From assembly GCA_029239675.1 (NCBI GenBank), contig JARBUM010000014.1, positions 1 through 51,872 on the forward strand: a DNA stretch of 51,872 nt, in the 5' to 3' direction. Under the pieces are notes generated by a model. That model worked only from the letters and a program-made list of their open reading frames with translations, searched no databases and was not told the origin of the DNA. Shown here piece by piece: positions 1-51,872 of the stretch. This stretch comes from Pelosinus sp. (GTDB lineage Bacteria; Bacillota; Negativicutes; DSM-13327). Each line of letters starts with the position of its first letter. Position 1 is the first letter of the stretch. The translations under genes and the position numbers were made by a program.

Positions 1-157
1 TAATGAGTAAAATATGTGACAATAGTATATAATTGTATCCATTCTGTATCATACAATCACTTCTTTAAATTGCATCTGATTAGCGGCTATCACTAAAGGT
101 AGTCGCTGTATATTTATGTGAATTTATCACTTAATTCTGTAAATTTTATCAAAGGGG
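1..157. other. Left-edge intergenic region
   Basis: This AT-rich stretch precedes the Rnk-like gene. I see no open frame or strong hairpin, only the AAAGGGG ribosome-binding sequence at 151-157. It presumably carries the promoter of the next gene, but no clear -35/-10 pair stands out. Confidence 0.4.
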
Positions 158-160
158 TTG

Positions 161-580
161 TTGGCTATATCAAAAGAAATTTTCATTACTAATGTAGACA
201 AAAAAAAATTGCAAAGGCTAATTGTGTTGGAAGAAGAATTCCAGCCAGGAAGCAAGGAATACCTAGATGATTTAACTTACGAGTTGGAACGGGCAGTTGT
301 CACACAACCAGAAAAAATTCCTGAAGATGTAATTACAATGAATTCTCAAGTGGCATTGAAGGATCTGGATAACGATGAAGAATTGATTTATACCTTGGTA
401 TATCCAGATGAAGCCGATATAGCTGAGAATAAAATTTCAGTATTAGCACCTATTGGGACAGCTATTTTAGGCTACCGTGTTGGAGATGTACTGGACTGGA
501 AAATTCCCAGTGGCACCCTACGACTGAAGGTGGATAAAATTCTTTTCCAACCTGAGTCCAGCGGCAATTTTGAGCTATAA
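161..580 (+). CDS. rnk: Rnk-like GreA/GreB C-terminal-domain protein
   Basis: The 139-residue product matches the length and layout of Rnk (regulator of nucleoside diphosphate kinase). Rnk proteins are Gre-factor relatives that bind RNA polymerase through a GreA/GreB C-terminal FKBP-like domain. Family signatures are visible: VVTQPEKIPEDVITMNSQV in the middle, LVYPDEADI, then a hydrophobic segment ILAPIGTAILGYRVGD-like and the KILFQPESSG tail. The start is TTG. Two adjacent TTG codons lie at 158 and 161; 161 leaves a little room after the AAAGGGG sequence and fits the Rnk N-terminus. The gene stands alone and ends at a strong hairpin. The short coiled-coil arm places it with Rnk rather than full GreA. 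Role in transcription modulation is inferred from the family. Confidence 0.85.
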   Translation: MAISKEIFITNVDKKKLQRLIVLEEEFQPGSKEYLDDLTYELERAVVTQPEKIPEDVITMNSQVALKDLDNDEELIYTLVYPDEADIAENKISVLAPIGTAILGYRVGDVLDWKIPSGTLRLKVDKILFQPESSGNFEL

Positions 581-621
581 AAAACAGGAATAAGTCTCTT
601 TTTATTGTATTAAAATATAAA

Positions 622-646
622 ATGCCCTGCAAAATTTTGCAGGGCA
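622..646. terminator. Bidirectional terminator hairpin
   Basis: A perfect palindrome, ATGCCCTGCAAAA and its complement, is followed by TTTTTTCTG on the plus strand and by an AT-rich run on the minus strand. It separates the convergent rnk-like gene and the secreted-protein gene. Confidence 0.85.
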
Positions 647-656
647 TTTTTTCTGT

Positions 657-1190
657 TTATTTACATTTTTGCTGCACTCTTATTTTTTCTAATTCAGCAC
701 CATTCCCCGAGTAGACATAGTTGTATTTTAATGAATCTTCTCCCATCTGCCCCTGATAACTCTGAATCAAATTAAGAGTTGCCTGCTTATAAATATTCGC
801 TTTTGCTGATAAACTTGCACTCCCGGCTCCTGTACCAAAGCTTCTGGCCTTAGGCTCTTCATCCGTGTCAGACCAATTAAGCCATTCTACATAGCCTGCA
901 GCATCGGCCACTTTCTCATAAGCCGCTACATAAGCATCGATGTGAGCTTTATCCTCAGCAAACTTATATTTGCTTGTTATCACAGTAGCTACATTTTTCA
1001 TTTCAGCCTTCCAGGCACTCATATATTTTTCGGCTACATAATTCATCTCTATCGTGTTCATCGCCTCACTGCGATCTATGGCAAAGGCTTTATCAATAGG
1101 ATTTTCCGTATAGTCCTTTGCCATCCCCGTATTAGTAAAGCCCAATAAGAATACGATTCCCAGTAAAACAACTAACATTTTTCTAGTCAT
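657..1190 (-). CDS. Secreted protein of unknown function
   Basis: The 177-residue product begins with a clear signal peptide (MTRKMLVVLLGIVFLLG, cleavage likely after GMA). The mature part is mostly helical and polar, with one short WLNWSDTDEEP stretch and a C-terminal Cys two residues from the end. The distribution of helices and charges faintly recalls LprI/DUF1311-type lysozyme inhibitor proteins, but the diagnostic Cys pattern is missing and I do not assign that function. A GGAGGAAGG ribosome site sits 2-3 nt before ATG 1190. It is the last gene of a minus-strand series, 18 nt downstream of the HlyD-type adaptor, so it may be co-transcribed with the ABC exporter. Confidence 0.7.
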   Translation of the reverse strand: MTRKMLVVLLGIVFLLGFTNTGMAKDYTENPIDKAFAIDRSEAMNTIEMNYVAEKYMSAWKAEMKNVATVITSKYKFAEDKAHIDAYVAAYEKVADAAGYVEWLNWSDTDEEPKARSFGTGAGSASLSAKANIYKQATLNLIQSYQGQMGEDSLKYNYVYSGNGAELEKIRVQQKCK

Positions 1191-1208
1191 TGCCTTCCTC
1201 CTTCTCCC

Positions 1209-2126
1209 CTACAATCCAGAGGGGGTAATTGCAAGTTGGGCTGTCATATTCCAGCGCAACCTCTCATCCCAGCTTTCTGGTGCAATAGTGACAGTATACG
1301 TAATGTCGCCGCGCTTCTTTTCACCGTATGGCCTAATTGATTTCACCTTGCCAAGTATCTCCAGTCCTGGTATGCCGTCAAAAGTTAAAGATACTTGATC
1401 GCCTTTCTTCACCTTAGCAATCGTAAGTTCTGTCAAATCATCACTGCGAATTTCCCACTGACTTTCATCAGCGATTCTTACCAGTACCGTACCAACAGCA
1501 GCATGCTCTCCCACCTTGACATCTAGAAATGCCACTGCACCGCCAATGGGAGCCTTGATCTCTGTCTTCTCAAGCTGACCTTCAGTTTCAGCTAAGCGTG
1601 CTTCTTGAGTCATTAATTCCGCCTGGGACTGAGCTAAGGCGGCTCGATTTCTATCTACTGCTGTTTTAGCCTGATCATAATGTTGTTTAGAGGTAGCGCC
1701 AACTGCTTCTAGACGTTCTTGCCGTGCCAACTCACGCTCAACATCAGTCAGATTCACTCTTGCTTGCTCCACTGCTGCAGCGGCCCGGCTAATATCGGCT
1801 CTAGTACTGCCAACACGTGCCTGATATTCTTGCCTTATCAGCCGAATAATCGGCTGACCAGCCTTTACTATATCGCCTTCCTGTACCAGCACTTCACCAA
1901 TCGTTCCTTCCACTGGCATAACCATCTGGGCATAGCGTACAGGAAAAACAATGCCCTCCGACAACACCCGATTATCAGCTTTAACAGGTGCTATATCTTT
2001 TTTCTCCACTTGGCGCCCGATACTGAACCACCATCCGCCAGCACATAAAACCACAATAATGCACAACGTCAATGCCCAGCGACTTTTTATCCATTGTCCT
2101 GCTACCAACAACTGTCCTGTTTTCAT
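1209..2126 (-). CDS. HlyD/MacA-type periplasmic adaptor of ABC exporter
   Basis: This 305-residue membrane-fusion protein links an inner-membrane ABC exporter to the outer envelope. It has one N-terminal membrane segment (about residues 12-30), a lipoyl-like half-domain (GTIGEVLVQEGDIVKAGQPI), an alpha-helical coiled-coil hairpin rich in Ala/Glu/Arg (about residues 90-180), the second lipoyl half (IKAPIGGAVAFLDVKVGEHA) and a beta-barrel/membrane-proximal end. A longer frame exists from a GTG at 2147, but the GGGGAGAG sequence correctly spaced before ATG 2126 decides for the shorter start. It lies 21 nt downstream of the double-FtsX permease gene, giving the order ATPase-permease-adaptor, as in macrolide or peptide exporters. 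Substrate cannot be read from sequence. Confidence 0.88.
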   Translation of the reverse strand: MKTGQLLVAGQWIKSRWALTLCIIVVLCAGGWWFSIGRQVEKKDIAPVKADNRVLSEGIVFPVRYAQMVMPVEGTIGEVLVQEGDIVKAGQPIIRLIRQEYQARVGSTRADISRAAAAVEQARVNLTDVERELARQERLEAVGATSKQHYDQAKTAVDRNRAALAQSQAELMTQEARLAETEGQLEKTEIKAPIGGAVAFLDVKVGEHAAVGTVLVRIADESQWEIRSDDLTELTIAKVKKGDQVSLTFDGIPGLEILGKVKSIRPYGEKKRGDITYTVTIAPESWDERLRWNMTAQLAITPSGL

Positions 2127-2147
2127 TCTACTCTCCCCGTTCTCCAC

Positions 2148-4580
2148 TTATTCATAGCCAAGTACCTCTCGCACGCTCAGCTTCGTAGCATTCCGCGCCG
2201 GGAGCAAACTGGCAAAGATTGAAAGCAATACTGAAAGAATCAGCCAAATCCCTACACCTAAGAAACTAAAAGAAAATGCTAAGGGACTCTGTAAAAACAA
2301 TACCCCTACCTGATAGCTAAGTAAAGCAGCTACTGGCAGCGCCAAAACAACGCCCAACAACCAGCTTAACACACCAATACATAATGCCTCAACAACAAAA
2401 ATCTTAGCAATTGCCATACTGGAAGCTCCAATGGCCCGCATGATTCCGATCTCCCTTGTTCGTTCCAATACATTGATTCCCATCGTTCCCATGAGACCCA
2501 AAGCACCAACAAAAGCCAATAACACTGCCATAATCAGCAAAAATACTGTCAATATATCAAACTGGGATCGAATTCGTTGTTTTTGTTCCCAAGTAATATC
2601 AACATTTTGAACACGAAGATTATTTTTCTTCAAATGTTCTTCCAGTTTTCTTCCCAAATCAGTTTGCTCCTGAGGATTGGCTGATTGGGCAACGATCTGG
2701 ACTGACCTAGCTCCTCCCGTTTCCTGGATGGCTCCGGTAAACCAGGGATAAGGAGCATACACAATAGGTCCTGTTAGCGTACTTTTAGCAATGCCTACTA
2801 CCGTAAACTTGAGTTTGCGTGTACCTATTTTGAGAACTGCTGTACTACCTATTTTGAGCTGTGGACTGTCTTTCAGCGCTTCCGTATTTACAACAAGCGC
2901 GCTCTCATCCTCCGCTATCAGCCAACGTCCCTCAATCATTTGGGGCTGAATCATTTTGGTGTTTACTGGCGGCGCAAGAATGAATATATTCTTACTGGCA
3001 TCATCTTCAGACTCTTTTTGTTCGTTTCTAAGTACCCGTCCAGAAGTAAATCCCCAGGACTCAGCCGCCTTAACACCGGGAACCTTGAGAACTTCGTGTT
3101 CAATCCGGGTGGCCCGGTAGTTTTGGGTAAAACCAACAGATATATCATAATGGAAATAATCAAGGGCATCATCTAGCGTAGAGTATAAGGATGATCGTAT
3201 GGAGAAAACAGCCATAAATACGGTTCCTGCCACTGTCAACGTCAGCAACGTCAGCGCTAAACGCCCTTTCCGTCGGAAGGTATTTCTTAAGGAAAGCAGG
3301 ATTGGGCGTGATAAGTTGCTACGTCGTTCTAGTAGTCTATCGATCCAAGTATCCAGCCGACCTTTGCTCATCACATTGCCAATACCATAGTCACTAACCG
3401 CTTCACGGACTGTTATTCCAGTACCCCGCCAGATAGGCCAAATAGCAGCTAGTATAGGTACCACAATAGCTGCAGTTGCCTCTAGCAGCAAGACTTTAGG
3501 CGGCAGTTCAAAACCACCTGAGTCAAAGTTAAATACCTGGGCCATAAAACCAGTAACAGCACTTGCCGCCAATGCCCCTAAAGGAGCAGCAACAACTAGC
3601 GCTAATACACCATAGGCCCCAACTAGGATTAGGTACATACGTAAAATCTGGTCACGACGCGCCCCTATTGCCTTCATAATTCCTACTTGACGAACTTGCT
3701 GGGTCAAGATGGCCGATACCGTATTCACTAACAAAAAAGTGCCTAACAACAATGATAACACACCAAGAACAGTAAGCAACATAACAAGGGCATTGATGAT
3801 CCCCTGCATCGGATGCTCCCCGGGTTTATTTACCTGCAGCCAAAATACTGTTGTATCGCCCTGTTCCAGCTTACTCCAGGCCCGACGACCCACTGCTTCA
3901 ATAGGCGCAGTTTCCTTGCCACTCAGTACCCATGGCTCAACCACAAAATTTACTTGATCGAGCTGACGCTCTTCGTCCAGTTTTTCCAGAGTATCCATAT
4001 TAATATAACCATTGGAGCGGCCGCTAAATAAGCTGGGAATTTGGCTCGGATCATATACAATTCCAGTAATCTTAAGCGTTCGCTTACGTCCCGTAGATGT
4101 CTCCACCTGAATACTTTCGCCTGTTACCAGGCCAAGTTCCGACAAAGAAGACCGCTCTAATAGAACATCACCATCACCCGGTGGCCAGGCCCCGGTTTGG
4201 CTTTTAATAATATTTACCTTTTGCTTATTATAGTCAGGAATAGCTGTCAAAAACATTTGACGCCACTCTCCGCCTGCAGTACGAACTCTCAAATCAACGT
4301 TGCGACGTCCCTCAGCCTCTTTAACGCCGCGCAAACTACGAATACTGTCCACAAGGTCCTGGTCAAAAGGATCAGCGTACACACTGGCACTAGCTGGTGC
4401 CGCAGACTTCCAGCTTAAGGCTAAGTCCCTCTCAAACATGAGATAGGAACTATAGACCATTCCTACGGAAAAAACACCAACAGAAATGGATAATACAACC
4501 AATAGGGTCCGTAGCTTATTCCCCCATAAGTCAGCCAATACTTTACGCCAGCGCGGCGTGATCATCGAATACTTAAGCAT
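2148..4580 (-). CDS. ABC transporter permease with two FtsX domains
   Basis: This 810-residue permease carries the FtsX/MacB module twice. One membrane helix lies near residues 20-45, followed by an extracytoplasmic domain and three helices at about 265-400. A second unit repeats this layout: helix near 440-465, extracytoplasmic domain, three helices near 690-800. Each unit ends in the typical cytoplasmic motif before the helices ([16 protein letters not shown] and [17 protein letters not shown]), which couples to the ATPase. It overlaps the ATPase gene by 8 nt, so the two are translated together. Such permeases work by mechanotransmission, moving lipoproteins, peptides or antibiotics from the periplasmic side rather than through a membrane channel. 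The substrate is unknown. Confidence 0.9.
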
Positions 4581-5334
4581 AGCTGTCGGTCTCCATTACG
4601 TCAGGTGCCATAACTTGCCCGTCATACACGGTCACAATCCTGCCGCTCCGGCGGGCTAAATCATTGTCATGGGTTACCATTAAAATCGTTTTGCCCCTAG
4701 TGGCTAGTTCTTTAAAAAGGTCAATAACGGCCGTAGCTGTTCTGCTATCAAGATTGCCAGTCGGCTCGTCAGCCACCAGAAGTGGCGGGTCATTAGCTAG
4801 AGATCTGGCAATAGCCACTCGTTGTTGCTGCCCCCCGGATAAATTAGCTGGCAACTTATGCGCCTGTTCGCTAACGCCTACCATTTCTAAGAGCCTCATG
4901 GCCCGCTCCGGTCTTTCTAAACGATCATACATATTACAAAAATCCATAGGCAGCATTACATTTTCTAGGACAGTCAAGGTTGGCAATAGCTGAAAAAACT
5001 GGAAAACCACACCTACCGTCCGGCCCCGCCAGACGGCAATCTGGTTCTCCGTCAACGTATGTACTGGTATTCCAGCTACCCATACTTCACCTTCTGTAGG
5101 TCGGTCAATACCTGTAATCATATTAATCAACGTGGATTTGCCACTGCCTGATTTTCCCACCACAGCAACAAATTCACCTGCTGCCACCTGTAGCTGGATC
5201 CCTTTTAACGCCTCAAACTCCCCCGCCCCCGTCACATACGTTTTACGCACTGATAGTAGTTCAACTGCCGCTGCTGCTGAACGAGGCTGAGGTAAATCGA
5301 CACCGATTAGTCCAGACAACCATTTTCCTAGCAT
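4573..5334 (-). CDS. ABC exporter ATP-binding protein, MacB/LolD type
   Basis: The 253-residue ATPase has all motor motifs: Walker [16 protein letters not shown]-loop [11 protein letters not shown], signature [15 protein letters not shown], Walker [14 protein letters not shown] and the switch His in MVTHDND. The phrase ADEPTGNLD is typical of the LolD/MacB class that partners with FtsX-type permeases. A longer frame begins at 5346, but the second ATG at 5334 has GGAGG five bases upstream and is preferred. About 30 residues precede the canonical domain. It is the first gene of the exporter operon. A sigma-A-like promoter overlapped by a palindrome lies about 170-210 nt upstream. Confidence 0.92.
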
Positions 5335-5505
5335 GATTTCCTCCATATTTCGAATTTTCTATAGAGAAGACTTGAAGTAAATGGATCACTCTCTAGTGGA
5401 TCTTAATTCTACTTATAGCTGAACTGACTCCTGCATAAGCATCAACTTATATAAAATAGGAGTCTTAGAAAGAACACTTGTTTATCAGATAATCTCATAA
5501 TTGGT

Positions 5506-5537
5506 ATTTACTCTAAAGTAAATCATTTACTCTGTCA
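5506..5537 (-). promoter_or_regulatory. Promoter with overlapping AGTAAAT palindromes upstream of ABC exporter
   Basis: On the minus strand TTGACA (plus 5532-5537) is followed after 17 bases by TAGAGT, a plausible sigma-A promoter. The space between is filled by AGTAAATGATTTACT, a perfect odd palindrome (5517-5531), and by an overlapping ATTTACT-4-AGTAAAT inverted repeat (5506-5523). The placement of three AGTAAAT half-sites across the promoter is what one expects for repression by a dimeric MarR-, TetR- or PadR-type factor. No such regulator is in the window, so its identity is open. Confidence 0.5.
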
Positions 5538-5618
5538 ATCGCAATTTTAATCTGATAATTTTTATTGTTACTCCCTCCACCTTTCGCGCCCTCAACGTTT
5601 TTTTACGCATATAAAAAA

Positions 5619-5645
5619 GCACCCGTTGAGTTTCTCAACGAGTGC
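5619..5645 (-). terminator. Terminator of Met-rich protein gene
   Basis: The hairpin GCACtCGTTGAG / CTCAACGgGTGC has a three-base loop and on the minus strand is followed by TTTTTTATAT. It lies 13 nt beyond the stop codon of the Met-rich gene. Confidence 0.85.
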
Positions 5646-5658
5646 CCATAAGAGAACA

Positions 5659-5985
5659 TTATTGCTGTCCGTTATTATTACAATTTTGCATCATACCACC
5701 ATTTTGCATCATGTCATTATGTTTCATCATCCCATTACCCATCATACCACCATTTTTCATCATTTTCTGCATAATAGGAGCTACTTTTTGCATACTTTCA
5801 TTCAAAGTAGCAGCTTCATCACTAGTAATGGTACCATCATTCACGGCTTGCTGTATCATCTGCTGATGGTTGCCATTTAATGGGCCACACTGATTCTGTG
5901 GATTTACCTGTTCTGTAGTGGCTGCGAAAACTGGCACCGCAATTAATGCTGCCAATACTGTTATAATTAGCATTTTCTTCTTCAT
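5659..5985 (-). CDS. Small secreted Met-rich protein (likely metal-binding)
   Basis: The 108-residue product starts with a signal peptide (MKKKMLIITVLAALIAVPVFA, cleavage before ATTEQ). The mature part has a short helical region (MIQQAVNDGTITSDEAATLN, as in DUF2680-like small exported proteins) and then a C-terminal half crowded with Met: MMKNGGMMGNGMMKHNDMM followed by more MM pairs, one His and one Cys. Clustered Met in exported proteins of copper or silver loci, such as CusF, CopC and PcoE, bind monovalent metals; binding here is inference from composition. It lies beside a Cus-type pump and shares a promoter architecture with it. It has its own promoter and terminator. Confidence 0.8.
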   Translation of the reverse strand: MKKKMLIITVLAALIAVPVFAATTEQVNPQNQCGPLNGNHQQMIQQAVNDGTITSDEAATLNESMQKVAPIMQKMMKNGGMMGNGMMKHNDMMQNGGMMQNCNNNGQQ

Positions 5986-6025
5986 TTTCAGTCCCCCTGT
6001 TTTTCATTTTATATTCTATGTCATT

Positions 6026-6079
6026 ATTATAAACAAAGATTGTGGATTTTTTATGGAGAAACTATGGGATTTCTATGAA
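6026..6079 (-). promoter_or_regulatory. Tandem 11-bp operator and -10 box, Met-rich gene
   Basis: Four direct repeats of an ATGGA/ATGAA core (plus strand 6042, 6053, 6064 and 6075) recur exactly every 11 bp. On the coding strand the last core, TCCAC, begins 15 nt before TATAAT (plus 6026-6031), and no good -35 box is present. Repeats replacing the -35 element are the pattern of OmpR/PhoB-type activators. The same 15-nt spacing recurs at three other promoters in this locus. Confidence 0.65.
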
Positions 6080-6184
6080 GATACAATTTTATTTACCAAA
6101 CCTGTATTAGCTCATATAAATAGTATGGTATTCAGTTGTCCCACACGAACCTCTTTTCTTTGCATCAGCTGCTGCACATCTTCT

Positions 6185-6748
6185 TTACAACACTCGTTTT
6201 GCGCCGTAATAGCGCTGCACAAAATAACTATCATTTATATCACCAATTGCAACTACGCCTTTGGAAAATGAAGTATGAATAAATTTATCTCTGCCAATAT
6301 AGATCCCCACATGGGATGCGCCTGGTTCATAGGTAGTAAAATACACTAAATCCCCTGCCTGCAGAGAAGCTGGCGATATGATTCTGCCCACTAAAAACTG
6401 TAGATCAGCGGTACGAGGCAAATTGATACCTGCTTGCCTATACACATATTGTACTAATCCGGAGCAGTCAAAGCCTTGCCCAGGGGAGGCTCCTCCCCAC
6501 ACTACTGGTTGACCAAGCATCCCTTTAGCAATGTTCAATATTTGTGCTGACTGTCCAGGCTGTCCAATAGGCCCAGTAGCAGATCGAGCTGCCATCTGCT
6601 GCTCATCCGCTACCGGCATGGTCGCTCCTGTTACTATGGAATCCAAGGACTGCATAAACTGACTATAACCAGAGTTTGGAGAAGCCTGAACCACTCCTGT
6701 GCCGTTAAAAATAGCCCCGGCAGCTAGTATCGCTATCCATTTTTTCAT
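6185..6748 (-). CDS. NlpC/P60 (C40) peptidoglycan endopeptidase, secreted
   Basis: The 187-residue exported enzyme has a signal peptide (to about residue 22), a short linker, and a C-terminal NlpC/P60 domain of about 115 residues. Catalytic landmarks are present: the nucleophile in WGGASPGQGFDCSGLVQYVY, the His in GASHVGIYIG and a third polar residue in FIHTSF. The family cleaves the D-gamma-glutamyl-diaminopimelate or related stem-peptide bond of peptidoglycan. A GGAGAAG ribosome site precedes ATG 6748. It lies 28 nt downstream of the lipoprotein gene and is probably at the end of the RND pump operon; this suggests local wall remodelling during assembly of the envelope-spanning pump, which is inference. 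Confidence 0.9.
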   Translation of the reverse strand: MKKWIAILAAGAIFNGTGVVQASPNSGYSQFMQSLDSIVTGATMPVADEQQMAARSATGPIGQPGQSAQILNIAKGMLGQPVVWGGASPGQGFDCSGLVQYVYRQAGINLPRTADLQFLVGRIISPASLQAGDLVYFTTYEPGASHVGIYIGRDKFIHTSFSKGVVAIGDINDSYFVQRYYGAKRVL

Positions 6749-6776
6749 GCTCTACTTCTCCTCTCTAGCCATCTCT

Positions 6777-7238
6777 TTAGTGTTGCATGGTTTGTAAATG
6801 AGACATAGTTGTCTTCATAACATCTTGCATCGTCTTCACTTTACTTTCCATGGCACTAGGATCCAATTTTCCGGAATTAACAGTATTTTTAATGTCACCT
6901 GCCGCCTTACGCAAATTGTCTTTTAAATTAGCATCCATCATATGGGGCAAGATTTTTTCTGTAGTACTCACGAGCTGCGCCGCACTCTTTTGCGCATCCA
7001 TCGTTTGACCAGCCTTCACTTGTTTGACCACGTCTTGCAAGGATTTATCCAAGTCCGTCATCATAGGCATTGGATCTTCCTTCGGCATTGTCGCGCTATG
7101 TCCCTGGTGACTAGACGCTTGCTCTTGACTAACGACTGGCTGCTGAACAGTTGTTTTCCCACTAGATCCACATCCCGCCACTAGAGAAATAACTGCAATA
7201 ATGGCTAACAAACCAAAGAGTACTTTACTTTTTTTCAT
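6777..7238 (-). CDS. Lipoprotein with Met/His-containing helical domain
   Basis: The 153-residue product has a lipobox (ISLVAGC, modified Cys at about residue 23). After a flexible segment with His and Met (SSHQGHSATMPKEDPMPMM) comes a four-helix-like amphipathic region (about residues 60-150) with repeated Lys-Met-Gln spacing, ending in HLQTMQH. I do not recognise a named family. The His/Met content and position directly after the RND permease gene suggest a periplasmic metal-handling or pump accessory role, by inference only. A GGAGG site lies before ATG 7238, and the gap to the permease gene is 91 nt. Confidence 0.7.
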   Translation of the reverse strand: MKKSKVLFGLLAIIAVISLVAGCGSSGKTTVQQPVVSQEQASSHQGHSATMPKEDPMPMMTDLDKSLQDVVKQVKAGQTMDAQKSAAQLVSTTEKILPHMMDANLKDNLRKAAGDIKNTVNSGKLDPSAMESKVKTMQDVMKTTMSHLQTMQH

Positions 7239-7329
7239 AACCCAATAACCTCCAATAATTTTAAAATTCTACTTTTGCTGTGCTGGGTATTCTACCCCAC
7301 CATAGCTTCACTATTCTAGCTAACTGTCT

Positions 7330-10300
7330 TTATTCAGCAGTGTGAGATTTGCCGGACACGGCTGGATTCCTACGCTCCCGCCACTGATTCCAGACTAGAT
7401 AGATGCAAGGCAGCACAACCAGTGTCAAAATCGTAGAAGTAACTAGACCACCCACTACGACAGTCGCCATAGGTCGCTGCACCTCGGCACCAGTACCCGT
7501 TGCAAAAATTAATGGGAACAATCCCAAGCTAGCAACTAGCGCAGTAATCATAACCGGCCTCAAACGAGTGAACGCACCTTCAGTGATGGCTTCTTCCAAG
7601 GACCGGTGATCTCGCAGGTGTTTAATATAAGTCACCATAATGACCCCATTTTGCACTGCTATCCCAAAGAGAGCGATGAAACCTACAGCCGCCGCTACCG
7701 TCATGTAGGTGCCGGTAACATACATGGCTACAATACCGCCCACCAAGGAGAACGGAATATTCATCAGGATAAGGAAAGCATCACTAGCGGATTTAAAGGT
7801 CATATAGAGCAAGAAGAATGTGAGAACAATGACTGCTGGCACCACTAGAGACAGTCGATCTTTCGCACGTTGCTGATTTTCATACTGTCCGGTCCATTTT
7901 AAGGAATAGCCAGCTGGCAAATCAACTTTTTCTTTTATGACTTGGTTGGCTTCATTTACAAAGCTGACCACGTCCCGTCCCCGAGTATTCATCTGAACTA
8001 TCATCCGATAAACCCCGTTTTCACTGCTAATCATGGACGGACCGTCTACAACCTGGAACTGAGCCACTTCACCTAAGGGTACATAGGCACCAGTAGCCGG
8101 GCCGGCCGCTGCGGCAGCTGCACCACCACCCATGCCTGCGCCCATTCCGCCACTGCTGCTTTTCGCCGCGGTGCCGCCACCTGTTACCGGAATGAGGATG
8201 TTTTCCATAGCATCAATGGTTTCTCGATTTTCCCGATTGTAACGCACTAGGACGTTAAAACGCTTACGCCCTTCAATGGTAGTCGTGGCATTTTTACCGC
8301 CTACCGCTAATTCAACGGCATCTTCTACATCGGCAATGTTAAGACCATACCGAGCTGCTTTTTCCCGATTAACCTGAATTTCTAGATAAGATGCACCAAA
8401 GACCCGCTCAGCTAAGAGATCACTGACTCCTGGCACGGTTGCTAGTGCTTTTTCAATGTCAAAGGCCTTCTGCTGAAGCACCTGCAGATCTTCTCCATAA
8501 AGTTTAATGCCTAGTTCGGTACGAACTCCAGTGGTCAGCATGGATAACCTTCCCGCGATGGGCTGGGTAAAGGCTAAGTTAAGTCCAGGCATATTGGTAA
8601 GTCTAGCCATCATTTCTTGCTCAATTTTCTCTTTTGTCATACCGCTTCGCCACTCATCTTTCGGTTTTAGCGTAACGATGGTTTCAATCATACTAATCGG
8701 CGCTGGATCCATAGCCGACTCCGCTCGGCCTACCTTCCCCACCGACATGTCCACTTCTGGAATTTCCATGATAACTTTATCCATGGTTTTAGCCGCTTCC
8801 AATGCCTCGGTTAACGACACACTAGGCAGCATGGTCGGCATAACTAGGAACGTTCCTTCATCCAATTCTGGCATAAAGGTAGTACCGATGAGGGGCAACA
8901 AGGAAAATCCAGCGATCATTACAACGACCGCGATACTGATGGTGGTTTTACTGTTCTTTAATACAGATTTCAATGTGGGCACATACCATTGATGCAGCTT
9001 AGCAACAATCCAGGTGTCTTTTTCCTGAATTTTGCCTCTGAGCAACAAGGTACACAGCACCGGTACCAAAGTGAACGCCAACAGCAATGACCCGCTCATG
9101 GCAAAGGATTTAGCCCAGGCCATCGGAGTATACATTTTACCCTCAGTTCCCGTCATAGTAAATACGGGCAGAAAGGTTACAATGATAATCGTAATGGAAA
9201 AGAAGATGGGTGCGGCTACTTCTTTTGCTGCTTCCAGGGTCACATCGATAATGTTACGCCGGCCCTGGTCCTCTGCCAAGTGTCGATAAATATTTTCCAC
9301 CATAACAATGGCCGCGTCAGTCATAACACCAATGCCAATGGCAATGCCGCCAAGGGACATTAGGTTAGCTGACAGATGAATCTGTTTCATGGCAATCAGT
9401 GCAATTAGAATGCCGATGGGAATAGCACTGGTCACTATCAGGCTCGATCTAACATTTCCTAAGAAAAGAATGACAATAATCGAAACTAAAATAAATTCTT
9501 CAATTAATGCCCGAGTTAGAGTATTGACAGCTTTTTTCACCAGATCCGTCTGGTCATAAAAAGGTACAATCCGCATTCCTTCGGGTAATGACGGCTGGAT
9601 TTCAGTGATCTTAGCTTTCACTTGGTCAATCACGTTGAGCGTATTTTCGCCCATGCGCTGAATGACGATTCCCCCAGCCGCTTCATAACCAGATTTGGTA
9701 AGCACACCCCGGCGAAAATCCGGACCGGCGGTTACGTTGGCTACATCTTTGATATAAATCGGTATATTGTTATTCTGAAAGATTACAATATTTTTAATAT
9801 CGTCAATAGACTGGATTAATCCCAATCCACGAATAATAAATTCCTGACCGTTTTGCTCCACCACTTTCGCACCAATATTAGCATTGTTGGTGCCAAGGGC
9901 ACCAAATACTTGGTTAAAAGTGACCCTATAATTTTGCAGAAGGCGAGGATCCAGATTGATTTGGTACTGCATCACATATCCACCGATGCTGGCGACTTCC
10001 GCTACTCCAGGCACCGCACTCAGCTGCTGTTTGATGGTAAAATCTTCAACGGTACGCAAATCCGCTAGGTTATGACGGTCACTTTCTATGGTATACATAA
10101 AGACCTGACCCATAGGTGTGCTGACTGGTCCTAAGGAGGGCTGTACGCCCCGGGGTAGTTGAGGAATGGCCTGCTGTACTTTTTCGTTCACAACTTGACG
10201 GGCAAAGTAAGGCTCTACCCCATCTTCAAATATGACGGTTATAAGTGACATCCCGAATGAAGAAGCCGAGCGTACTTCTTTCACCTTTGGCAGCCCCCGC

Positions 10301-10518
10301 AAGGCCGTCTCCAACGGATAAGTAACCTGATCTTGAATCTCCTGGGGACCCCGGCCCATCCAGTCAGCCGAGACAAGTACCTGGTTCTCACTAAGGTCAG
10401 GAAAAGCATCAATAGGGGTATCCTTAACGACGAAGACTCCCCAAACAATAATTAATGCGGATAACACCAGGATAATCACTCGGTTTTTCAAGGAAAATTC
10501 TATTAATTTATTAAGCAT
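7330..10518 (-). CDS. cusA: Heavy-metal RND efflux permease (CusA/CzcA family)
   Basis: This 1062-residue proton-driven pump has the usual RND plan: an N-terminal helix, a large periplasmic loop, a group of helices, a second periplasmic loop and a second group of helices. HME-type markers are visible: DAFPDLSENQV near the N-terminus, GGIAIGIGVMTDAAIVMVEN with the proton-relay Asp, and the MPELDEGTFLVMP segment. Met residues in FLVMP and RLSMLTTGVR fall where CusA-type Cu/Ag pumps have export Mets, so Cu(I)/Ag(I) is preferred over Zn/Co/Ni, without proof. An odd Gly/Ala/Met/Ser-rich stretch of about 35 residues interrupts the second periplasmic loop (about 8075-8190). It is encoded with its adaptor and outer-membrane channel, 11 nt apart from the adaptor gene. 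Confidence 0.93.
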   Translation of the reverse strand: MLNKLIEFSLKNRVIILVLSALIIVWGVFVVKDTPIDAFPDLSENQVLVSADWMGRGPQEIQDQVTYPLETALRGLPKVKEVRSASSFGMSLITVIFEDGVEPYFARQVVNEKVQQAIPQLPRGVQPSLGPVSTPMGQVFMYTIESDRHNLADLRTVEDFTIKQQLSAVPGVAEVASIGGYVMQYQINLDPRLLQNYRVTFNQVFGALGTNNANIGAKVVEQNGQEFIIRGLGLIQSIDDIKNIVIFQNNNIPIYIKDVANVTAGPDFRRGVLTKSGYEAAGGIVIQRMGENTLNVIDQVKAKITEIQPSLPEGMRIVPFYDQTDLVKKAVNTLTRALIEEFILVSIIVILFLGNVRSSLIVTSAIPIGILIALIAMKQIHLSANLMSLGGIAIGIGVMTDAAIVMVENIYRHLAEDQGRRNIIDVTLEAAKEVAAPIFFSITIIIVTFLPVFTMTGTEGKMYTPMAWAKSFAMSGSLLLAFTLVPVLCTLLLRGKIQEKDTWIVAKLHQWYVPTLKSVLKNSKTTISIAVVVMIAGFSLLPLIGTTFMPELDEGTFLVMPTMLPSVSLTEALEAAKTMDKVIMEIPEVDMSVGKVGRAESAMDPAPISMIETIVTLKPKDEWRSGMTKEKIEQEMMARLTNMPGLNLAFTQPIAGRLSMLTTGVRTELGIKLYGEDLQVLQQKAFDIEKALATVPGVSDLLAERVFGASYLEIQVNREKAARYGLNIADVEDAVELAVGGKNATTTIEGRKRFNVLVRYNRENRETIDAMENILIPVTGGGTAAKSSSGGMGAGMGGGAAAAAAGPATGAYVPLGEVAQFQVVDGPSMISSENGVYRMIVQMNTRGRDVVSFVNEANQVIKEKVDLPAGYSLKWTGQYENQQRAKDRLSLVVPAVIVLTFFLLYMTFKSASDAFLILMNIPFSLVGGIVAMYVTGTYMTVAAAVGFIALFGIAVQNGVIMVTYIKHLRDHRSLEEAITEGAFTRLRPVMITALVASLGLFPLIFATGTGAEVQRPMATVVVGGLVTSTILTLVVLPCIYLVWNQWRERRNPAVSGKSHTAE

Positions 10519-10529
10519 ATTGCTCCTCC

Positions 10530-11807
10530 TTACTGACCCCCATGGCCGCTGTGTTCGCTCCCGGCAGCAGGTGCCGGAGCAATCGCGCCGCTATTTGTAC
10601 CACCTGAAGGTGCTGGCGCACCAGTCTCCTTAGTGGTTCCACCGCCACCGTGTCCGGCATGACTGCCAAAACTGCCTAATTTAGTCTGGGAGTCAATGAG
10701 AAAGGTAGCTGCTGTTACCACTGTATCACCAGGTTGTAAACCAGACAGGATCTGAACATAACCATCGGCGTGTTGGCCTGTGACTACATCTCGTTTAACA
10801 AAAGTATCTTCACTTTGAGCAACAAAGACAATTTTACGACTGCCGGAATCTAAGAGGCTGGATTCCGGTACAACTAAGCTATCCCCCAAAGGTAATTGAA
10901 CATTCGCATTAACAAACATGTTGGGTTTCAATCTCCCCCCTGGATTGGCCATTTCCACTCGTACTTTAATGGTTCGGGTGGCATCATCTAGAACCGGGTT
11001 AATAAAGGTCACTTGCCCACTAAAATTTTCCCCCGGATAGGCACCACTGTTCACCGCAACTGGCTGACCTATTTTAATGCCTGCTATGTCTTTTTCATAA
11101 ATATCGACATACAACCAAACAGTGGATAAGTCTGACAGACTATACAATTTATCGCCAGGCATAATAAATGATCCTGGCAACAGCTGTTTTTCCAGAACGG
11201 TGCCACCGAACTGGGCATAGATGGTCATATGATCTTTAGGCTTTCGAGTATGTTCCAGATGAGCGATATCACTGTCCGGTACATTTAACAGCTGTAGCTT
11301 GCGCCGTGCCGCTTCCCGCAGGCGGTTGTTAATCTGGACCACATCTTTGCCGGCGTTTTGCAGTTTCTGCACATTTTCCAGTGTTAATAAGTATTCTTCC
11401 TGAGCTGCGATAAAGGTTGGGCTGTATACAGCGGCGATAGCTTGCCCCGGGGCAATATATTCACCATCAGCGGTTACGTACAATTCATCAATTCGACCTT
11501 CCACACGGGAAGTAATATAGGTCCGTCCGTTCTCATTCATGGCAATCTTACCGGTGGTTTTGATTTCCTTAGCAAGGGCCTTGACGATTGCTTGCGCTGT
11601 TTGCACTCCCGACAATTGTCTGGCCTTGGCATCTAGGGTAACCACGTCTCCCATAGCCATAACCGGAGCAGTTGTTTGATGCCCCGTATGATCCATAGTC
11701 ACCTTTGCCTGCTGCGTCGCATAATAGTAACCGCCACCGCCAAATACCAGAACACCAGCGGCCACACCTATTATAATTTTCTTTTTAGCCTGTAGTCTTT
11801 CGATCAT
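10530..11807 (-). CDS. cusB: CusB-type periplasmic adaptor of RND metal pump
   Basis: This 425-residue membrane-fusion protein has a membrane anchor (about residues 8-28), then a metal-loop segment with His and Met (MDHTGHQTTAPVMAMGD), a barrel-sandwich domain, a helical hairpin (about residues 135-185) and beta-barrel domains ending near LVVPESSLLDSG and LSGLQPGDTVV. The last 50 residues are a Gly/Ala/Pro linker with His pairs (SHAGHGGGG and SEHSGHGG), a feature of metal-linked adaptors. The frame opens at 11840, but the GGAGAGG sequence five bases before ATG 11807 supports the shorter start, which also removes the overlap with the channel gene. Its place between channel and pump genes fits a CusCBA-type operon. 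Confidence 0.9.
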   Translation of the reverse strand: MIERLQAKKKIIIGVAAGVLVFGGGGYYYATQQAKVTMDHTGHQTTAPVMAMGDVVTLDAKARQLSGVQTAQAIVKALAKEIKTTGKIAMNENGRTYITSRVEGRIDELYVTADGEYIAPGQAIAAVYSPTFIAAQEEYLLTLENVQKLQNAGKDVVQINNRLREAARRKLQLLNVPDSDIAHLEHTRKPKDHMTIYAQFGGTVLEKQLLPGSFIMPGDKLYSLSDLSTVWLYVDIYEKDIAGIKIGQPVAVNSGAYPGENFSGQVTFINPVLDDATRTIKVRVEMANPGGRLKPNMFVNANVQLPLGDSLVVPESSLLDSGSRKIVFVAQSEDTFVKRDVVTGQHADGYVQILSGLQPGDTVVTAATFLIDSQTKLGSFGSHAGHGGGGTTKETGAPAPSGGTNSGAIAPAPAAGSEHSGHGGQ

Positions 11808-11836
11808 GCTGTCCTCTCCTTTATCTAACTTGCTCA

Positions 11837-13135
11837 TCATGGTTGGGTTCCACTCGAAAATAAGGGCTTTCCTACTGCCTTTTCTAGATTAGCCACCGCT
11901 TTTTCATAATTTACACGGGCTTTATAGTAATCCAATCGCACATTACGGAGAGCATTTAAACTATCCAGAACAGCCATGAAATCCACTTTACCGTTGGTAT
12001 AGCTTACAACTCCTGCTTGGTAGGTTTGTTCCGCTTGGGGAATCACCGTATTTTTATACAAGTCGATCTGACGCCAGGCTGACTGGGCCTCGGTCAATGC
12101 CATCTGCAAATCCAGGTCGGTCATATTTTGCATGTTGATCAATGAAGCCTGAGCTGCATCCAGGCCAGCCCCAGCTGATTTAATTTCTGCTTTATTTTTG
12201 CCCTGCCAAATGGGCAGCATGACCATAACTTCCATTTTCCAGGTATCGGGTGCGGTATCCATCATCGTTTGTTTTCTATCTTTATAGCCAATACTGATTT
12301 GATAATCTGGCAGCTGCTGTTTTTTCGCTAATTCCACACCGTTTTTTGCCATCTCCACTTGCTGTTCCATACCTAGAACAGCTGGTTTACCGGCTTGGGC
12401 TTCTATTTGCAATTTTGTCAAATCAAAATTAGGGGGCGGAGCGCTAAACTCCTCTTTTACTGCGAGAGGCGAATCGGCTTTCCGACCAATGACGGTATTG
12501 ACTTTAGCTTTTGCAACTGCTGACATGGACGCCATACTTAAGAGATCGGTTGTCATTTTAGAAAACTCAGTTTGAGCCCGCAAAGTATCTTGCAGGGGTA
12601 CCATCCCAGTGGAGTAGTTAACCTGAGCAATCTGAACCAACTGACCCATGAGTTGCTGATTTTCCTTACCAATTTCCAGTGCTTTATCGGCATAAAGCAA
12701 GTCATAATAGGCTGTTTTGGCGGTAGCATAGACTTCCATCTGCTTATCTTGATAATTGGCCTTGGCCATTTCAGCATCACTACCAGCCATTTTACCCATC
12801 GCTTTCAGTTTTGACGGATTCATAATGTCCTGAGTGAAGGTATATTCGGTCATCATAGCATCAAAAGGATTTAAGGTGCCATTTGGTATATCATCTTTCA
12901 TAATTCCGAACTGAGGATTGGGCCAAGCTTTAGCCAGTGGAATGCGAGCCTGTTTCTCTTCCCAGCGTTTCTGACTCTCAATGACAGCTGGATTATTCTT
13001 GACAGCAGTTTCCACCACTTGCTGCAGCGCCAACGTCTCCTGAACTTCCTCCGCCACAGCAAGTGGCATCATTCCCAATATGAACAACGCGGTCAAAGGT
13101 AGTGCTTTGTGTTGAAACCATTTTCCTACTTCCAT
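11837..13135 (-). CDS. cusC: TolC-family outer-membrane efflux channel (CusC-like)
   Basis: The 432-residue exported protein has a signal peptide (ending near LAVAEE) and the two-fold TolC repeat of long amphipathic helices: NPAVIESQKRWEEKQARI early and a repeat near AGLDAAQASLINMQNM. This is the outer-membrane exit duct of the tripartite pump. No lipobox is evident, unlike E. coli CusC. Its presence implies an outer membrane, so the host is a diderm. It is the first gene of the pump operon; the AAGGGGG site is 3-4 nt before ATG 13135, and a repeat-driven promoter lies about 85-115 nt upstream. Confidence 0.9.
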   Translation of the reverse strand: MEVGKWFQHKALPLTALFILGMMPLAVAEEVQETLALQQVVETAVKNNPAVIESQKRWEEKQARIPLAKAWPNPQFGIMKDDIPNGTLNPFDAMMTEYTFTQDIMNPSKLKAMGKMAGSDAEMAKANYQDKQMEVYATAKTAYYDLLYADKALEIGKENQQLMGQLVQIAQVNYSTGMVPLQDTLRAQTEFSKMTTDLLSMASMSAVAKAKVNTVIGRKADSPLAVKEEFSAPPPNFDLTKLQIEAQAGKPAVLGMEQQVEMAKNGVELAKKQQLPDYQISIGYKDRKQTMMDTAPDTWKMEVMVMLPIWQGKNKAEIKSAGAGLDAAQASLINMQNMTDLDLQMALTEAQSAWRQIDLYKNTVIPQAEQTYQAGVVSYTNGKVDFMAVLDSLNALRNVRLDYYKARVNYEKAVANLEKAVGKPLFSSGTQP

Positions 13136-13216
13136 ATATCCCCCTTTTCGCCCTCACTTGAAGGTCCTAATAGCAAATTTTTATACTAAATTAAAAGTGC
13201 AATAATCCTGTCTATT

Positions 13217-13248
13217 ACTATATAGATTAGTTATGAATATCTCATGAA
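13217..13248 (-). promoter_or_regulatory. Direct-repeat operator and -10 box, efflux operon
   Basis: On the minus strand TTCATGAGATATTCAT holds two TTCAT cores 11 bp apart; 15 nt after the start of the second core is TATAGT (plus 13217-13222). There is no consensus -35 element. It lies upstream of the outer-membrane channel gene and matches the architecture of three neighbouring promoters. Confidence 0.6.
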
Positions 13249-13341
13249 GATCTTTATAACTTTGTAAAAGACATGAGCGGCAAGAAATTCTACCGAAAAA
13301 CGTTGCCGGCGTATATCACACATTTTCTCTACTATTTCTTA

Positions 13342-13440
13342 TCACAACTCTCCTTTGGCAGATAATTTATCCACTCTATTGGCAAGGTAACTCCATAAAT
13401 ACACGACCACCAGCAATTGAATAATAACTAAGCCCCACAT
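13342..13440 (-). CDS. 32-residue single-pass membrane microprotein
   Basis: A short frame encodes 32 residues: MWGLVIIQLLVVVYLWSYLA forms one hydrophobic helix and is followed by a basic/polar tail (NRVDKLSAKGEL). A GAGGTGAAGG ribosome site lies 3-10 nt before the ATG. A promoter with the locus-specific direct repeat sits about 40-70 nt upstream (13480-13511). The helix followed by positive charge predicts an N-out, C-in orientation. Small one-helix proteins often tune transporters, as AcrZ does for AcrB and KdpF for Kdp; a similar role with the adjacent RND pump is inference. The regulatory evidence makes chance less likely. Confidence 0.6.
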   Translation of the reverse strand: MWGLVIIQLLVVVYLWSYLANRVDKLSAKGEL

Positions 13441-13479
13441 TGCCCTTCACCTCGATTGCATCTTTTTGTCAATATCTAC

Positions 13480-13511
13480 ATCATATCTAACGAGTGTGAA
13501 GATCTCATGAA
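13480..13511 (-). promoter_or_regulatory. Direct-repeat operator and -10 box, microprotein gene
   Basis: On the minus strand TTCATGAGATCTTCAC has two cores 11 bp apart, and TATGAT (plus 13480-13485) follows 15 nt after the start of the second core. The spacing equals that of the three other sites in this locus. Confidence 0.6.
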
Positions 13512-13532
13512 GAAAGTAAAAAAACTAAATAA

Positions 13533-13556
13533 CAACCCTTCCTAATGGAAGGGTTG
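13533..13556 (-). terminator. Terminator of the 58-residue peptide gene
   Basis: A ten-base perfect stem, CAACCCTTCC with a four-base loop, is followed on the minus strand by TTATTTAGTTTTTTT. It lies 9 nt beyond the stop codon of the small exported peptide gene. Confidence 0.85.
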
Positions 13557-13564
13557 CTTGGTTG

Positions 13565-13741
13565 TTACATATGATGACCTGAATGTTCGTTACCACCGTC
13601 TTTCGGAGCATCCGCCGGCGCTGGCTGTTCCTGACTGTTCTGTTCAGCAGCAAATACCATTGCAGTGGTCGGCAATACCGTACCAGATACAAGAACCGCT
13701 ACCAGTGCAGCAAAGATCATTCGTGTTACTTTTTTATTCAT
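13565..13741 (-). CDS. Small exported peptide with His-rich tail
   Basis: The 58-residue product has a long signal sequence (MNKKVTRMIFAALVAVLVSG onward, likely cleaved after VFA). The mature peptide is only about 26 residues: acidic and Pro/Ala-rich, ending in GNEHSGHHM. The HSGHHM end resembles the C-terminal EHSGHGG of the nearby CusB-like adaptor. Periplasmic metal binding is a reasonable inference, with no recognised family. Several in-frame ATGs exist (13765, 13747, 13741); the GAAGAGG sequence is best spaced for 13741. It has its own repeat-type promoter and terminator. Confidence 0.7.
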   Translation of the reverse strand: MNKKVTRMIFAALVAVLVSGTVLPTTAMVFAAEQNSQEQPAPADAPKDGGNEHSGHHM

Positions 13742-13862
13742 ACTCATTACCCTCTTCCCATTCATTTTTTTCTTTATGTACTCCTATATGACGATGTTCA
13801 ATTTACTACCTAGTTTCAATATTAATTGTTCATAGTATTAGGATTGTTCGCTTCTGATTTTT

Positions 13863-13915
13863 ATTGTACTAGACATATGTGAAGAACTTATGAAGAATTT
13901 TTAAGAATTTATGAA
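13863..13915 (-). promoter_or_regulatory. Multi-copy direct-repeat operator and -10 box, exported peptide gene
   Basis: Plus-strand GTGAA/ATGAA cores lie at 13879, 13890 and 13911, with a weaker TTAAG near 13901, so the spacing is 11 bp with a one-base slip at the far copy. On the coding strand TTCAC begins 15 nt before TACAAT (plus 13863-13868). This is the longest repeat array of the four sites. Confidence 0.6.
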
Positions 13916-13975
13916 GTTTCCCTTTATTAGTATTGAAGAATTAGCTTTAGAATTTCACTCATTTAACTTTAACCA

Positions 13976-14011
13976 CGAGAAAGGATGACGTACTGTAGTC
14001 ATCCTTTCTCG
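13976..14011. repeat. Perfect 14-bp inverted repeat without U-tract
   Basis: CGAGAAAGGATGAC and its exact complement flank an eight-base loop. Neither strand continues into a clear T-run, so it is not a standard terminator. It sits between the peptide gene promoter and the end of the inositol operon; it may stabilise or end either transcript. Confidence 0.5.
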
Positions 14012-14071
14012 TATACCAGTTTTAGTTCACTATAACCAACTCTATTTATTATTCTTAACTATATTAAAACA

Positions 14072-14103
14072 AAGAAAGGCTTACCGAGCGGTAAGTCTTT
14101 CTT
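14072..14103 (-). terminator. Terminator of the inositol operon
   Basis: A 14-bp stem (AAGAAAGnCTTACCG, one mismatch) with a tiny loop is followed on the minus strand by TTGTTTTAAT. It lies about 65 nt beyond the binding-protein stop codon and closes the eleven-gene operon. Confidence 0.8.
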
Positions 14104-14166
14104 GTATAGCAATATGATATCGGATTTTTCTGCTTAACTAAAGATACATCTGCATATTTTAAAAAA

Positions 14167-15132
14167 CTATTTACCTAATATTTTTTTCAACTCATCACTT
14201 TTCTGTTTGACGTTATCTTTGTTAATTACTTCTGTACCTGTATCAATGCGTTTATCAAGAGCTTCTCCTTTAGCGGCCTTAATTGCAGCTTCTACTCCCT
14301 TAAAACCAATGTTATAAGGACTTTGGGCAATGGAAGCATTAAGCTTTCCTTCTGTAATCGATGTCAATGCATCCGGTGAACCATCAAAGCCAACTATGGG
14401 AACATTCATTTTTGCAGCTTCTAATGCTTTATAAGCACCTAAGGCCATCTCATCATTTGTAGCAAAAACTCCAACGAATTCTTGTTTACTTTGTACTATA
14501 TTTTCCATTACTGTTACTGCCATACCACGTTCGCTATTAGCAGGCTGAATTACTGCTACCTCTAAACCAGCCGCTTTTAATCCTTCTACACAACCATTAG
14601 CCCGTTCATCATGTGTAGGGTCGCCTAATGCACCACGGAGGATTACTACCTTTCCGCCCTTAGCTACTTTCTTGCCGAAGTATTCCCCTGCAAGCTTACC
14701 GCCATTAAAGTTTCCCGTACCTACAAAAGAAACTTTATCATCCCATTTAGCATCTGTATCTGCAAGAATTACGGGAATCTTAGCTCCTTTCGCCTTATTA
14801 AATACGGGAATAGCACTGGCTGGTTGTGAGGGTGCCACGACAAGGGCATTCACCTTCTTGGTAATCTGGTCTTCCAGCATGGAAATTTGCCCTGTTACAT
14901 CCGTTTCCGCATTAGGACCAAGAACTTTTACTTCAACACCATACTTTTCCCCTGCCGCTTTAGCACCAGACTCTACTATTTTCCAATAGTCACTATTTAG
15001 TGCTTTGACTACCACACCAATTTTCATTTTATCAGGTTCTTTTTTGGTTTGGGTTTGTGTACTACCGCAGCCAGTAGTGATCAGAGTCGCCATCAAAAAA
15101 GTGGCCATTAACGAAAACAAACCTTTTCTCAT
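14167..15132 (-). CDS. Sugar ABC transporter binding lipoprotein (probable inositol)
   Basis: The 321-residue product is a periplasmic-binding protein of the ribose/inositol (RbsB, Peripla_BP_4) class. It has a lipobox (TLITTGCGS), then two Rossmann-like lobes: MKIGVVVKALNSDYWK at the start of lobe one and VGVFATNDEMALGAYKAL with PIVGFDGSPDAL in lobe two. It delivers a cyclitol or sugar to the permease encoded upstream. Inositol is inferred from the flanking iol genes, not from ligand residues. A 272-nt gap with a large hairpin separates it from the permease gene, so it may be expressed at a different level. Confidence 0.88.
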   Translation of the reverse strand: MRKGLFSLMATFLMATLITTGCGSTQTQTKKEPDKMKIGVVVKALNSDYWKIVESGAKAAGEKYGVEVKVLGPNAETDVTGQISMLEDQITKKVNALVVAPSQPASAIPVFNKAKGAKIPVILADTDAKWDDKVSFVGTGNFNGGKLAGEYFGKKVAKGGKVVILRGALGDPTHDERANGCVEGLKAAGLEVAVIQPANSERGMAVTVMENIVQSKQEFVGVFATNDEMALGAYKALEAAKMNVPIVGFDGSPDALTSITEGKLNASIAQSPYNIGFKGVEAAIKAAKGEALDKRIDTGTEVINKDNVKQKSDELKKILGK

Positions 15133-15238
15133 TCTAAATTCCCCTCCTACCTAATTTGCTCTTCCCATGGTGTTATTTCCCTTTTTAAAATTGTTATTAA
15201 CTTTGTTTTCTGCTCCACCTCCTTAACATGATAGTACT

Positions 15239-15368
15239 CTCTCGGAAAATAACCATCTATACCTATAAACAGGCAAAGGATGAGTATAACTATAAGCGTA
15301 AATTAAGTAGAAGGTTGGAGCATTGGTTATACTCATCCTTTGCCCTCCTAAATGATACTTTCCGAGAG
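15239..15368 (-). repeat. Large nested inverted repeat between permease and binding-protein genes
   Basis: A perfect 19-bp inner stem (GGCAAAGGATGAGTATAAC at 15272-15290 with its complement at 15326-15344) lies inside a 10-bp outer stem (CTCTCGGAAA at 15239-15248 with 15359-15368). In RNA this forms a long stem in the intercistronic region. Comparable structures in sugar-transport operons protect or separate cistrons to raise binding-protein output; that role is inference. A 37-codon frame with an AGGAGG site starts inside the inner stem (see findings). Confidence 0.7.
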
Positions 15369-15404
15369 ACTACTGATAATTGTTGACTTAACCACCTTCA
15401 ATTT

Positions 15405-16409
15405 TCACGCCTTCACCTTTGCAGCCGCCTTATGCCTTAATACGTCTATATATACTGCCAGAATAATAACAATACCGATGGCGACTGTCTGCATTTCAGA
15501 GGAAACACTCAAAAGGTTTAACCCATTGCGCAAAACCGCCATAATCATGGCACCAATCAGAGTACCCCATACCGTACCCTCGCCGCCCATAAAACTAGCT
15601 CCACCGATGATAGTAGCTGCAATGGCATCAAACTCATACCCCAAACCAGCTAGGGGATATGCGGAATTTACCCTACCGACAAGCACCAACCCACCCAACG
15701 CAGCCATAAAACCGCTAATTGTATACACTATGATTAAGACTTTATCAATACTGATTCCTGATAGCCGTGTAGCCTCAGGATTACCACCTACCGCATATAT
15801 GTACCTGCCCACAGTGGTATAGTTAAGGAAAATATGGAAAATCCCATATACAACTAACACTAAGAGAAAACTCACTGGCACTGGTCCTAGAAAGGCCGCT
15901 CCTAGGAACTGTATAGGCTCTGGGAAGTTTGAGATCGGCGAAGCAGCTGTCACAATTAAAGCCAGCCCACGTGCCACATTCATAGTTCCCAAAGTAGATA
16001 TAAAAGGATGAGGCAAAGACAATTTAGTAAGGGTAACACCATTGATAAACCCCAGCAAAACTCCTACCCCTAGGCAAACAATGATACCAATGATCGGCGA
16101 CATTCCCAGTTTCACCACTACGATCCCCATTAAGACAATGCTTAGGGCTAGAATCGATCCAACAGATAAATCAATCCCTGCTGTCAATATGGTCAACAGC
16201 ATGCCTAAAGCAATTAGACTGTTAATCGCCGACTGACGGGCAACATTCATGATATTATCCATCGTCAAAAAGTAAGGGGATAAATAGGTCAAGACACCGG
16301 ATAAAGCCAACAGTCCAAATAAGGGTCCTAGTTTTTGCATAATTTGACGAAAGTGCACTTTATGTCCATTGCTATCACCCGGCAATGGTTGGGGTGAACT
16401 TACTTTCAT
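15405..16409 (-). CDS. Sugar ABC transporter permease, RbsC family (probable inositol)
   Basis: The 334-residue membrane protein has about nine to ten helices and the BPD_transp_2 features of ribose-type permeases: LIALGMLLTILTAGIDLSVG early, then GFINGVTLTKLSLPHPFISTL and AATIIGGASFMGGEGTVWGT. It forms the channel with the double-domain ATPase. GGGAGG precedes ATG 16409, and the start overlaps the ATPase gene by 35 nt, which implies coupled translation. Substrate is assigned from the iol neighbours. Confidence 0.9.
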   Translation of the reverse strand: MKVSSPQPLPGDSNGHKVHFRQIMQKLGPLFGLLALSGVLTYLSPYFLTMDNIMNVARQSAINSLIALGMLLTILTAGIDLSVGSILALSIVLMGIVVVKLGMSPIIGIIVCLGVGVLLGFINGVTLTKLSLPHPFISTLGTMNVARGLALIVTAASPISNFPEPIQFLGAAFLGPVPVSFLLVLVVYGIFHIFLNYTTVGRYIYAVGGNPEATRLSGISIDKVLIIVYTISGFMAALGGLVLVGRVNSAYPLAGLGYEFDAIAATIIGGASFMGGEGTVWGTLIGAMIMAVLRNGLNLLSVSSEMQTVAIGIVIILAVYIDVLRHKAAAKVKA

Positions 16410-17907
16410 GATTGATACCTCCCGTGGCAGCTTTTAGAATTTTTTCTGGAGCAGCTTCCGAACGGTTGAATTCTGCGGTAATTCTACCATCATGCATAAC
16501 CATAATCCGATTACTAATTCCCATAACCTCAGGCAGTTCGGAGGATATAACTATAACAGCCGCTCCTTCGGATATTAGACGATTAATAACGTTATAAACC
16601 TCTACTTTTGCACCTACGTCAATTCCTCGGGTTGGTTCATCAAAGATAAATATTTTGGCCTTTAAACACAGCCATTTTGCAATCACTATCTTTTGCTGGT
16701 TCCCGCCTGAAAGCAAGCGAGTAACGATATTATAGTTAGCAGGACGCACTTGCAAATCATGTAGCAGTTGTTCCACCTCTTTGCACAAGGATTTGGTGTT
16801 AATGAAGCTACCAAATTTACAAAATCGCTTTAAACCAGCCAAGGTCGAATTGAACTTAATATCGTGCATTAGGATTAGTCCTTGTCCCTTGCGATCTTCA
16901 GTAAGAAACGCAATTCCTTCATTAATCGCATCTCTAGGACTGTTAATTTTCACTTCTCGCCCGAAAACAGCTACGCTCCCGCTATCGATCTTGTCAGCCC
17001 CAAAAATGGCCCTAGCCAGTTCAGTACGCCCCGCCCCTACTAAACCCGCAATTCCTAATACTTCTCCTTGATAGAGTTCAAAAGAAATATCTTTTAAAAC
17101 TCCAGTACGATTGAGACCTGTCACCTGCAGGGCCAAACCTCCTCGCTCTACCGTAACTTGGGGGAACTTTTCTTCTAGGGTACGCCCTACCATCAACTCG
17201 ATGAGTTGTTCCTGGTCCGTCTCCTTTTTATCCATTGTCGCTATCTTGCAGCCATCTCGCATCACTGTGATCCGATCACTGATTTCCAAGACTTCCTCCA
17301 AACGATGGGAAATATACACTATGGCAATCCCTTTCTGTCTTAATTTATAAATGTTATCCAGAAGGATTCTCACTTCCCGTCCCGACAAACTGGAAGTTGG
17401 CTCATCCATAATGATCAACTTGGCATTAGCAATCAGTGCTCGGGCGATTTCTATCACCTGTTGTTGTCCCATGCTGTATTCCCGAACTGGTTTTCCCATA
17501 TCAATATCGGCACCAAGCTCAGTCAAAGCCTCCCGGGCTAACCGAGTCATTTGAGGGTAATTTAACAAACCAATTCCTTTATAGCGCATTTCTCTGCCTA
17601 AAAAGATATTCTCTGTCACCGATAAATTAGGTGCCAAACTTAATTCCTGATAAATAGCAGCGATACCCATTAAAAAGGCATCTTTGGTACTGACGAAGTG
17701 TACATGCTTTCCTTGGCAAACCATCTGCCCTTCATCACAGGAGTAAGCACCCGTTAATATTTTAATCAACGTCGATTTTCCCGCGCCGTTTTCACCTACC
17801 AAACCATGAATTTCTCCGGGTTTGATATCCAAATTAATATTGTTTAACGCTAAAACACCTGGAAACCTTTTGGATACTCCTTTGAGGCTTAAAAGATCTT
17901 CCTCCAT
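16375..17907 (-). CDS. Sugar ABC transporter ATPase with two nucleotide-binding domains, RbsA/MglA type
   Basis: This 510-residue protein holds two ABC domains in tandem. The first has Walker A LVGENGAGKSTLIK, signature YSMGQQQVIEIARAL and Walker B LIIMDEPTSSL. The second has the degenerate Walker A seen in this family (IAGLVGAGRTELARAI), signature LSGGNQQKIVIAKWL and FIFDEPTRGIDVGAK. This layout is diagnostic of carbohydrate uptake class 2 ATPases. A GTG frame starts at 17916, but GGGGGTG is well spaced for ATG 17907. The gene follows the inositol dehydrogenase gene by 30 nt. Confidence 0.93.
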   Translation of the reverse strand: MEEDLLSLKGVSKRFPGVLALNNINLDIKPGEIHGLVGENGAGKSTLIKILTGAYSCDEGQMVCQGKHVHFVSTKDAFLMGIAAIYQELSLAPNLSVTENIFLGREMRYKGIGLLNYPQMTRLAREALTELGADIDMGKPVREYSMGQQQVIEIARALIANAKLIIMDEPTSSLSGREVRILLDNIYKLRQKGIAIVYISHRLEEVLEISDRITVMRDGCKIATMDKKETDQEQLIELMVGRTLEEKFPQVTVERGGLALQVTGLNRTGVLKDISFELYQGEVLGIAGLVGAGRTELARAIFGADKIDSGSVAVFGREVKINSPRDAINEGIAFLTEDRKGQGLILMHDIKFNSTLAGLKRFCKFGSFINTKSLCKEVEQLLHDLQVRPANYNIVTRLLSGGNQQKIVIAKWLCLKAKIFIFDEPTRGIDVGAKVEVYNVINRLISEGAAVIVISSELPEVMGISNRIMVMHDGRITAEFNRSEAAPEKILKAATGGINHESKFTPTIAG

Positions 17908-17937
17908 GGTTTTCACCCCCGTCTACTATCCCCCGGC

Positions 17938-18948
17938 TTATTCCTCAAGTTTTACCGGCTTCCCATCTTCATATGATTTTTTAGCTGCTAGACCAATAAG
18001 TACTGGTTTTAATCCATCAATACCCGAAACCTTTGTATCGGTATCATTAACGATGCTTCCAAAAAATTCTGCCATTTCTGCCGCAAAGGATTCCATATAT
18101 CGTTCAAGGAAAAAGAACTTAGGTTTGTCAGATAACACCCCATCATTCGTGCTTACTACTACAGTTGTCGGAGTGTCATTAGATACGGCTATACTTCCCT
18201 TTGTTCCCAAAACCTCTACCCTCTGGTCATAACCGTATACTGCCTGCCTGCAGTTATCGATCATACCAATTGCACCATTTTTAAATTTTAAGCTAATAAG
18301 AGCGGTATCAACATCTCCTGCTTCGCCAATGGAGGGATTAACAAGCACCCCAGCATTCGCATATACTTCAACAACTTCACTGCCAGTCAGATATCGTACC
18401 ATATCGAAATCATGAATTGTCATATCAAGGAACATACCTCCTGATACTTTTACATATTCAATAGGAGGTGGTGCCGGGTCCCTAGAGGTAACTTTAAGAA
18501 TTTGAACATCCCCAATGGCTCCACTTTGAATCAGTTCTCTAACCTTCTTGAAATTATGATCAAAGCGTCGATTAAAACCAACCTGAAATTTAATCCCAGC
18601 CTGTGCTACAGCATTAAGTGCAGCATGTATGCGATCCACATCATAATCAATAGGCTTTTCACAAAAAATATGTTTTCCAGCCTGTGCGGCTTCTATCGTT
18701 ATCTGTGAATGGGTATTTGTTGGTGAGCAAATAATGACTGCATCAATTTCAGAATCCGCTAAGATACTTCTATAGTCATCATAAACATGCTTAATGCCAA
18801 GACCTATTGCCCAGTCCCTAATCTTGTCAGCATAAATATCAGCAATGGATTTTACTTCAATATCAGAGAAATTTTTGACAATGTTAGTAGCATGAATAAC
18901 ACCAATTCTTCCCGCCCCAATAATACCTACTTTAATCTTCTTACGCAT
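17938..18948 (-). CDS. iolG: Inositol 2-dehydrogenase (Gfo/Idh/MocA family)
   Basis: The 336-residue NAD-dependent enzyme oxidises myo-inositol to scyllo-inosose (2-keto-inositol), the first catabolic step. The Rossmann loop VGIIGAGRIGVIHATNI is at the N-terminus, the catalytic Lys lies in HIFCEKPIDYD near residue 96, and the C-terminal domain contains GGMFLDMTIHDFDMVRYL with the family DxxxH pair. AGGGGAGG before ATG 18948 sets the start; the frame extends 20 residues further upstream without support. Its order after iolE and before the transporter genes supports inositol over other sugar substrates of this broad family. Confidence 0.9.
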   Translation of the reverse strand: MRKKIKVGIIGAGRIGVIHATNIVKNFSDIEVKSIADIYADKIRDWAIGLGIKHVYDDYRSILADSEIDAVIICSPTNTHSQITIEAAQAGKHIFCEKPIDYDVDRIHAALNAVAQAGIKFQVGFNRRFDHNFKKVRELIQSGAIGDVQILKVTSRDPAPPPIEYVKVSGGMFLDMTIHDFDMVRYLTGSEVVEVYANAGVLVNPSIGEAGDVDTALISLKFKNGAIGMIDNCRQAVYGYDQRVEVLGTKGSIAVSNDTPTTVVVSTNDGVLSDKPKFFFLERYMESFAAEMAEFFGSIVNDTDTKVSGIDGLKPVLIGLAAKKSYEDGKPVKLEE

Positions 18949-18961
18949 TTTGAAACCTCCC

Positions 18962-19864
18962 CTATAAACCTGTTTTTTCTTTGATATATTGCCTAGCTTT
19001 GATCGCATATTCTAGGGGATTTGCGAGAGCTGGGTCCTGCTCAGCTTCAACTACAAACCAACCTTCATATTTTTCTTCATCTAATATTTCAAATAGGGGC
19101 TGAAATTCAATCATACCAGCACCTGGCACAGTAAATACCCCTGCTTTCACAGCCTGTAAGAAACTCATTTTTTCAACCTTTACCCTAACTAGTACATCCT
19201 GCCTAATATCTTTTAGATGTACATGTTTTATTCGCTTACTATATTTTTTCAGTACATCTTCTGGATTCTCACCAGAGAAGGTTAGGTGTCCCGTATCAAA
19301 AAGCAGGAATAGGAGGTTTTCATCTGTCATTTCCATGAGCCTGTCAATTTCTGCAGCGGTTTGGACTCCAGTACCCATGTGATGATGATAGACTACTTTC
19401 ATATTTTTCTCTGCTGCCAATCTTCCTAGGTCTTCAAGTCCCCTGGCAAGTAGTTGCCATTCTTCATCCGTAAAATACGGTTTACCATCTATTACAGGTG
19501 TATCCATCATTCCTTGAATACTGTGTCCCTGCTCAGCAACCACGATGACCTTTGCTCCCATTTCATATAAAAAATCCCTATGTCTTTTAAATGCTTCTGC
19601 AGTTTCTGCAAAAGGCTGAGTGGTTAAAAACGAACTGAACCAGGCGCTGGCTATACTCATTCCACGCAAATCAAGGGCCTTTTTTAAAACGTGGATGTCT
19701 TTAGGGTACTTATTGCCAACTTCACTACCCGTAAATCCTGCGAGAGCCATTTCACTTACACATTGCTCAAAAGTATTTTCTGCCCCAAGTTCAGGCATGT
19801 CGTCATTTGTCCAGGCAATGGGGGCAATCCCCAGAAACACTTTATTTTTATCAAACATATCCAT
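18962..19864 (-). CDS. iolE: 2-keto-myo-inositol dehydratase
   Basis: The 300-residue TIM-barrel protein belongs to the xylose-isomerase-like fold. Near the N-terminus it reads [17 protein letters not shown], the hallmark opening of IolE. Likely metal ligands are Glu in VVAEQGHS, Asp in [12 protein letters not shown], His in [10 protein letters not shown] and Glu in [11 protein letters not shown]. It removes water from scyllo-inosose to give 3D-(3,5/4)-trihydroxycyclohexane-1,2-dione. GGGGAGG precedes ATG 19864. It lies 10 nt after iolD. Confidence 0.9.
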
Positions 19865-19874
19865 GTCCTCCCCT

Positions 19875-21737
19875 TTAGAATTTTTTAGTTTTTGGCAATT
19901 CTTTGACCAGTCTTGCGTGTGCTTCAAGTACAGCAGGATTATCCGAAACTTCTGGTACGCCAACACGCCACCATGCTTCGTATCCGCCAGTCATCGTCTT
20001 AGGAAGGACTTTAATATCAATTAGTGTGGATACCCTATCCTTTTTTGCACTTTCCAGAGCCACTTTCAATTCTTCCACCGTTCTTGCTGTATAGGCCTTA
20101 GCACCATACCCTTTGGCACATTCTGCATAGCTTATGGGTAAATCTTCCCCTGTCAGCCTGCCAGTATTTTTGTCTCGAAATTTAAATTGAGTAGCAAATG
20201 TGGGTATACCCTGCTCATTTTGCAAATTCTCAATACAGCCAAAACCCCTATTATCAAAAAGGAGAACATTTATTTTAAAGCCTTCTTGTATGCTTGTTAC
20301 CAGCTCGGAATGGAGCATCAAGTAGCTGCCATCACCTACCAGCGCATATACTTCCTTATCCGGCATTGCCATTTTAACTCCCAGTGCGCCACAAACTTCA
20401 TAGCCCATGCAGGAGAAGCCATATTCCATATGATAGGTTTTAGGTTTTACCGGTCTCCATAACCTTTGCAAGTCCCCTGGCAGACTTCCTGATGAGCCCA
20501 CAACTATAGCATCTTCCTCAATAACTTTCGTGATTTCACCCAGAGCTCTAGCTTGTGAGAGACCGTTTTCAAGCTCTGCGGCAAATAAACGATCCACTTC
20601 TCGATCCCACTCTTCTTTGACTACAGCTATTTCTGTTGTATAGATGGATTGGTACTCTATTTCTTGGAGAGCTTGGGATAAACTAAGCAAAGTTTCTTTC
20701 CCATCGGCGACTATTGTTTTTGCATTCATCTTGTATGCATCAAAGGAATTCACATTGATTGCTAAAAACTCTACCTCTGGATTTTGAAATAACCATTTTG
20801 ATGCGGTTGTAAAATCGGAAAGTCTTGTTCCTACCGCAATGACCAAATCCGCTCCTGCCGCAATTTTATTTGCCGCCAAGCCTCCTGTAACGCCTATACC
20901 ACCTAGATTAAAAGGATGATTCCATGGTACTGCCCCTTTGCCTGCCTGTGTCTCGCCAAAAGGGATATTGAATGTTTCTGCAAACTCTGCAAACTCATTA
21001 CCTGCCTCTGAATATACAACACCGCCACCGCAAATCATCATTGGTTTTTTCTTACTGCATATTGTTCTAACGGCTCTTTCGATTTCGCCCTTAGAAGGCA
21101 TCCTTCTGGTAATATGGTGAACCCGTCTTTCAAGAAATTCAACAGGATAATCATAGGCCTCACCTTCCACGTCCTGTGGTAAACAAATCGTAACCGCACC
21201 CGTATCTGCCGGGTCTGTTAGCACTCGCATAGCATTTATCATTGCCGTCATGAGTTGTTCCGGACGTACAACTCGATCCCAGTACTTTGAAACAGCTTTA
21301 AAAGCATCATTAGCAGTAATGGATATACTTGTGGGATTTTCAAGTTGTTGCAATACTGGATCTGGCTGCCTGCAGGCAAAGGTATCCCCAGGAAAAAGCA
21401 GTAAGGGAATCCTATTGACGGATGCAGTGCCTGCTGCCGTCACCATATTGAGGGCACCAGGACCGATGGAAGAGGTACAAGCAATAATCTCCCGTCTATT
21501 TTTCTGTTTGGCGTAGCCAATGGCTGCATGAGCCATACCCTGTTCGTTTTTCCCTTGGTAGACAACCATATCCCCTTGATACTCTTCCAGAGCTTCCCCA
21601 AAACCAATTACAACCCCATGACCAAAAATGGAGAATATCCCCTTTACAAACTTGTTCTCAACACCATCAAATTCAACATATTGATTATCAAGAAACTTAA
21701 GCAACGCTTGCCCCATGGTAAGCCGTATCGTTTTCAT
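19875..21737 (-). CDS. iolD: 3D-(3,5/4)-trihydroxycyclohexane-1,2-dione hydrolase (TPP enzyme)
   Basis: This 620-residue thiamine-diphosphate enzyme opens the inositol-derived ring dione to 5-deoxy-glucuronate. It has the acetolactate-synthase-like triple domain layout: an N-terminal domain with the catalytic Glu region ([20 protein letters not shown]), a central nucleotide-like domain ([12 protein letters not shown]) and a C-terminal TPP-binding domain ([15 protein letters not shown] to [13 protein letters not shown]). The length fits IolD. It overlaps iolB by 4 nt (ATGA), so translation is coupled. Confidence 0.93.
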
Positions 21738-22570
21738 ATCTCACTCTCCACCTGAATTGACTCTTCTTTATCGGGCCAAATTACAGCATTTTTATTAGTC
21801 ACCCATAGATGCTTGGGATCAAAAATTGGGTATTCGGGTGTTTTATATAGATTGGTATCAAGATGTCTGATAAGCCATATATAGTACATGGCATATCCTG
21901 GAGCAGTAGTCTGTGGATGGGTTGCGCTATCAAGTATCTTCACAGTGTCATTATTTTTAACCTTGACAACATCATCACCCAGTTCCGAAAAACCATACCC
22001 TTGTTCTGGATAAAACTTGTAAAAATAGATTTCCGGCTGGGGATGATGATGTGGCGGATAACTAGACCATTTCCCTGGGAAATCAACAACTTCACCCACT
22101 ACAAGTTTGGAATAGGGAGCATTGGAATAATCAAAGACCGTCCTAACAATCCGTGTTGACGCCTCTTTTAACGTTCCTTTTCCTCGTTCCTCCGATGCAC
22201 ACTCTTCGGGAGTATAGAGTTTTGCTTCAAATATGGCTTCATTATAGGTTTTCGCTATACTAAGTTCGCAGTCGCCAGATACACCAGTAATCTTTACTTC
22301 TACATACCTTGGAACATGGAGAACCCAAGGATTTTGATCAAAACAAGAAGCTCTCTGAATGGTTTTCTTTCCTCCACGCCAACTGAGTGTCACCTCGCCC
22401 CGTATCAATAGGATGGCGATTTCCTTTTCTGGATGGAACAAACAATCCTCCTGATTCTTCGCTAGCCGAAGTATACCAAAATCCATCATGGTATTGTCGT
22501 GTACTTCATCGATCGTTGTAATGGGATTGTACCCAAAATGAAAAGGACCATCTTGCCTTATCCGTAACAT
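21734..22570 (-). CDS. iolB: 5-deoxy-glucuronate isomerase
   Basis: The 278-residue double-cupin enzyme isomerises 5-deoxy-D-glucuronate to 5-dehydro-2-deoxy-D-gluconate. The metal site is visible in [20 protein letters not shown], with Glu and His ligands, and a further His in [20 protein letters not shown] as typical of IolB. In the classical pathway its product is phosphorylated by IolC and cleaved by IolJ, but neither gene is in this operon. GGAGG lies 8 nt before ATG 22570. It starts 14 nt after the transketolase C-terminal subunit gene. Confidence 0.92.
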
Positions 22571-22584
22571 ACCCTATGCCTCCA

Positions 22585-23553
22585 TTACTTTTTCCTGCTT
22601 AATACCTTGTTCACCTTAGTCACTATATTCTCAACAGTCAGCCCAAATCTCTGTTTTAGATAATTTTGTGGACCGACTTCACCGAACAAGTCATTGACTC
22701 CCACCCGCTCCATAGGGACGGGCATGTTTTCCACAACCACTTCTGCAACAGCCGAACCAAGTGCGTTAATAATGTTGTGATTTTCAACAGTAACGATAGC
22801 ACCTGTTTCCTCTGCACATTGGATAATTAAATTCCTATCAATCGGCTTCAGCGTAAAAATATTAACTACCCTTACAGATATTCCTTTTGTTTCTAGTTCT
22901 TCGGCAGCTTTTAAAGCATCATCCACCATGATGCCACTAGCTACAAGGGTTACATCTTTGCCCTCTTTTAGCGTTACACCCTTTCCTATAGTAAAGGTGG
23001 AGCCATCTTCATAAATTTTTACAGCACTCTTTCTGAGTAGCCTTAAATAAAATACTCCATATAGATTTTCTGTCTGTTTCAACAAATCCCGCAATTGTGT
23101 GGAATCCACAGGTTCTAGTATTGTGACATTGGGGATATTGCGGACGATGCCCATATCCTCAAAAGGCATATGAGTTCCTCCATTGAATGCAGCAGTCACA
23201 CCAGGATCACTACCAATAATCCTCACATTCAATCTTGCATAACCGCAGGATAAAAACAGTTGATCGAAACACCGCCTTGTGGCAAAGGGACCAAAAGAAT
23301 GGGCGAAGGGAATTTTCCCGGTCGCTGAAAGTCCTGCTGCGACCCCTATCATATTTGCTTCCTGTATACCCACATCAAATGTCCGTTCCGGATAATGGTG
23401 AGCAAACTTCACCATTCCCATAGAATTCATAAGATCTGCATCCAGGGAAACTATATTCTTATTGCCTGCTGCAAGTTCAATTAACGTCTCACAGTATACA
23501 TTTCTCATTTCCTTAGCTTCTGTTATTCTCTCTTGTGCTAGCTTTGTGCTCAT
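22585..23553 (-). CDS. Transketolase, C-terminal subunit
   Basis: The 322-residue subunit holds the pyrimidine-binding and C-terminal domains of a split transketolase. The catalytic Glu for the thiamine ring is in TFDVGIQEANMIGVAAG; the family GTHQxxED motif reads GGTHMPFEDMGIVRNIPN here, with Met in place of Gln next to the substrate site. VENHNIINALGSAVAEV marks the C-terminal domain. Split enzymes of this kind often serve dedicated pathways (apulose 4-phosphate and sulfofructose transketolases are examples). Its place between the GAPDH/PGK homologues and iolB suggests a substrate derived from inositol, which is inference. It overlaps the N-terminal subunit gene by 4 nt. Confidence 0.9.
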   Translation of the reverse strand: MSTKLAQERITEAKEMRNVYCETLIELAAGNKNIVSLDADLMNSMGMVKFAHHYPERTFDVGIQEANMIGVAAGLSATGKIPFAHSFGPFATRRCFDQLFLSCGYARLNVRIIGSDPGVTAAFNGGTHMPFEDMGIVRNIPNVTILEPVDSTQLRDLLKQTENLYGVFYLRLLRKSAVKIYEDGSTFTIGKGVTLKEGKDVTLVASGIMVDDALKAAEELETKGISVRVVNIFTLKPIDRNLIIQCAEETGAIVTVENHNIINALGSAVAEVVVENMPVPMERVGVNDLFGEVGPQNYLKQRFGLTVENIVTKVNKVLSRKK

Positions 23554-24398
23554 TCTTTCACCAGCCCTTCTAATTCAGCACTAAGTACTGTAAGTGCTTC
23601 CTCCATCTGATCCCGGCTTATATTCATATGATGATTAAACAGTTCCTGCTCTGCAAAGGCCCAGCCCTTGCCTTTAATGGTATGAAGTACAATTACAGAA
23701 GGTTTATCCTTATGCTGTTTGGCATTTTCGATTGCTTCGATAATTTCTATAACATTAGAACCATCGATTTCTTGCCCATGCCATCCGAAGGCTTCAAACT
23801 TACTCTTAATATCTCCCACATCATTAATGTCCTTTGTATATCCATCAAGCTGTTTTTTATTATAATCTACAAAGGTAATTAGATGATCTAATTTCTTCTG
23901 AGCAGCAAACAGAACCGCTTCCCACACCTGGCCTTCCTGTATCTCTCCATCCCCAAGTATTAGGTATGTAAAATTATCCCTGCCGTCCAGTTTATGTCCC
24001 AATGCCACTCCTACTGCCAGGGATGCCCCCTGTCCAAGGGAGCCAGTTGTCATGTCGATTCCCTTTGTTAAATTCCTGTCGCAATGACTGGGAAGATTTG
24101 TTCCTGGTTTATTTAATGTTAAAAGTTCCTCTACAGGAAAGAACCCCTTCAGTGCAAGGGCTGAATAGATAGCAGGACCTGCATGCCCCTTTGAACATAC
24201 TAGCCAGTCCCGCTGTTCCCATTGAGGATTTTTGGGGTCATACTTCATAGCTCCACCATATAAAGCAGCAATGGTATCTGTAATGGATAACGCCCCTCCT
24301 ATATGACCAAATCCCAGATTCCCTATTGCTTTCATCGTTTCCATCCTAATATGAAGTGCTAATATCTTAATTTCTTTCACTGTATCCTTACTAATCAT
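23550..24398 (-). CDS. Transketolase, N-terminal subunit
   Basis: The 282-residue subunit binds the diphosphate end of thiamine diphosphate. Visible elements are GHIGGALSIT (usual form GHPGG), CSKGHAGPAIY with a substrate-site His, MTTGSLGQGASLAVG, and the TPP motif LGDGEIQEGQVWEA to DYNKKQLDG. Together with the downstream gene it forms a full transketolase that moves a two-carbon ketol unit. The Pro-to-Ile change in GHIGG lies close to the cofactor and substrate pocket and may mark altered specificity. Both ends overlap neighbours by 4 nt, a sign of tight co-translation. Confidence 0.9.
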   Translation of the reverse strand: MISKDTVKEIKILALHIRMETMKAIGNLGFGHIGGALSITDTIAALYGGAMKYDPKNPQWEQRDWLVCSKGHAGPAIYSALALKGFFPVEELLTLNKPGTNLPSHCDRNLTKGIDMTTGSLGQGASLAVGVALGHKLDGRDNFTYLILGDGEIQEGQVWEAVLFAAQKKLDHLITFVDYNKKQLDGYTKDINDVGDIKSKFEAFGWHGQEIDGSNVIEIIEAIENAKQHKDKPSVIVLHTIKGKGWAFAEQELFNHHMNISRDQMEEALTVLSAELEGLVKE

Positions 24399-25660
24399 TT
24401 CAGGCCTCCTCTTTCCTGTACATTTGCCATTGCTTCAATTAACGGCATCTTCACTCCTGATAAGAACCTAACCATAGCGCCTCCCGCTGTGCAGACATAA
24501 TCTATCTTTGTGATATCAATAAATTTCTGAGCCGCACTTACCGTATCTCCACCGCCGATAACTGAATATCCAACTGCATCGGCAATTGCATTCCATAGAC
24601 TTTTCGTACCAGCTTGAAATAGCGGATTTTCATAAACCCCTGCTGGTCCATTTACAAATAAGGTACCAGCCTTAGCAATTTCCTTTTTAAAAATCGCTAT
24701 CGTCTCTTGTCCTATGTCCAGATACAATTCCTTAACAGGTGGCTGGTCAATCTTGGCTTCAGCTCTATAACCAGCCTTCTCATAAGCTAGATCAACGGGA
24801 TATATAATTTTCTCAGAATACATTTCAAGATATTTCTTAGCGGGTTCTATAAATCCAGCCAAGGATTTATCTTTGATAAACCTCTCATTCTTTGACCCAA
24901 GATTATACCCTTTTGCCATCAGCATGATCTGACCAACAACACCGCATGTCAGTATCTTATCTGCTGAACCATTTTCTAAAACCTGCTTCATCATACCGAA
25001 GGCATCTGATATTTTAAGTCCCCCAAGGATAAATACATTGGGCCTCTCAGGGCACTCCATTACTTTGGTTAACGCCTTTATTTCCTTCGCCAGAAGCAAT
25101 CCCCCAGCTGTGGGTAATAACTCCTGAAAGGCAACCATGGAAGGAGCATTTCTATGAGCAGCAGCAAAGGCATCATTGACATAATAATCTCCAAGGGGAG
25201 CCAGACTACGTACCAAATAGGTATTGAGCATTTCATCTGCCTTTAGTTTCACTGCATCTTCAAAAGTTGATATTTCTTCACACAAATATCGTAAGTTGCC
25301 GAGGAGAATTGCCTCCCCTTCGTGAAGGTTCTTTATTGCATCCTGAGCCGCAGGCCCACACACATCGTCAATGTATCTGATTTTTTTCCCTAAGAGAGTG
25401 GATAGCTTCTCTGCATGTTCTGCCATCGGTATCAGATTGTGGTAGTCTAGAGTATCTCCCTGATGGGCAAGCATTGCCACCTTGGCACCCCTGTCAAGAA
25501 GGTATTGTATGGTAGGTATCGTTTTTTTTATCCGATTTTCGCTGACTATTCTTTTGGTAATAGGATCGATGGGAGAGTTGATATCGACCCTCAGTATGAC
25601 TGTCTTACCAAGATAATTGAATTCATCCATTGACCTTATAGTCGTTACTTTTGCATCCAT
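24395..25660 (-). CDS. Phosphoglycerate kinase homologue of archaeal type
   Basis: The 421-residue protein aligns with archaeal rather than ordinary bacterial PGK: ILRVDINSPIDP near the start, VAMLAHQ, YIDDVCGPAA, DYYVNDAFAAAHRNAPSMV, and AKGYNLGSKNERFI. Most 3PG-site residues are kept (Arg24, Asp26, Asn28, Arg43, His66, Arg124, Arg170), but the usual SRPG after AHQ reads GDTL, so Asp69 stands where a phosphate-contacting Arg is expected. The nucleotide side is intact: Lys216 in FILGGLKISD and SVIGGGDTVSAA, which is closer to bacterial forms. It overlaps the GAPDH-like gene by 16 nt. Either a second PGK or a kinase for a PGK-like acyl phosphate; I favour the latter in this operon. Confidence 0.9.
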   Translation of the reverse strand: MDAKVTTIRSMDEFNYLGKTVILRVDINSPIDPITKRIVSENRIKKTIPTIQYLLDRGAKVAMLAHQGDTLDYHNLIPMAEHAEKLSTLLGKKIRYIDDVCGPAAQDAIKNLHEGEAILLGNLRYLCEEISTFEDAVKLKADEMLNTYLVRSLAPLGDYYVNDAFAAAHRNAPSMVAFQELLPTAGGLLLAKEIKALTKVMECPERPNVFILGGLKISDAFGMMKQVLENGSADKILTCGVVGQIMLMAKGYNLGSKNERFIKDKSLAGFIEPAKKYLEMYSEKIIYPVDLAYEKAGYRAEAKIDQPPVKELYLDIGQETIAIFKKEIAKAGTLFVNGPAGVYENPLFQAGTKSLWNAIADAVGYSVIGGGDTVSAAQKFIDITKIDYVCTAGGAMVRFLSGVKMPLIEAMANVQERGGLK

Positions 25661-26673
25661 TTTCCCATCTCCAGATAGTTGTTAGTTGCTAAAACGGCAG
25701 CAAACTTATCACTCTCCATCTCCATAGCGGCTCTTATCCCATCTATGCTTTCGGGTATGGTAACTGCTTCCTGGGGAATATTGATTGCGTACATAATGCC
25801 GCCATCGATTTCAACAATGGCTTCTTCCCAAAGAGCAATTTCGTACATATCTCCTCTAGGATTTCCAAGGTCTCTGGCATATCGAAATAAAGAAGCATTT
25901 CCTTGAAAACCATCTGCAATTTTAACAACTCTGATCCTTGGATGTTTATAGAACGCATCTAGTGCCTGTTCCTTACTTATCTTGTCCTTGGTCTTTGCCA
26001 CAACGGTGATAATATGCCCGTGGGTTACAGGGGTGTGTACCAATATACCTGTTGCGTCAATGTGAGGCATAATCGTCATTAAGTCCACAGCCTGATGGCT
26101 CGGCGCTTTATCAATCTGGAGGGCATTGGTGAGTCCGCGATGATAATCGCCTGGATCTGCTACACGCCGTATAATTGTAATAGCAATACTTTCTACACCA
26201 AATTCTCGATCAAGACATTCAACAGATCGGATTAAACCAGTCGTATTACAAGATGTTAATTTTAAAAACTGTTGACCTAGACCTTGCTCATAATTGGCAT
26301 ACCCATGAAAAAACACATCTGCGACGGAGTCCTTCTCTCCTCCTTGGAAGATTGCTTTTTTGTTATATTTTGCATAAAGTTCCTTATTCTTAGCTCCTAC
26401 ACCCGCACTTGTAGCGTCAAGTAAGATATCTGACTGCTGAACCAGTTCTTCGAGAGTTCCTGCTATGGGAATATCTAATGCCTCAAATTGGGACAAATTT
26501 TCTTGTATTCCTAAATATAGGGAATAGGGCATGCCCTTTTCTTTTAATGCCCGGATGGCAAGGGTTGGTGTAACGTCAGCTACTCCTACCAGCTCCATGT
26601 CCTTTTGTAAGGCTACTCCGTCTGCAAGTCTTTGTCCTATTACTCCATAACCTACAACTCCTACTTTTACCAT
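25645..26673 (-). CDS. Type II (archaeal-type) glyceraldehyde-3-phosphate dehydrogenase homologue
   Basis: The 342-residue protein is of the archaeal class II GAPDH family, which differs strongly from bacterial GapA. Evidence: VGVVGYGVIGQRLADGV coenzyme loop, SAGVGAKNK, AIFQGGEKDSVADV, catalytic Cys142 in LTSCNTTGL, RRVADPGD, and THGH (His218/His220) for the base. Archaeal SHHGPD reads SHQAVD here, near the phosphate-binding region. Such enzymes oxidise an aldehyde to an acyl phosphate with NAD(P). It is first in the operon, after a structured 264-nt upstream region, with GGGGGG before ATG 26673. It may act on glyceraldehyde 3-phosphate or, as I propose, on an isosteric C4 aldehyde from inositol. 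Confidence 0.9.
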   Translation of the reverse strand: MVKVGVVGYGVIGQRLADGVALQKDMELVGVADVTPTLAIRALKEKGMPYSLYLGIQENLSQFEALDIPIAGTLEELVQQSDILLDATSAGVGAKNKELYAKYNKKAIFQGGEKDSVADVFFHGYANYEQGLGQQFLKLTSCNTTGLIRSVECLDREFGVESIAITIIRRVADPGDYHRGLTNALQIDKAPSHQAVDLMTIMPHIDATGILVHTPVTHGHIITVVAKTKDKISKEQALDAFYKHPRIRVVKIADGFQGNASLFRYARDLGNPRGDMYEIALWEEAIVEIDGGIMYAINIPQEAVTIPESIDGIRAAMEMESDKFAAVLATNNYLEMGKWMQK

Positions 26674-26741
26674 GATGAATCCCCCCTGATATTATTGTTA
26701 TTATGCTTTTCAGCAGGTTCAATTTGTGTTTTGCTACTTAA

Positions 26742-26780
26742 GATCAAAGGTTGAATAACATATCCATTCAACCTTTGATC
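26742..26780 (-). promoter_or_regulatory. Stem-loop in the operon leader
   Basis: GATCAAAGGTTGAAT and its exact 15-base complement flank a nine-base loop, 69 nt upstream of the GAPDH-like start codon. No T-run follows on the coding strand, so it is not a simple terminator. It could be a leader structure or, as DNA, an operator. Confidence 0.5.
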
Positions 26781-26821
26781 TAGTACATACTATTCTATTG
26801 AGTTCAATCTAATGCAAACTA

Positions 26822-26872
26822 TTTATGCACTTATTTGTTTACCATTACGTTTGAAAAAACATTGTGCATAAA
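26822..26872. promoter_or_regulatory. Widely spaced inverted repeat, possible operator pair
   Basis: TTTATGCAC at 26822-26830 and GTGCATAAA at 26864-26872 are exact complements with centres 42 bp apart, close to four helical turns. The region between the inositol operon and the M20 peptidase gene is where a substrate-responsive repressor would act. Low confidence; no regulator is encoded nearby. Confidence 0.35.
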
Positions 26873-26877
26873 ACGCC

Positions 26878-26919
26878 AAAGAGTCCCATTTGCAATCGTT
26901 ATTGCAAATGGGACTCTTT
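26878..26919. terminator. Strong terminator after the M20 peptidase gene
   Basis: An 18-bp perfect stem starting AAAGAGTCCCATTTGCAA has a six-base loop. It lies 18 nt beyond the peptidase stop codon on the minus strand and isolates the inositol operon promoter from upstream transcription. Confidence 0.85.
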
Positions 26920-26937
26920 GTACCTACTATGTAAGAC

Positions 26938-28182
26938 CTAGCCAAGCTCAGGCCATTTTTCAGTAACTTCAAGGATAAAGCAGACTAATGCGACAGTACG
27001 AGGAACTGCGGTCTTTAGGTCAACCGATTCATGATCAGTATGCTCATCATAATTTTCTACACCTAATGCATCAATTGTAGGAATGTATTTGGCAGCGCGA
27101 TTTCCATCCGTAAGTCCACCAGCTATCCATTCAACAACATCTGCATTATACTCGCGTTTTACTATATTTTTAAACATATCAACTAGTTTTTGTGCCTGTG
27201 GTGTTTTTTCCATTGGACCCGTTTTAATGCCACCGGTCACAGTAACTTTAGTTCCTGGAACTACTATTTTATTCGGAAGATCTTTAATTTCTCGATCAAG
27301 GCGTTCTTGTTCGGCAACACTGAAACAACGAACATTAATTTTAGCAAAGGCATCTTTTGGAATCGAGTTAATTTTTTGATTGCTTGAACCAATTACACCC
27401 ACATTAATCGTATTCTCCGGAATAAATTGGCCATGATCCTGAATACCTTTTTCTTTTAGTTTCTCCATGGTAAGACTTCTAGGGTCACCCGGTAGTGGAC
27501 TGGCCATTTTATATAACAAACTAATTTGATTTCCGAGTTCCATGATAGCATTTGCTGAGGTCTGAGAAGCGTTACCATGATGTCCGGCAATTCCCTCAAC
27601 CTGAATTTCATAATTAGCACTGCCTTTGCGCTGGGTTACAATGCCCCAATTAGGACGAGCAGTATCCATTATAATACACATATCTACTTGTTGAGCAAGT
27701 TCTGCAACAATCTCTTCAGCAGTTGGTGAACCACCTTCTTCTTCACCATTGTAGTAGAGGATAATTTCTTTGAAATTATCATAGCTTAAATCCTTAAGAG
27801 CCTGCATAGAATAAATTGTTTGAACAACAGTAGCTTTATCATCCCCTACGCCAGGTCCATAAGCAAACATATTTTCATCTATTCTAAAAGGACGTTTTTG
27901 CGCTTCCCCTTTATCAAAAACAGTATCAACATGGGCAATCAGCAATAACCGTAAGGAACCTTTTCCTTTGAAACGAACAATAGTATGAGTAGCCCTTGGA
28001 TTTTTACGATACTCTACGCTAGCTCCCATTGCTTGCAATTTTTCTCCAACAAGTTTTGCAACAACATCTGTTCCTTCTGCATCACCATTACCTGAATCAA
28101 TGTTGGTCAATTTCTCTAATTCATTAATAAAATCTGGCAAATAGCCGCCAACAACTTCTTTCACCTTTTTACTATCTATCAT
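26938..28182 (-). CDS. M20-family metallopeptidase (carboxypeptidase G2-like)
   Basis: The 414-residue product is an M20 di-zinc hydrolase. Metal and catalytic residues are in place: His84 and Asp86 in LIAHVDTVF, bridging Asp in GPGVGDDKA (about 115), Glu pair in YYNGEEEGGS (about 147-149), Asp173 in IIMDTARPN, and a C-terminal His in YDEHTDHES. The central dimerisation domain starts near GSANYEIQVEGIAGHHGN. The set resembles glutamate carboxypeptidase/CPDG2 more than DapE or ArgE. No signal peptide is seen, so it acts in the cytoplasm, likely removing C-terminal amino acids from small peptides or conjugates. The gene stands alone with GGAGGG before its ATG. Confidence 0.88.
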   Translation of the reverse strand: MIDSKKVKEVVGGYLPDFINELEKLTNIDSGNGDAEGTDVVAKLVGEKLQAMGASVEYRKNPRATHTIVRFKGKGSLRLLLIAHVDTVFDKGEAQKRPFRIDENMFAYGPGVGDDKATVVQTIYSMQALKDLSYDNFKEIILYYNGEEEGGSPTAEEIVAELAQQVDMCIIMDTARPNWGIVTQRKGSANYEIQVEGIAGHHGNASQTSANAIMELGNQISLLYKMASPLPGDPRSLTMEKLKEKGIQDHGQFIPENTINVGVIGSSNQKINSIPKDAFAKINVRCFSVAEQERLDREIKDLPNKIVVPGTKVTVTGGIKTGPMEKTPQAQKLVDMFKNIVKREYNADVVEWIAGGLTDGNRAAKYIPTIDALGVENYDEHTDHESVDLKTAVPRTVALVCFILEVTEKWPELG

Positions 28183-28714
28183 ACAAATCCCTCCATAGTT
28201 ACGATTTATTCAACAAATCTAATGTTTTATAATCCCCTTAGTATTCTATCATGGTTGAATCGCAATTTGAATATACTCCGCCCCTCTGGTTTTAAATTAA
28301 TACAATAATCAGCCTTTTATCAAAATTATTCTAACTAAATTACTACCACGTTTTAACATCAAGTCCTTTTGACAAATACATCGCGAGAAAATTTTAGTTT
28401 GTCATACTCCCAAAAGAGGGATTATTCAGAATATGTCTAATTAAATAGTGTATGGATTGTCTCTTGCATGAAAACAATATGGGTTACTTTATTTTTCTAC
28501 CTATTCTTTCACAGTAAGGAATTAAGGAAGATTCGGTATGGATATAGGCAACCTGAAAGAAATTATGTCAAGGTTTGGGCATTACCAAAATAAAGGCTGA
28601 CAAAAAGTCAGTTAAAGAAGGGAGAGGAAACGTTGAGGTCAAACCTTGTTGTGTGACCAAGTGAAATCATCTTTAGCAATAATATATTTTTCATAGAAAA
28701 AAGGAGGTACATCG
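28183..28714. other. Long intergenic region upstream of dcuC-like gene
   Basis: This 532-nt AT-rich region separates divergent genes and must hold both promoters. A 20-codon frame (28538-28600) with AAGGAAG about six bases before its ATG ends just before a small CTGAC-5-GTCAG hairpin. It could be a leader peptide for the carrier gene, but codon evidence is too thin to call it a gene. Confidence 0.3.
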
Positions 28715-30079
28715 TTGAATATTGTTATTTCATTAATCGTCACTTTTTGGGTAGGTTTTCTTATTGTCAAAAAGTATAAACCGCAACCTGTTCTATTCAT
28801 GGCTGGACTAATTCTTATGTTTGCGGCAGTTGCCCTTGGACTCGGAAAAATTCTGCCAGTGAAAGACAGTACTGGATTAGTTCTCTTTGACGCCTTCGAA
28901 TTTATCAAGCAGACTTTTAGTTCCCGTGCTGCGGGTCTGGGTCTTAACATCATGGCTGTAGGCGGTTTCGCCCGTTATATGGATCACATCGGAGCCAGTA
29001 AAGCTCTTGTTAAACTGACAATCAAACCGTTACTAGCACTTAAATCTCCTTATATTGTTATGTCCGGTGCTTGGGTCGTGGGGATGCTCTTAGGCCTATG
29101 CATCAACAGCGCCTCTGGCTTGGCGATGCTACTTATGGTTACCATGTTCCCCGTTCTCATCAGTCTTGGGGTCAGTCGTTTGTCCGCTACTGCGGTTATT
29201 GCAACTACCCTTTGCCTAGACTGGAGTCCCAGTGATACAGGAACAATTTTGTCTGCTGTCACTGCCGGAATTGATCCGGTAATCTACTGGACCAACTACC
29301 AGCTTCCTATAGCAGCAGTTGTAATTCCAGTGGTCGCAGTCCTCCACTTTGTTGTACAGAAATGGTTTGACAAACGTGAAGGTCATGTGGTTCAAGTTAC
29401 GGCACTTGCCACATCTGAAACGGATGAGAATTTGCCACCAATGATTTATGCAATACTGCCTGCTCTGCCTCTAGCCTTAATTTTGGCTTTTAGCAGCCTT
29501 TGGATTACTTGGATTAAAATGGATATTATAAAAGCCATGTTTATTGGCGTAGCTGTCGGCATGATTTTCGAATATATCCGTCATCGCGACGGAAAGAAAG
29601 TTCTCGGAGATATCCAATCTTTCTTTGATGGCCTTGGCATGCAAATGGCCAATGTTATCACATTAATCGTAGCCGGTGAAACCTTTGCTAAAGGTCTCAC
29701 TACCATCGGCACCATTGATGCGATTATCGCTTCGGCTCAAAGTTCAGGCTTCGGTGCTATAGGTATGATTCTTGTTATGATTAGCATCATTGCCATTGCA
29801 TCCGTAGTTATGGGTTCGGGTAATGCACCGTTTTTCGCCTTTGCTGCATTAACTCCCACCGTTGCCGCTAAAATGTCTATTGCGCCAGTGGTTATGCTCT
29901 TACCTATGCACTTTGCAGCAAGTGCCGCCCGCACAATGTCACCAATAACAGCAGTTATCGTAGTTGCTTCCAGTATGGGTAACGTCTCACCCTTTGATGT
30001 GGTGAAACGAACCGCTATCCCCATGATCGGTGCCCTAATCACTCTGGTTGCTGCGAATTTCTTCTTCTTTTACCAGTAA
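28715..30079 (+). CDS. dcuC: C4-dicarboxylate transporter, DcuC family
   Basis: The 454-residue integral membrane protein has about 12 helices and DcuC-family features: an N-terminal helix pair followed by KPQPVLFMAGLILMF, FSSRAAGLGLNIMAVGGFA, LDWSPSDTGTILSA, and near the end GSGNAPFFAFAALTP and HFAASAARTMSPITAV. DcuC carriers exchange or export C4-dicarboxylates such as succinate, fumarate and malate during fermentation. The start is TTG at 28715, supported by AAGGAGG 8 nt upstream. The gene ends at a 24-bp hairpin. Given that the neighbouring operon could yield malate, a dicarboxylate carrier here is suggestive, though it is not co-transcribed. Confidence 0.9.
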   Translation: MNIVISLIVTFWVGFLIVKKYKPQPVLFMAGLILMFAAVALGLGKILPVKDSTGLVLFDAFEFIKQTFSSRAAGLGLNIMAVGGFARYMDHIGASKALVKLTIKPLLALKSPYIVMSGAWVVGMLLGLCINSASGLAMLLMVTMFPVLISLGVSRLSATAVIATTLCLDWSPSDTGTILSAVTAGIDPVIYWTNYQLPIAAVVIPVVAVLHFVVQKWFDKREGHVVQVTALATSETDENLPPMIYAILPALPLALILAFSSLWITWIKMDIIKAMFIGVAVGMIFEYIRHRDGKKVLGDIQSFFDGLGMQMANVITLIVAGETFAKGLTTIGTIDAIIASAQSSGFGAIGMILVMISIIAIASVVMGSGNAPFFAFAALTPTVAAKMSIAPVVMLLPMHFAASAARTMSPITAVIVVASSMGNVSPFDVVKRTAIPMIGALITLVAANFFFFYQ

Positions 30080-30083
30080 AAAA

Positions 30084-30132
30084 TATATAATAAAAATAAG
30101 GCGTCCTCAGGACGCCTTATTTTTATTATATA
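30084..30132. terminator. Bidirectional terminator, 24-bp perfect stem
   Basis: A 49-nt perfect odd palindrome centred on 30108 has the GC core AGGCGTCCT flanked by long A/T arms. Each arm supplies the T-run for the opposite strand, so it can stop the dcuC-like transcript and the opposing DUF1848 transcript. Confidence 0.9.
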
Positions 30133-30235
30133 TACCAATATTACACTCTTTAGGATAACACCTAAAAGGATTTGACTATAAACCCTCTCAGGTGCTAGGG
30201 TATACTTCCGAACTTAAATCGAGACTAATAGAAAG

Positions 30236-31174
30236 CTAAAATAATAATGACTGCATAACTTTAAGTGACTTCATTTGTCTAGATGTCAAGATTTCATCTC
30301 CACGAGGGTGCCCTACAAGCATAGGAGATTGTGGGTCATGCAGATGCATATTCCTGCGCACCATGTTCTCACTTGTAGTGGCATAACAATAGGCACAGCT
30401 GTGGGAACAGCTGTCATAGGCTCCAATATCAATACTTTCGATGCAGCTGCAGGCCGGACGTTGATTGGGATCTTTTTTCCCATGAAGCGGATATCCTATT
30501 ATATTCTCAATTCTATTGAGGTCAATACAAGATGCGTGAAGAACGCCACATGGACTGAGGTCTATGCTCTCGGCACAGGTTTCTAGCACTAGATTATGGG
30601 TTTTCGCAATCTGGAAAAATCCCAGTGCAAATCGGTTCATTTCCAAATTATTTACTTCGTAATCCACAATACCCTTTGTGCTCTTCTGGACATTCTTGTA
30701 TAAGTCAATGAAGCTGAAAATACAATTGTTCGTATAATCACCAAGAATATTGCACATTTTGCTAAAAGCATCCAGATGATACTCCACTGAGAATTCTTTG
30801 CTAGCGATTACAGGATCATATCTCCAGACGAAACGATGTTTTCCAATTTTGTCGCTTAATTTCTTAAAAGTTTCCAGGATTTCAGATTTTCCTGGCAGTC
30901 CTTTTTCCACATGTTGACCATATGGTGTGATCGTAAACTGAAAGTAATACGGATAACCCATCTTGTCGATAGTCTCTAATTTGTTCAGCATTGGCTTAGG
31001 ATTTTTTGTCCAGAATACAATACAGTCAACAACATCAGTGTTTAGGGCAACTTTGGCAATATGATTCGGATTTCGCGGGTTTCTAACATAGACAAAACCT
31101 TCTTTCAAACGATTGATAAACCATTCACAAAAAAAGGCAGGAATATCAGTTCGTCTGCTGGCACTTATAATCAT
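30236..31174 (-). CDS. DUF1848 protein with radical-SAM-like Cys cluster
   Basis: The 312-residue product opens with the DUF1848 signature MIISASRRTDIPAFFCEWF and continues VDCIVFWTKNPKPML and YYFQFTITPYG, which suggests a TIM-barrel core. Near the C-terminus is a Cys cluster ending in DSCSHSCAYCYA, a CxxxCxxC pattern like that of radical-SAM enzymes, although in those it lies at the N-terminus. Other Cys (LSPCGVLHASC and PACSC) precede it. A [4Fe-4S] site is inferred. Its start overlaps the stop of the Ada-type gene by 4 nt, and the cluster deals with DNA alkylation, so a DNA or nucleotide repair reaction is possible. Function is unknown. Confidence 0.8.
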   Translation of the reverse strand: MIISASRRTDIPAFFCEWFINRLKEGFVYVRNPRNPNHIAKVALNTDVVDCIVFWTKNPKPMLNKLETIDKMGYPYYFQFTITPYGQHVEKGLPGKSEILETFKKLSDKIGKHRFVWRYDPVIASKEFSVEYHLDAFSKMCNILGDYTNNCIFSFIDLYKNVQKSTKGIVDYEVNNLEMNRFALGFFQIAKTHNLVLETCAESIDLSPCGVLHASCIDLNRIENIIGYPLHGKKDPNQRPACSCIESIDIGAYDSCSHSCAYCYATTSENMVRRNMHLHDPQSPMLVGHPRGDEILTSRQMKSLKVMQSLLF

Positions 31175-31734
31175 CCCTTACCACCACTACTTTGCTTTCG
31201 ATATTCTTTCGGAGTTAGACCGACTTGTTTTTTGAAGAATTCATAAAAAGTCGAGAGGCTGCCAAATCCGCATGACAATGCAATGTTCAATATATTTGTA
31301 TCCGTAGTTAAAAGCATCTGCCTTGCCTTTTCCACACGTAATTTATTAATGTATTCTACAGGGGTCAAATCAAATTGCTGACGAAACAAATGTATTAAAT
31401 GATTTTGACTGACACCTAACTCTCTGATTTCAGCTTTGAGCTTATACCGGTCAGCAAAACAGCTGTCAAAAATGTACTTTGCTTTTTCAGTCAAGTCTCG
31501 TATTGGCTTAAACTCGATCAAATCCGGTCTGCATCTTTTGCAGGGACGTAATCCATAAGCATAAGCCTCTTTGACCTCATCAAAAAACTCAACATTATTT
31601 CTCCCTGGTTCTTTCGATTTACACGATGGTCGGCAAAAGATGCCTGTTGTTTTCACACCGTAGAAGAACACGCCATCATATGAATTGTCACAATGAACAA
31701 CTGCGTTCCACTTTTCATCTTTAGTTAGTGCCAT
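31171..31734 (-). CDS. adaA: AdaA-type methylphosphotriester methyltransferase/regulator
   Basis: The 187-residue protein joins an Ada N-terminal zinc domain to an AraC DNA-binding domain. The zinc-thiolate Cys are in GIFCRPSCKS and RPCKRCRPD; the first accepts a methyl group from DNA phosphotriesters, which switches the protein to an activator. Two helix-turn-helix motifs follow (ELGVSQNHLIHLFRQQF, and LNIALSCGFGSLSTFYEFFK). The methylguanine-transferase domain is absent, but a separate ogt gene lies upstream, as in Bacillus AdaA/AdaB. GGAGG precedes ATG 31734. It likely activates this repair cluster. Confidence 0.92.
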   Translation of the reverse strand: MALTKDEKWNAVVHCDNSYDGVFFYGVKTTGIFCRPSCKSKEPGRNNVEFFDEVKEAYAYGLRPCKRCRPDLIEFKPIRDLTEKAKYIFDSCFADRYKLKAEIRELGVSQNHLIHLFRQQFDLTPVEYINKLRVEKARQMLLTTDTNILNIALSCGFGSLSTFYEFFKKQVGLTPKEYRKQSSGGKG

Positions 31735-31886
31735 AGGGCTACCTCCATCGCTTAATTACTGTATAGCTTATTTATTATAATTATATTAAAATTTCCCCTT
31801 CATATCTTACGGTATTTGATTTTGTAATTTTATATACTTTAGCCTATTGTTGCCCTAGTAGCAATCATGCTGTCACCGTCATTTGA

Positions 31887-32501
31887 TCATAATGACAATT
31901 TCCATAAATAAATAGAAGCAACTGAACCGTAAGGAGAATATTGTCTTTTATATTTTTCAAACTGTCCCTTTGTAATTTCCGGGAGGTCATATAGGTTCAT
32001 CATGCCCCGCCTTATCGCAAGATCTCCCCAGCTAACAACATCAGGACGTTCCATGGAATTAAGAAGCAGCATTTCCGCTGTCCAAACACCAATACCGCGA
32101 AGTTTCGATAAACGTCTAATAATCTCTGCATCCGACAACTCATAAAGTCCCAGAAGGTCAAAATCACCACGAATTATAGTTTCGCTAAGACTCCTAATGT
32201 AACCGGCCTTCCGCGTAGATAGTCCGCATTGCTGGATTGCTTCCACGGTTGCAGACGCAACGTTCTGTGGGGTAATTTCACTAAAACAGTCCTGCATTCT
32301 ATTCCAAATCGTATGCACAGCCTTGACAGAAATTTGCTGTCCGACAATAGTGTATATAAGAGCAGTAAACAAATCGGGGATTACTTCACGCTCAACCTTT
32401 CCCAATTGCGTTATCCTCGCGCCAAGTATTTGATCCACACTTTTCAGATAATCTATTTCTGTTTGGCTATAGTCAAAAAATTTTGTTTTTACAATTCCCA
32501 T
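31887..32501 (-). CDS. alkA: DNA-3-methyladenine glycosylase II
   Basis: The 204-residue HhH-GPD glycosylase removes alkylated bases from DNA. The helix-hairpin-helix reads LSKLRGIGVWTAEMLLL, and the catalytic Asp lies in VSWGDLAIRRGM, where AlkA has its active-site Asp. The length fits the short AlkA form without the N-terminal TBP-like domain. It starts one base after the ogt stop codon, with GGAGAG upstream, so the two genes are co-transcribed. Confidence 0.9.
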   Translation of the reverse strand: MGIVKTKFFDYSQTEIDYLKSVDQILGARITQLGKVEREVIPDLFTALIYTIVGQQISVKAVHTIWNRMQDCFSEITPQNVASATVEAIQQCGLSTRKAGYIRSLSETIIRGDFDLLGLYELSDAEIIRRLSKLRGIGVWTAEMLLLNSMERPDVVSWGDLAIRRGMMNLYDLPEITKGQFEKYKRQYSPYGSVASIYLWKLSL

Positions 32502-32502
32502 A

Positions 32503-32961
32503 CTAACTCTCCAAATTCAGCAGATGTTCTTTAATTTCGAGCCCTCCAGCATAACCGACCAGTTTCCCATTTACACCCACGACGCGATGGCAAGGGACAA
32601 AAACCAAAATTGGATTTTTGTTGTTAGCCATGCCGACTGCACGAGAAGCCTTTGGCCGACCAATACTTTTTGCAATTTGCCCATAGCTCCGCGTTTCCCC
32701 ATACAGAATTTCTTGCAACGCTGTCCAAACATCCTGCTGAAATCTGGTACCCTCAGGAGCGAGAGGAAGTTTGAAGAATTTACGCTTCCCTCCAAGATAC
32801 TCCTTTAGCTGTGCACCTGCTTCTTTAAGCAAGGCCGTTTCTTTAATAGTAGCATCTTGGGGAGGGACTTTTCCACTGAAATACAAATTGGTAATCTCAG
32901 TTCCGTTTTCTGCGATCCCAATTTCCCCTATGTCCGTTTGATAAAAAAATATATTCTTCAT
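32503..32961 (-). CDS. ogt: Methylated-DNA-[protein]-cysteine S-methyltransferase
   Basis: The 152-residue repair protein transfers a methyl group from O6-methylguanine to its own Cys. The acceptor motif is VFVPCHRVVG, the helix-turn-helix with the Arg finger is SYGQIAKSIGRPKASRAVG, and the Asn hinge is in MANNKNP. It opens the repair operon ogt-alkA-adaA-DUF1848; AGGAGG precedes the ATG. Confidence 0.93.
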   Translation of the reverse strand: MKNIFFYQTDIGEIGIAENGTEITNLYFSGKVPPQDATIKETALLKEAGAQLKEYLGGKRKFFKLPLAPEGTRFQQDVWTALQEILYGETRSYGQIAKSIGRPKASRAVGMANNKNPILVFVPCHRVVGVNGKLVGYAGGLEIKEHLLNLES

Positions 32962-33302
32962 TACAGCTCCCTCCTATATTCTTATTCGTTGTACCTTTCC
33001 ATCTATCTTTATTTTACGATAAATAGCGACAGTTTGTCTTTCGGAATATCACTTTTCAATTCTGCTTATAAAGAAGACTTGCAATACGTAGCCTCCTTCC
33101 CTTGTCTTATATAGGAGTGAAGAAACAGGGAAACTTTTTGTACAAATTGGGCAGGATTTTTAAATTATATAGTAAATAAAGCTAGTATCAAATAAGATTT
33201 ATAGCCTTTGTAAACTCCACAATATAACTCGTGGTAACTGCCCCTGTAATTCTGCAGAGAGTATTTATGTATAGGGTGTAAAACATACAAAGGAGTGTTA
33301 TT
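32962..33302. other. Divergent intergenic region
   Basis: This 341-nt stretch lies between the ogt and DOMON lipoprotein genes, which point away from each other, and must hold both promoters. I see no clear Ada box or strong hairpin. AAAGGAG precedes the plus-strand ATG. Confidence 0.4.
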
Positions 33303-33899
33303 ATGAAATGTAAAGCCTGTGTTCTTACTTTAGCTGCAGCCACACTTTTGACCGGCTGCAGTGCCAAGTCAACTCCTAGTCAAAATAAGGCACCGGAGTC
33401 TACAGTAACTCAAGTAGCAACAGCGTGGAACTCGGATGGAGTAATTTCTGCTGGGGAATACGCAACTACGAAAATGATTGGTGAACTTGAAGTATTCACA
33501 AGGCTAGATGGAGATACTGTGATGTTTGCCATGAAGGCTCATACTACTGGATGGATGTCCTTGGGAATTGATCCGGAAGATAAAATGAAGGGTGCTGACA
33601 TATGGATGTGTTATATCAAGGATGGCAAGGCTGCAGTCGTTGATATGTACAGCACAGGCCCTTATGGACCTCATCCTGCCGATGAACAGCAAGGTGGTAA
33701 ATCGGATATCACAATGATTAGTAGCACACAACAGGATGGTGTTACCATTGTGGAATTTAAACGCAAACTTAATACCGGTGATAGTAAAGATAAGCCATTG
33801 AAACTCGGTGAAAATAAAGTAATGTGGGGTATTGGCGATAGTAACGAGATTAATCTGAAACATAGTCGTAGAGGCTATGGTACGCTAGAATTAAAATAG
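33303..33899 (+). CDS. DOMON-domain lipoprotein (probable heme b)
   Basis: The 198-residue product has a lipobox (TLLTGCSAK) and a DOMON-like beta-sandwich (about residues 45-195). DOMON landmarks are MKAHTTGWMSLGIDP, GADIWMCYIKDG with a candidate axial Met, and the terminal LKHSRRGYGTLEL with the His before Arg-Gly. In this family Met and His ligate a b-type heme, and the domain passes electrons. Ligation here is inferred from positions. The gene is followed after 9 nt by a small His-paired membrane protein, which together recall CYB561-DOMON pairs. Confidence 0.8.
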   Translation: MKCKACVLTLAAATLLTGCSAKSTPSQNKAPESTVTQVATAWNSDGVISAGEYATTKMIGELEVFTRLDGDTVMFAMKAHTTGWMSLGIDPEDKMKGADIWMCYIKDGKAAVVDMYSTGPYGPHPADEQQGGKSDITMISSTQQDGVTIVEFKRKLNTGDSKDKPLKLGENKVMWGIGDSNEINLKHSRRGYGTLELK

Positions 33900-33908
33900 G
33901 TGGGTGAA

Positions 33909-34316
33909 ATGGATTACAATATCGCCTTATCTATAGGTAAAATTAGCTTTATATTAGTATTGATCGCCCCCCTTTATTCTGTGTTAAGAACATTGTTTAC
34001 GGTAAGCATCTCTCATGGGATAAGCCCCAATATAGCGAAGCTACTCCGCAGTTCAGTAATGTACACTCGAATCACTCATCCTTACCTTGGTGCTTTCATC
34101 CCATTTTGCGCCCTCTATCATATTTATGTAATGTGGCTGAGCCACGTAATTGGGCTAAAGGTGTTACTGGGTATCTTACTCGCATTTGGCTTGTTTTCCA
34201 TGGTGGGTCTTGGCATCATGTTGAAGTCTCAGCCAGCTAATTTTCATTTGCGCAAAGCACACCGCGTCAGTGCCTTGCTCATCATCACATTAGCAATCCT
34301 TCATCGCATTGCATAA
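33909..34316 (+). CDS. Small four-helix membrane protein, predicted di-heme cytochrome b
   Basis: The 135-residue protein has four hydrophobic helices. His57 and His71 (THPYLG to LYHIYVMW) lie 14 residues apart on one helix, and His118 and His132 (AHRVSA to ILHRIA) have the same spacing on another. Two such pairs are the pattern that binds two hemes across a four-helix bundle, as in b561-type cytochromes. A GTG at 33900 opens the frame, but AGGTGG before ATG 33909 is better placed. It probably moves electrons between the membrane and the lipoprotein encoded just upstream. Confidence 0.7.
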   Translation: MDYNIALSIGKISFILVLIAPLYSVLRTLFTVSISHGISPNIAKLLRSSVMYTRITHPYLGAFIPFCALYHIYVMWLSHVIGLKVLLGILLAFGLFSMVGLGIMLKSQPANFHLRKAHRVSALLIITLAILHRIA

Positions 34317-34349
34317 GTATTGGTAAATATTCTTTAATACTCTCAAATT

Positions 34350-34391
34350 AAAAAATCACTATTTATTTTCAAAGAATAAATAGTGGTTTTT
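34350..34391 (+). terminator. Terminator of the DOMON/cytochrome pair
   Basis: A 17-bp stem (AATCACTATTTATT core) has a seven-base loop and ends in a run of seven T on the plus strand. Confidence 0.8.
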
Positions 34392-34516
34392 TTAATTTTA
34401 AGGAAATTTTATTCTAATTAGCGAGGCGACCTGCAATCTTGAGTATTTTTATGACTATACCTCTCTTTTCACGTAAATAATAGATACTAGGAAGCATTTT
34501 ACAAGGGAGATATATA

Positions 34517-35116
34517 ATGAACTTTTTAGATGGAAACAAAGAAATTTCTATCTCAATAGTATGTCTTGTGACTGCAATAATCGGCAGTTATTTCATTTTG
34601 CGACTCGATTGGAAGCGATATGGTCTTTTATATCTACTAGCAGGAATTATCGGCAATATGCTCTGCTATCTCTTTGTCGAGGTAGGTTTCTATTCCTTTC
34701 CCTATATCTTTCTACCTATTATGAAAATTCCACTAATCTCGATTCTGATGGCTTTTTCTTATCTCGTGATATTAGGCGTAAGATATAGCCCGACGAACTG
34801 GGTTTACAAGATAGCCTTCTACGGGGTAATCGTTAACATGGGTGTATTATTTGAAACCGTGCTAAAAAATATGACAACTCTAATACGCTATGATTTTGAG
34901 TGGGATCTTTGGGACTCTTATACTACATGGTGGGGTTTCTTTATCCTCATGGAATGGATTGGCGGAAAAATTATACCATCCCATTTGCGAAAACCGTTAG
35001 CAATTGATGCTTTTCGATTCGGCAATTGGTTCTGGTTCGTAATTCATATCGTGGCAATGTTCACTATATTTTTAGCAGGTTTACATTTAGGATTAATTAT
35101 AAAATATCAGAAGTAA
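34517..35116 (+). CDS. CBO0543-type multi-pass membrane protein
   Basis: The 199-residue protein has about six membrane helices with Trp/Tyr-rich ends and the short polar link RLDWKRYG between the first two. It resembles the CBO0543 group, found mostly in endospore-forming Firmicutes and without a known role. GGGAG lies 8 nt before ATG 34517. A second protein of the same general kind is encoded at 39416-40060. The stop codon lies within the start of the terminator stem. Confidence 0.65.
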   Translation: MNFLDGNKEISISIVCLVTAIIGSYFILRLDWKRYGLLYLLAGIIGNMLCYLFVEVGFYSFPYIFLPIMKIPLISILMAFSYLVILGVRYSPTNWVYKIAFYGVIVNMGVLFETVLKNMTTLIRYDFEWDLWDSYTTWWGFFILMEWIGGKIIPSHLRKPLAIDAFRFGNWFWFVIHIVAMFTIFLAGLHLGLIIKYQK

Positions 35117-35158
35117 AAAAACATCATGCTAAATATGATGGATGCTTTTTTACTTCTG
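35108..35158 (+). terminator. Terminator overlapping the gene end
   Basis: CAGAAGTAAAAAAACATC pairs with the complementary arm ending ACTTCTG (one mismatch over 18 bp). The left arm includes the last codons and stop of the upstream gene; the right arm contains TTTTTT. Confidence 0.7.
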
Positions 35159-35212
35159 ATATTGATTTAGCAGAGGCATATCATTTTTGCATTCATCTAT
35201 TAGATCTGCCAA

Positions 35213-35246
35213 AATCACTATTTATCTTTTAATATCAATAGTGATT
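35213..35246. repeat. Short inverted repeat
   Basis: AATCACTAT and its complement flank a 16-base AT-rich loop. No T-run follows on plus; on minus the loop side is AT-rich. It lies about 100 nt from the end of the pyridoxamine-oxidase-like gene and could be part of its terminator. Confidence 0.35.
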
Positions 35247-35343
35247 CTAGATACCCAATATCTTTGTCGAAACGAATGACACTCCCAAGAGAGGATTCTA
35301 ATGTAAAGATACTTTAGGCATTCATTTCAGTATAAAGGCCGAT

Positions 35344-35739
35344 TTAAAACTTAATTGTTCTGGAACTACCCTTCATGTTGTGAAATATCGCTTCTGCATT
35401 CTCAATATAAAATACTTCAAAAATTGAATCGTCAACACTGTACATGTTACTAAGAAAAGGTGCAGAATTGAATGCCGCTTGCTTAGATTGCTTGTTAGTG
35501 TTGAAAACAGCCTTGCCTTTTAAACGTAACCACTCACCATCTTTGGAAGTTGTGGACACTTCAAACTGAGGATTTGCTTTGAGTTGCTTGTATACATCTT
35601 TTTGATTACTAGTACAAAAATGCAGCTTGTCTTTATAATTCATAACGAATCCGAAAGGGCGTACTTTAGGTATATTACCGTCAACGGTGGCAAGGTAAAA
35701 CGTTGGGTTATCTGTCAGAAATTTAAGAACCTCATTCAT
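35344..35739 (-). CDS. Pyridoxamine 5'-phosphate oxidase-fold flavin protein
   Basis: The 131-residue protein has the split-barrel FMN-binding fold: FYLATVDGNIPKVRPFGFVM at the N-terminus, then LHFCTSNQKDVYKQL and EWLRLKGKAVF. The length fits the short NimA/PNPOx-like group that binds FMN or F420 and reduces small molecules; it lacks the residues of true PdxH at the C-terminus. It is a lone gene with GGGAG before its ATG and a TATAAT-like sequence upstream. Confidence 0.85.
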   Translation of the reverse strand: MNEVLKFLTDNPTFYLATVDGNIPKVRPFGFVMNYKDKLHFCTSNQKDVYKQLKANPQFEVSTTSKDGEWLRLKGKAVFNTNKQSKQAAFNSAPFLSNMYSVDDSIFEVFYIENAEAIFHNMKGSSRTIKF

Positions 35740-36284
35740 AATAGTTACTCCCTTATCTTTTTATTTATTATATTATTATACTATCACAAAATAGTATGCA
35801 GCGTAATTTGTAAAATTCAGATAAACAACAACCACTTAGCACCGGTGGTTTTTGATCTGATAAAAAAACCTCAGACAATTTTCCAACCTCACACTTCATA
35901 TGCAAGGTCTCTACGCTATAACTATTTACTATAAAATATAAATTCCCGCACGTTTTACAAGATTTATGTGCCGAAACCGATGATCACTCTCCACGAATAT
36001 CCTAAATGCTATAGTAAATATCTCTGCTCTTCCCTTAGTAAGGGATAACTTATTTTGAAGTTGCTATTATCCAATCCTTCGTTCTAGGTGGGAAAAGGGC
36101 TGGTATACATTATGTAAGAGAGGGGAAGCTATTTATACTAGCCTATTCAAGGGAAGACAACTGATTGATTTGTATTCCCTCTCTCAGCAAGGCAGAGAGA
36201 GGGAAAATCCTGGATATAATACTACATTGAAAAGAATATAATTACTCATTATTCTTTTGACTTTATTGCCAAGGAGAATTAGTG
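35740..36284. other. Long intergenic region with one hairpin
   Basis: This 545-nt divergent region has no credible gene. One 11-bp inverted repeat, TTCCCTCTCTC with its complement around a nine-base loop (36175-36205), lies about 80 nt before the next start codon. No T-run follows, so a leader structure or operator is possible. Confidence 0.4.
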
Positions 36285-37526
36285 ATGAGCGACAGCTACA
36301 CTCCACGCAGAAAGAGGTTAGACCTATCAAGATTCGATACTATGCAAATGCATGTTCGGCATCCATTGATAGCCCTATGGTGGGCAGCATCATTTGCTGG
36401 TTTTGGACAGATGATGGCAGGCAGTTATGTAAAAGGTTACCTGCTGGTGATTTTGGAAATCTTCATTAATATGCAAGCGCATTTAAATCTGGCAATCGTC
36501 TATTCATTCACTGGTCATTTCGAAATGGCTAAAGCGGCTTTGAATACTAGATGGCTTCTAGGCTATGTTCTCGTTTATATTTACGGTATATGGGATTCTT
36601 ACAACCTTACCGTGAACACCAATAAGTTGGCAGTGCTTGCCTCCAGAGAAAAAGCTCCCATTGATGTATTCAAAATGATACCATTCAGCATTAACTACCT
36701 AGACAAAAGGGTCCCTTGGGTTAGCGTCTTCTGGAGCTTTGTGCTGCCGGGATTAGGACATATGTATGTACTTAGAATGGTTACCGGCTATTTCTTAATC
36801 CTCTTTTGGTTTCTCTGTGCCTACTATTCGAGAATATTCGAGGTCCTGCATTTTACATTAATGGGGGAATTCAGGCAAGCTATAGCTGTCGCTGATTTCC
36901 AGTGGTTATTATTCATGCCTTCGATTTACGGATATTCAGCTTACGAAGCCTATTCGTCTACAGTAGAATTAAATAAAATATTTGATATAGAACTGCGTGA
37001 ATTTCTCCAGAAAAGATATCAATTGTTTGCTCTTGAACTTCCTATCTCAAAAACGGAGGAGTCGACAGAAGTGTTAATAACAGCAACCTTTGACCATTCA
37101 CAATTTGTTGAACTGGCAGTAACGGAGTTAGAAGAGAAAGGTATTACCAAAGAAAAGATATTAGCGATCCCTCTTGTACAGGAGCATAAGGACTTTGCAA
37201 TTTTAGATACCATCCATCGAGCAGATGGGGTAAGTATATTCGATACTGCCTCAGTGTTTGCTACCGCAGGCATGACCCTAGGGGTAATCTATGGCTTTAT
37301 CTGGTACTGGGGTCCAATAATCTGGGGACTAATTGGGTTATTTATAGGAGCAACTATGGGATTTACGTTGGATTATCTATTAACAAAGAGAAAGGTGTCT
37401 GCTCAGAGAAAGGCTAAGGTATCTGAACTGGTGTTAATCATCAGCTGCGATAAAACGCAAGGTGATTTGGTGGAGAAAGTTCTGCGTAATAATACTGCTT
37501 TCGGCGTTGGTGTAGTGAAGTTTTAA
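36285..37526 (+). CDS. Membrane protein with duplicated N-terminal module
   Basis: The 413-residue protein contains an internal duplication. Residues of about 25-120 and 145-235 share a pattern: W, SF, GxGHM/GFGQM, G-Y-hydrophobic helix, a loop with F-A, then WLL, YxYxxW/YxxY and a tail with NK. Each copy has two to three membrane helices and recalls TM2-like domains. After a soluble stretch (VLITATFDHSQFVELAV) there is a glycine-rich helical hairpin (IWGLIGLFIGATMGFTLDYL) and an end that returns to the same ferredoxin-like pattern (SELVLIISCD), as in DUF1269-like stress proteins. AAGGAGA supports ATG 36285 over a GTG three bases earlier. Function unknown. Confidence 0.75.
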   Translation: MSDSYTPRRKRLDLSRFDTMQMHVRHPLIALWWAASFAGFGQMMAGSYVKGYLLVILEIFINMQAHLNLAIVYSFTGHFEMAKAALNTRWLLGYVLVYIYGIWDSYNLTVNTNKLAVLASREKAPIDVFKMIPFSINYLDKRVPWVSVFWSFVLPGLGHMYVLRMVTGYFLILFWFLCAYYSRIFEVLHFTLMGEFRQAIAVADFQWLLFMPSIYGYSAYEAYSSTVELNKIFDIELREFLQKRYQLFALELPISKTEESTEVLITATFDHSQFVELAVTELEEKGITKEKILAIPLVQEHKDFAILDTIHRADGVSIFDTASVFATAGMTLGVIYGFIWYWGPIIWGLIGLFIGATMGFTLDYLLTKRKVSAQRKAKVSELVLIISCDKTQGDLVEKVLRNNTAFGVGVVKF

Positions 37527-37574
37527 TGGCGCGTAACCTTCTAAGTGGCATCAAATACTGCTAGGTCCAAAAAA

Positions 37575-37612
37575 TAAGCACGATTTGTCATTTTACTGAC
37601 AAATCGTGCTTA
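37575..37612. terminator. Bidirectional terminator
   Basis: A perfect 16-bp stem starting TAAGCACGATTTGTCA with a six-base loop sits between convergent genes. AT-rich tails flank both sides. Confidence 0.8.
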
Positions 37613-37629
37613 CTTATACATAATTGAAA

Positions 37630-39021
37630 TTATTCCGGATTCACTTCAGGTATATCCTGATTGTAAGTCTTTGTATCAATCTCATTCATTATTCGACTAG
37701 TAGCAACGCCGGCGATCATGGCACCGCTTACGTTCAGCGCAGTTCTTCCCATATCAATTAATGGTTCAATGGCTATCAGCAAACCAACGATCCCCACTGG
37801 CAAGCCCATGGTAGAAAGCACGATCAAGGCTGCAAAGGTTGCACCGCCCCCAACACCAGCAATTCCAAAAGAACCGATAGCGACAATAATCACAAGCTTA
37901 ACCAAGAAGGCGAGATCAAGAGGGTTAATTCCCACTGTAGGAGCAACCATCACTGCCAGCATTGCTGGGTATATACCAGCGCAACCATTCTGTCCAATGC
38001 TTACTCCGAAAGAGGCTGACAAATTTGCATAACCTGAAGGAACTCCTAACTTATTAATCAGTGCTTCGATCGTGAGCGGAAGCGTTCCCGCACTCGTCCG
38101 GGATGTAAATGCAAAAACCAGTACAGGTATGACCTTTTTGACATAAGTAATAGGATTGAATCCCATCAAAAAGAGTATTATCAAATGTACTATAAACATA
38201 ATGATAAGTGCTACATAAGAAGCAATTACAAATTGAATTAATTTATAAATATCAGCATAATTACTGGTAGACACAAATTTAGTCATCAACGCCAACACTC
38301 CATAGGGCGTCAATATCAATACAAAATCTACAAGTTTCATCACGATATCATTTGCTGTCTGAACTGCCTTCACGAAAAATTCCGCTGATTGCGGTTTCGT
38401 TTTTTTAATACCCAATACGGCAATACCAATCAGTGTTGAGAAGAAAACTACTGATAATGTATCCGCACTACCTTGACCTGTCATAGCATAAAAAGGATTT
38501 GTCGGAATGATTTCTATCAACTGCTGTTGCACAGGTTTAGTCTTAAACGAAGTAAATTTTCCTTCGACGTTTTTCGTAGCACCTAGCTCAGCCTCGCCTA
38601 CCTGCAACCCATCCGCCGTCAAATGGAAGGCTAAGGAAGAGCCTGCTCCTATCACACCCGCAATGGCAGTGGTGAATAACAGTATGCCGATGATCAGTCC
38701 TCCCACTCTACTAAGGATTCTGATATCCTTAAGATTCGTGATAGCTGATGTAATTGATACGATAATTAGGGGCATAACAATCATCTTGAGCAACCGTACA
38801 TAGCCCGATCCTATTACATCAAACCAACTATTTGATTGTTTGATGACATCTGTTGAACCACCAAAAATAGTCTGCAATACACCGCCAAATATAACGCCAA
38901 AAATAAGTCCTGTCATGACTCTTATCCCAAAACTCATACGCTTACGTTGCATATGATATAAAATATACACGATTCCAAGCATTGCTACGATATTAATGCT
39001 TACTGCTAGATAATTACTCAT
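37630..39021 (-). CDS. tcyP: L-cystine symporter, TcyP-like (DAACS family)
   Basis: The 463-residue transporter belongs to the dicarboxylate/amino acid:cation symporter family. After the first helices it has SNSWFDVIGSGYVRLLKMIVMP, then the re-entrant serine motif FAFTSRTSAGTLPLT, SIGQNGCAGIYPAMLAVMVAP and AGVGGGATFAALIVLST. The NGCAGIYPA form is typical of TcyP/YhcL cystine carriers rather than glutamate ones. AGGAG before ATG 39021 decides the start; the open frame continues upstream into a structured leader. Uptake of cystine would feed thiol and Fe-S synthesis. Regulation through the leader is discussed separately. Confidence 0.88.
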   Translation of the reverse strand: MSNYLAVSINIVAMLGIVYILYHMQRKRMSFGIRVMTGLIFGVIFGGVLQTIFGGSTDVIKQSNSWFDVIGSGYVRLLKMIVMPLIIVSITSAITNLKDIRILSRVGGLIIGILLFTTAIAGVIGAGSSLAFHLTADGLQVGEAELGATKNVEGKFTSFKTKPVQQQLIEIIPTNPFYAMTGQGSADTLSVVFFSTLIGIAVLGIKKTKPQSAEFFVKAVQTANDIVMKLVDFVLILTPYGVLALMTKFVSTSNYADIYKLIQFVIASYVALIIMFIVHLIILFLMGFNPITYVKKVIPVLVFAFTSRTSAGTLPLTIEALINKLGVPSGYANLSASFGVSIGQNGCAGIYPAMLAVMVAPTVGINPLDLAFLVKLVIIVAIGSFGIAGVGGGATFAALIVLSTMGLPVGIVGLLIAIEPLIDMGRTALNVSGAMIAGVATSRIMNEIDTKTYNQDIPEVNPE

Positions 39022-39183
39022 ATTTCTCCTACCTTCCGTAAATAAATTCATTCCTAAGGTTAAATTAGATTTCACAATGGCCTTTTAAAATACTATTGTT
39101 GATACATATCTTTCATGCATAGATAACAATTAATTTGCTGCTTTGCCCTTAAGTTATCTACCTTCTTCGTAAAAAGAAAAATA

Positions 39184-39224
39184 AAAAGGCCAAGGAAACG
39201 CCTGAGCGTTTTTTCCTTAGCCTT
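39184..39224 (-). terminator. Leader terminator (attenuator or sRNA end)
   Basis: On the minus strand AAGGC-AAGGAAAAAACGC pairs with GCGTTT-CCTT-GCCTT around a TCAG loop and is followed by TTTTTATTTTT. It lies about 30-70 nt downstream of a good promoter and about 160 nt before the transporter start codon. Confidence 0.75.
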
Positions 39225-39261
39225 CAGTTTACTGATCAGCCAATACATATTTTACTTACGT

Positions 39262-39290
39262 AGTATAACATAATCTTTTATCTGTGCCAA
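39262..39290 (-). promoter_or_regulatory. Sigma-A-type promoter of the transporter leader
   Basis: On the minus strand TTGGCA is followed by a 17-base spacer and TATACT, near consensus. Transcription would begin at about 39255 and reach the leader terminator within about 70 nt. Confidence 0.7.
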
Positions 39291-39415
39291 TATTTTTAGG
39301 GCAATTTTTATGTTTAACTTCACAATCTATAAATCAGTCCCTTTCCCCATTGCGCTCGAAAACATCTACGAAACATAATTCTCGACTAATCCGATTCAAA
39401 TTGAATTTCTTAAGT

Positions 39416-40060
39416 TTAGTTCTTATTAGCATCTTTATCATTCTCTTTCACCTCAGGCAAATGTTTGGCTGTTGGTTGAGGTATAGGAAAAAAATTTTTG
39501 GAGGATGAAAAATGAGTCGAGTTTACTTGAACTGTTTTTTCGACTATTTGAATTGTTACCCTAGACGTAATAGCCACTGCCATCACAAGAAAGAAAAAAT
39601 AGATGAAGTTCCAGTTATAGTAAGCTTTTATACCAAAAAACTGAAATCCTGGTGATATTCCAAAACTAAAGAATAAAGCCGCTAACGTCGACCATATAAG
39701 ATATTTTGACCAGGAAGAACCATATTGCTGGGCAAACATGAGCAGAATAGGAACGACTGTAAAGTCTATAGGAAAAACTCCTGGGACAATTGGAAATAAC
39801 CTTATATTGTGTTGCCAAAGGCCCATAGAAAAGCCTACGATATCGATAAACACTGCCTGTACAGCTACAAAGGAACCAAAAAGAAGAATTTCAAATGTTC
39901 TAGCTTTATCTAGTAGTTTTAACCATATTGCATAAAAGGCCACTAACAGGACCAGCGACCCCCACCATTCATATGAAAAAAGTTCCTCCGTAATATAGCG
40001 AGCCCATGTTACATCCCAAATTTGAAGTTGAAGTTGGTGAAACAGTTCATTAGAATTCAT
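39416..40060 (-). CDS. CBO0543-type membrane protein
   Basis: The 214-residue protein has about five membrane helices with Trp-rich ends (WWGSLVLLVAFYAIWLKLLD, IYFFFLVMAVAITSRVTI). The segment LFPIVPGVFPIDFTVVPILLM is typical of the CBO0543 group of spore-former membrane proteins. A polar 50-residue C-terminal tail ends in Lys/Asn/Asp. GGAGG before ATG 40060 supports that start rather than a frame opening at 40132. Function unknown. Confidence 0.65.
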   Translation of the reverse strand: MNSNELFHQLQLQIWDVTWARYITEELFSYEWWGSLVLLVAFYAIWLKLLDKARTFEILLFGSFVAVQAVFIDIVGFSMGLWQHNIRLFPIVPGVFPIDFTVVPILLMFAQQYGSSWSKYLIWSTLAALFFSFGISPGFQFFGIKAYYNWNFIYFFFLVMAVAITSRVTIQIVEKTVQVNSTHFSSSKNFFPIPQPTAKHLPEVKENDKDANKN

Positions 40061-40185
40061 AATACACCTCCATAAAATAGTTTGTGTAATTATTACCTTC
40101 AGCATGCGCTGGATATGATAAATATAAATCATCCAGCCCCTTTAGAAATCCTACATTGGCTACAAGATAATCCCATAAAACAAAA

Positions 40186-40222
40186 CCTCCACTTAGTATG
40201 TCTATTACATACTAGGTGGAGG
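40186..40222 (-). terminator. Terminator of the glutathione peroxidase gene
   Basis: A 15-bp stem (CCTCCACnTAGTATG) with a seven-base loop is followed on the minus strand by TTTTGTTTTAT. It lies 20 nt beyond the stop codon. Confidence 0.85.
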
Positions 40223-40242
40223 ATATCATCTTAGGAAAGCTG

Positions 40243-40791
40243 CTATTTTAGTAGCTTCTCAATATCGGTTTTCATACTCAACGGTGCAGTGGTTGGTTCA
40301 TAACGTCCTATCACATTCCCTTCCCGGTCAATCAGAAATTTGGTAAAATTCCATTTAACACCATTTCCTTCAAGAATTTCTGGAAACTTTTCTTGCAAAA
40401 TCCCCTGTAATTTTCCACCAATGGGATGATTCAGATCAAAACCCTTGAATGGTGCTTTCTCAGTCAAATAGTTAAATAAGGGATGGGCACTTTTCCCACG
40501 AACATCCATCTTTTCAAAGAGGGGAAATGTAACTCCATAATTAATTTGACAAAAAGTTTGTACTTCTGTGTTACTTCCTGGCTCTTGCTCTGCAAATTGA
40601 TTACTCGGAAAACCCAGAACCACCAGACCTTGTTCCTGATACATTTTATAAAGTTTTTGCAATTCTTCATATTGAGGAGTAAAGCCACATTTACTAGCCG
40701 TATTAGTAATTAATAAAATCTTACCTTTATAATCTGCTAGCGATACTTCTTTTCCATCAATAGACTTCACTTTAAAATCATAAATACTCAT
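40243..40791 (-). CDS. Glutathione peroxidase-family thiol peroxidase
   Basis: The 182-residue thioredoxin-fold peroxidase has the peroxidatic Cys in TASKCGFTPQYEEL, the Gln in GFPSNQFAEQEPG and the Trp-Asn pair in KWNFTKFLIDREG. It uses Cys in place of selenocysteine, as bacterial BsaA/GpxA do, and probably uses thioredoxin rather than glutathione. It protects an anaerobe from lipid or hydrogen peroxides. The gene stands alone with a GGGAG site and its own terminator. Confidence 0.93.
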   Translation of the reverse strand: MSIYDFKVKSIDGKEVSLADYKGKILLITNTASKCGFTPQYEELQKLYKMYQEQGLVVLGFPSNQFAEQEPGSNTEVQTFCQINYGVTFPLFEKMDVRGKSAHPLFNYLTEKAPFKGFDLNHPIGGKLQGILQEKFPEILEGNGVKWNFTKFLIDREGNVIGRYEPTTAPLSMKTDIEKLLK

Positions 40792-40975
40792 ATCTATCTA
40801 CTCCCTTTGCCTATACCTTAATTTTCCTATAGTATAAATCCAAAATCATCTTACTATACAGATTCTGCCGATTCCCTATCCCAAAATGATTATCTAAGAT
40901 GAAATATGCACTGTTTATGAAAGGTATTATGCCCTATAGTCAGTAACTGCAGGGCATCTACTTATTATTGGATTC

Positions 40976-41320
40976 TCAACAATCTCCGCAGGGCTTATTG
41001 TAATCTACCATAACTCCCACACCAAAGTGAACATATACATCTGGATAATCTGTAAGAGGCATCCAATAACCGATAATCGTTTTTCCTCCAACTTCGCTTT
41101 TCGAGTATGTTGTTTGTTTTGTTGCTATAGCCTGATTAGCCAAGCAACCTTTATGCCGCTCTGGTCCACCCAACTCTGAGCACTTTACTCCTACTACTCC
41201 CCCAACTTTACTACAGGCAACATTTACAGCCAATATCTCGCGATTTTTATGTATCAGCATAACTGCCTCGGGGAAATTATCCCACATCATATGAAAAGCT
41301 TCTATTACTTTTGCATCCAT
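40976..41320 (-). CDS. Cys-rich PAS-like small protein
   Basis: The 114-residue product looks like a lone PAS domain: WDNFPEAVMLIHKNREILAVN opens it and DYPDVYVHFGVGVMVDYN closes it. Five Cys (about residues 36, 47, 59, 111 and 114) and His56 are unusual for a PAS domain; KCSELGGPERHKGC and the terminal CGDC could hold a metal, Fe-S cluster or heme. No output domain is attached, so it would act as a redox or ligand sensor through a partner, by inference. GGGGGA lies 8 nt before ATG 41320. The start of the sigma factor pair lies 70 nt upstream. Confidence 0.65.
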   Translation of the reverse strand: MDAKVIEAFHMMWDNFPEAVMLIHKNREILAVNVACSKVGGVVGVKCSELGGPERHKGCLANQAIATKQTTYSKSEVGGKTIIGYWMPLTDYPDVYVHFGVGVMVDYNKPCGDC

Positions 41321-41389
41321 TATTTTTATCCCCCTACTATTTTGATTCCTGAATATACTCTCTATCACTTTATTTCCAAAACTACTTTC

Positions 41390-41719
41390 TTACGATTTTA
41401 CAATTGTCTCCTCCCCTTCATTTTCCCCAATTATCTCCTGTCCATCCTTGTTCTGTGACGTATGGCATTTGTCAAAAGCGTGTCCATGCTTACCATATCC
41501 TCGAGTTCCGAAAAGCAATCGGCTTAAAACAACTAGGCCAGCTCCTTGCCAAAAAGTAATTTCCTTTAATCCAAATATATCAGGCATTAAAAAATTCCAT
41601 AACAGCATGACAAAATAGCCAAAAATAAAACCAAAAGCAATTGCCATTCCTATACCTGCCAAAACATGAATTACAATAAGTTTTCCTTTTGATTTACATG
41701 GAATATAATTAGCATTCAT
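41390..41719 (-). CDS. Small two-helix membrane protein paired with ECF sigma factor
   Basis: The 109-residue protein has two membrane helices (about residues 17-42 and 55-70), the link WNFLMPDIFGLKEITFWQ, and a cytoplasmic, charged C-terminal tail with His and Cys (GYGKHGHAFDKC). Proteins with a central FWQxxGLxxLSRxLFG motif commonly follow ECF sigma genes; their role is not settled, and some may be anti-sigma partners. It starts 13 nt after the sigma stop codon. GGAGG is 8 nt before ATG 41719; a TTG six bases earlier would be too close to it. Confidence 0.7.
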   Translation of the reverse strand: MNANYIPCKSKGKLIVIHVLAGIGMAIAFGFIFGYFVMLLWNFLMPDIFGLKEITFWQGAGLVVLSRLLFGTRGYGKHGHAFDKCHTSQNKDGQEIIGENEGEETIVKS

Positions 41720-41732
41720 ATGCAAAACCTCC

Positions 41733-42266
41733 TCATACTACATCTTTAAGTAACATTTTCAATACCTTCGTCGCTCTACTTTTTCGAGACAATAACGTCC
41801 CTATAGGCTCTCCCCATTTTGCAGATAGTTCTTTAAAGGTATATCCTTCTATTTCCGTAGCAATCCATACTGCCCGTTGCTTTGGTTCAAGCTTCATAAT
41901 TGCGGCCCGAAGTTGCTCCCGTAATTCTTCTTTCTGTAACTTCATTTCAATGTCTGCATGAGTGTCCATGAGCATTTCTAGAACAGCTACACCTGAAACC
42001 CCATCAATTTTATCTAATGAAATCTGCCTAGAGGAATTCCTGCGATGATCTGTCATTCTATTTTTTATGGAGCGATACATATATGCAAGGACGTTTTCTA
42101 TATGATACTGAATATCTACTTTGTTATATACATTAAATATCACGTCAGCCACGATATCTTCAGCATCCATATCTGAGATATCTGTCATCTTACGTTTTAC
42201 ATATTGTAAAAACCGATTCCGCTCATTAACAATGATGTCGATTATATCCTTTTGTTGATCATACAT
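41733..42266 (-). CDS. ECF-type RNA polymerase sigma factor
   Basis: The 177-residue protein has sigma region 2 (MDAEDIVADVIFNVYNKV to YMYRSIKNRMTDHRR) and region 4 (LEPKQRAVWIATEIEGYTF then ELSAKWGEPIGTLLSRKSRA). Region 3 is absent, which defines the ECF group. It is followed by a small membrane protein that may control it. The start is uncertain: ATG 42266 has GAGGGG 12 bases upstream, while a TTG at 42299 opens a longer frame without a ribosome site. ECF factors often control their own promoter, but I could not identify it. Confidence 0.88.
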   Translation of the reverse strand: MYDQQKDIIDIIVNERNRFLQYVKRKMTDISDMDAEDIVADVIFNVYNKVDIQYHIENVLAYMYRSIKNRMTDHRRNSSRQISLDKIDGVSGVAVLEMLMDTHADIEMKLQKEELREQLRAAIMKLEPKQRAVWIATEIEGYTFKELSAKWGEPIGTLLSRKSRATKVLKMLLKDVV

Positions 42267-42468
42267 AACATTTGAATTCCCCTCACACCTATAACCCAAT
42301 GCATTTAAAATGCGCTCATTCTTTTATCAGCTAATTTTCTTCTACTATTAATGACGAGATAATCCCCAGTTTATTGCATGGAAGATGCATTTTTTTATTT
42401 TACCATGAATTTACTGAGCCTCTTTAGCAACGAGCTGGACTCTCATCAACCCCCTACAAAGTAAAAAA

Positions 42469-42485
42469 GCCACAAAATTTGTGGC
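42469..42485 (-). terminator. Terminator of the YjdM-like gene
   Basis: A compact GCCACAAA stem is followed on the minus strand by TTTTTTAC, 25 nt past the stop codon. Confidence 0.75.
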
Positions 42486-42509
42486 CTCATAAGTATACAT
42501 GTCAACTAT

Positions 42510-42851
42510 TTATATCTTTTTAACAAACTCAGATTTCAATTTCATCGCTCCAAAACCGTCAATATGGCAATCAATATCATGATCTCCATCAACCAAGCGT
42601 ATGTTTTTTACCTTTGTGCCTATTTTTATGGATGATGAACTTCCCTTTACTTTAAGGTCCTTGATTACTGATACTGAATCACCATCGCTTAAGACATTTC
42701 CATTGGCATCTTTGATAATCTTTTTTTCTTCACTATTTTCGGTCTCTGATCCTAAAGTCCACTCATGGGCACATTCTGGACAAACCAGAAGATTTCCGTC
42801 TTCATAAGTGTATTCTGAATTACATTTTGGACAATTTGGCAAAGTAGGCAT
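42510..42851 (-). CDS. yjdM: YjdM/PhnA zinc-ribbon protein
   Basis: The 113-residue protein matches YjdM (formerly PhnA) closely. A zinc ribbon ([21 protein letters not shown]) is followed by a small SH3-like domain with [17 protein letters not shown] and [16 protein letters not shown]. The family is widespread and not firmly characterised; early links to phosphonate use are doubtful. ATG 42851 fits the E. coli N-terminus, with GGAG 11 bases upstream; the frame extends to 42872. Confidence 0.9.
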
Positions 42852-42965
42852 AATTTCATTTTCTCCATTCATTATTGTTAATTTCTAATATATAAGGATT
42901 ATTTCCAATTTCCTTTTAACAACTTCGTAAGAATAACAATTACGAACTTGAAATTTATAAGAAAA

Positions 42966-42985
42966 GACTTGGTTTCGACCAAGTC
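42966..42985 (-). terminator. Terminator hairpin
   Basis: An eight-base perfect stem GACTTGGT with a TTCG/CGAA loop is followed on the minus strand by TTTTCTTAT. It lies 20 nt downstream of the small gene ending at 43006. Confidence 0.7.
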
Positions 42986-43005
42986 CTCAGACGAAGGTCG
43001 AAGCC

Positions 43006-43173
43006 TTAGTCGTTCTTACTTGGAATAGAGAAAGTGATATACTTTCTGATTCCGCAAAAAAAAGCATATAGGAACTCCCTATATGCTAATATACTACCAT
43101 AGTTTTCTCGTATTGACAAACCTTCATAGGAGCTCTCCAGTGTTGTTCCTTTTATTGGTTCTTCTTTAGTCAT
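43006..43173 (-). CDS. Short hypothetical protein
   Basis: The 55-residue frame (starting MTKEEPIKG) has GAGG nine bases upstream and a terminator directly downstream, which supports expression. The product is mixed polar and aromatic with one Cys and no clear helix or family. A longer frame begins at 43209. I cannot say what it does, and it could be spurious. Confidence 0.4.
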   Translation of the reverse strand: MTKEEPIKGTTLESSYEGLSIRENYGSILAYREFLYAFFCGIRKYITFSIPSKND

Positions 43174-43265
43174 ATGCCACTGCCTCATATAAATTAAATT
43201 CCTTTCCATTGCCTATTCACTTTCATCTTAGGATAAACTATATTCAATTATTAGGAGGTGATGTT

Positions 43266-43424
43266 GTGGATAAGAATGTAATCGATGGCTCATATACCCG
43301 TTATCGAATGCCTACTGAAGAAGACCTAGTTAATGGGAATATCCAGAAAGAAGCACCTGACGAAAGTAATAAAAAAAGTAGCATATCGGAATCCTATGTC
43401 ATAAAACATAATACGGTAAAGTAA
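43266..43424 (+). CDS. Small hydrophilic protein
   Basis: The 52-residue product begins at GTG 43266, seven bases after AGGAGG. It is highly charged (DLVNGNIQKEAPDESNKKSS) and lacks a signal or membrane helix; it is probably unfolded or part of a complex. A hairpin terminator lies 9 nt after the stop codon. Ribosome site and terminator support a real gene, but no family is recognised. Confidence 0.6.
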   Translation: MDKNVIDGSYTRYRMPTEEDLVNGNIQKEAPDESNKKSSISESYVIKHNTVK

Positions 43425-43432
43425 TCAACGTT

Positions 43433-43451
43433 AGCTCTCCTTAGGAGAGCT
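43433..43451 (+). terminator. Terminator of the small hydrophilic gene
   Basis: AGCTCTCC and its complement with a three-base loop are followed by TTTTTTAATA on the plus strand. Confidence 0.85.
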
Positions 43452-43486
43452 TTTTTAATAGGATAAGCAGGACTTACGATTCCACG

Positions 43487-44710
43487 TTAGAAATAATCTG
43501 CAAACCAAGTTTTATTGTTGGGAATAATTTTTTCTAGATAGGCAATCGCTTCATCTGATCCTTCAATTCTTCCCATATCCCTAAGAACTGTTGGCCTTTT
43601 GTAACTTAGCATCATAGTAGTAAAGGTTTGAATATCTAAATTGACTTCAAGTTTTTGAACTGAATCATCTATCCTGATGTTTGCATTTTCATCTAATACT
43701 ACAGAAAAAACACCGCAGTTCCACTCAATAAGTGGATCGGAGATATGAAATGATATTCCTTTGTTTTTTTCATTCGGTTTTACATCTGCAAAAGGAAATT
43801 GATTCATAAAGCTTTTTACATCGACAACACGAGCCATAATATAGGGGGAAATCTTTTCTTCCAATTCGCCTTCTGCAAATAAAAATGACATAGGTTCATT
43901 TGAGAATGTAGTTCCTTTAACAGAATAAACCATAGAAAAATGAGCCCGGATAAAAATCCAAATTCCCTTTCTTGCATCTTCATTAACAAATACCATTTCC
44001 CGCACAAAAAATGTTTCATTTTCTACTTTATAGTATACATATCCTGCCGGTAAATCATTTAAATCATAGTAAATAGCAACAGATAAGTCTTGTTTTTCCC
44101 AACGAAAATGCTCTTCCCAAGCAATATCATTTCTTAACATAGCAACGTTATTCTTATGAGAAAAGACTGAGTAAATCTTTTGTATATCTGGGTGATTAAT
44201 ATCAACACGGACGGTATGGCCTGATGCATTGTAAGACTTCGGCAATTGTGTATCTTTAATCGTATAATTAATTATATCAGATACAATTTCCCATCCTTTT
44301 TTCTTATAATAGGAAACTGAATAAGGATAAAGATAGGATATGGTTTGTCCTTTATTTCTCATATTTTTTAGAGCTTCTTTCATTAATGAATGCATTAGGC
44401 CATAGCCTGCATATTCTGGATACGTTCCTACTCCAGTAATCCCGCCCATTTTGTAAGGCTTGCCGTGAATATTCACACTAAATGGATAAACCATCAATTG
44501 GGAAATTAATTTTTCACCATCAAACCAACCAATTATATCGCATGATTTCATGAGAGGCCTTTTCCAGCTAATAATATTTTTATCGCCAAATTTAGTGATA
44601 TCATTATTAGTTACTTGAAAAACATAATTCATAAGGTCATTGAATTGTTCGAAATGTCTAATATCAACTTTTCTGATTTCAAACTTATCTTTAATACTTT
44701 CATTATCCAT
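43487..44710 (-). CDS. Eis-like GNAT N-acetyltransferase
   Basis: The 407-residue protein has the three-part Eis layout: an N-terminal GNAT domain (acetyl-CoA loop GVGTYPEYAGYGLMHSLMKEAL), a second degenerate GNAT fold in the middle, and a C-terminal SCP2-like domain beginning near ISFHISDPLIEW. The end is FADYF with a terminal Phe carboxylate, as used by Eis as a catalytic base. Eis enzymes acetylate amines on aminoglycosides or proteins; the substrate here is unknown. GAGG lies seven bases before ATG 44710. Confidence 0.85.
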   Translation of the reverse strand: MDNESIKDKFEIRKVDIRHFEQFNDLMNYVFQVTNNDITKFGDKNIISWKRPLMKSCDIIGWFDGEKLISQLMVYPFSVNIHGKPYKMGGITGVGTYPEYAGYGLMHSLMKEALKNMRNKGQTISYLYPYSVSYYKKKGWEIVSDIINYTIKDTQLPKSYNASGHTVRVDINHPDIQKIYSVFSHKNNVAMLRNDIAWEEHFRWEKQDLSVAIYYDLNDLPAGYVYYKVENETFFVREMVFVNEDARKGIWIFIRAHFSMVYSVKGTTFSNEPMSFLFAEGELEEKISPYIMARVVDVKSFMNQFPFADVKPNEKNKGISFHISDPLIEWNCGVFSVVLDENANIRIDDSVQKLEVNLDIQTFTTMMLSYKRPTVLRDMGRIEGSDEAIAYLEKIIPNNKTWFADYF

Positions 44711-45125
44711 AAAATGGCCTCATTTCATCTACTTTTTAATAAGCCAAAGAGGATTATCAATATATATTTGTGGAATAGCACATCTCAATCTAATAATCAA
44801 AAATAGTTTAAACTTTAGATTTTCTGGCTTTACATCCCGCCTAAGAAATAGGTGGGTAAAGGGCAATTATATAGCATAATGATCTTCAAAAAGAATCGTG
44901 TATATTATTGTCCTAACCTTTGGCGGATATGCATAAAGCCTGGAAAAAATATTTCTCTTGTCTTCCTAGCTCTTTATCGTAGATGAATTGAGACCCCTAC
45001 GTAAGTAGGACAGCACCGCCGTCTTGGTCTAGGATACATCCCTCCCTATTTAATGAGTCGGATAATCATCACTTGGACTCACGTGAGCGAATTATTTAAA
45101 ACCAGATAAAGGTTTTTATTTATTT
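44711..45125. other. Intergenic region without recognised features
   Basis: This 415-nt region separates divergent genes. I found no gene, clear promoter or hairpin. Promoters for both flanking genes must lie here. Confidence 0.4.
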
Positions 45126-45779
45126 TTGCCGAATATTCTAACAATTAAGAAAGGAAGTGTTACTACGGATACTAAGGAACTACAGCTATTAAAATCTTTT
45201 CATCATAAAATAGAACAGAATGCCTTTGATGAAAAGGATATTTATTCTTTTTTTAATTTAATCAAGAAATTGGCGAAAAAAGATACCCCTACTTTTGAAC
45301 TTGGTGATTTTATTGTGCAGAGGGAAAGATATAGAGGGTCTATTCATACCTATTTACTTGACGCAAAAGCAAAGCTAGATAAATCAGCAAAAGAGAAAAC
45401 AGTATTGGCTATTGATCCCATTTACTCTTTTGATGAAATAGTCCACAATGTTAATGATATTATGATGCTACATAAATTGTCTGGCTTTAAAGAGGAAGTT
45501 ATTTGTGGGATTGTTTTATGCATAATCTCTCTTTTGCATGGTGTGAAACTATTAAATAAAAAAGAACAACTTGGCCATTTGGTATTTTCTATTCAAAATG
45601 ATCAAGTCATTTTATCAGGTGTCATACGTGGCAAAAATAAGCTAGATATAATTTTTCCAGTGATCGCAACTAAGAATATTTTTTGCCAAATAGCGAATCA
45701 AACCAATGAACCTACTTTATTTAATGACGGCGTTAAAGTCAAGAATGTCCATAATAAATTGATTGTTAACTTCAACTAA
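45126..45779 (+). CDS. Hypothetical cytoplasmic protein
   Basis: The 217-residue frame is rich in Lys, Asp, Ile and Leu, without a signal peptide. One hydrophobic segment (VICGIVLCIISLLHGVKLLN) near residue 130 might be buried or a membrane helix. The first half looks helical and the last part beta-rich (VFSIQNDQVILSGVIRG). I do not recognise a family. The start is uncertain: TTG 45126 opens the frame without a well-spaced ribosome site, while the AAGAAAGGAAG sequence at 45148-45158 has no in-frame start just after it. Confidence 0.55.
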   Translation: MPNILTIKKGSVTTDTKELQLLKSFHHKIEQNAFDEKDIYSFFNLIKKLAKKDTPTFELGDFIVQRERYRGSIHTYLLDAKAKLDKSAKEKTVLAIDPIYSFDEIVHNVNDIMMLHKLSGFKEEVICGIVLCIISLLHGVKLLNKKEQLGHLVFSIQNDQVILSGVIRGKNKLDIIFPVIATKNIFCQIANQTNEPTLFNDGVKVKNVHNKLIVNFN

Positions 45780-45796
45780 AAATGAGAGCAAATTAT

Positions 45797-45841
45797 AGAA
45801 CTCCTGCAAGAGGTTATCCCTAACTCTCTTACAGGAGTTCT
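45797..45841. terminator. Hairpin between convergent genes
   Basis: AGAACTCCTG and its complement enclose a further AAGAG/CTCTT stem. T-runs are poor on both strands, but the position between two converging genes suggests a shared terminator. Confidence 0.55.
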
Positions 45842-45894
45842 TCCTGTTACAACAACATTTCTCCCAATCTCCTTAGGAACAATTCGCTCTGCAA

Positions 45895-46938
45895 CTACTC
45901 ACCGTCACCGCCAAGGAAACTGCCCAGACCACCAAGTATGGTGCCTCCTAGAACAGCCTTGCCAAGCACACTTCCTTCCTCTCGACCTCCGCCTCTCTGG
46001 GGCGCTGCTGCCAACATCCGCCCAGCCAATCGAGAAAAGGGCAGTGATTGTAACCAAATTTTTCCCGGCCCTTGTAAAACCGCAAAAAATAGTCCCTCGC
46101 CACCAAACAAAGCACTCTTAATGTTTCCCGCTTGCTGAATATCGAACTGAACACTAGGCTCAAAAGCTACAATACATCCAGTATCAACGTGTAATATTTC
46201 ACCCGACTGGAGTTGACGCTCGACGATAGTACCACCGGCATGCATAAACGCGAGACCATCACCATCAAGTTTCTGCATGATAAACCCTTCACCGCCGAAC
46301 AATCCTGTCATGATTTTACGTTGAAAATAAATTCCTACTGAAACACCTTTTGCTGCACATAAAAAACTATCTTTCTGACAAATTATCGTTCCTCCAAATT
46401 GAGATAGATGCATTGGTATGATGTTGCCGGGATAGGGTGCGCCGAAAGCGACTTTAGCTTTGTTATAACCACGGTGAGTAAAAACAGTCATAAACAAACT
46501 CTCGCCTGTCAGCAATCGTTTTCCCGCACCCACTAGCTTATCAAACAAGCCTCCTTGGCTACTTTTGGCTGATCCATCGCCAAAAATAGTATCCATTTCC
46601 ACAGCGCTGTCTTTGTACATCATGGCTCCAGCTTCCGCAATCACACTTTCACCAGGATCAAGTTCCACTTCAACAAATTGCATCTCAGTGCCAAATATCT
46701 TATAGTCCACTTCATCAGAAGTACGAGTACGTAAATTTGGAGGAAGCACACTGCGTGCTGGCGGACCAGATACAGCAGATGATGCTGCCGCTAATTCAGC
46801 TATTTTTTCAATGGGAATCCACTCAGGAAATCCTTCCCTCCAAGCAAGACCATTAGAATTTTCTTTTGCATAGCTTCTTGCTTGAGTCGCAGTTAGCGGG
46901 CCAAATTGCTTTCCATCATAATCTAAGTACCACTCCAT
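45895..46938 (-). CDS. GYF2-AIM24 (TIGR00266) family protein
   Basis: The 347-residue protein begins with a GYF_2 domain (MEWYLDYDGKQFGPLTATQA through WIPIEKIAEL) and continues into a TIGR00266/AIM24 beta-rich domain: VELDPGESVIAEAGAMMYKD, LFMTVFTHRG, and GGEGFIMQKLDGDGLAFMHAGG. It ends in a Gly-rich tail (GGTILGGLGSFLGGDGE) that could insert in or touch the membrane. AIM24-type proteins form trimers; their function is open. GGGGGAA precedes the ATG. Confidence 0.88.
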   Translation of the reverse strand: MEWYLDYDGKQFGPLTATQARSYAKENSNGLAWREGFPEWIPIEKIAELAAASSAVSGPPARSVLPPNLRTRTSDEVDYKIFGTEMQFVEVELDPGESVIAEAGAMMYKDSAVEMDTIFGDGSAKSSQGGLFDKLVGAGKRLLTGESLFMTVFTHRGYNKAKVAFGAPYPGNIIPMHLSQFGGTIICQKDSFLCAAKGVSVGIYFQRKIMTGLFGGEGFIMQKLDGDGLAFMHAGGTIVERQLQSGEILHVDTGCIVAFEPSVQFDIQQAGNIKSALFGGEGLFFAVLQGPGKIWLQSLPFSRLAGRMLAAAPQRGGGREEGSVLGKAVLGGTILGGLGSFLGGDGE

Positions 46939-46992
46939 TTTTATTCCCCCTACTCTCCTATTTGCCTATTATTATATGGCAAAAAACATAAG

Positions 46993-47021
46993 GGAGCAAA
47001 CTTCCTTACGAAATTTGCTCC
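46993..47021. terminator. Hairpin terminator
   Basis: GGAGCAAA and its complement flank a 13-base loop, with TTTTTCC on plus and CTTATGTTTTTTG on minus. It lies just after the short frame ending at 47041. Confidence 0.6.
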
Positions 47022-47040
47022 TTTTTCCATCAACCCCGTT

Positions 47041-47187
47041 TTATAAATAGCTTGTAATAACTTTGATAAGTTCCTTCGTAGTATCCGCCCCGCTCAATTC
47101 AAGAGTTAGTGCTGTGCTTTTAGCTAACACTTGATTAATTACCGTTTTAAGACAGGAGGCAACAGTATGTTCACCAATATGCGACAA
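47041..47187 (-). CDS. Short hypothetical protein, faintly HPr-like
   Basis: A 48-residue frame runs from TTG 47187 to a stop at 47041. Coding-like composition and the pattern EHTVASCLKTVINQVLAKS then TLELSGADTTKELIKVI recall the helix-strand-helix order of HPr-like proteins, without the active-site His-Ala-Arg. A hairpin lies directly at its start, so the TTG start is doubtful; it may be the remnant of a longer gene. A terminator follows. Confidence 0.35.
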   Translation of the reverse strand: MSHIGEHTVASCLKTVINQVLAKSTALTLELSGADTTKELIKVITSYL

Positions 47188-47223
47188 AAGGGACGTTCTG
47201 GAGTGGCCCCCAAAGCGTCCCTT
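47188..47223 (-). terminator. Probable terminator of selO
   Basis: AAGGGACG and its complement form an eight-base stem with a 20-base loop, followed on minus by TTTTG. It begins 12 nt past the SelO stop codon. Confidence 0.5.
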
Positions 47224-47234
47224 ATGCTACTATA

Positions 47235-48695
47235 TCAGGTACCACAAAAAGTTCGGTAAGGGCGGGATGATAGCGCCGGTAGTGTAGAGTACTCAGCCTG
47301 TTCGGGGGAGTGCGCGTAGGGACTTGAAAGAACATCAAGAAGCCGCTCCATCACGCTGTAGTCTCCTTGTTTCACTGCGGCTTCTAATGCTGCTTCTACC
47401 CGATGGTTACGAGGGATTATCGCAGGATTGGCGCTGCGCATCAACTGCTGAGAGAAGGCTTTTGGTTCCTGCTGTCTACCTAGTCTCGCCTGCCACAGTT
47501 CATACCACTGAGCAAATTCTGTGGTGCCAAACAGTACTGCGTCCTCCGTTGTATCAAAAGTTAATGCGCGGAAGGTATTAGTGTAGTCCGCACGATACTT
47601 CTGCATCATATTGAGGAGGCTTTCAATAAGTGATTCATCCTGTATCTCTTCGTTAAATATTCCAAGTTTCGCTCTCATTCCCGCGAGCCAATTACAACGA
47701 AACAACTCATTAAAATCTGAAATTGCATCCTGGGCCAGTTTGACAGCCTGTTCCGCATCATCATGCAGTAGCGGCAATAGGGTTTCAGCAAATCGTGCAA
47801 GATTCCATCCGGCAATATACGGCTGATTGCCATAGGCATATCGGCCTTGAAGGTCAATAGAGCTGAACACCGTTGCCGGGTCATAGGCATCCATGAAAGC
47901 ACAAGGCCCATAATCAATGGTCTCTCCACTAAGGGCCATGTTATCGGTGTTCATCACCCCGTGAATAAAGCCAACCAGCTGCCACTTGGCAATCAGTACA
48001 GCCTGACGCTTGATCACTTCCTGAAGTAGGAAAAGATAGCGGTTTGGAACAGCGTCAACGTCTGGAAAATGTCGTTGCAATGTATAATCAGCCAGGGTCC
48101 GGAGATCCGGAGCAGTGCCCCATTTTGAAACGTATTCAAAGGTGCCAACACGCAGATGACTGGCAGCCACGCGGGTCATAATTGCACCAGGCTGGTCGGC
48201 TTCGCGGATTACTGACTCACCGGTTGTCACCACTGCTAGGCTGCGTGTGGTAGCAATACCAAGAGCATGCATTGCTTCGCTGATGATGTATTCGCGCAGC
48301 ATCGGTCCAAGTGCCGCTCGACCATCGCCCCGACGAGAGTATGGCGTTCTGCCAGAACCCTTGAGCTGAATATCAAACCGCGCGCCGTGGGGAGTGATCT
48401 GCTCGCCAAGCAGCAGAGCCCTGCCGTCCCCTAACAAGGCAAGATGCCCAAATTGATGTCCTGCATAAGCTTGAGCAAGAGGTAAAGCCCCCTCAGGAAT
48501 CCGGTTACCAGCAAGCACCGCTACACCATCTTCGCTTTGCAGCGCCTCAACGTTCAATCCTAGGGATGTTGCCAACAGATGATTGAGAATGCTCAACTTC
48601 GGTGAGCGTACGGGGGTTGGTTTCATGCTAGTAAAAAATGTTTTTGGCAGATGAGCATAACTGTTGTCTAAGTTCCATCCTGTTTCTATTGTCAT
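47235..48695 (-). CDS. selO: SelO (YdiU) protein adenylyltransferase
   Basis: The 486-residue pseudokinase transfers AMP to protein hydroxyl groups. Family motifs: [73 protein letters not shown] with the Asn and Asp metal-binding residues, and the [15 protein letters not shown] segment. The C-terminus ends FCGT, with the Cys that replaces selenocysteine in animal SelO. GGAAAGGAG before ATG 48695 fixes the start; the frame extends 39 codons further without support. It is linked to redox stress in other bacteria. Confidence 0.95.
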
Positions 48696-49505
48696 CTTAT
48701 CTCCTTTCCTTCTTTTGTCTTTCTGTATCTTAGTTTTTTCATTTACGTAAACCAAAATCATAAGATTTCTATGATTTTTTCCACTATCACTTTCTATACT
48801 AACACAAGGCAACTACTTTTAGTGTCTACCTCTGCCAAGTTATTATACCCTCAAAGCAAGAAGGAGGCCCATGCATTTCCTCATCTTGAGTTAATACTAT
48901 AACTGCTTTGCTCCCATAATTACAATCAGATCTCCTAGTCTCAGCCTCTTCGTGCATTGTCGCAACCAACGCGGCTGGAATCCCAGATATTAAGCACTCC
49001 CAATAGTACTTCACGCTCTAATGTATATAGACCTTACTTTATCGGGCATATTACTATTGATGATTTATCATGTCGTCTCGTAACTTCTTTCTCTAGCCCC
49101 CCTTGGGGGGCTATTTCTTCGCATTTTTTCTATGTTGTCTAACTGCCTATCAAAGTTAATATCTTATAAATTACCGAATACTCTCTAGAAGATCCCTTTA
49201 TTATCATTATCCACAATTTCATAAAGGGATACTAGTTTTATTCCAATTCAATAATGCTACTTACTGCTAGACGTAATCTTTCTAGTTCCCTATCATTTTT
49301 GCTACTTGGCTGGTTTTCAGCTGTTGAGCTTATCCGACTCTTGATAGAACGATGGCCCCTGCAGATAGGGCATTCAATATCTCACCTACTCAAAAATATT
49401 TAATATTTCACGATAACCGCCCCCTGAGCGCAAATCACATGTATGAAGATCCGTAAACCTCAAATACTAAACAGGAAATATTCTTGTAGCAAAGGTGGCT
49501 CTAGT
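48696..49505. other. Long intergenic region upstream of the pyruvate oxidoreductase gene
   Basis: This 810-nt region holds no convincing gene. It contains a perfect 20-base palindrome (TAGCCCCCC and complement, 49094-49113) ending in TTTCTTC, and a ten-base inverted repeat ATCCCTTTAT (49192-49201 and 49221-49230). A hydrophobic 20-codon frame (49025-49087) ends just before the first palindrome. The promoter of the pyruvate oxidoreductase gene is probably in the last 250 nt, but I could not place it. Confidence 0.4.
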
Positions 49506-51872
49506 ATGGCAAAAAAAATGAAAACAATGGACGGCAATCAAGCAGCTGCTGAAGCCTCTTACGCCCTTACTGAGGTTGCAATCATTTTTCCAATTACACC
49601 CTCATCGCCGATGGCAGAAGGGGTTGATGAAGCATCAGCTCACGGTAGAAAGAACTTGTTTGACCAACCTGTAAAAGTTGTAGAGATGCAATCTGAGGCG
49701 GGTGCTTCCGGAGCTGTTCACGGTTCACTCCAGGCAGGAGCTCTTACAACAACCTATACTGCTTCCCAAGGGTTACTCTTAATGATTCCTGAGATGTATA
49801 AGATGGCAGGTAATCTGGTTCCGGCAGTTTTTCATGTAACCGCTCGTGCCCTAGCATCCCATGCCTTGTCAATTTTCGGCGATCATCAGGATATTAATGC
49901 CTGCCGCCAAACTGGTTTTACCTTACTTTGTTCTAACGATGTCCAAGAAGCGATGGATCTTGGCTATATTGCCCATCTTTCCGCAATCAAGTCTAGGGTA
50001 CCCTTCTTACATTTCTTTGACGGATTTAGAACATCTCATGAAATCCAGAAAATTGAAGTAACACCCGCTGACGCGATTGCGAAACTTGTTGATCATAAAG
50101 CAATTGAAGAATTTAGAAACCGCGCCCTGAATCCCGAACACCCTGTATTAAGGGGAACTGCGGAAAACCCTGATATTTATTTCCAAAATCGCGAGGCTTC
50201 TAATCCATTTATCGAAGCAATTCCTGATATTGTGGAAAACTACTTCCAAGAATTCAAGAAAATTACGGGGCGTCAATACCACCCCTTCGAGTACTACGGG
50301 GATCCTGAGGCCGAAAATATAATCGTGGCCATGGGCTCAGTTTGCAACACAACGGAAGAAACTATCGATTACCTAAAAGCAAAAGGCGAAAAGGTTGGAC
50401 TTCTCAAAGTTCACTTATACCGCCCGTTTTCCAAGAAATATTTCTTTGCAGTTTTGCCTAAGTCTGTGAAGAAGATTGCTGTCCTAGACCGCACCAAAGA
50501 ACCTGGAGCAACTGGTGAACCGCTCTATCTTGATGTACTTCAGATGTTTAATCATGAATCCATAAAACCAGTGATAGTTGGCGGGAGATACGGCCTTGGA
50601 TCGAAAGATACCACACCCAGTCACATCCTCGCTGTTTATGAGAATCTGAAACAAAGCCAGCCTAAAGATGGCTTCACTGTTGGAATTGTTGACGATGTCA
50701 CCCACACCTCACTGCCGATAAAAGAGTCGGTAGATACTACGCCAGAAGGCACGATTAGTTGTAAATTCTGGGGACTTGGGTCTGATGGTACTGTTGGCGC
50801 CAATAAAACAGCGATCAAAATTATCGGTGACAATACCGACTTCTATGCACAGGGATACTTTGAATACGACAGTAAGAAATCCGGCGGTACAACAATATCT
50901 CATTTACGCTTTGGCAAAAAACCAATTAAATCTTCCTATTTAGTGTCCGATGCCGACTATATTGCCTGTCACAACCGGTCATTCATTTATCATTACCACC
51001 TACTCAAAGGGCTTAAGAAGAATGGTAGTTTTGTCCTTAACTGCCCATGGGGTCCAGAAGAACTGGAAGAACATCTACCAGCCCTCTTAAAACGTTATAT
51101 CGCGAAAAATAATATCAACTTCTATACCATAGATGCCATATCCATTGCCGAAGGAATTGGACTCGGTGGCCGCATTAATATGGTCATGCAGGCAGCTTTC
51201 TTTAAATTAGCCAACGTTATACCCGTCGAAGAATCCATTAAGTACCTAAAGGATTCCATCGAAAAAATGTACGGCAAAAAAGGTGCTAATATTGTTGAGA
51301 TGAACCAAAAGGCTGTCGACCGCGGCGTTGATGGATTGCACCAGGTTAAAGTTCCTGCCTCCTGGGCTGATGCTAAAGATGAAGATTTGCCCGTAAAAGA
51401 CGAACCTGATTTCGTTAAAAACATTCAACGTCCCATGGCTAGCCACGACGGAGACGACCTTCCGGTCAGCGTTTTTGTCGGCATGGAGGACGGAACGCAT
51501 CCCCTTGGTACAACAAAATACGAAAAAAGAGGAATTGCTGTTTATCTTCCTGAATGGCAAATTGATAAATGTATTCAATGTAATCAGTGTGCCTATGTAT
51601 GTCCCCATGCGACCGTTCGAGCTTTCCTCCTAAATGATGAAGAAAAAGGAAAAGCTCCTGATACTTTTAAGACAAAGGAACCTAAAAACAACAAACTCGA
51701 AGGATATCATTACCGTATTCAAGTTGCTCCCCTTGATTGTACCGGATGCGGCAACTGTGCCGATATATGTCCTGCACCGGGAAAAGCGCTTATTATGAAG
51801 CCAGCAGACCATGAAATTGAGATGGAATCGGAAAACTGGGAATTTGCTATGAGGGTAACGGAAAAATCAGAT
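49506..51872 (+). CDS. nifJ: Pyruvate:ferredoxin (flavodoxin) oxidoreductase, 3'-truncated by window
   Basis: The first 789 residues of the single-chain PFOR (usual length about 1170) are present; the frame is open to the window end. Domain I has AIIFPITPSSPMAEGVDE and QSEAGASGAVHGSLQAGAL; the following domains include GLKVHLYRPFS-like text and GRYGLGSKDTTP. Near the window end are two [4Fe-4S] motifs, CIQCNQCAYVCPHA and CTGCGNCADICPAP. The TPP domain is beyond the edge. PFOR oxidises pyruvate to acetyl-CoA with reduced ferredoxin, as expected in a strict anaerobe. The start ATG 49506 has AAGGTGG seven bases upstream. Confidence 0.95.
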   Translation, partial: MAKKMKTMDGNQAAAEASYALTEVAIIFPITPSSPMAEGVDEASAHGRKNLFDQPVKVVEMQSEAGASGAVHGSLQAGALTTTYTASQGLLLMIPEMYKMAGNLVPAVFHVTARALASHALSIFGDHQDINACRQTGFTLLCSNDVQEAMDLGYIAHLSAIKSRVPFLHFFDGFRTSHEIQKIEVTPADAIAKLVDHKAIEEFRNRALNPEHPVLRGTAENPDIYFQNREASNPFIEAIPDIVENYFQEFKKITGRQYHPFEYYGDPEAENIIVAMGSVCNTTEETIDYLKAKGEKVGLLKVHLYRPFSKKYFFAVLPKSVKKIAVLDRTKEPGATGEPLYLDVLQMFNHESIKPVIVGGRYGLGSKDTTPSHILAVYENLKQSQPKDGFTVGIVDDVTHTSLPIKESVDTTPEGTISCKFWGLGSDGTVGANKTAIKIIGDNTDFYAQGYFEYDSKKSGGTTISHLRFGKKPIKSSYLVSDADYIACHNRSFIYHYHLLKGLKKNGSFVLNCPWGPEELEEHLPALLKRYIAKNNINFYTIDAISIAEGIGLGGRINMVMQAAFFKLANVIPVEESIKYLKDSIEKMYGKKGANIVEMNQKAVDRGVDGLHQVKVPASWADAKDEDLPVKDEPDFVKNIQRPMASHDGDDLPVSVFVGMEDGTHPLGTTKYEKRGIAVYLPEWQIDKCIQCNQCAYVCPHATVRAFLLNDEEKGKAPDTFKTKEPKNNKLEGYHYRIQVAPLDCTGCGNCADICPAPGKALIMKPADHEIEMESENWEFAMRVTEKSD

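Follow-up and report, generated by a model that had tools for sequence, protein, structure and literature searches.

How could myo-inositol be degraded by an operon that carries the upper genes of the classical pathway next to genes for a transketolase, a glyceraldehyde-3-phosphate dehydrogenase (GAPDH) and a phosphoglycerate kinase (PGK)? We examined this question in positions 1 to 51,872 of contig JARBUM010000014.1 of Pelosinus sp. (assembly GCA_029239675.1), hereafter the window. An ORF check of the window placed eleven genes, all on the minus strand, at 14167–26673, exactly as given beforehand. Coordinates, strand and profile matches agree with the preliminary description of a one-orientation inositol operon with enzymes of central carbon metabolism. 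The genes are listed in the order of transcription, followed by a transporter gene outside the operon. The curated NCBIfam cut-offs were the standard for calling IolD, IolE, IolG and type II GAPDH.

25645..26673, minus strand: gapII, type II (archaeal-type) GAPDH homologue; NF003251, 403.2 bits (cut-off 185); TIGR01546, 298.1 bits (cut-off 232.9)
24395..25660, minus strand: pgk2, PGK homologue; PF00162, 363.5 bits; closest solved structure 2cun (phosphoglycerate kinase)
23550..24398, minus strand: tktN, N-terminal transketolase subunit; PF00456; covers 12–282 of NF004559
22585..23553, minus strand: tktC, C-terminal transketolase subunit; PF02779 and PF02780; covers 313–625 of NF004559
21734..22570, minus strand: divergent iolB, 5-deoxyglucuronate isomerase family; PF04962 (KduI/IolB family), 193.7 bits; TIGR04378, 107.1 bits (below the cut-off of 205)
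19875..21737, minus strand: iolD, trihydroxycyclohexanedione acylhydrolase; TIGR04377, 964.5 bits (cut-off 715)
18962..19864, minus strand: iolE, inosose dehydratase; TIGR04379, 424.8 bits (cut-off 290)
17938..18948, minus strand: iolG, inositol 2-dehydrogenase; TIGR04380, 481 bits (cut-off 355; scanned from 18945, one codon short)
16375..17916, minus strand: ABC transporter ATPase, sugar-type, two ABC domains, GTG start; PF00005, 191.2 bits in two stretches
15405..16409, minus strand: ABC transporter permease; PF02653, 145.2 bits
14167..15132, minus strand: periplasmic sugar-binding protein, separated by 272 nt from the upstream permease gene; PF13407, 207 bits; best NCBIfam match RbsB, below the RbsB cut-off
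28715..30079, plus strand: DcuC-type C4-dicarboxylate transporter, outside the operon; NF037994, 425.6 bits (cut-off 100)

Neighboring genes overlap by 4–35 nt or are separated by 10–21 nt, with the exception of the gap between the permease and the binding protein; the starts of iolE and iolG were picked by us within longer ORFs. In the operon, genes for an ABC importer, iolG, iolE, iolD and a divergent iolB stand beside those for a transketolase made of two subunits, a type II GAPDH and a PGK. IolG, IolE and IolD each scored above the equivalog cut-off, and the earlier assignment of these three genes stands. The iolB gene assigned together with them was recovered only at the family level (PF04962), its TIGR04378 score lying below the equivalog cut-off. 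The archaeal-type GAPDH and the PGK were confirmed, the former above the cut-offs of the type II GAPDH profiles and the latter by PF00162.

Profile searches found no iolC, aldolase or iolA gene among the eleven operon genes, in accordance with the preliminary description. The genome-wide search that it had proposed gave the same picture for two of these functions: neither IolC (TIGR04382; best 195 bits against 300, from IolC-like sugar kinases) nor IolA (TIGR01722; best aldehyde dehydrogenase 255.9 bits against 448.5) passed the cut-off in the window genome, the assembly of which is 89% complete and consists of 271 contigs. Across 25 distinct genomes, iolC was above the cut-off in one. Of the 26 inositol users in the GapMind paper, only 18 had a known or proposed aldolase for keto-deoxygluconate phosphate (IolC-DUF2090 in 16 and IolJ in 2; PMC9007349).

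The transketolase is split as had been claimed: the TPP-binding N half (PF00456) and the pyrimidine/C half (PF02779 and PF02780) are encoded by separate genes. The two halves align with the N-terminal and C-terminal portions, respectively, of full-length transketolase profiles and score below the full-length cut-offs. SqwGH is described as using an unphosphorylated sulfo-ketose as ketol donor and glyceraldehyde 3-phosphate as acceptor (PMC9594981), and this precedent counts in favor of the reaction that we propose for TktN and TktC (TktNC).

The operon probably encodes a new kinase- and aldolase-free, energy-making route for myo-inositol that proceeds via D-malate. IolG, IolE, IolD and IolB would convert myo-inositol to 5-dehydro-2-deoxy-D-gluconate, and TktNC would pass its terminal ketol (C5–C6) to an acceptor, glyceraldehyde 3-phosphate or a different sugar phosphate; the products would be xylulose 5-phosphate and (R)-3-hydroxy-4-oxobutanoate, an acid aldehyde of four carbons. 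GapII, for which we propose the role of a phosphorylating 3-hydroxy-4-oxobutanoate (D-malate semialdehyde) dehydrogenase, would form 1-malyl phosphate from this aldehyde and phosphate, and Pgk2, the proposed ATP-forming malyl-phosphate kinase, would then yield ATP and D-malate. The D-malate would reach pyruvate via malate racemase and malic enzyme or via D-malate dehydrogenase. What TktNC, GapII and Pgk2 act on, and the flux as a whole, we infer from sequence; the gene content supports the earlier reading of the operon. No description of this route was found in the literature searched, namely the main texts of open-access journal articles. The same literature contained no record of growth on inositol for holders of the cassette, and the available text on Lucifera butyrica makes no mention of inositol.

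We compared GapII and Pgk2 with canonical glycolytic copies. C142, H218 and H220 of GapII are invariant in an alignment of nine homologues, and C142 and H218 are presumably the catalytic Cys and His of type II GAPDH. Position 69 of Pgk2, which we take to be equivalent to human Arg65, a ligand of the 3-phosphate group of 3-phosphoglycerate, is Asp69 in the window and is D, S, G or N, never basic, in all 83 aligned pgk2 products. The equivalent residue of canonical PGKs is R or K in 25 of 28 and D in 3. A canonical GAPDH was present separately from the cassette in 28 of 29 genomes, as was a second PGK that scored higher than pgk2 (also 28 of 29). In the window genome, a second PGK is located in a glycolytic cluster and is followed by apparent tpi, gpmI and eno genes. 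The contig ends within this PGK, so whatever precedes it is missing; no canonical GAPDH was found in the window assembly. The gene content of the relatives and, as regards PGK, of the window genome supports the prediction of a dedicated second GAPDH/PGK pair.

The linkage of these genes was surveyed by tblastn at 86 non-redundant relative gapII loci, with the window excluded (some counts refer to 88 loci). Either iolD or iolE was present at 43 of the 86 loci; transketolase genes were also present at 32 of these 43, and a linked transketolase was absent from the remaining 11. The window is the 33rd iol+transketolase locus. Twenty gene orders were counted among these 33 loci; short contigs and undetected genes account for part of this number. 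Because this set of genes is found together in many genomes, in varied order, the grouping in the operon is more than chance, and the co-occurrence that the preliminary description had suggested checking was confirmed. Carboxydocella thermautotrophica and Sphaerochaeta halotolerans are among the isolates with the cassette. At another 23 of the 86 loci, gapII stands without larA, transketolase or iol genes; by record title, 16 are from Clostridia-type MAGs, several on short contigs.

We examined the D-malate-handling genes linked to the 32 relative iol+transketolase loci. A larA gene was present at 29, a TTC-family dehydrogenase at 2, and neither at only one (L056), where the contig extends only approximately 4 kb to either side of gapII. 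When 28 of the 29 linked LarAs were scanned (the fragment at L058 was left out), 25 matched the malate racemase LarAH6 (NF052593) at E ≤ 4e-150, which approximates the 500-bit cut-off of this family (the LarA of L019 gave 504.4 bits at 1.9e-151). The other three, from spirochaetes, were below the malate racemase level, at 388–394 bits. The two larA-less loci with full flank length (L081 and L098) encode dehydrogenases that score 544.9 and 521.3 bits with TIGR02089, the TTC profile (cut-off 470.4), and we take this family to be that of D-malate dehydrogenase. With LarA or TTC at 31 of the 32 loci, the gene content points to D-malate as the product, as had been claimed. At the other gapII loci, 12 of 22 LarAs were at the LarAH6 level, 1 matched the malate racemase LarAH5, and 9 were below the malate racemase level. 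LarAH6 exceeded its cut-off 7 times in 13 genomes, and 6 of these 7 genes adjoin gapII-pgk2; TTC exceeded its cut-off outside the cassette contig in two other genomes. A malic enzyme match was found at 26 of 88 loci; a malic enzyme nearby served as a hint to malate racemase in the paper on the discovery of LarAH6, which calls the in vivo roles of malate racemases an important remaining question (PMC7583248). An IMDH-like gene next to pgk2 at L103, considered as a D-malate dehydrogenase, was rejected because it is LeuB (524.8 bits vs 353.2).

The window operon itself contains no linked D-malate sink. Neither LarAH6 (best 390.1 bits) nor TTC (243.2 bits against 470.4) passed its cut-off in the 89% complete window genome. 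Two of the four LarAs of this genome pass the cut-off for lactate racemase, one that for LarAH10, and one passes none; a malate racemase function is not supported for any of them.

Other explanations of the operon were weighed against the D-malate route. GapII and Pgk2 could be extra glycolytic copies that boost the flux of inositol-derived glyceraldehyde 3-phosphate via the pentose phosphate pathway, in which case the transketolase would be an ordinary enzyme of that pathway. GapII does score as a type II GAPDH with its catalytic Cys and His kept, and the window assembly lacks a canonical GAPDH; however, the sequence missing in front of the truncated PGK bears on that absence, and canonical GAPDH and PGK each occur separately in nearly all of the genomes. 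This explanation also gives no reason why a malate racemase, malic enzyme or TTC should be linked, why iolC is missing or why the PGK site has changed. A glycolytic role was mostly rejected on the 28 of 29 counts, and we keep it as an unlikely rival.

It is less likely still that the route is the same overall and runs on another C4 aldehyde acid, with the IolB-like protein yielding a different keto acid and tartrate or another 2-hydroxy acid as the end product. The sub-threshold score of IolB and the name of the TTC family, tartrate dehydrogenase, are consistent with such a variant, as is the side activity of LarAH6-type enzymes on tartrate (PMC11770544). In the same source, however, the characterized LarAH62 is approximately 57-fold better with malate than with D-/meso-tartrate (63×10^4 vs 11×10^3); moreover, IolE and IolD, both above their cut-offs, yield a 5-deoxy product, and malic enzyme recurs at the relative loci. 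We assign the lowest probability, a very small one, to an incomplete operon, with the classical steps of IolC, aldolase and IolA supplied from other loci. The incomplete, fragmented assembly leaves space for such genes, and sugar kinases resembling IolC are encoded in the window genome, as are aldehyde dehydrogenases; their best scores, 195 and 256 bits, stay below the respective cut-offs of 300 and 448.5 bits, and iolC is not over the cut-off in 24 of 25 genomes.

The D-malate route would share IolG, IolE, IolD and an IolB-family isomerase with the classical myo-inositol pathway (Bacillus subtilis type, iolGEDBCJA), whereas the window genome has no IolC or IolA over the cut-off and the proposed transketolase cleavage would replace phosphorylation and aldolase. 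With GAPDH and PGK of lower glycolysis it would share homologous enzymes and the logic of aldehyde, acyl phosphate and ATP; the operon pair differs in being separate from the canonical pair, in the changed phosphate-site residue and in the linked malate sink. The Thermotoga-type inositol pathway consists of IolG, IolM, IolN and IolO. Kinase-free ring opening is common to both, and IolN matches occur at some gapII loci, but the window operon has IolE, IolD and IolB instead of IolM, IolN and IolO. The synthetic pathway to 2,4-dihydroxybutyrate reportedly proceeds through 4-malyl phosphate, involving the carboxyl more distant from the hydroxyl, whereas the intermediate here would be 1-malyl phosphate. 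That pathway is engineered, and malyl phosphate and a malate semialdehyde are the common elements (PMC12104201). The sulfo-TK pathway of sulfoquinovose has in common the action of a transketolase (SqwGH) on a ketose ending in a non-phosphate anion, with ketol transfer to glyceraldehyde 3-phosphate (PMC9594981), as is predicted here; in our case the substrate would be a carboxylate derived from inositol, and the C4 product would be oxidized with ATP formation rather than isomerized. The linked LarAs belong to the same family as the LarAH6 malate racemases, and no link to GapII, Pgk2, transketolase or inositol genes was found in the LarAH6 literature available.

Transketolase occurs with IolN/IolO-type genes at 6 of the 86 gapII loci, and a pyruvate/acetoin-dehydrogenase-like E1-E2-E3 complex at 4; IolN matches were found at 7 of 88 loci (L019, 541.5 bits; cut-off 245). 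We see an even chance that GapII and Pgk2 act with LarA as an energy-conserving module of general use, leading from (R)-3-hydroxy-4-oxobutanoate via 1-malyl phosphate to D-malate, into which several pathways would feed (IolE/IolD/IolB with transketolase, IolN/IolO-type enzymes with transketolase, and the E1-E2-E3 complex). Such a module would be an additional site of substrate-level phosphorylation and would give nickel-dependent malate racemases a physiological role. Phytate yields inositol in soil, gut and sediment. If correct, the D-malate route would be a further bacterial way of using inositol, one that gains ATP at a point where the classical pathway consumes it. The in vivo role of malate racemase becomes testable, as do the inositol users outside the 18 of 26 with an aldolase (PMC9007349). 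Family-level annotation labels the cassette genes as glycolytic enzymes, which is a warning for their interpretation. The DcuC-type transporter near the operon is possibly linked to malate or succinate traffic.

The operon comprises eleven genes on the minus strand, from gapII (26673) down to a binding protein gene (14167), and the one-orientation arrangement claimed for 14167–26673 in the preliminary description was borne out; its genes overlap by 4–35 nt or lie 10–21 nt apart, and only the binding protein gene is set off, by 272 nt. Pfam and NCBIfam scans assigned the products to a type II GAPDH (gapII), a PGK (pgk2), the N and C halves of a transketolase (tktN and tktC), a KduI/IolB-family protein and a sugar-type ABC importer, and IolD, IolE and IolG all exceeded their NCBIfam equivalog cut-offs. 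The operon's IolB is divergent (107.1 bits vs a cut-off of 205). An M20 peptidase gene lies 264 nt upstream of gapII, and past it, on the opposite strand, is a DcuC-type C4-dicarboxylate transporter gene. Elsewhere in the window, three co-directional genes at 7330–13135 (one large, of 1062 aa, one resembling a membrane-fusion protein and one an outer-membrane factor) read by eye as a putative diderm-type RND efflux system, and 47235–48812 encodes a YdiU/SelO-family protein (NF000658, 552.3 bits vs a cut-off of 431).

The sequential action of IolG, IolE, IolD and IolB yields 5-dehydro-2-deoxy-D-gluconate. By hand derivation, this compound numbered from C6 would be a 2-ketose with the fructose-like D-threo geometry of a transketolase donor; loss of the two-carbon ketol would give OHC-CHOH-CH2-COO-, configured like D-glyceraldehyde, and oxidation of its aldehyde would lead to D-malate. 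The classical inositol route spends one ATP at IolC, whereas the proposed route would, by arithmetic, spend none on the sugar acid and gain one at Pgk2. Excerpts of the literature contain a precedent in the sulfo-TK pathway (PMC9594981) and an aldolase gap (PMC9007349), and the word transketolase is absent from the excerpted inositol-cluster survey (PMC9430895). Among titles and abstract openings, we found no description of the proposed route. No record of growth on inositol was found for cassette holders, and the Lucifera butyrica text lacks the word inositol.

A genome-wide profile search extended the reported lack of iolC and iolA from the operon to the window's own genome (89% complete, 271 contigs), in which neither IolC nor MMSDH/IolA was above cut-off. 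IolC (TIGR04382) was above cut-off in none of nine genomes, the own genome included, and in one of 17 in a second set; the sets share one genome, so the combined count is 1/25, the sole positive being Clostridium ganghwense (L098). Sugar kinases below the IolC threshold were frequent. MMSDH/IolA was above cut-off in 1 of 18 genomes (Clostridium sp. CX1, L109).

Of 29 genomes with the cassette or gapII, 28 had canonical GAPDH (PF00044) above cut-off and 28 had a second, higher-scoring PGK; one 1.6-Mb genome (L084) was the exception for both. The search of the own genome for a separate canonical gapA/pgk pair succeeded in part: a canonical PGK was found, truncated by the end of contig C87 and followed by genes reading by eye as tpi, gpmI and eno, but canonical GAPDH was not (PF00044 had no match, and PF02800 matched gapII alone), which we attribute to missing sequence. 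In an alignment of 83 pgk2 (one of 84 was lost in trimming) and 28 canonical PGKs, D26, N28, R43, H66, R124 and R170 were invariant in both groups. In pgk2, position 69 was D (66), S (12), G (4) or N (1); the canonical enzymes have R (19), K (6) or D (3) there, and the equivalent residue in the archaeal PGK 2cun is K. We take the roles of the aligned residues to be those in known PGK structures, where position 69 would correspond to the Arg that binds the 3-phosphate of 3-phosphoglycerate.

Of 10 genomes in the window's order, only the own genome yielded gapII, and of 398 in the phylum 9 did, the own genome included. From an 84,980-species collection we used the best 80 of 468 gapII relatives, ranked by likeness to the window, so the counts describe window-like GapII; the relatives were labelled Clostridia, Chloroflexi, Spirochaetes and one Thermotogae MAG, among others. 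With eight phylum loci the 80 gave 88 loci, or 86 once duplicates were dropped (L059 = L013, L082 = L014). The counts refer to loci, not genomes, with two loci each in Lucifera butyrica, Clostridium magnum and one Treponema MAG.

Near gapII in the 88 loci, tblastn (at least 80 bits) detected pgk2 (86), the racemase family gene larA (54), iolE (44), iolD (44), tktN (43), tktC (41), iolG (38), iolB (34), malic enzyme (26) and phosphofructokinase (8), the last immediately after larA in five loci. Phosphofructokinase would be required for re-entry of the ketol units via the pentose phosphate pathway. The survey confirmed the cassette outside the window: iolD or iolE occurred in 43 of 86 loci, and in 32 of these iol, tkt and gapII stood together. 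Across these 32 and the window, a further such locus, we counted 20 gene orders, some differing merely by contig ends, repeated genes or undetected genes.

Eleven loci carried iol without linked tkt (larA in 7). Seven loci labelled spirochaete (L089, L092, L104, L106, L115, L123 and L124) combine iol, gapII, pgk2 and a distant LarA but showed no match to transketolase. Six loci (L017, L019, L108, L110, L111 and L112; larA in 4) have IolN/IolO-type genes with transketolase and gapII-pgk2, and there the C4 product could be tartrate semialdehyde instead. Four (L015, at 5802–15340, L016, L064 and L116) have E1-E2-E3 genes of the pyruvate/acetoin dehydrogenase type near gapII, pgk2 and larA (4/4), with malic enzyme in three and no iol genes or transketolase matches; this complex is possibly an alternative source of the same C4 aldehyde acid. 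That leaves 33 loci: one is IolN-like and lacks tkt, and the other 32 have different contexts. Of these 32, 23 show neither tkt nor larA (16 in MAGs labelled Clostridia-type, several of the 23 on short contigs). The gapII-pgk2 pair is also found without iol, tkt or larA partners. In seven small-genome Clostridia MAGs (L067, L071, L078, L079, L084, L087 and L091), the gapII-pgk2 locus yielded no match to iol, tkt or larA; six of the seven MAGs also have canonical GAPDH and PGK.

The stereochemistry predicts the D-form of malate. In 31 of the 32 iol+tkt loci, larA (29) or a TTC-family dehydrogenase gene (2) was present. The other, L056, has neither, on a contig that reaches about 4 kb to either side of gapII; the window also links neither gene, and the own genome has no D-malate sink above cut-off. 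LarAH6 did not reach its cut-off there; of the four LarAs in the own genome, two are lactate racemases, a third is LarAH10 and the fourth stays under all cut-offs. Against the malate racemase LarAH6 profile (NF052593, cut-off 500 bits), linked LarAs scored 601.2 (L014), 599.3 (L013), 580.3 (L015), 537.5 (L017) and 504.4 bits (L019). The scan covered all linked LarAs bar three pieces (the L058 fragment and two pieces of L018), and 25 of 28 from iol+tkt loci matched LarAH6 at E ≤ 4e-150, approximately the cut-off; those of the spirochaete loci L077, L099 and L117 scored 388–394 bits, with LarAH6 nevertheless the best family. Of 22 scanned from other gapII loci, 12 matched LarAH6 at E ≤ 4e-150, one (L102) matched LarAH5 malate racemase (529.4 bits vs a cut-off of 462) and nine matched neither. 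Among 13 genomes, LarAH6 was above cut-off seven times, in six genomes, and six of the seven adjoin gapII-pgk2; in the window's genus, four genomes that lack gapII did not have it above cut-off. Excerpts of two malate racemase papers (PMC7583248, PMC11770544) call the cellular role open and already use a neighbouring malic enzyme as a hint of malate racemase; the words transketolase, phosphoglycerate kinase, glyceraldehyde and inositol are all absent from their main texts.

The two full-flank iol+tkt loci without larA each contain a TIGR02089 (TTC) member instead, scoring 544.9 bits in L081 and 521.3 bits in L098 against a cut-off of 470.4. This family presumably includes the E. coli D-malate dehydrogenase. 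In our view, the strongest evidence pointing to D-malate is that larA and TTC complement each other, taken along with the family of the racemases, because the stereoisomer was predicted before either gene was seen. TTC was above cut-off in 4 of 20 genomes, those of L081 and L098 plus two on non-cassette contigs. In the L172 region (G234:C33:1102-3220), on a contig different from that of gapII, a TTC gene above cut-off is the immediate neighbour of a partial gene resembling LarAH6 (444.7 bits).
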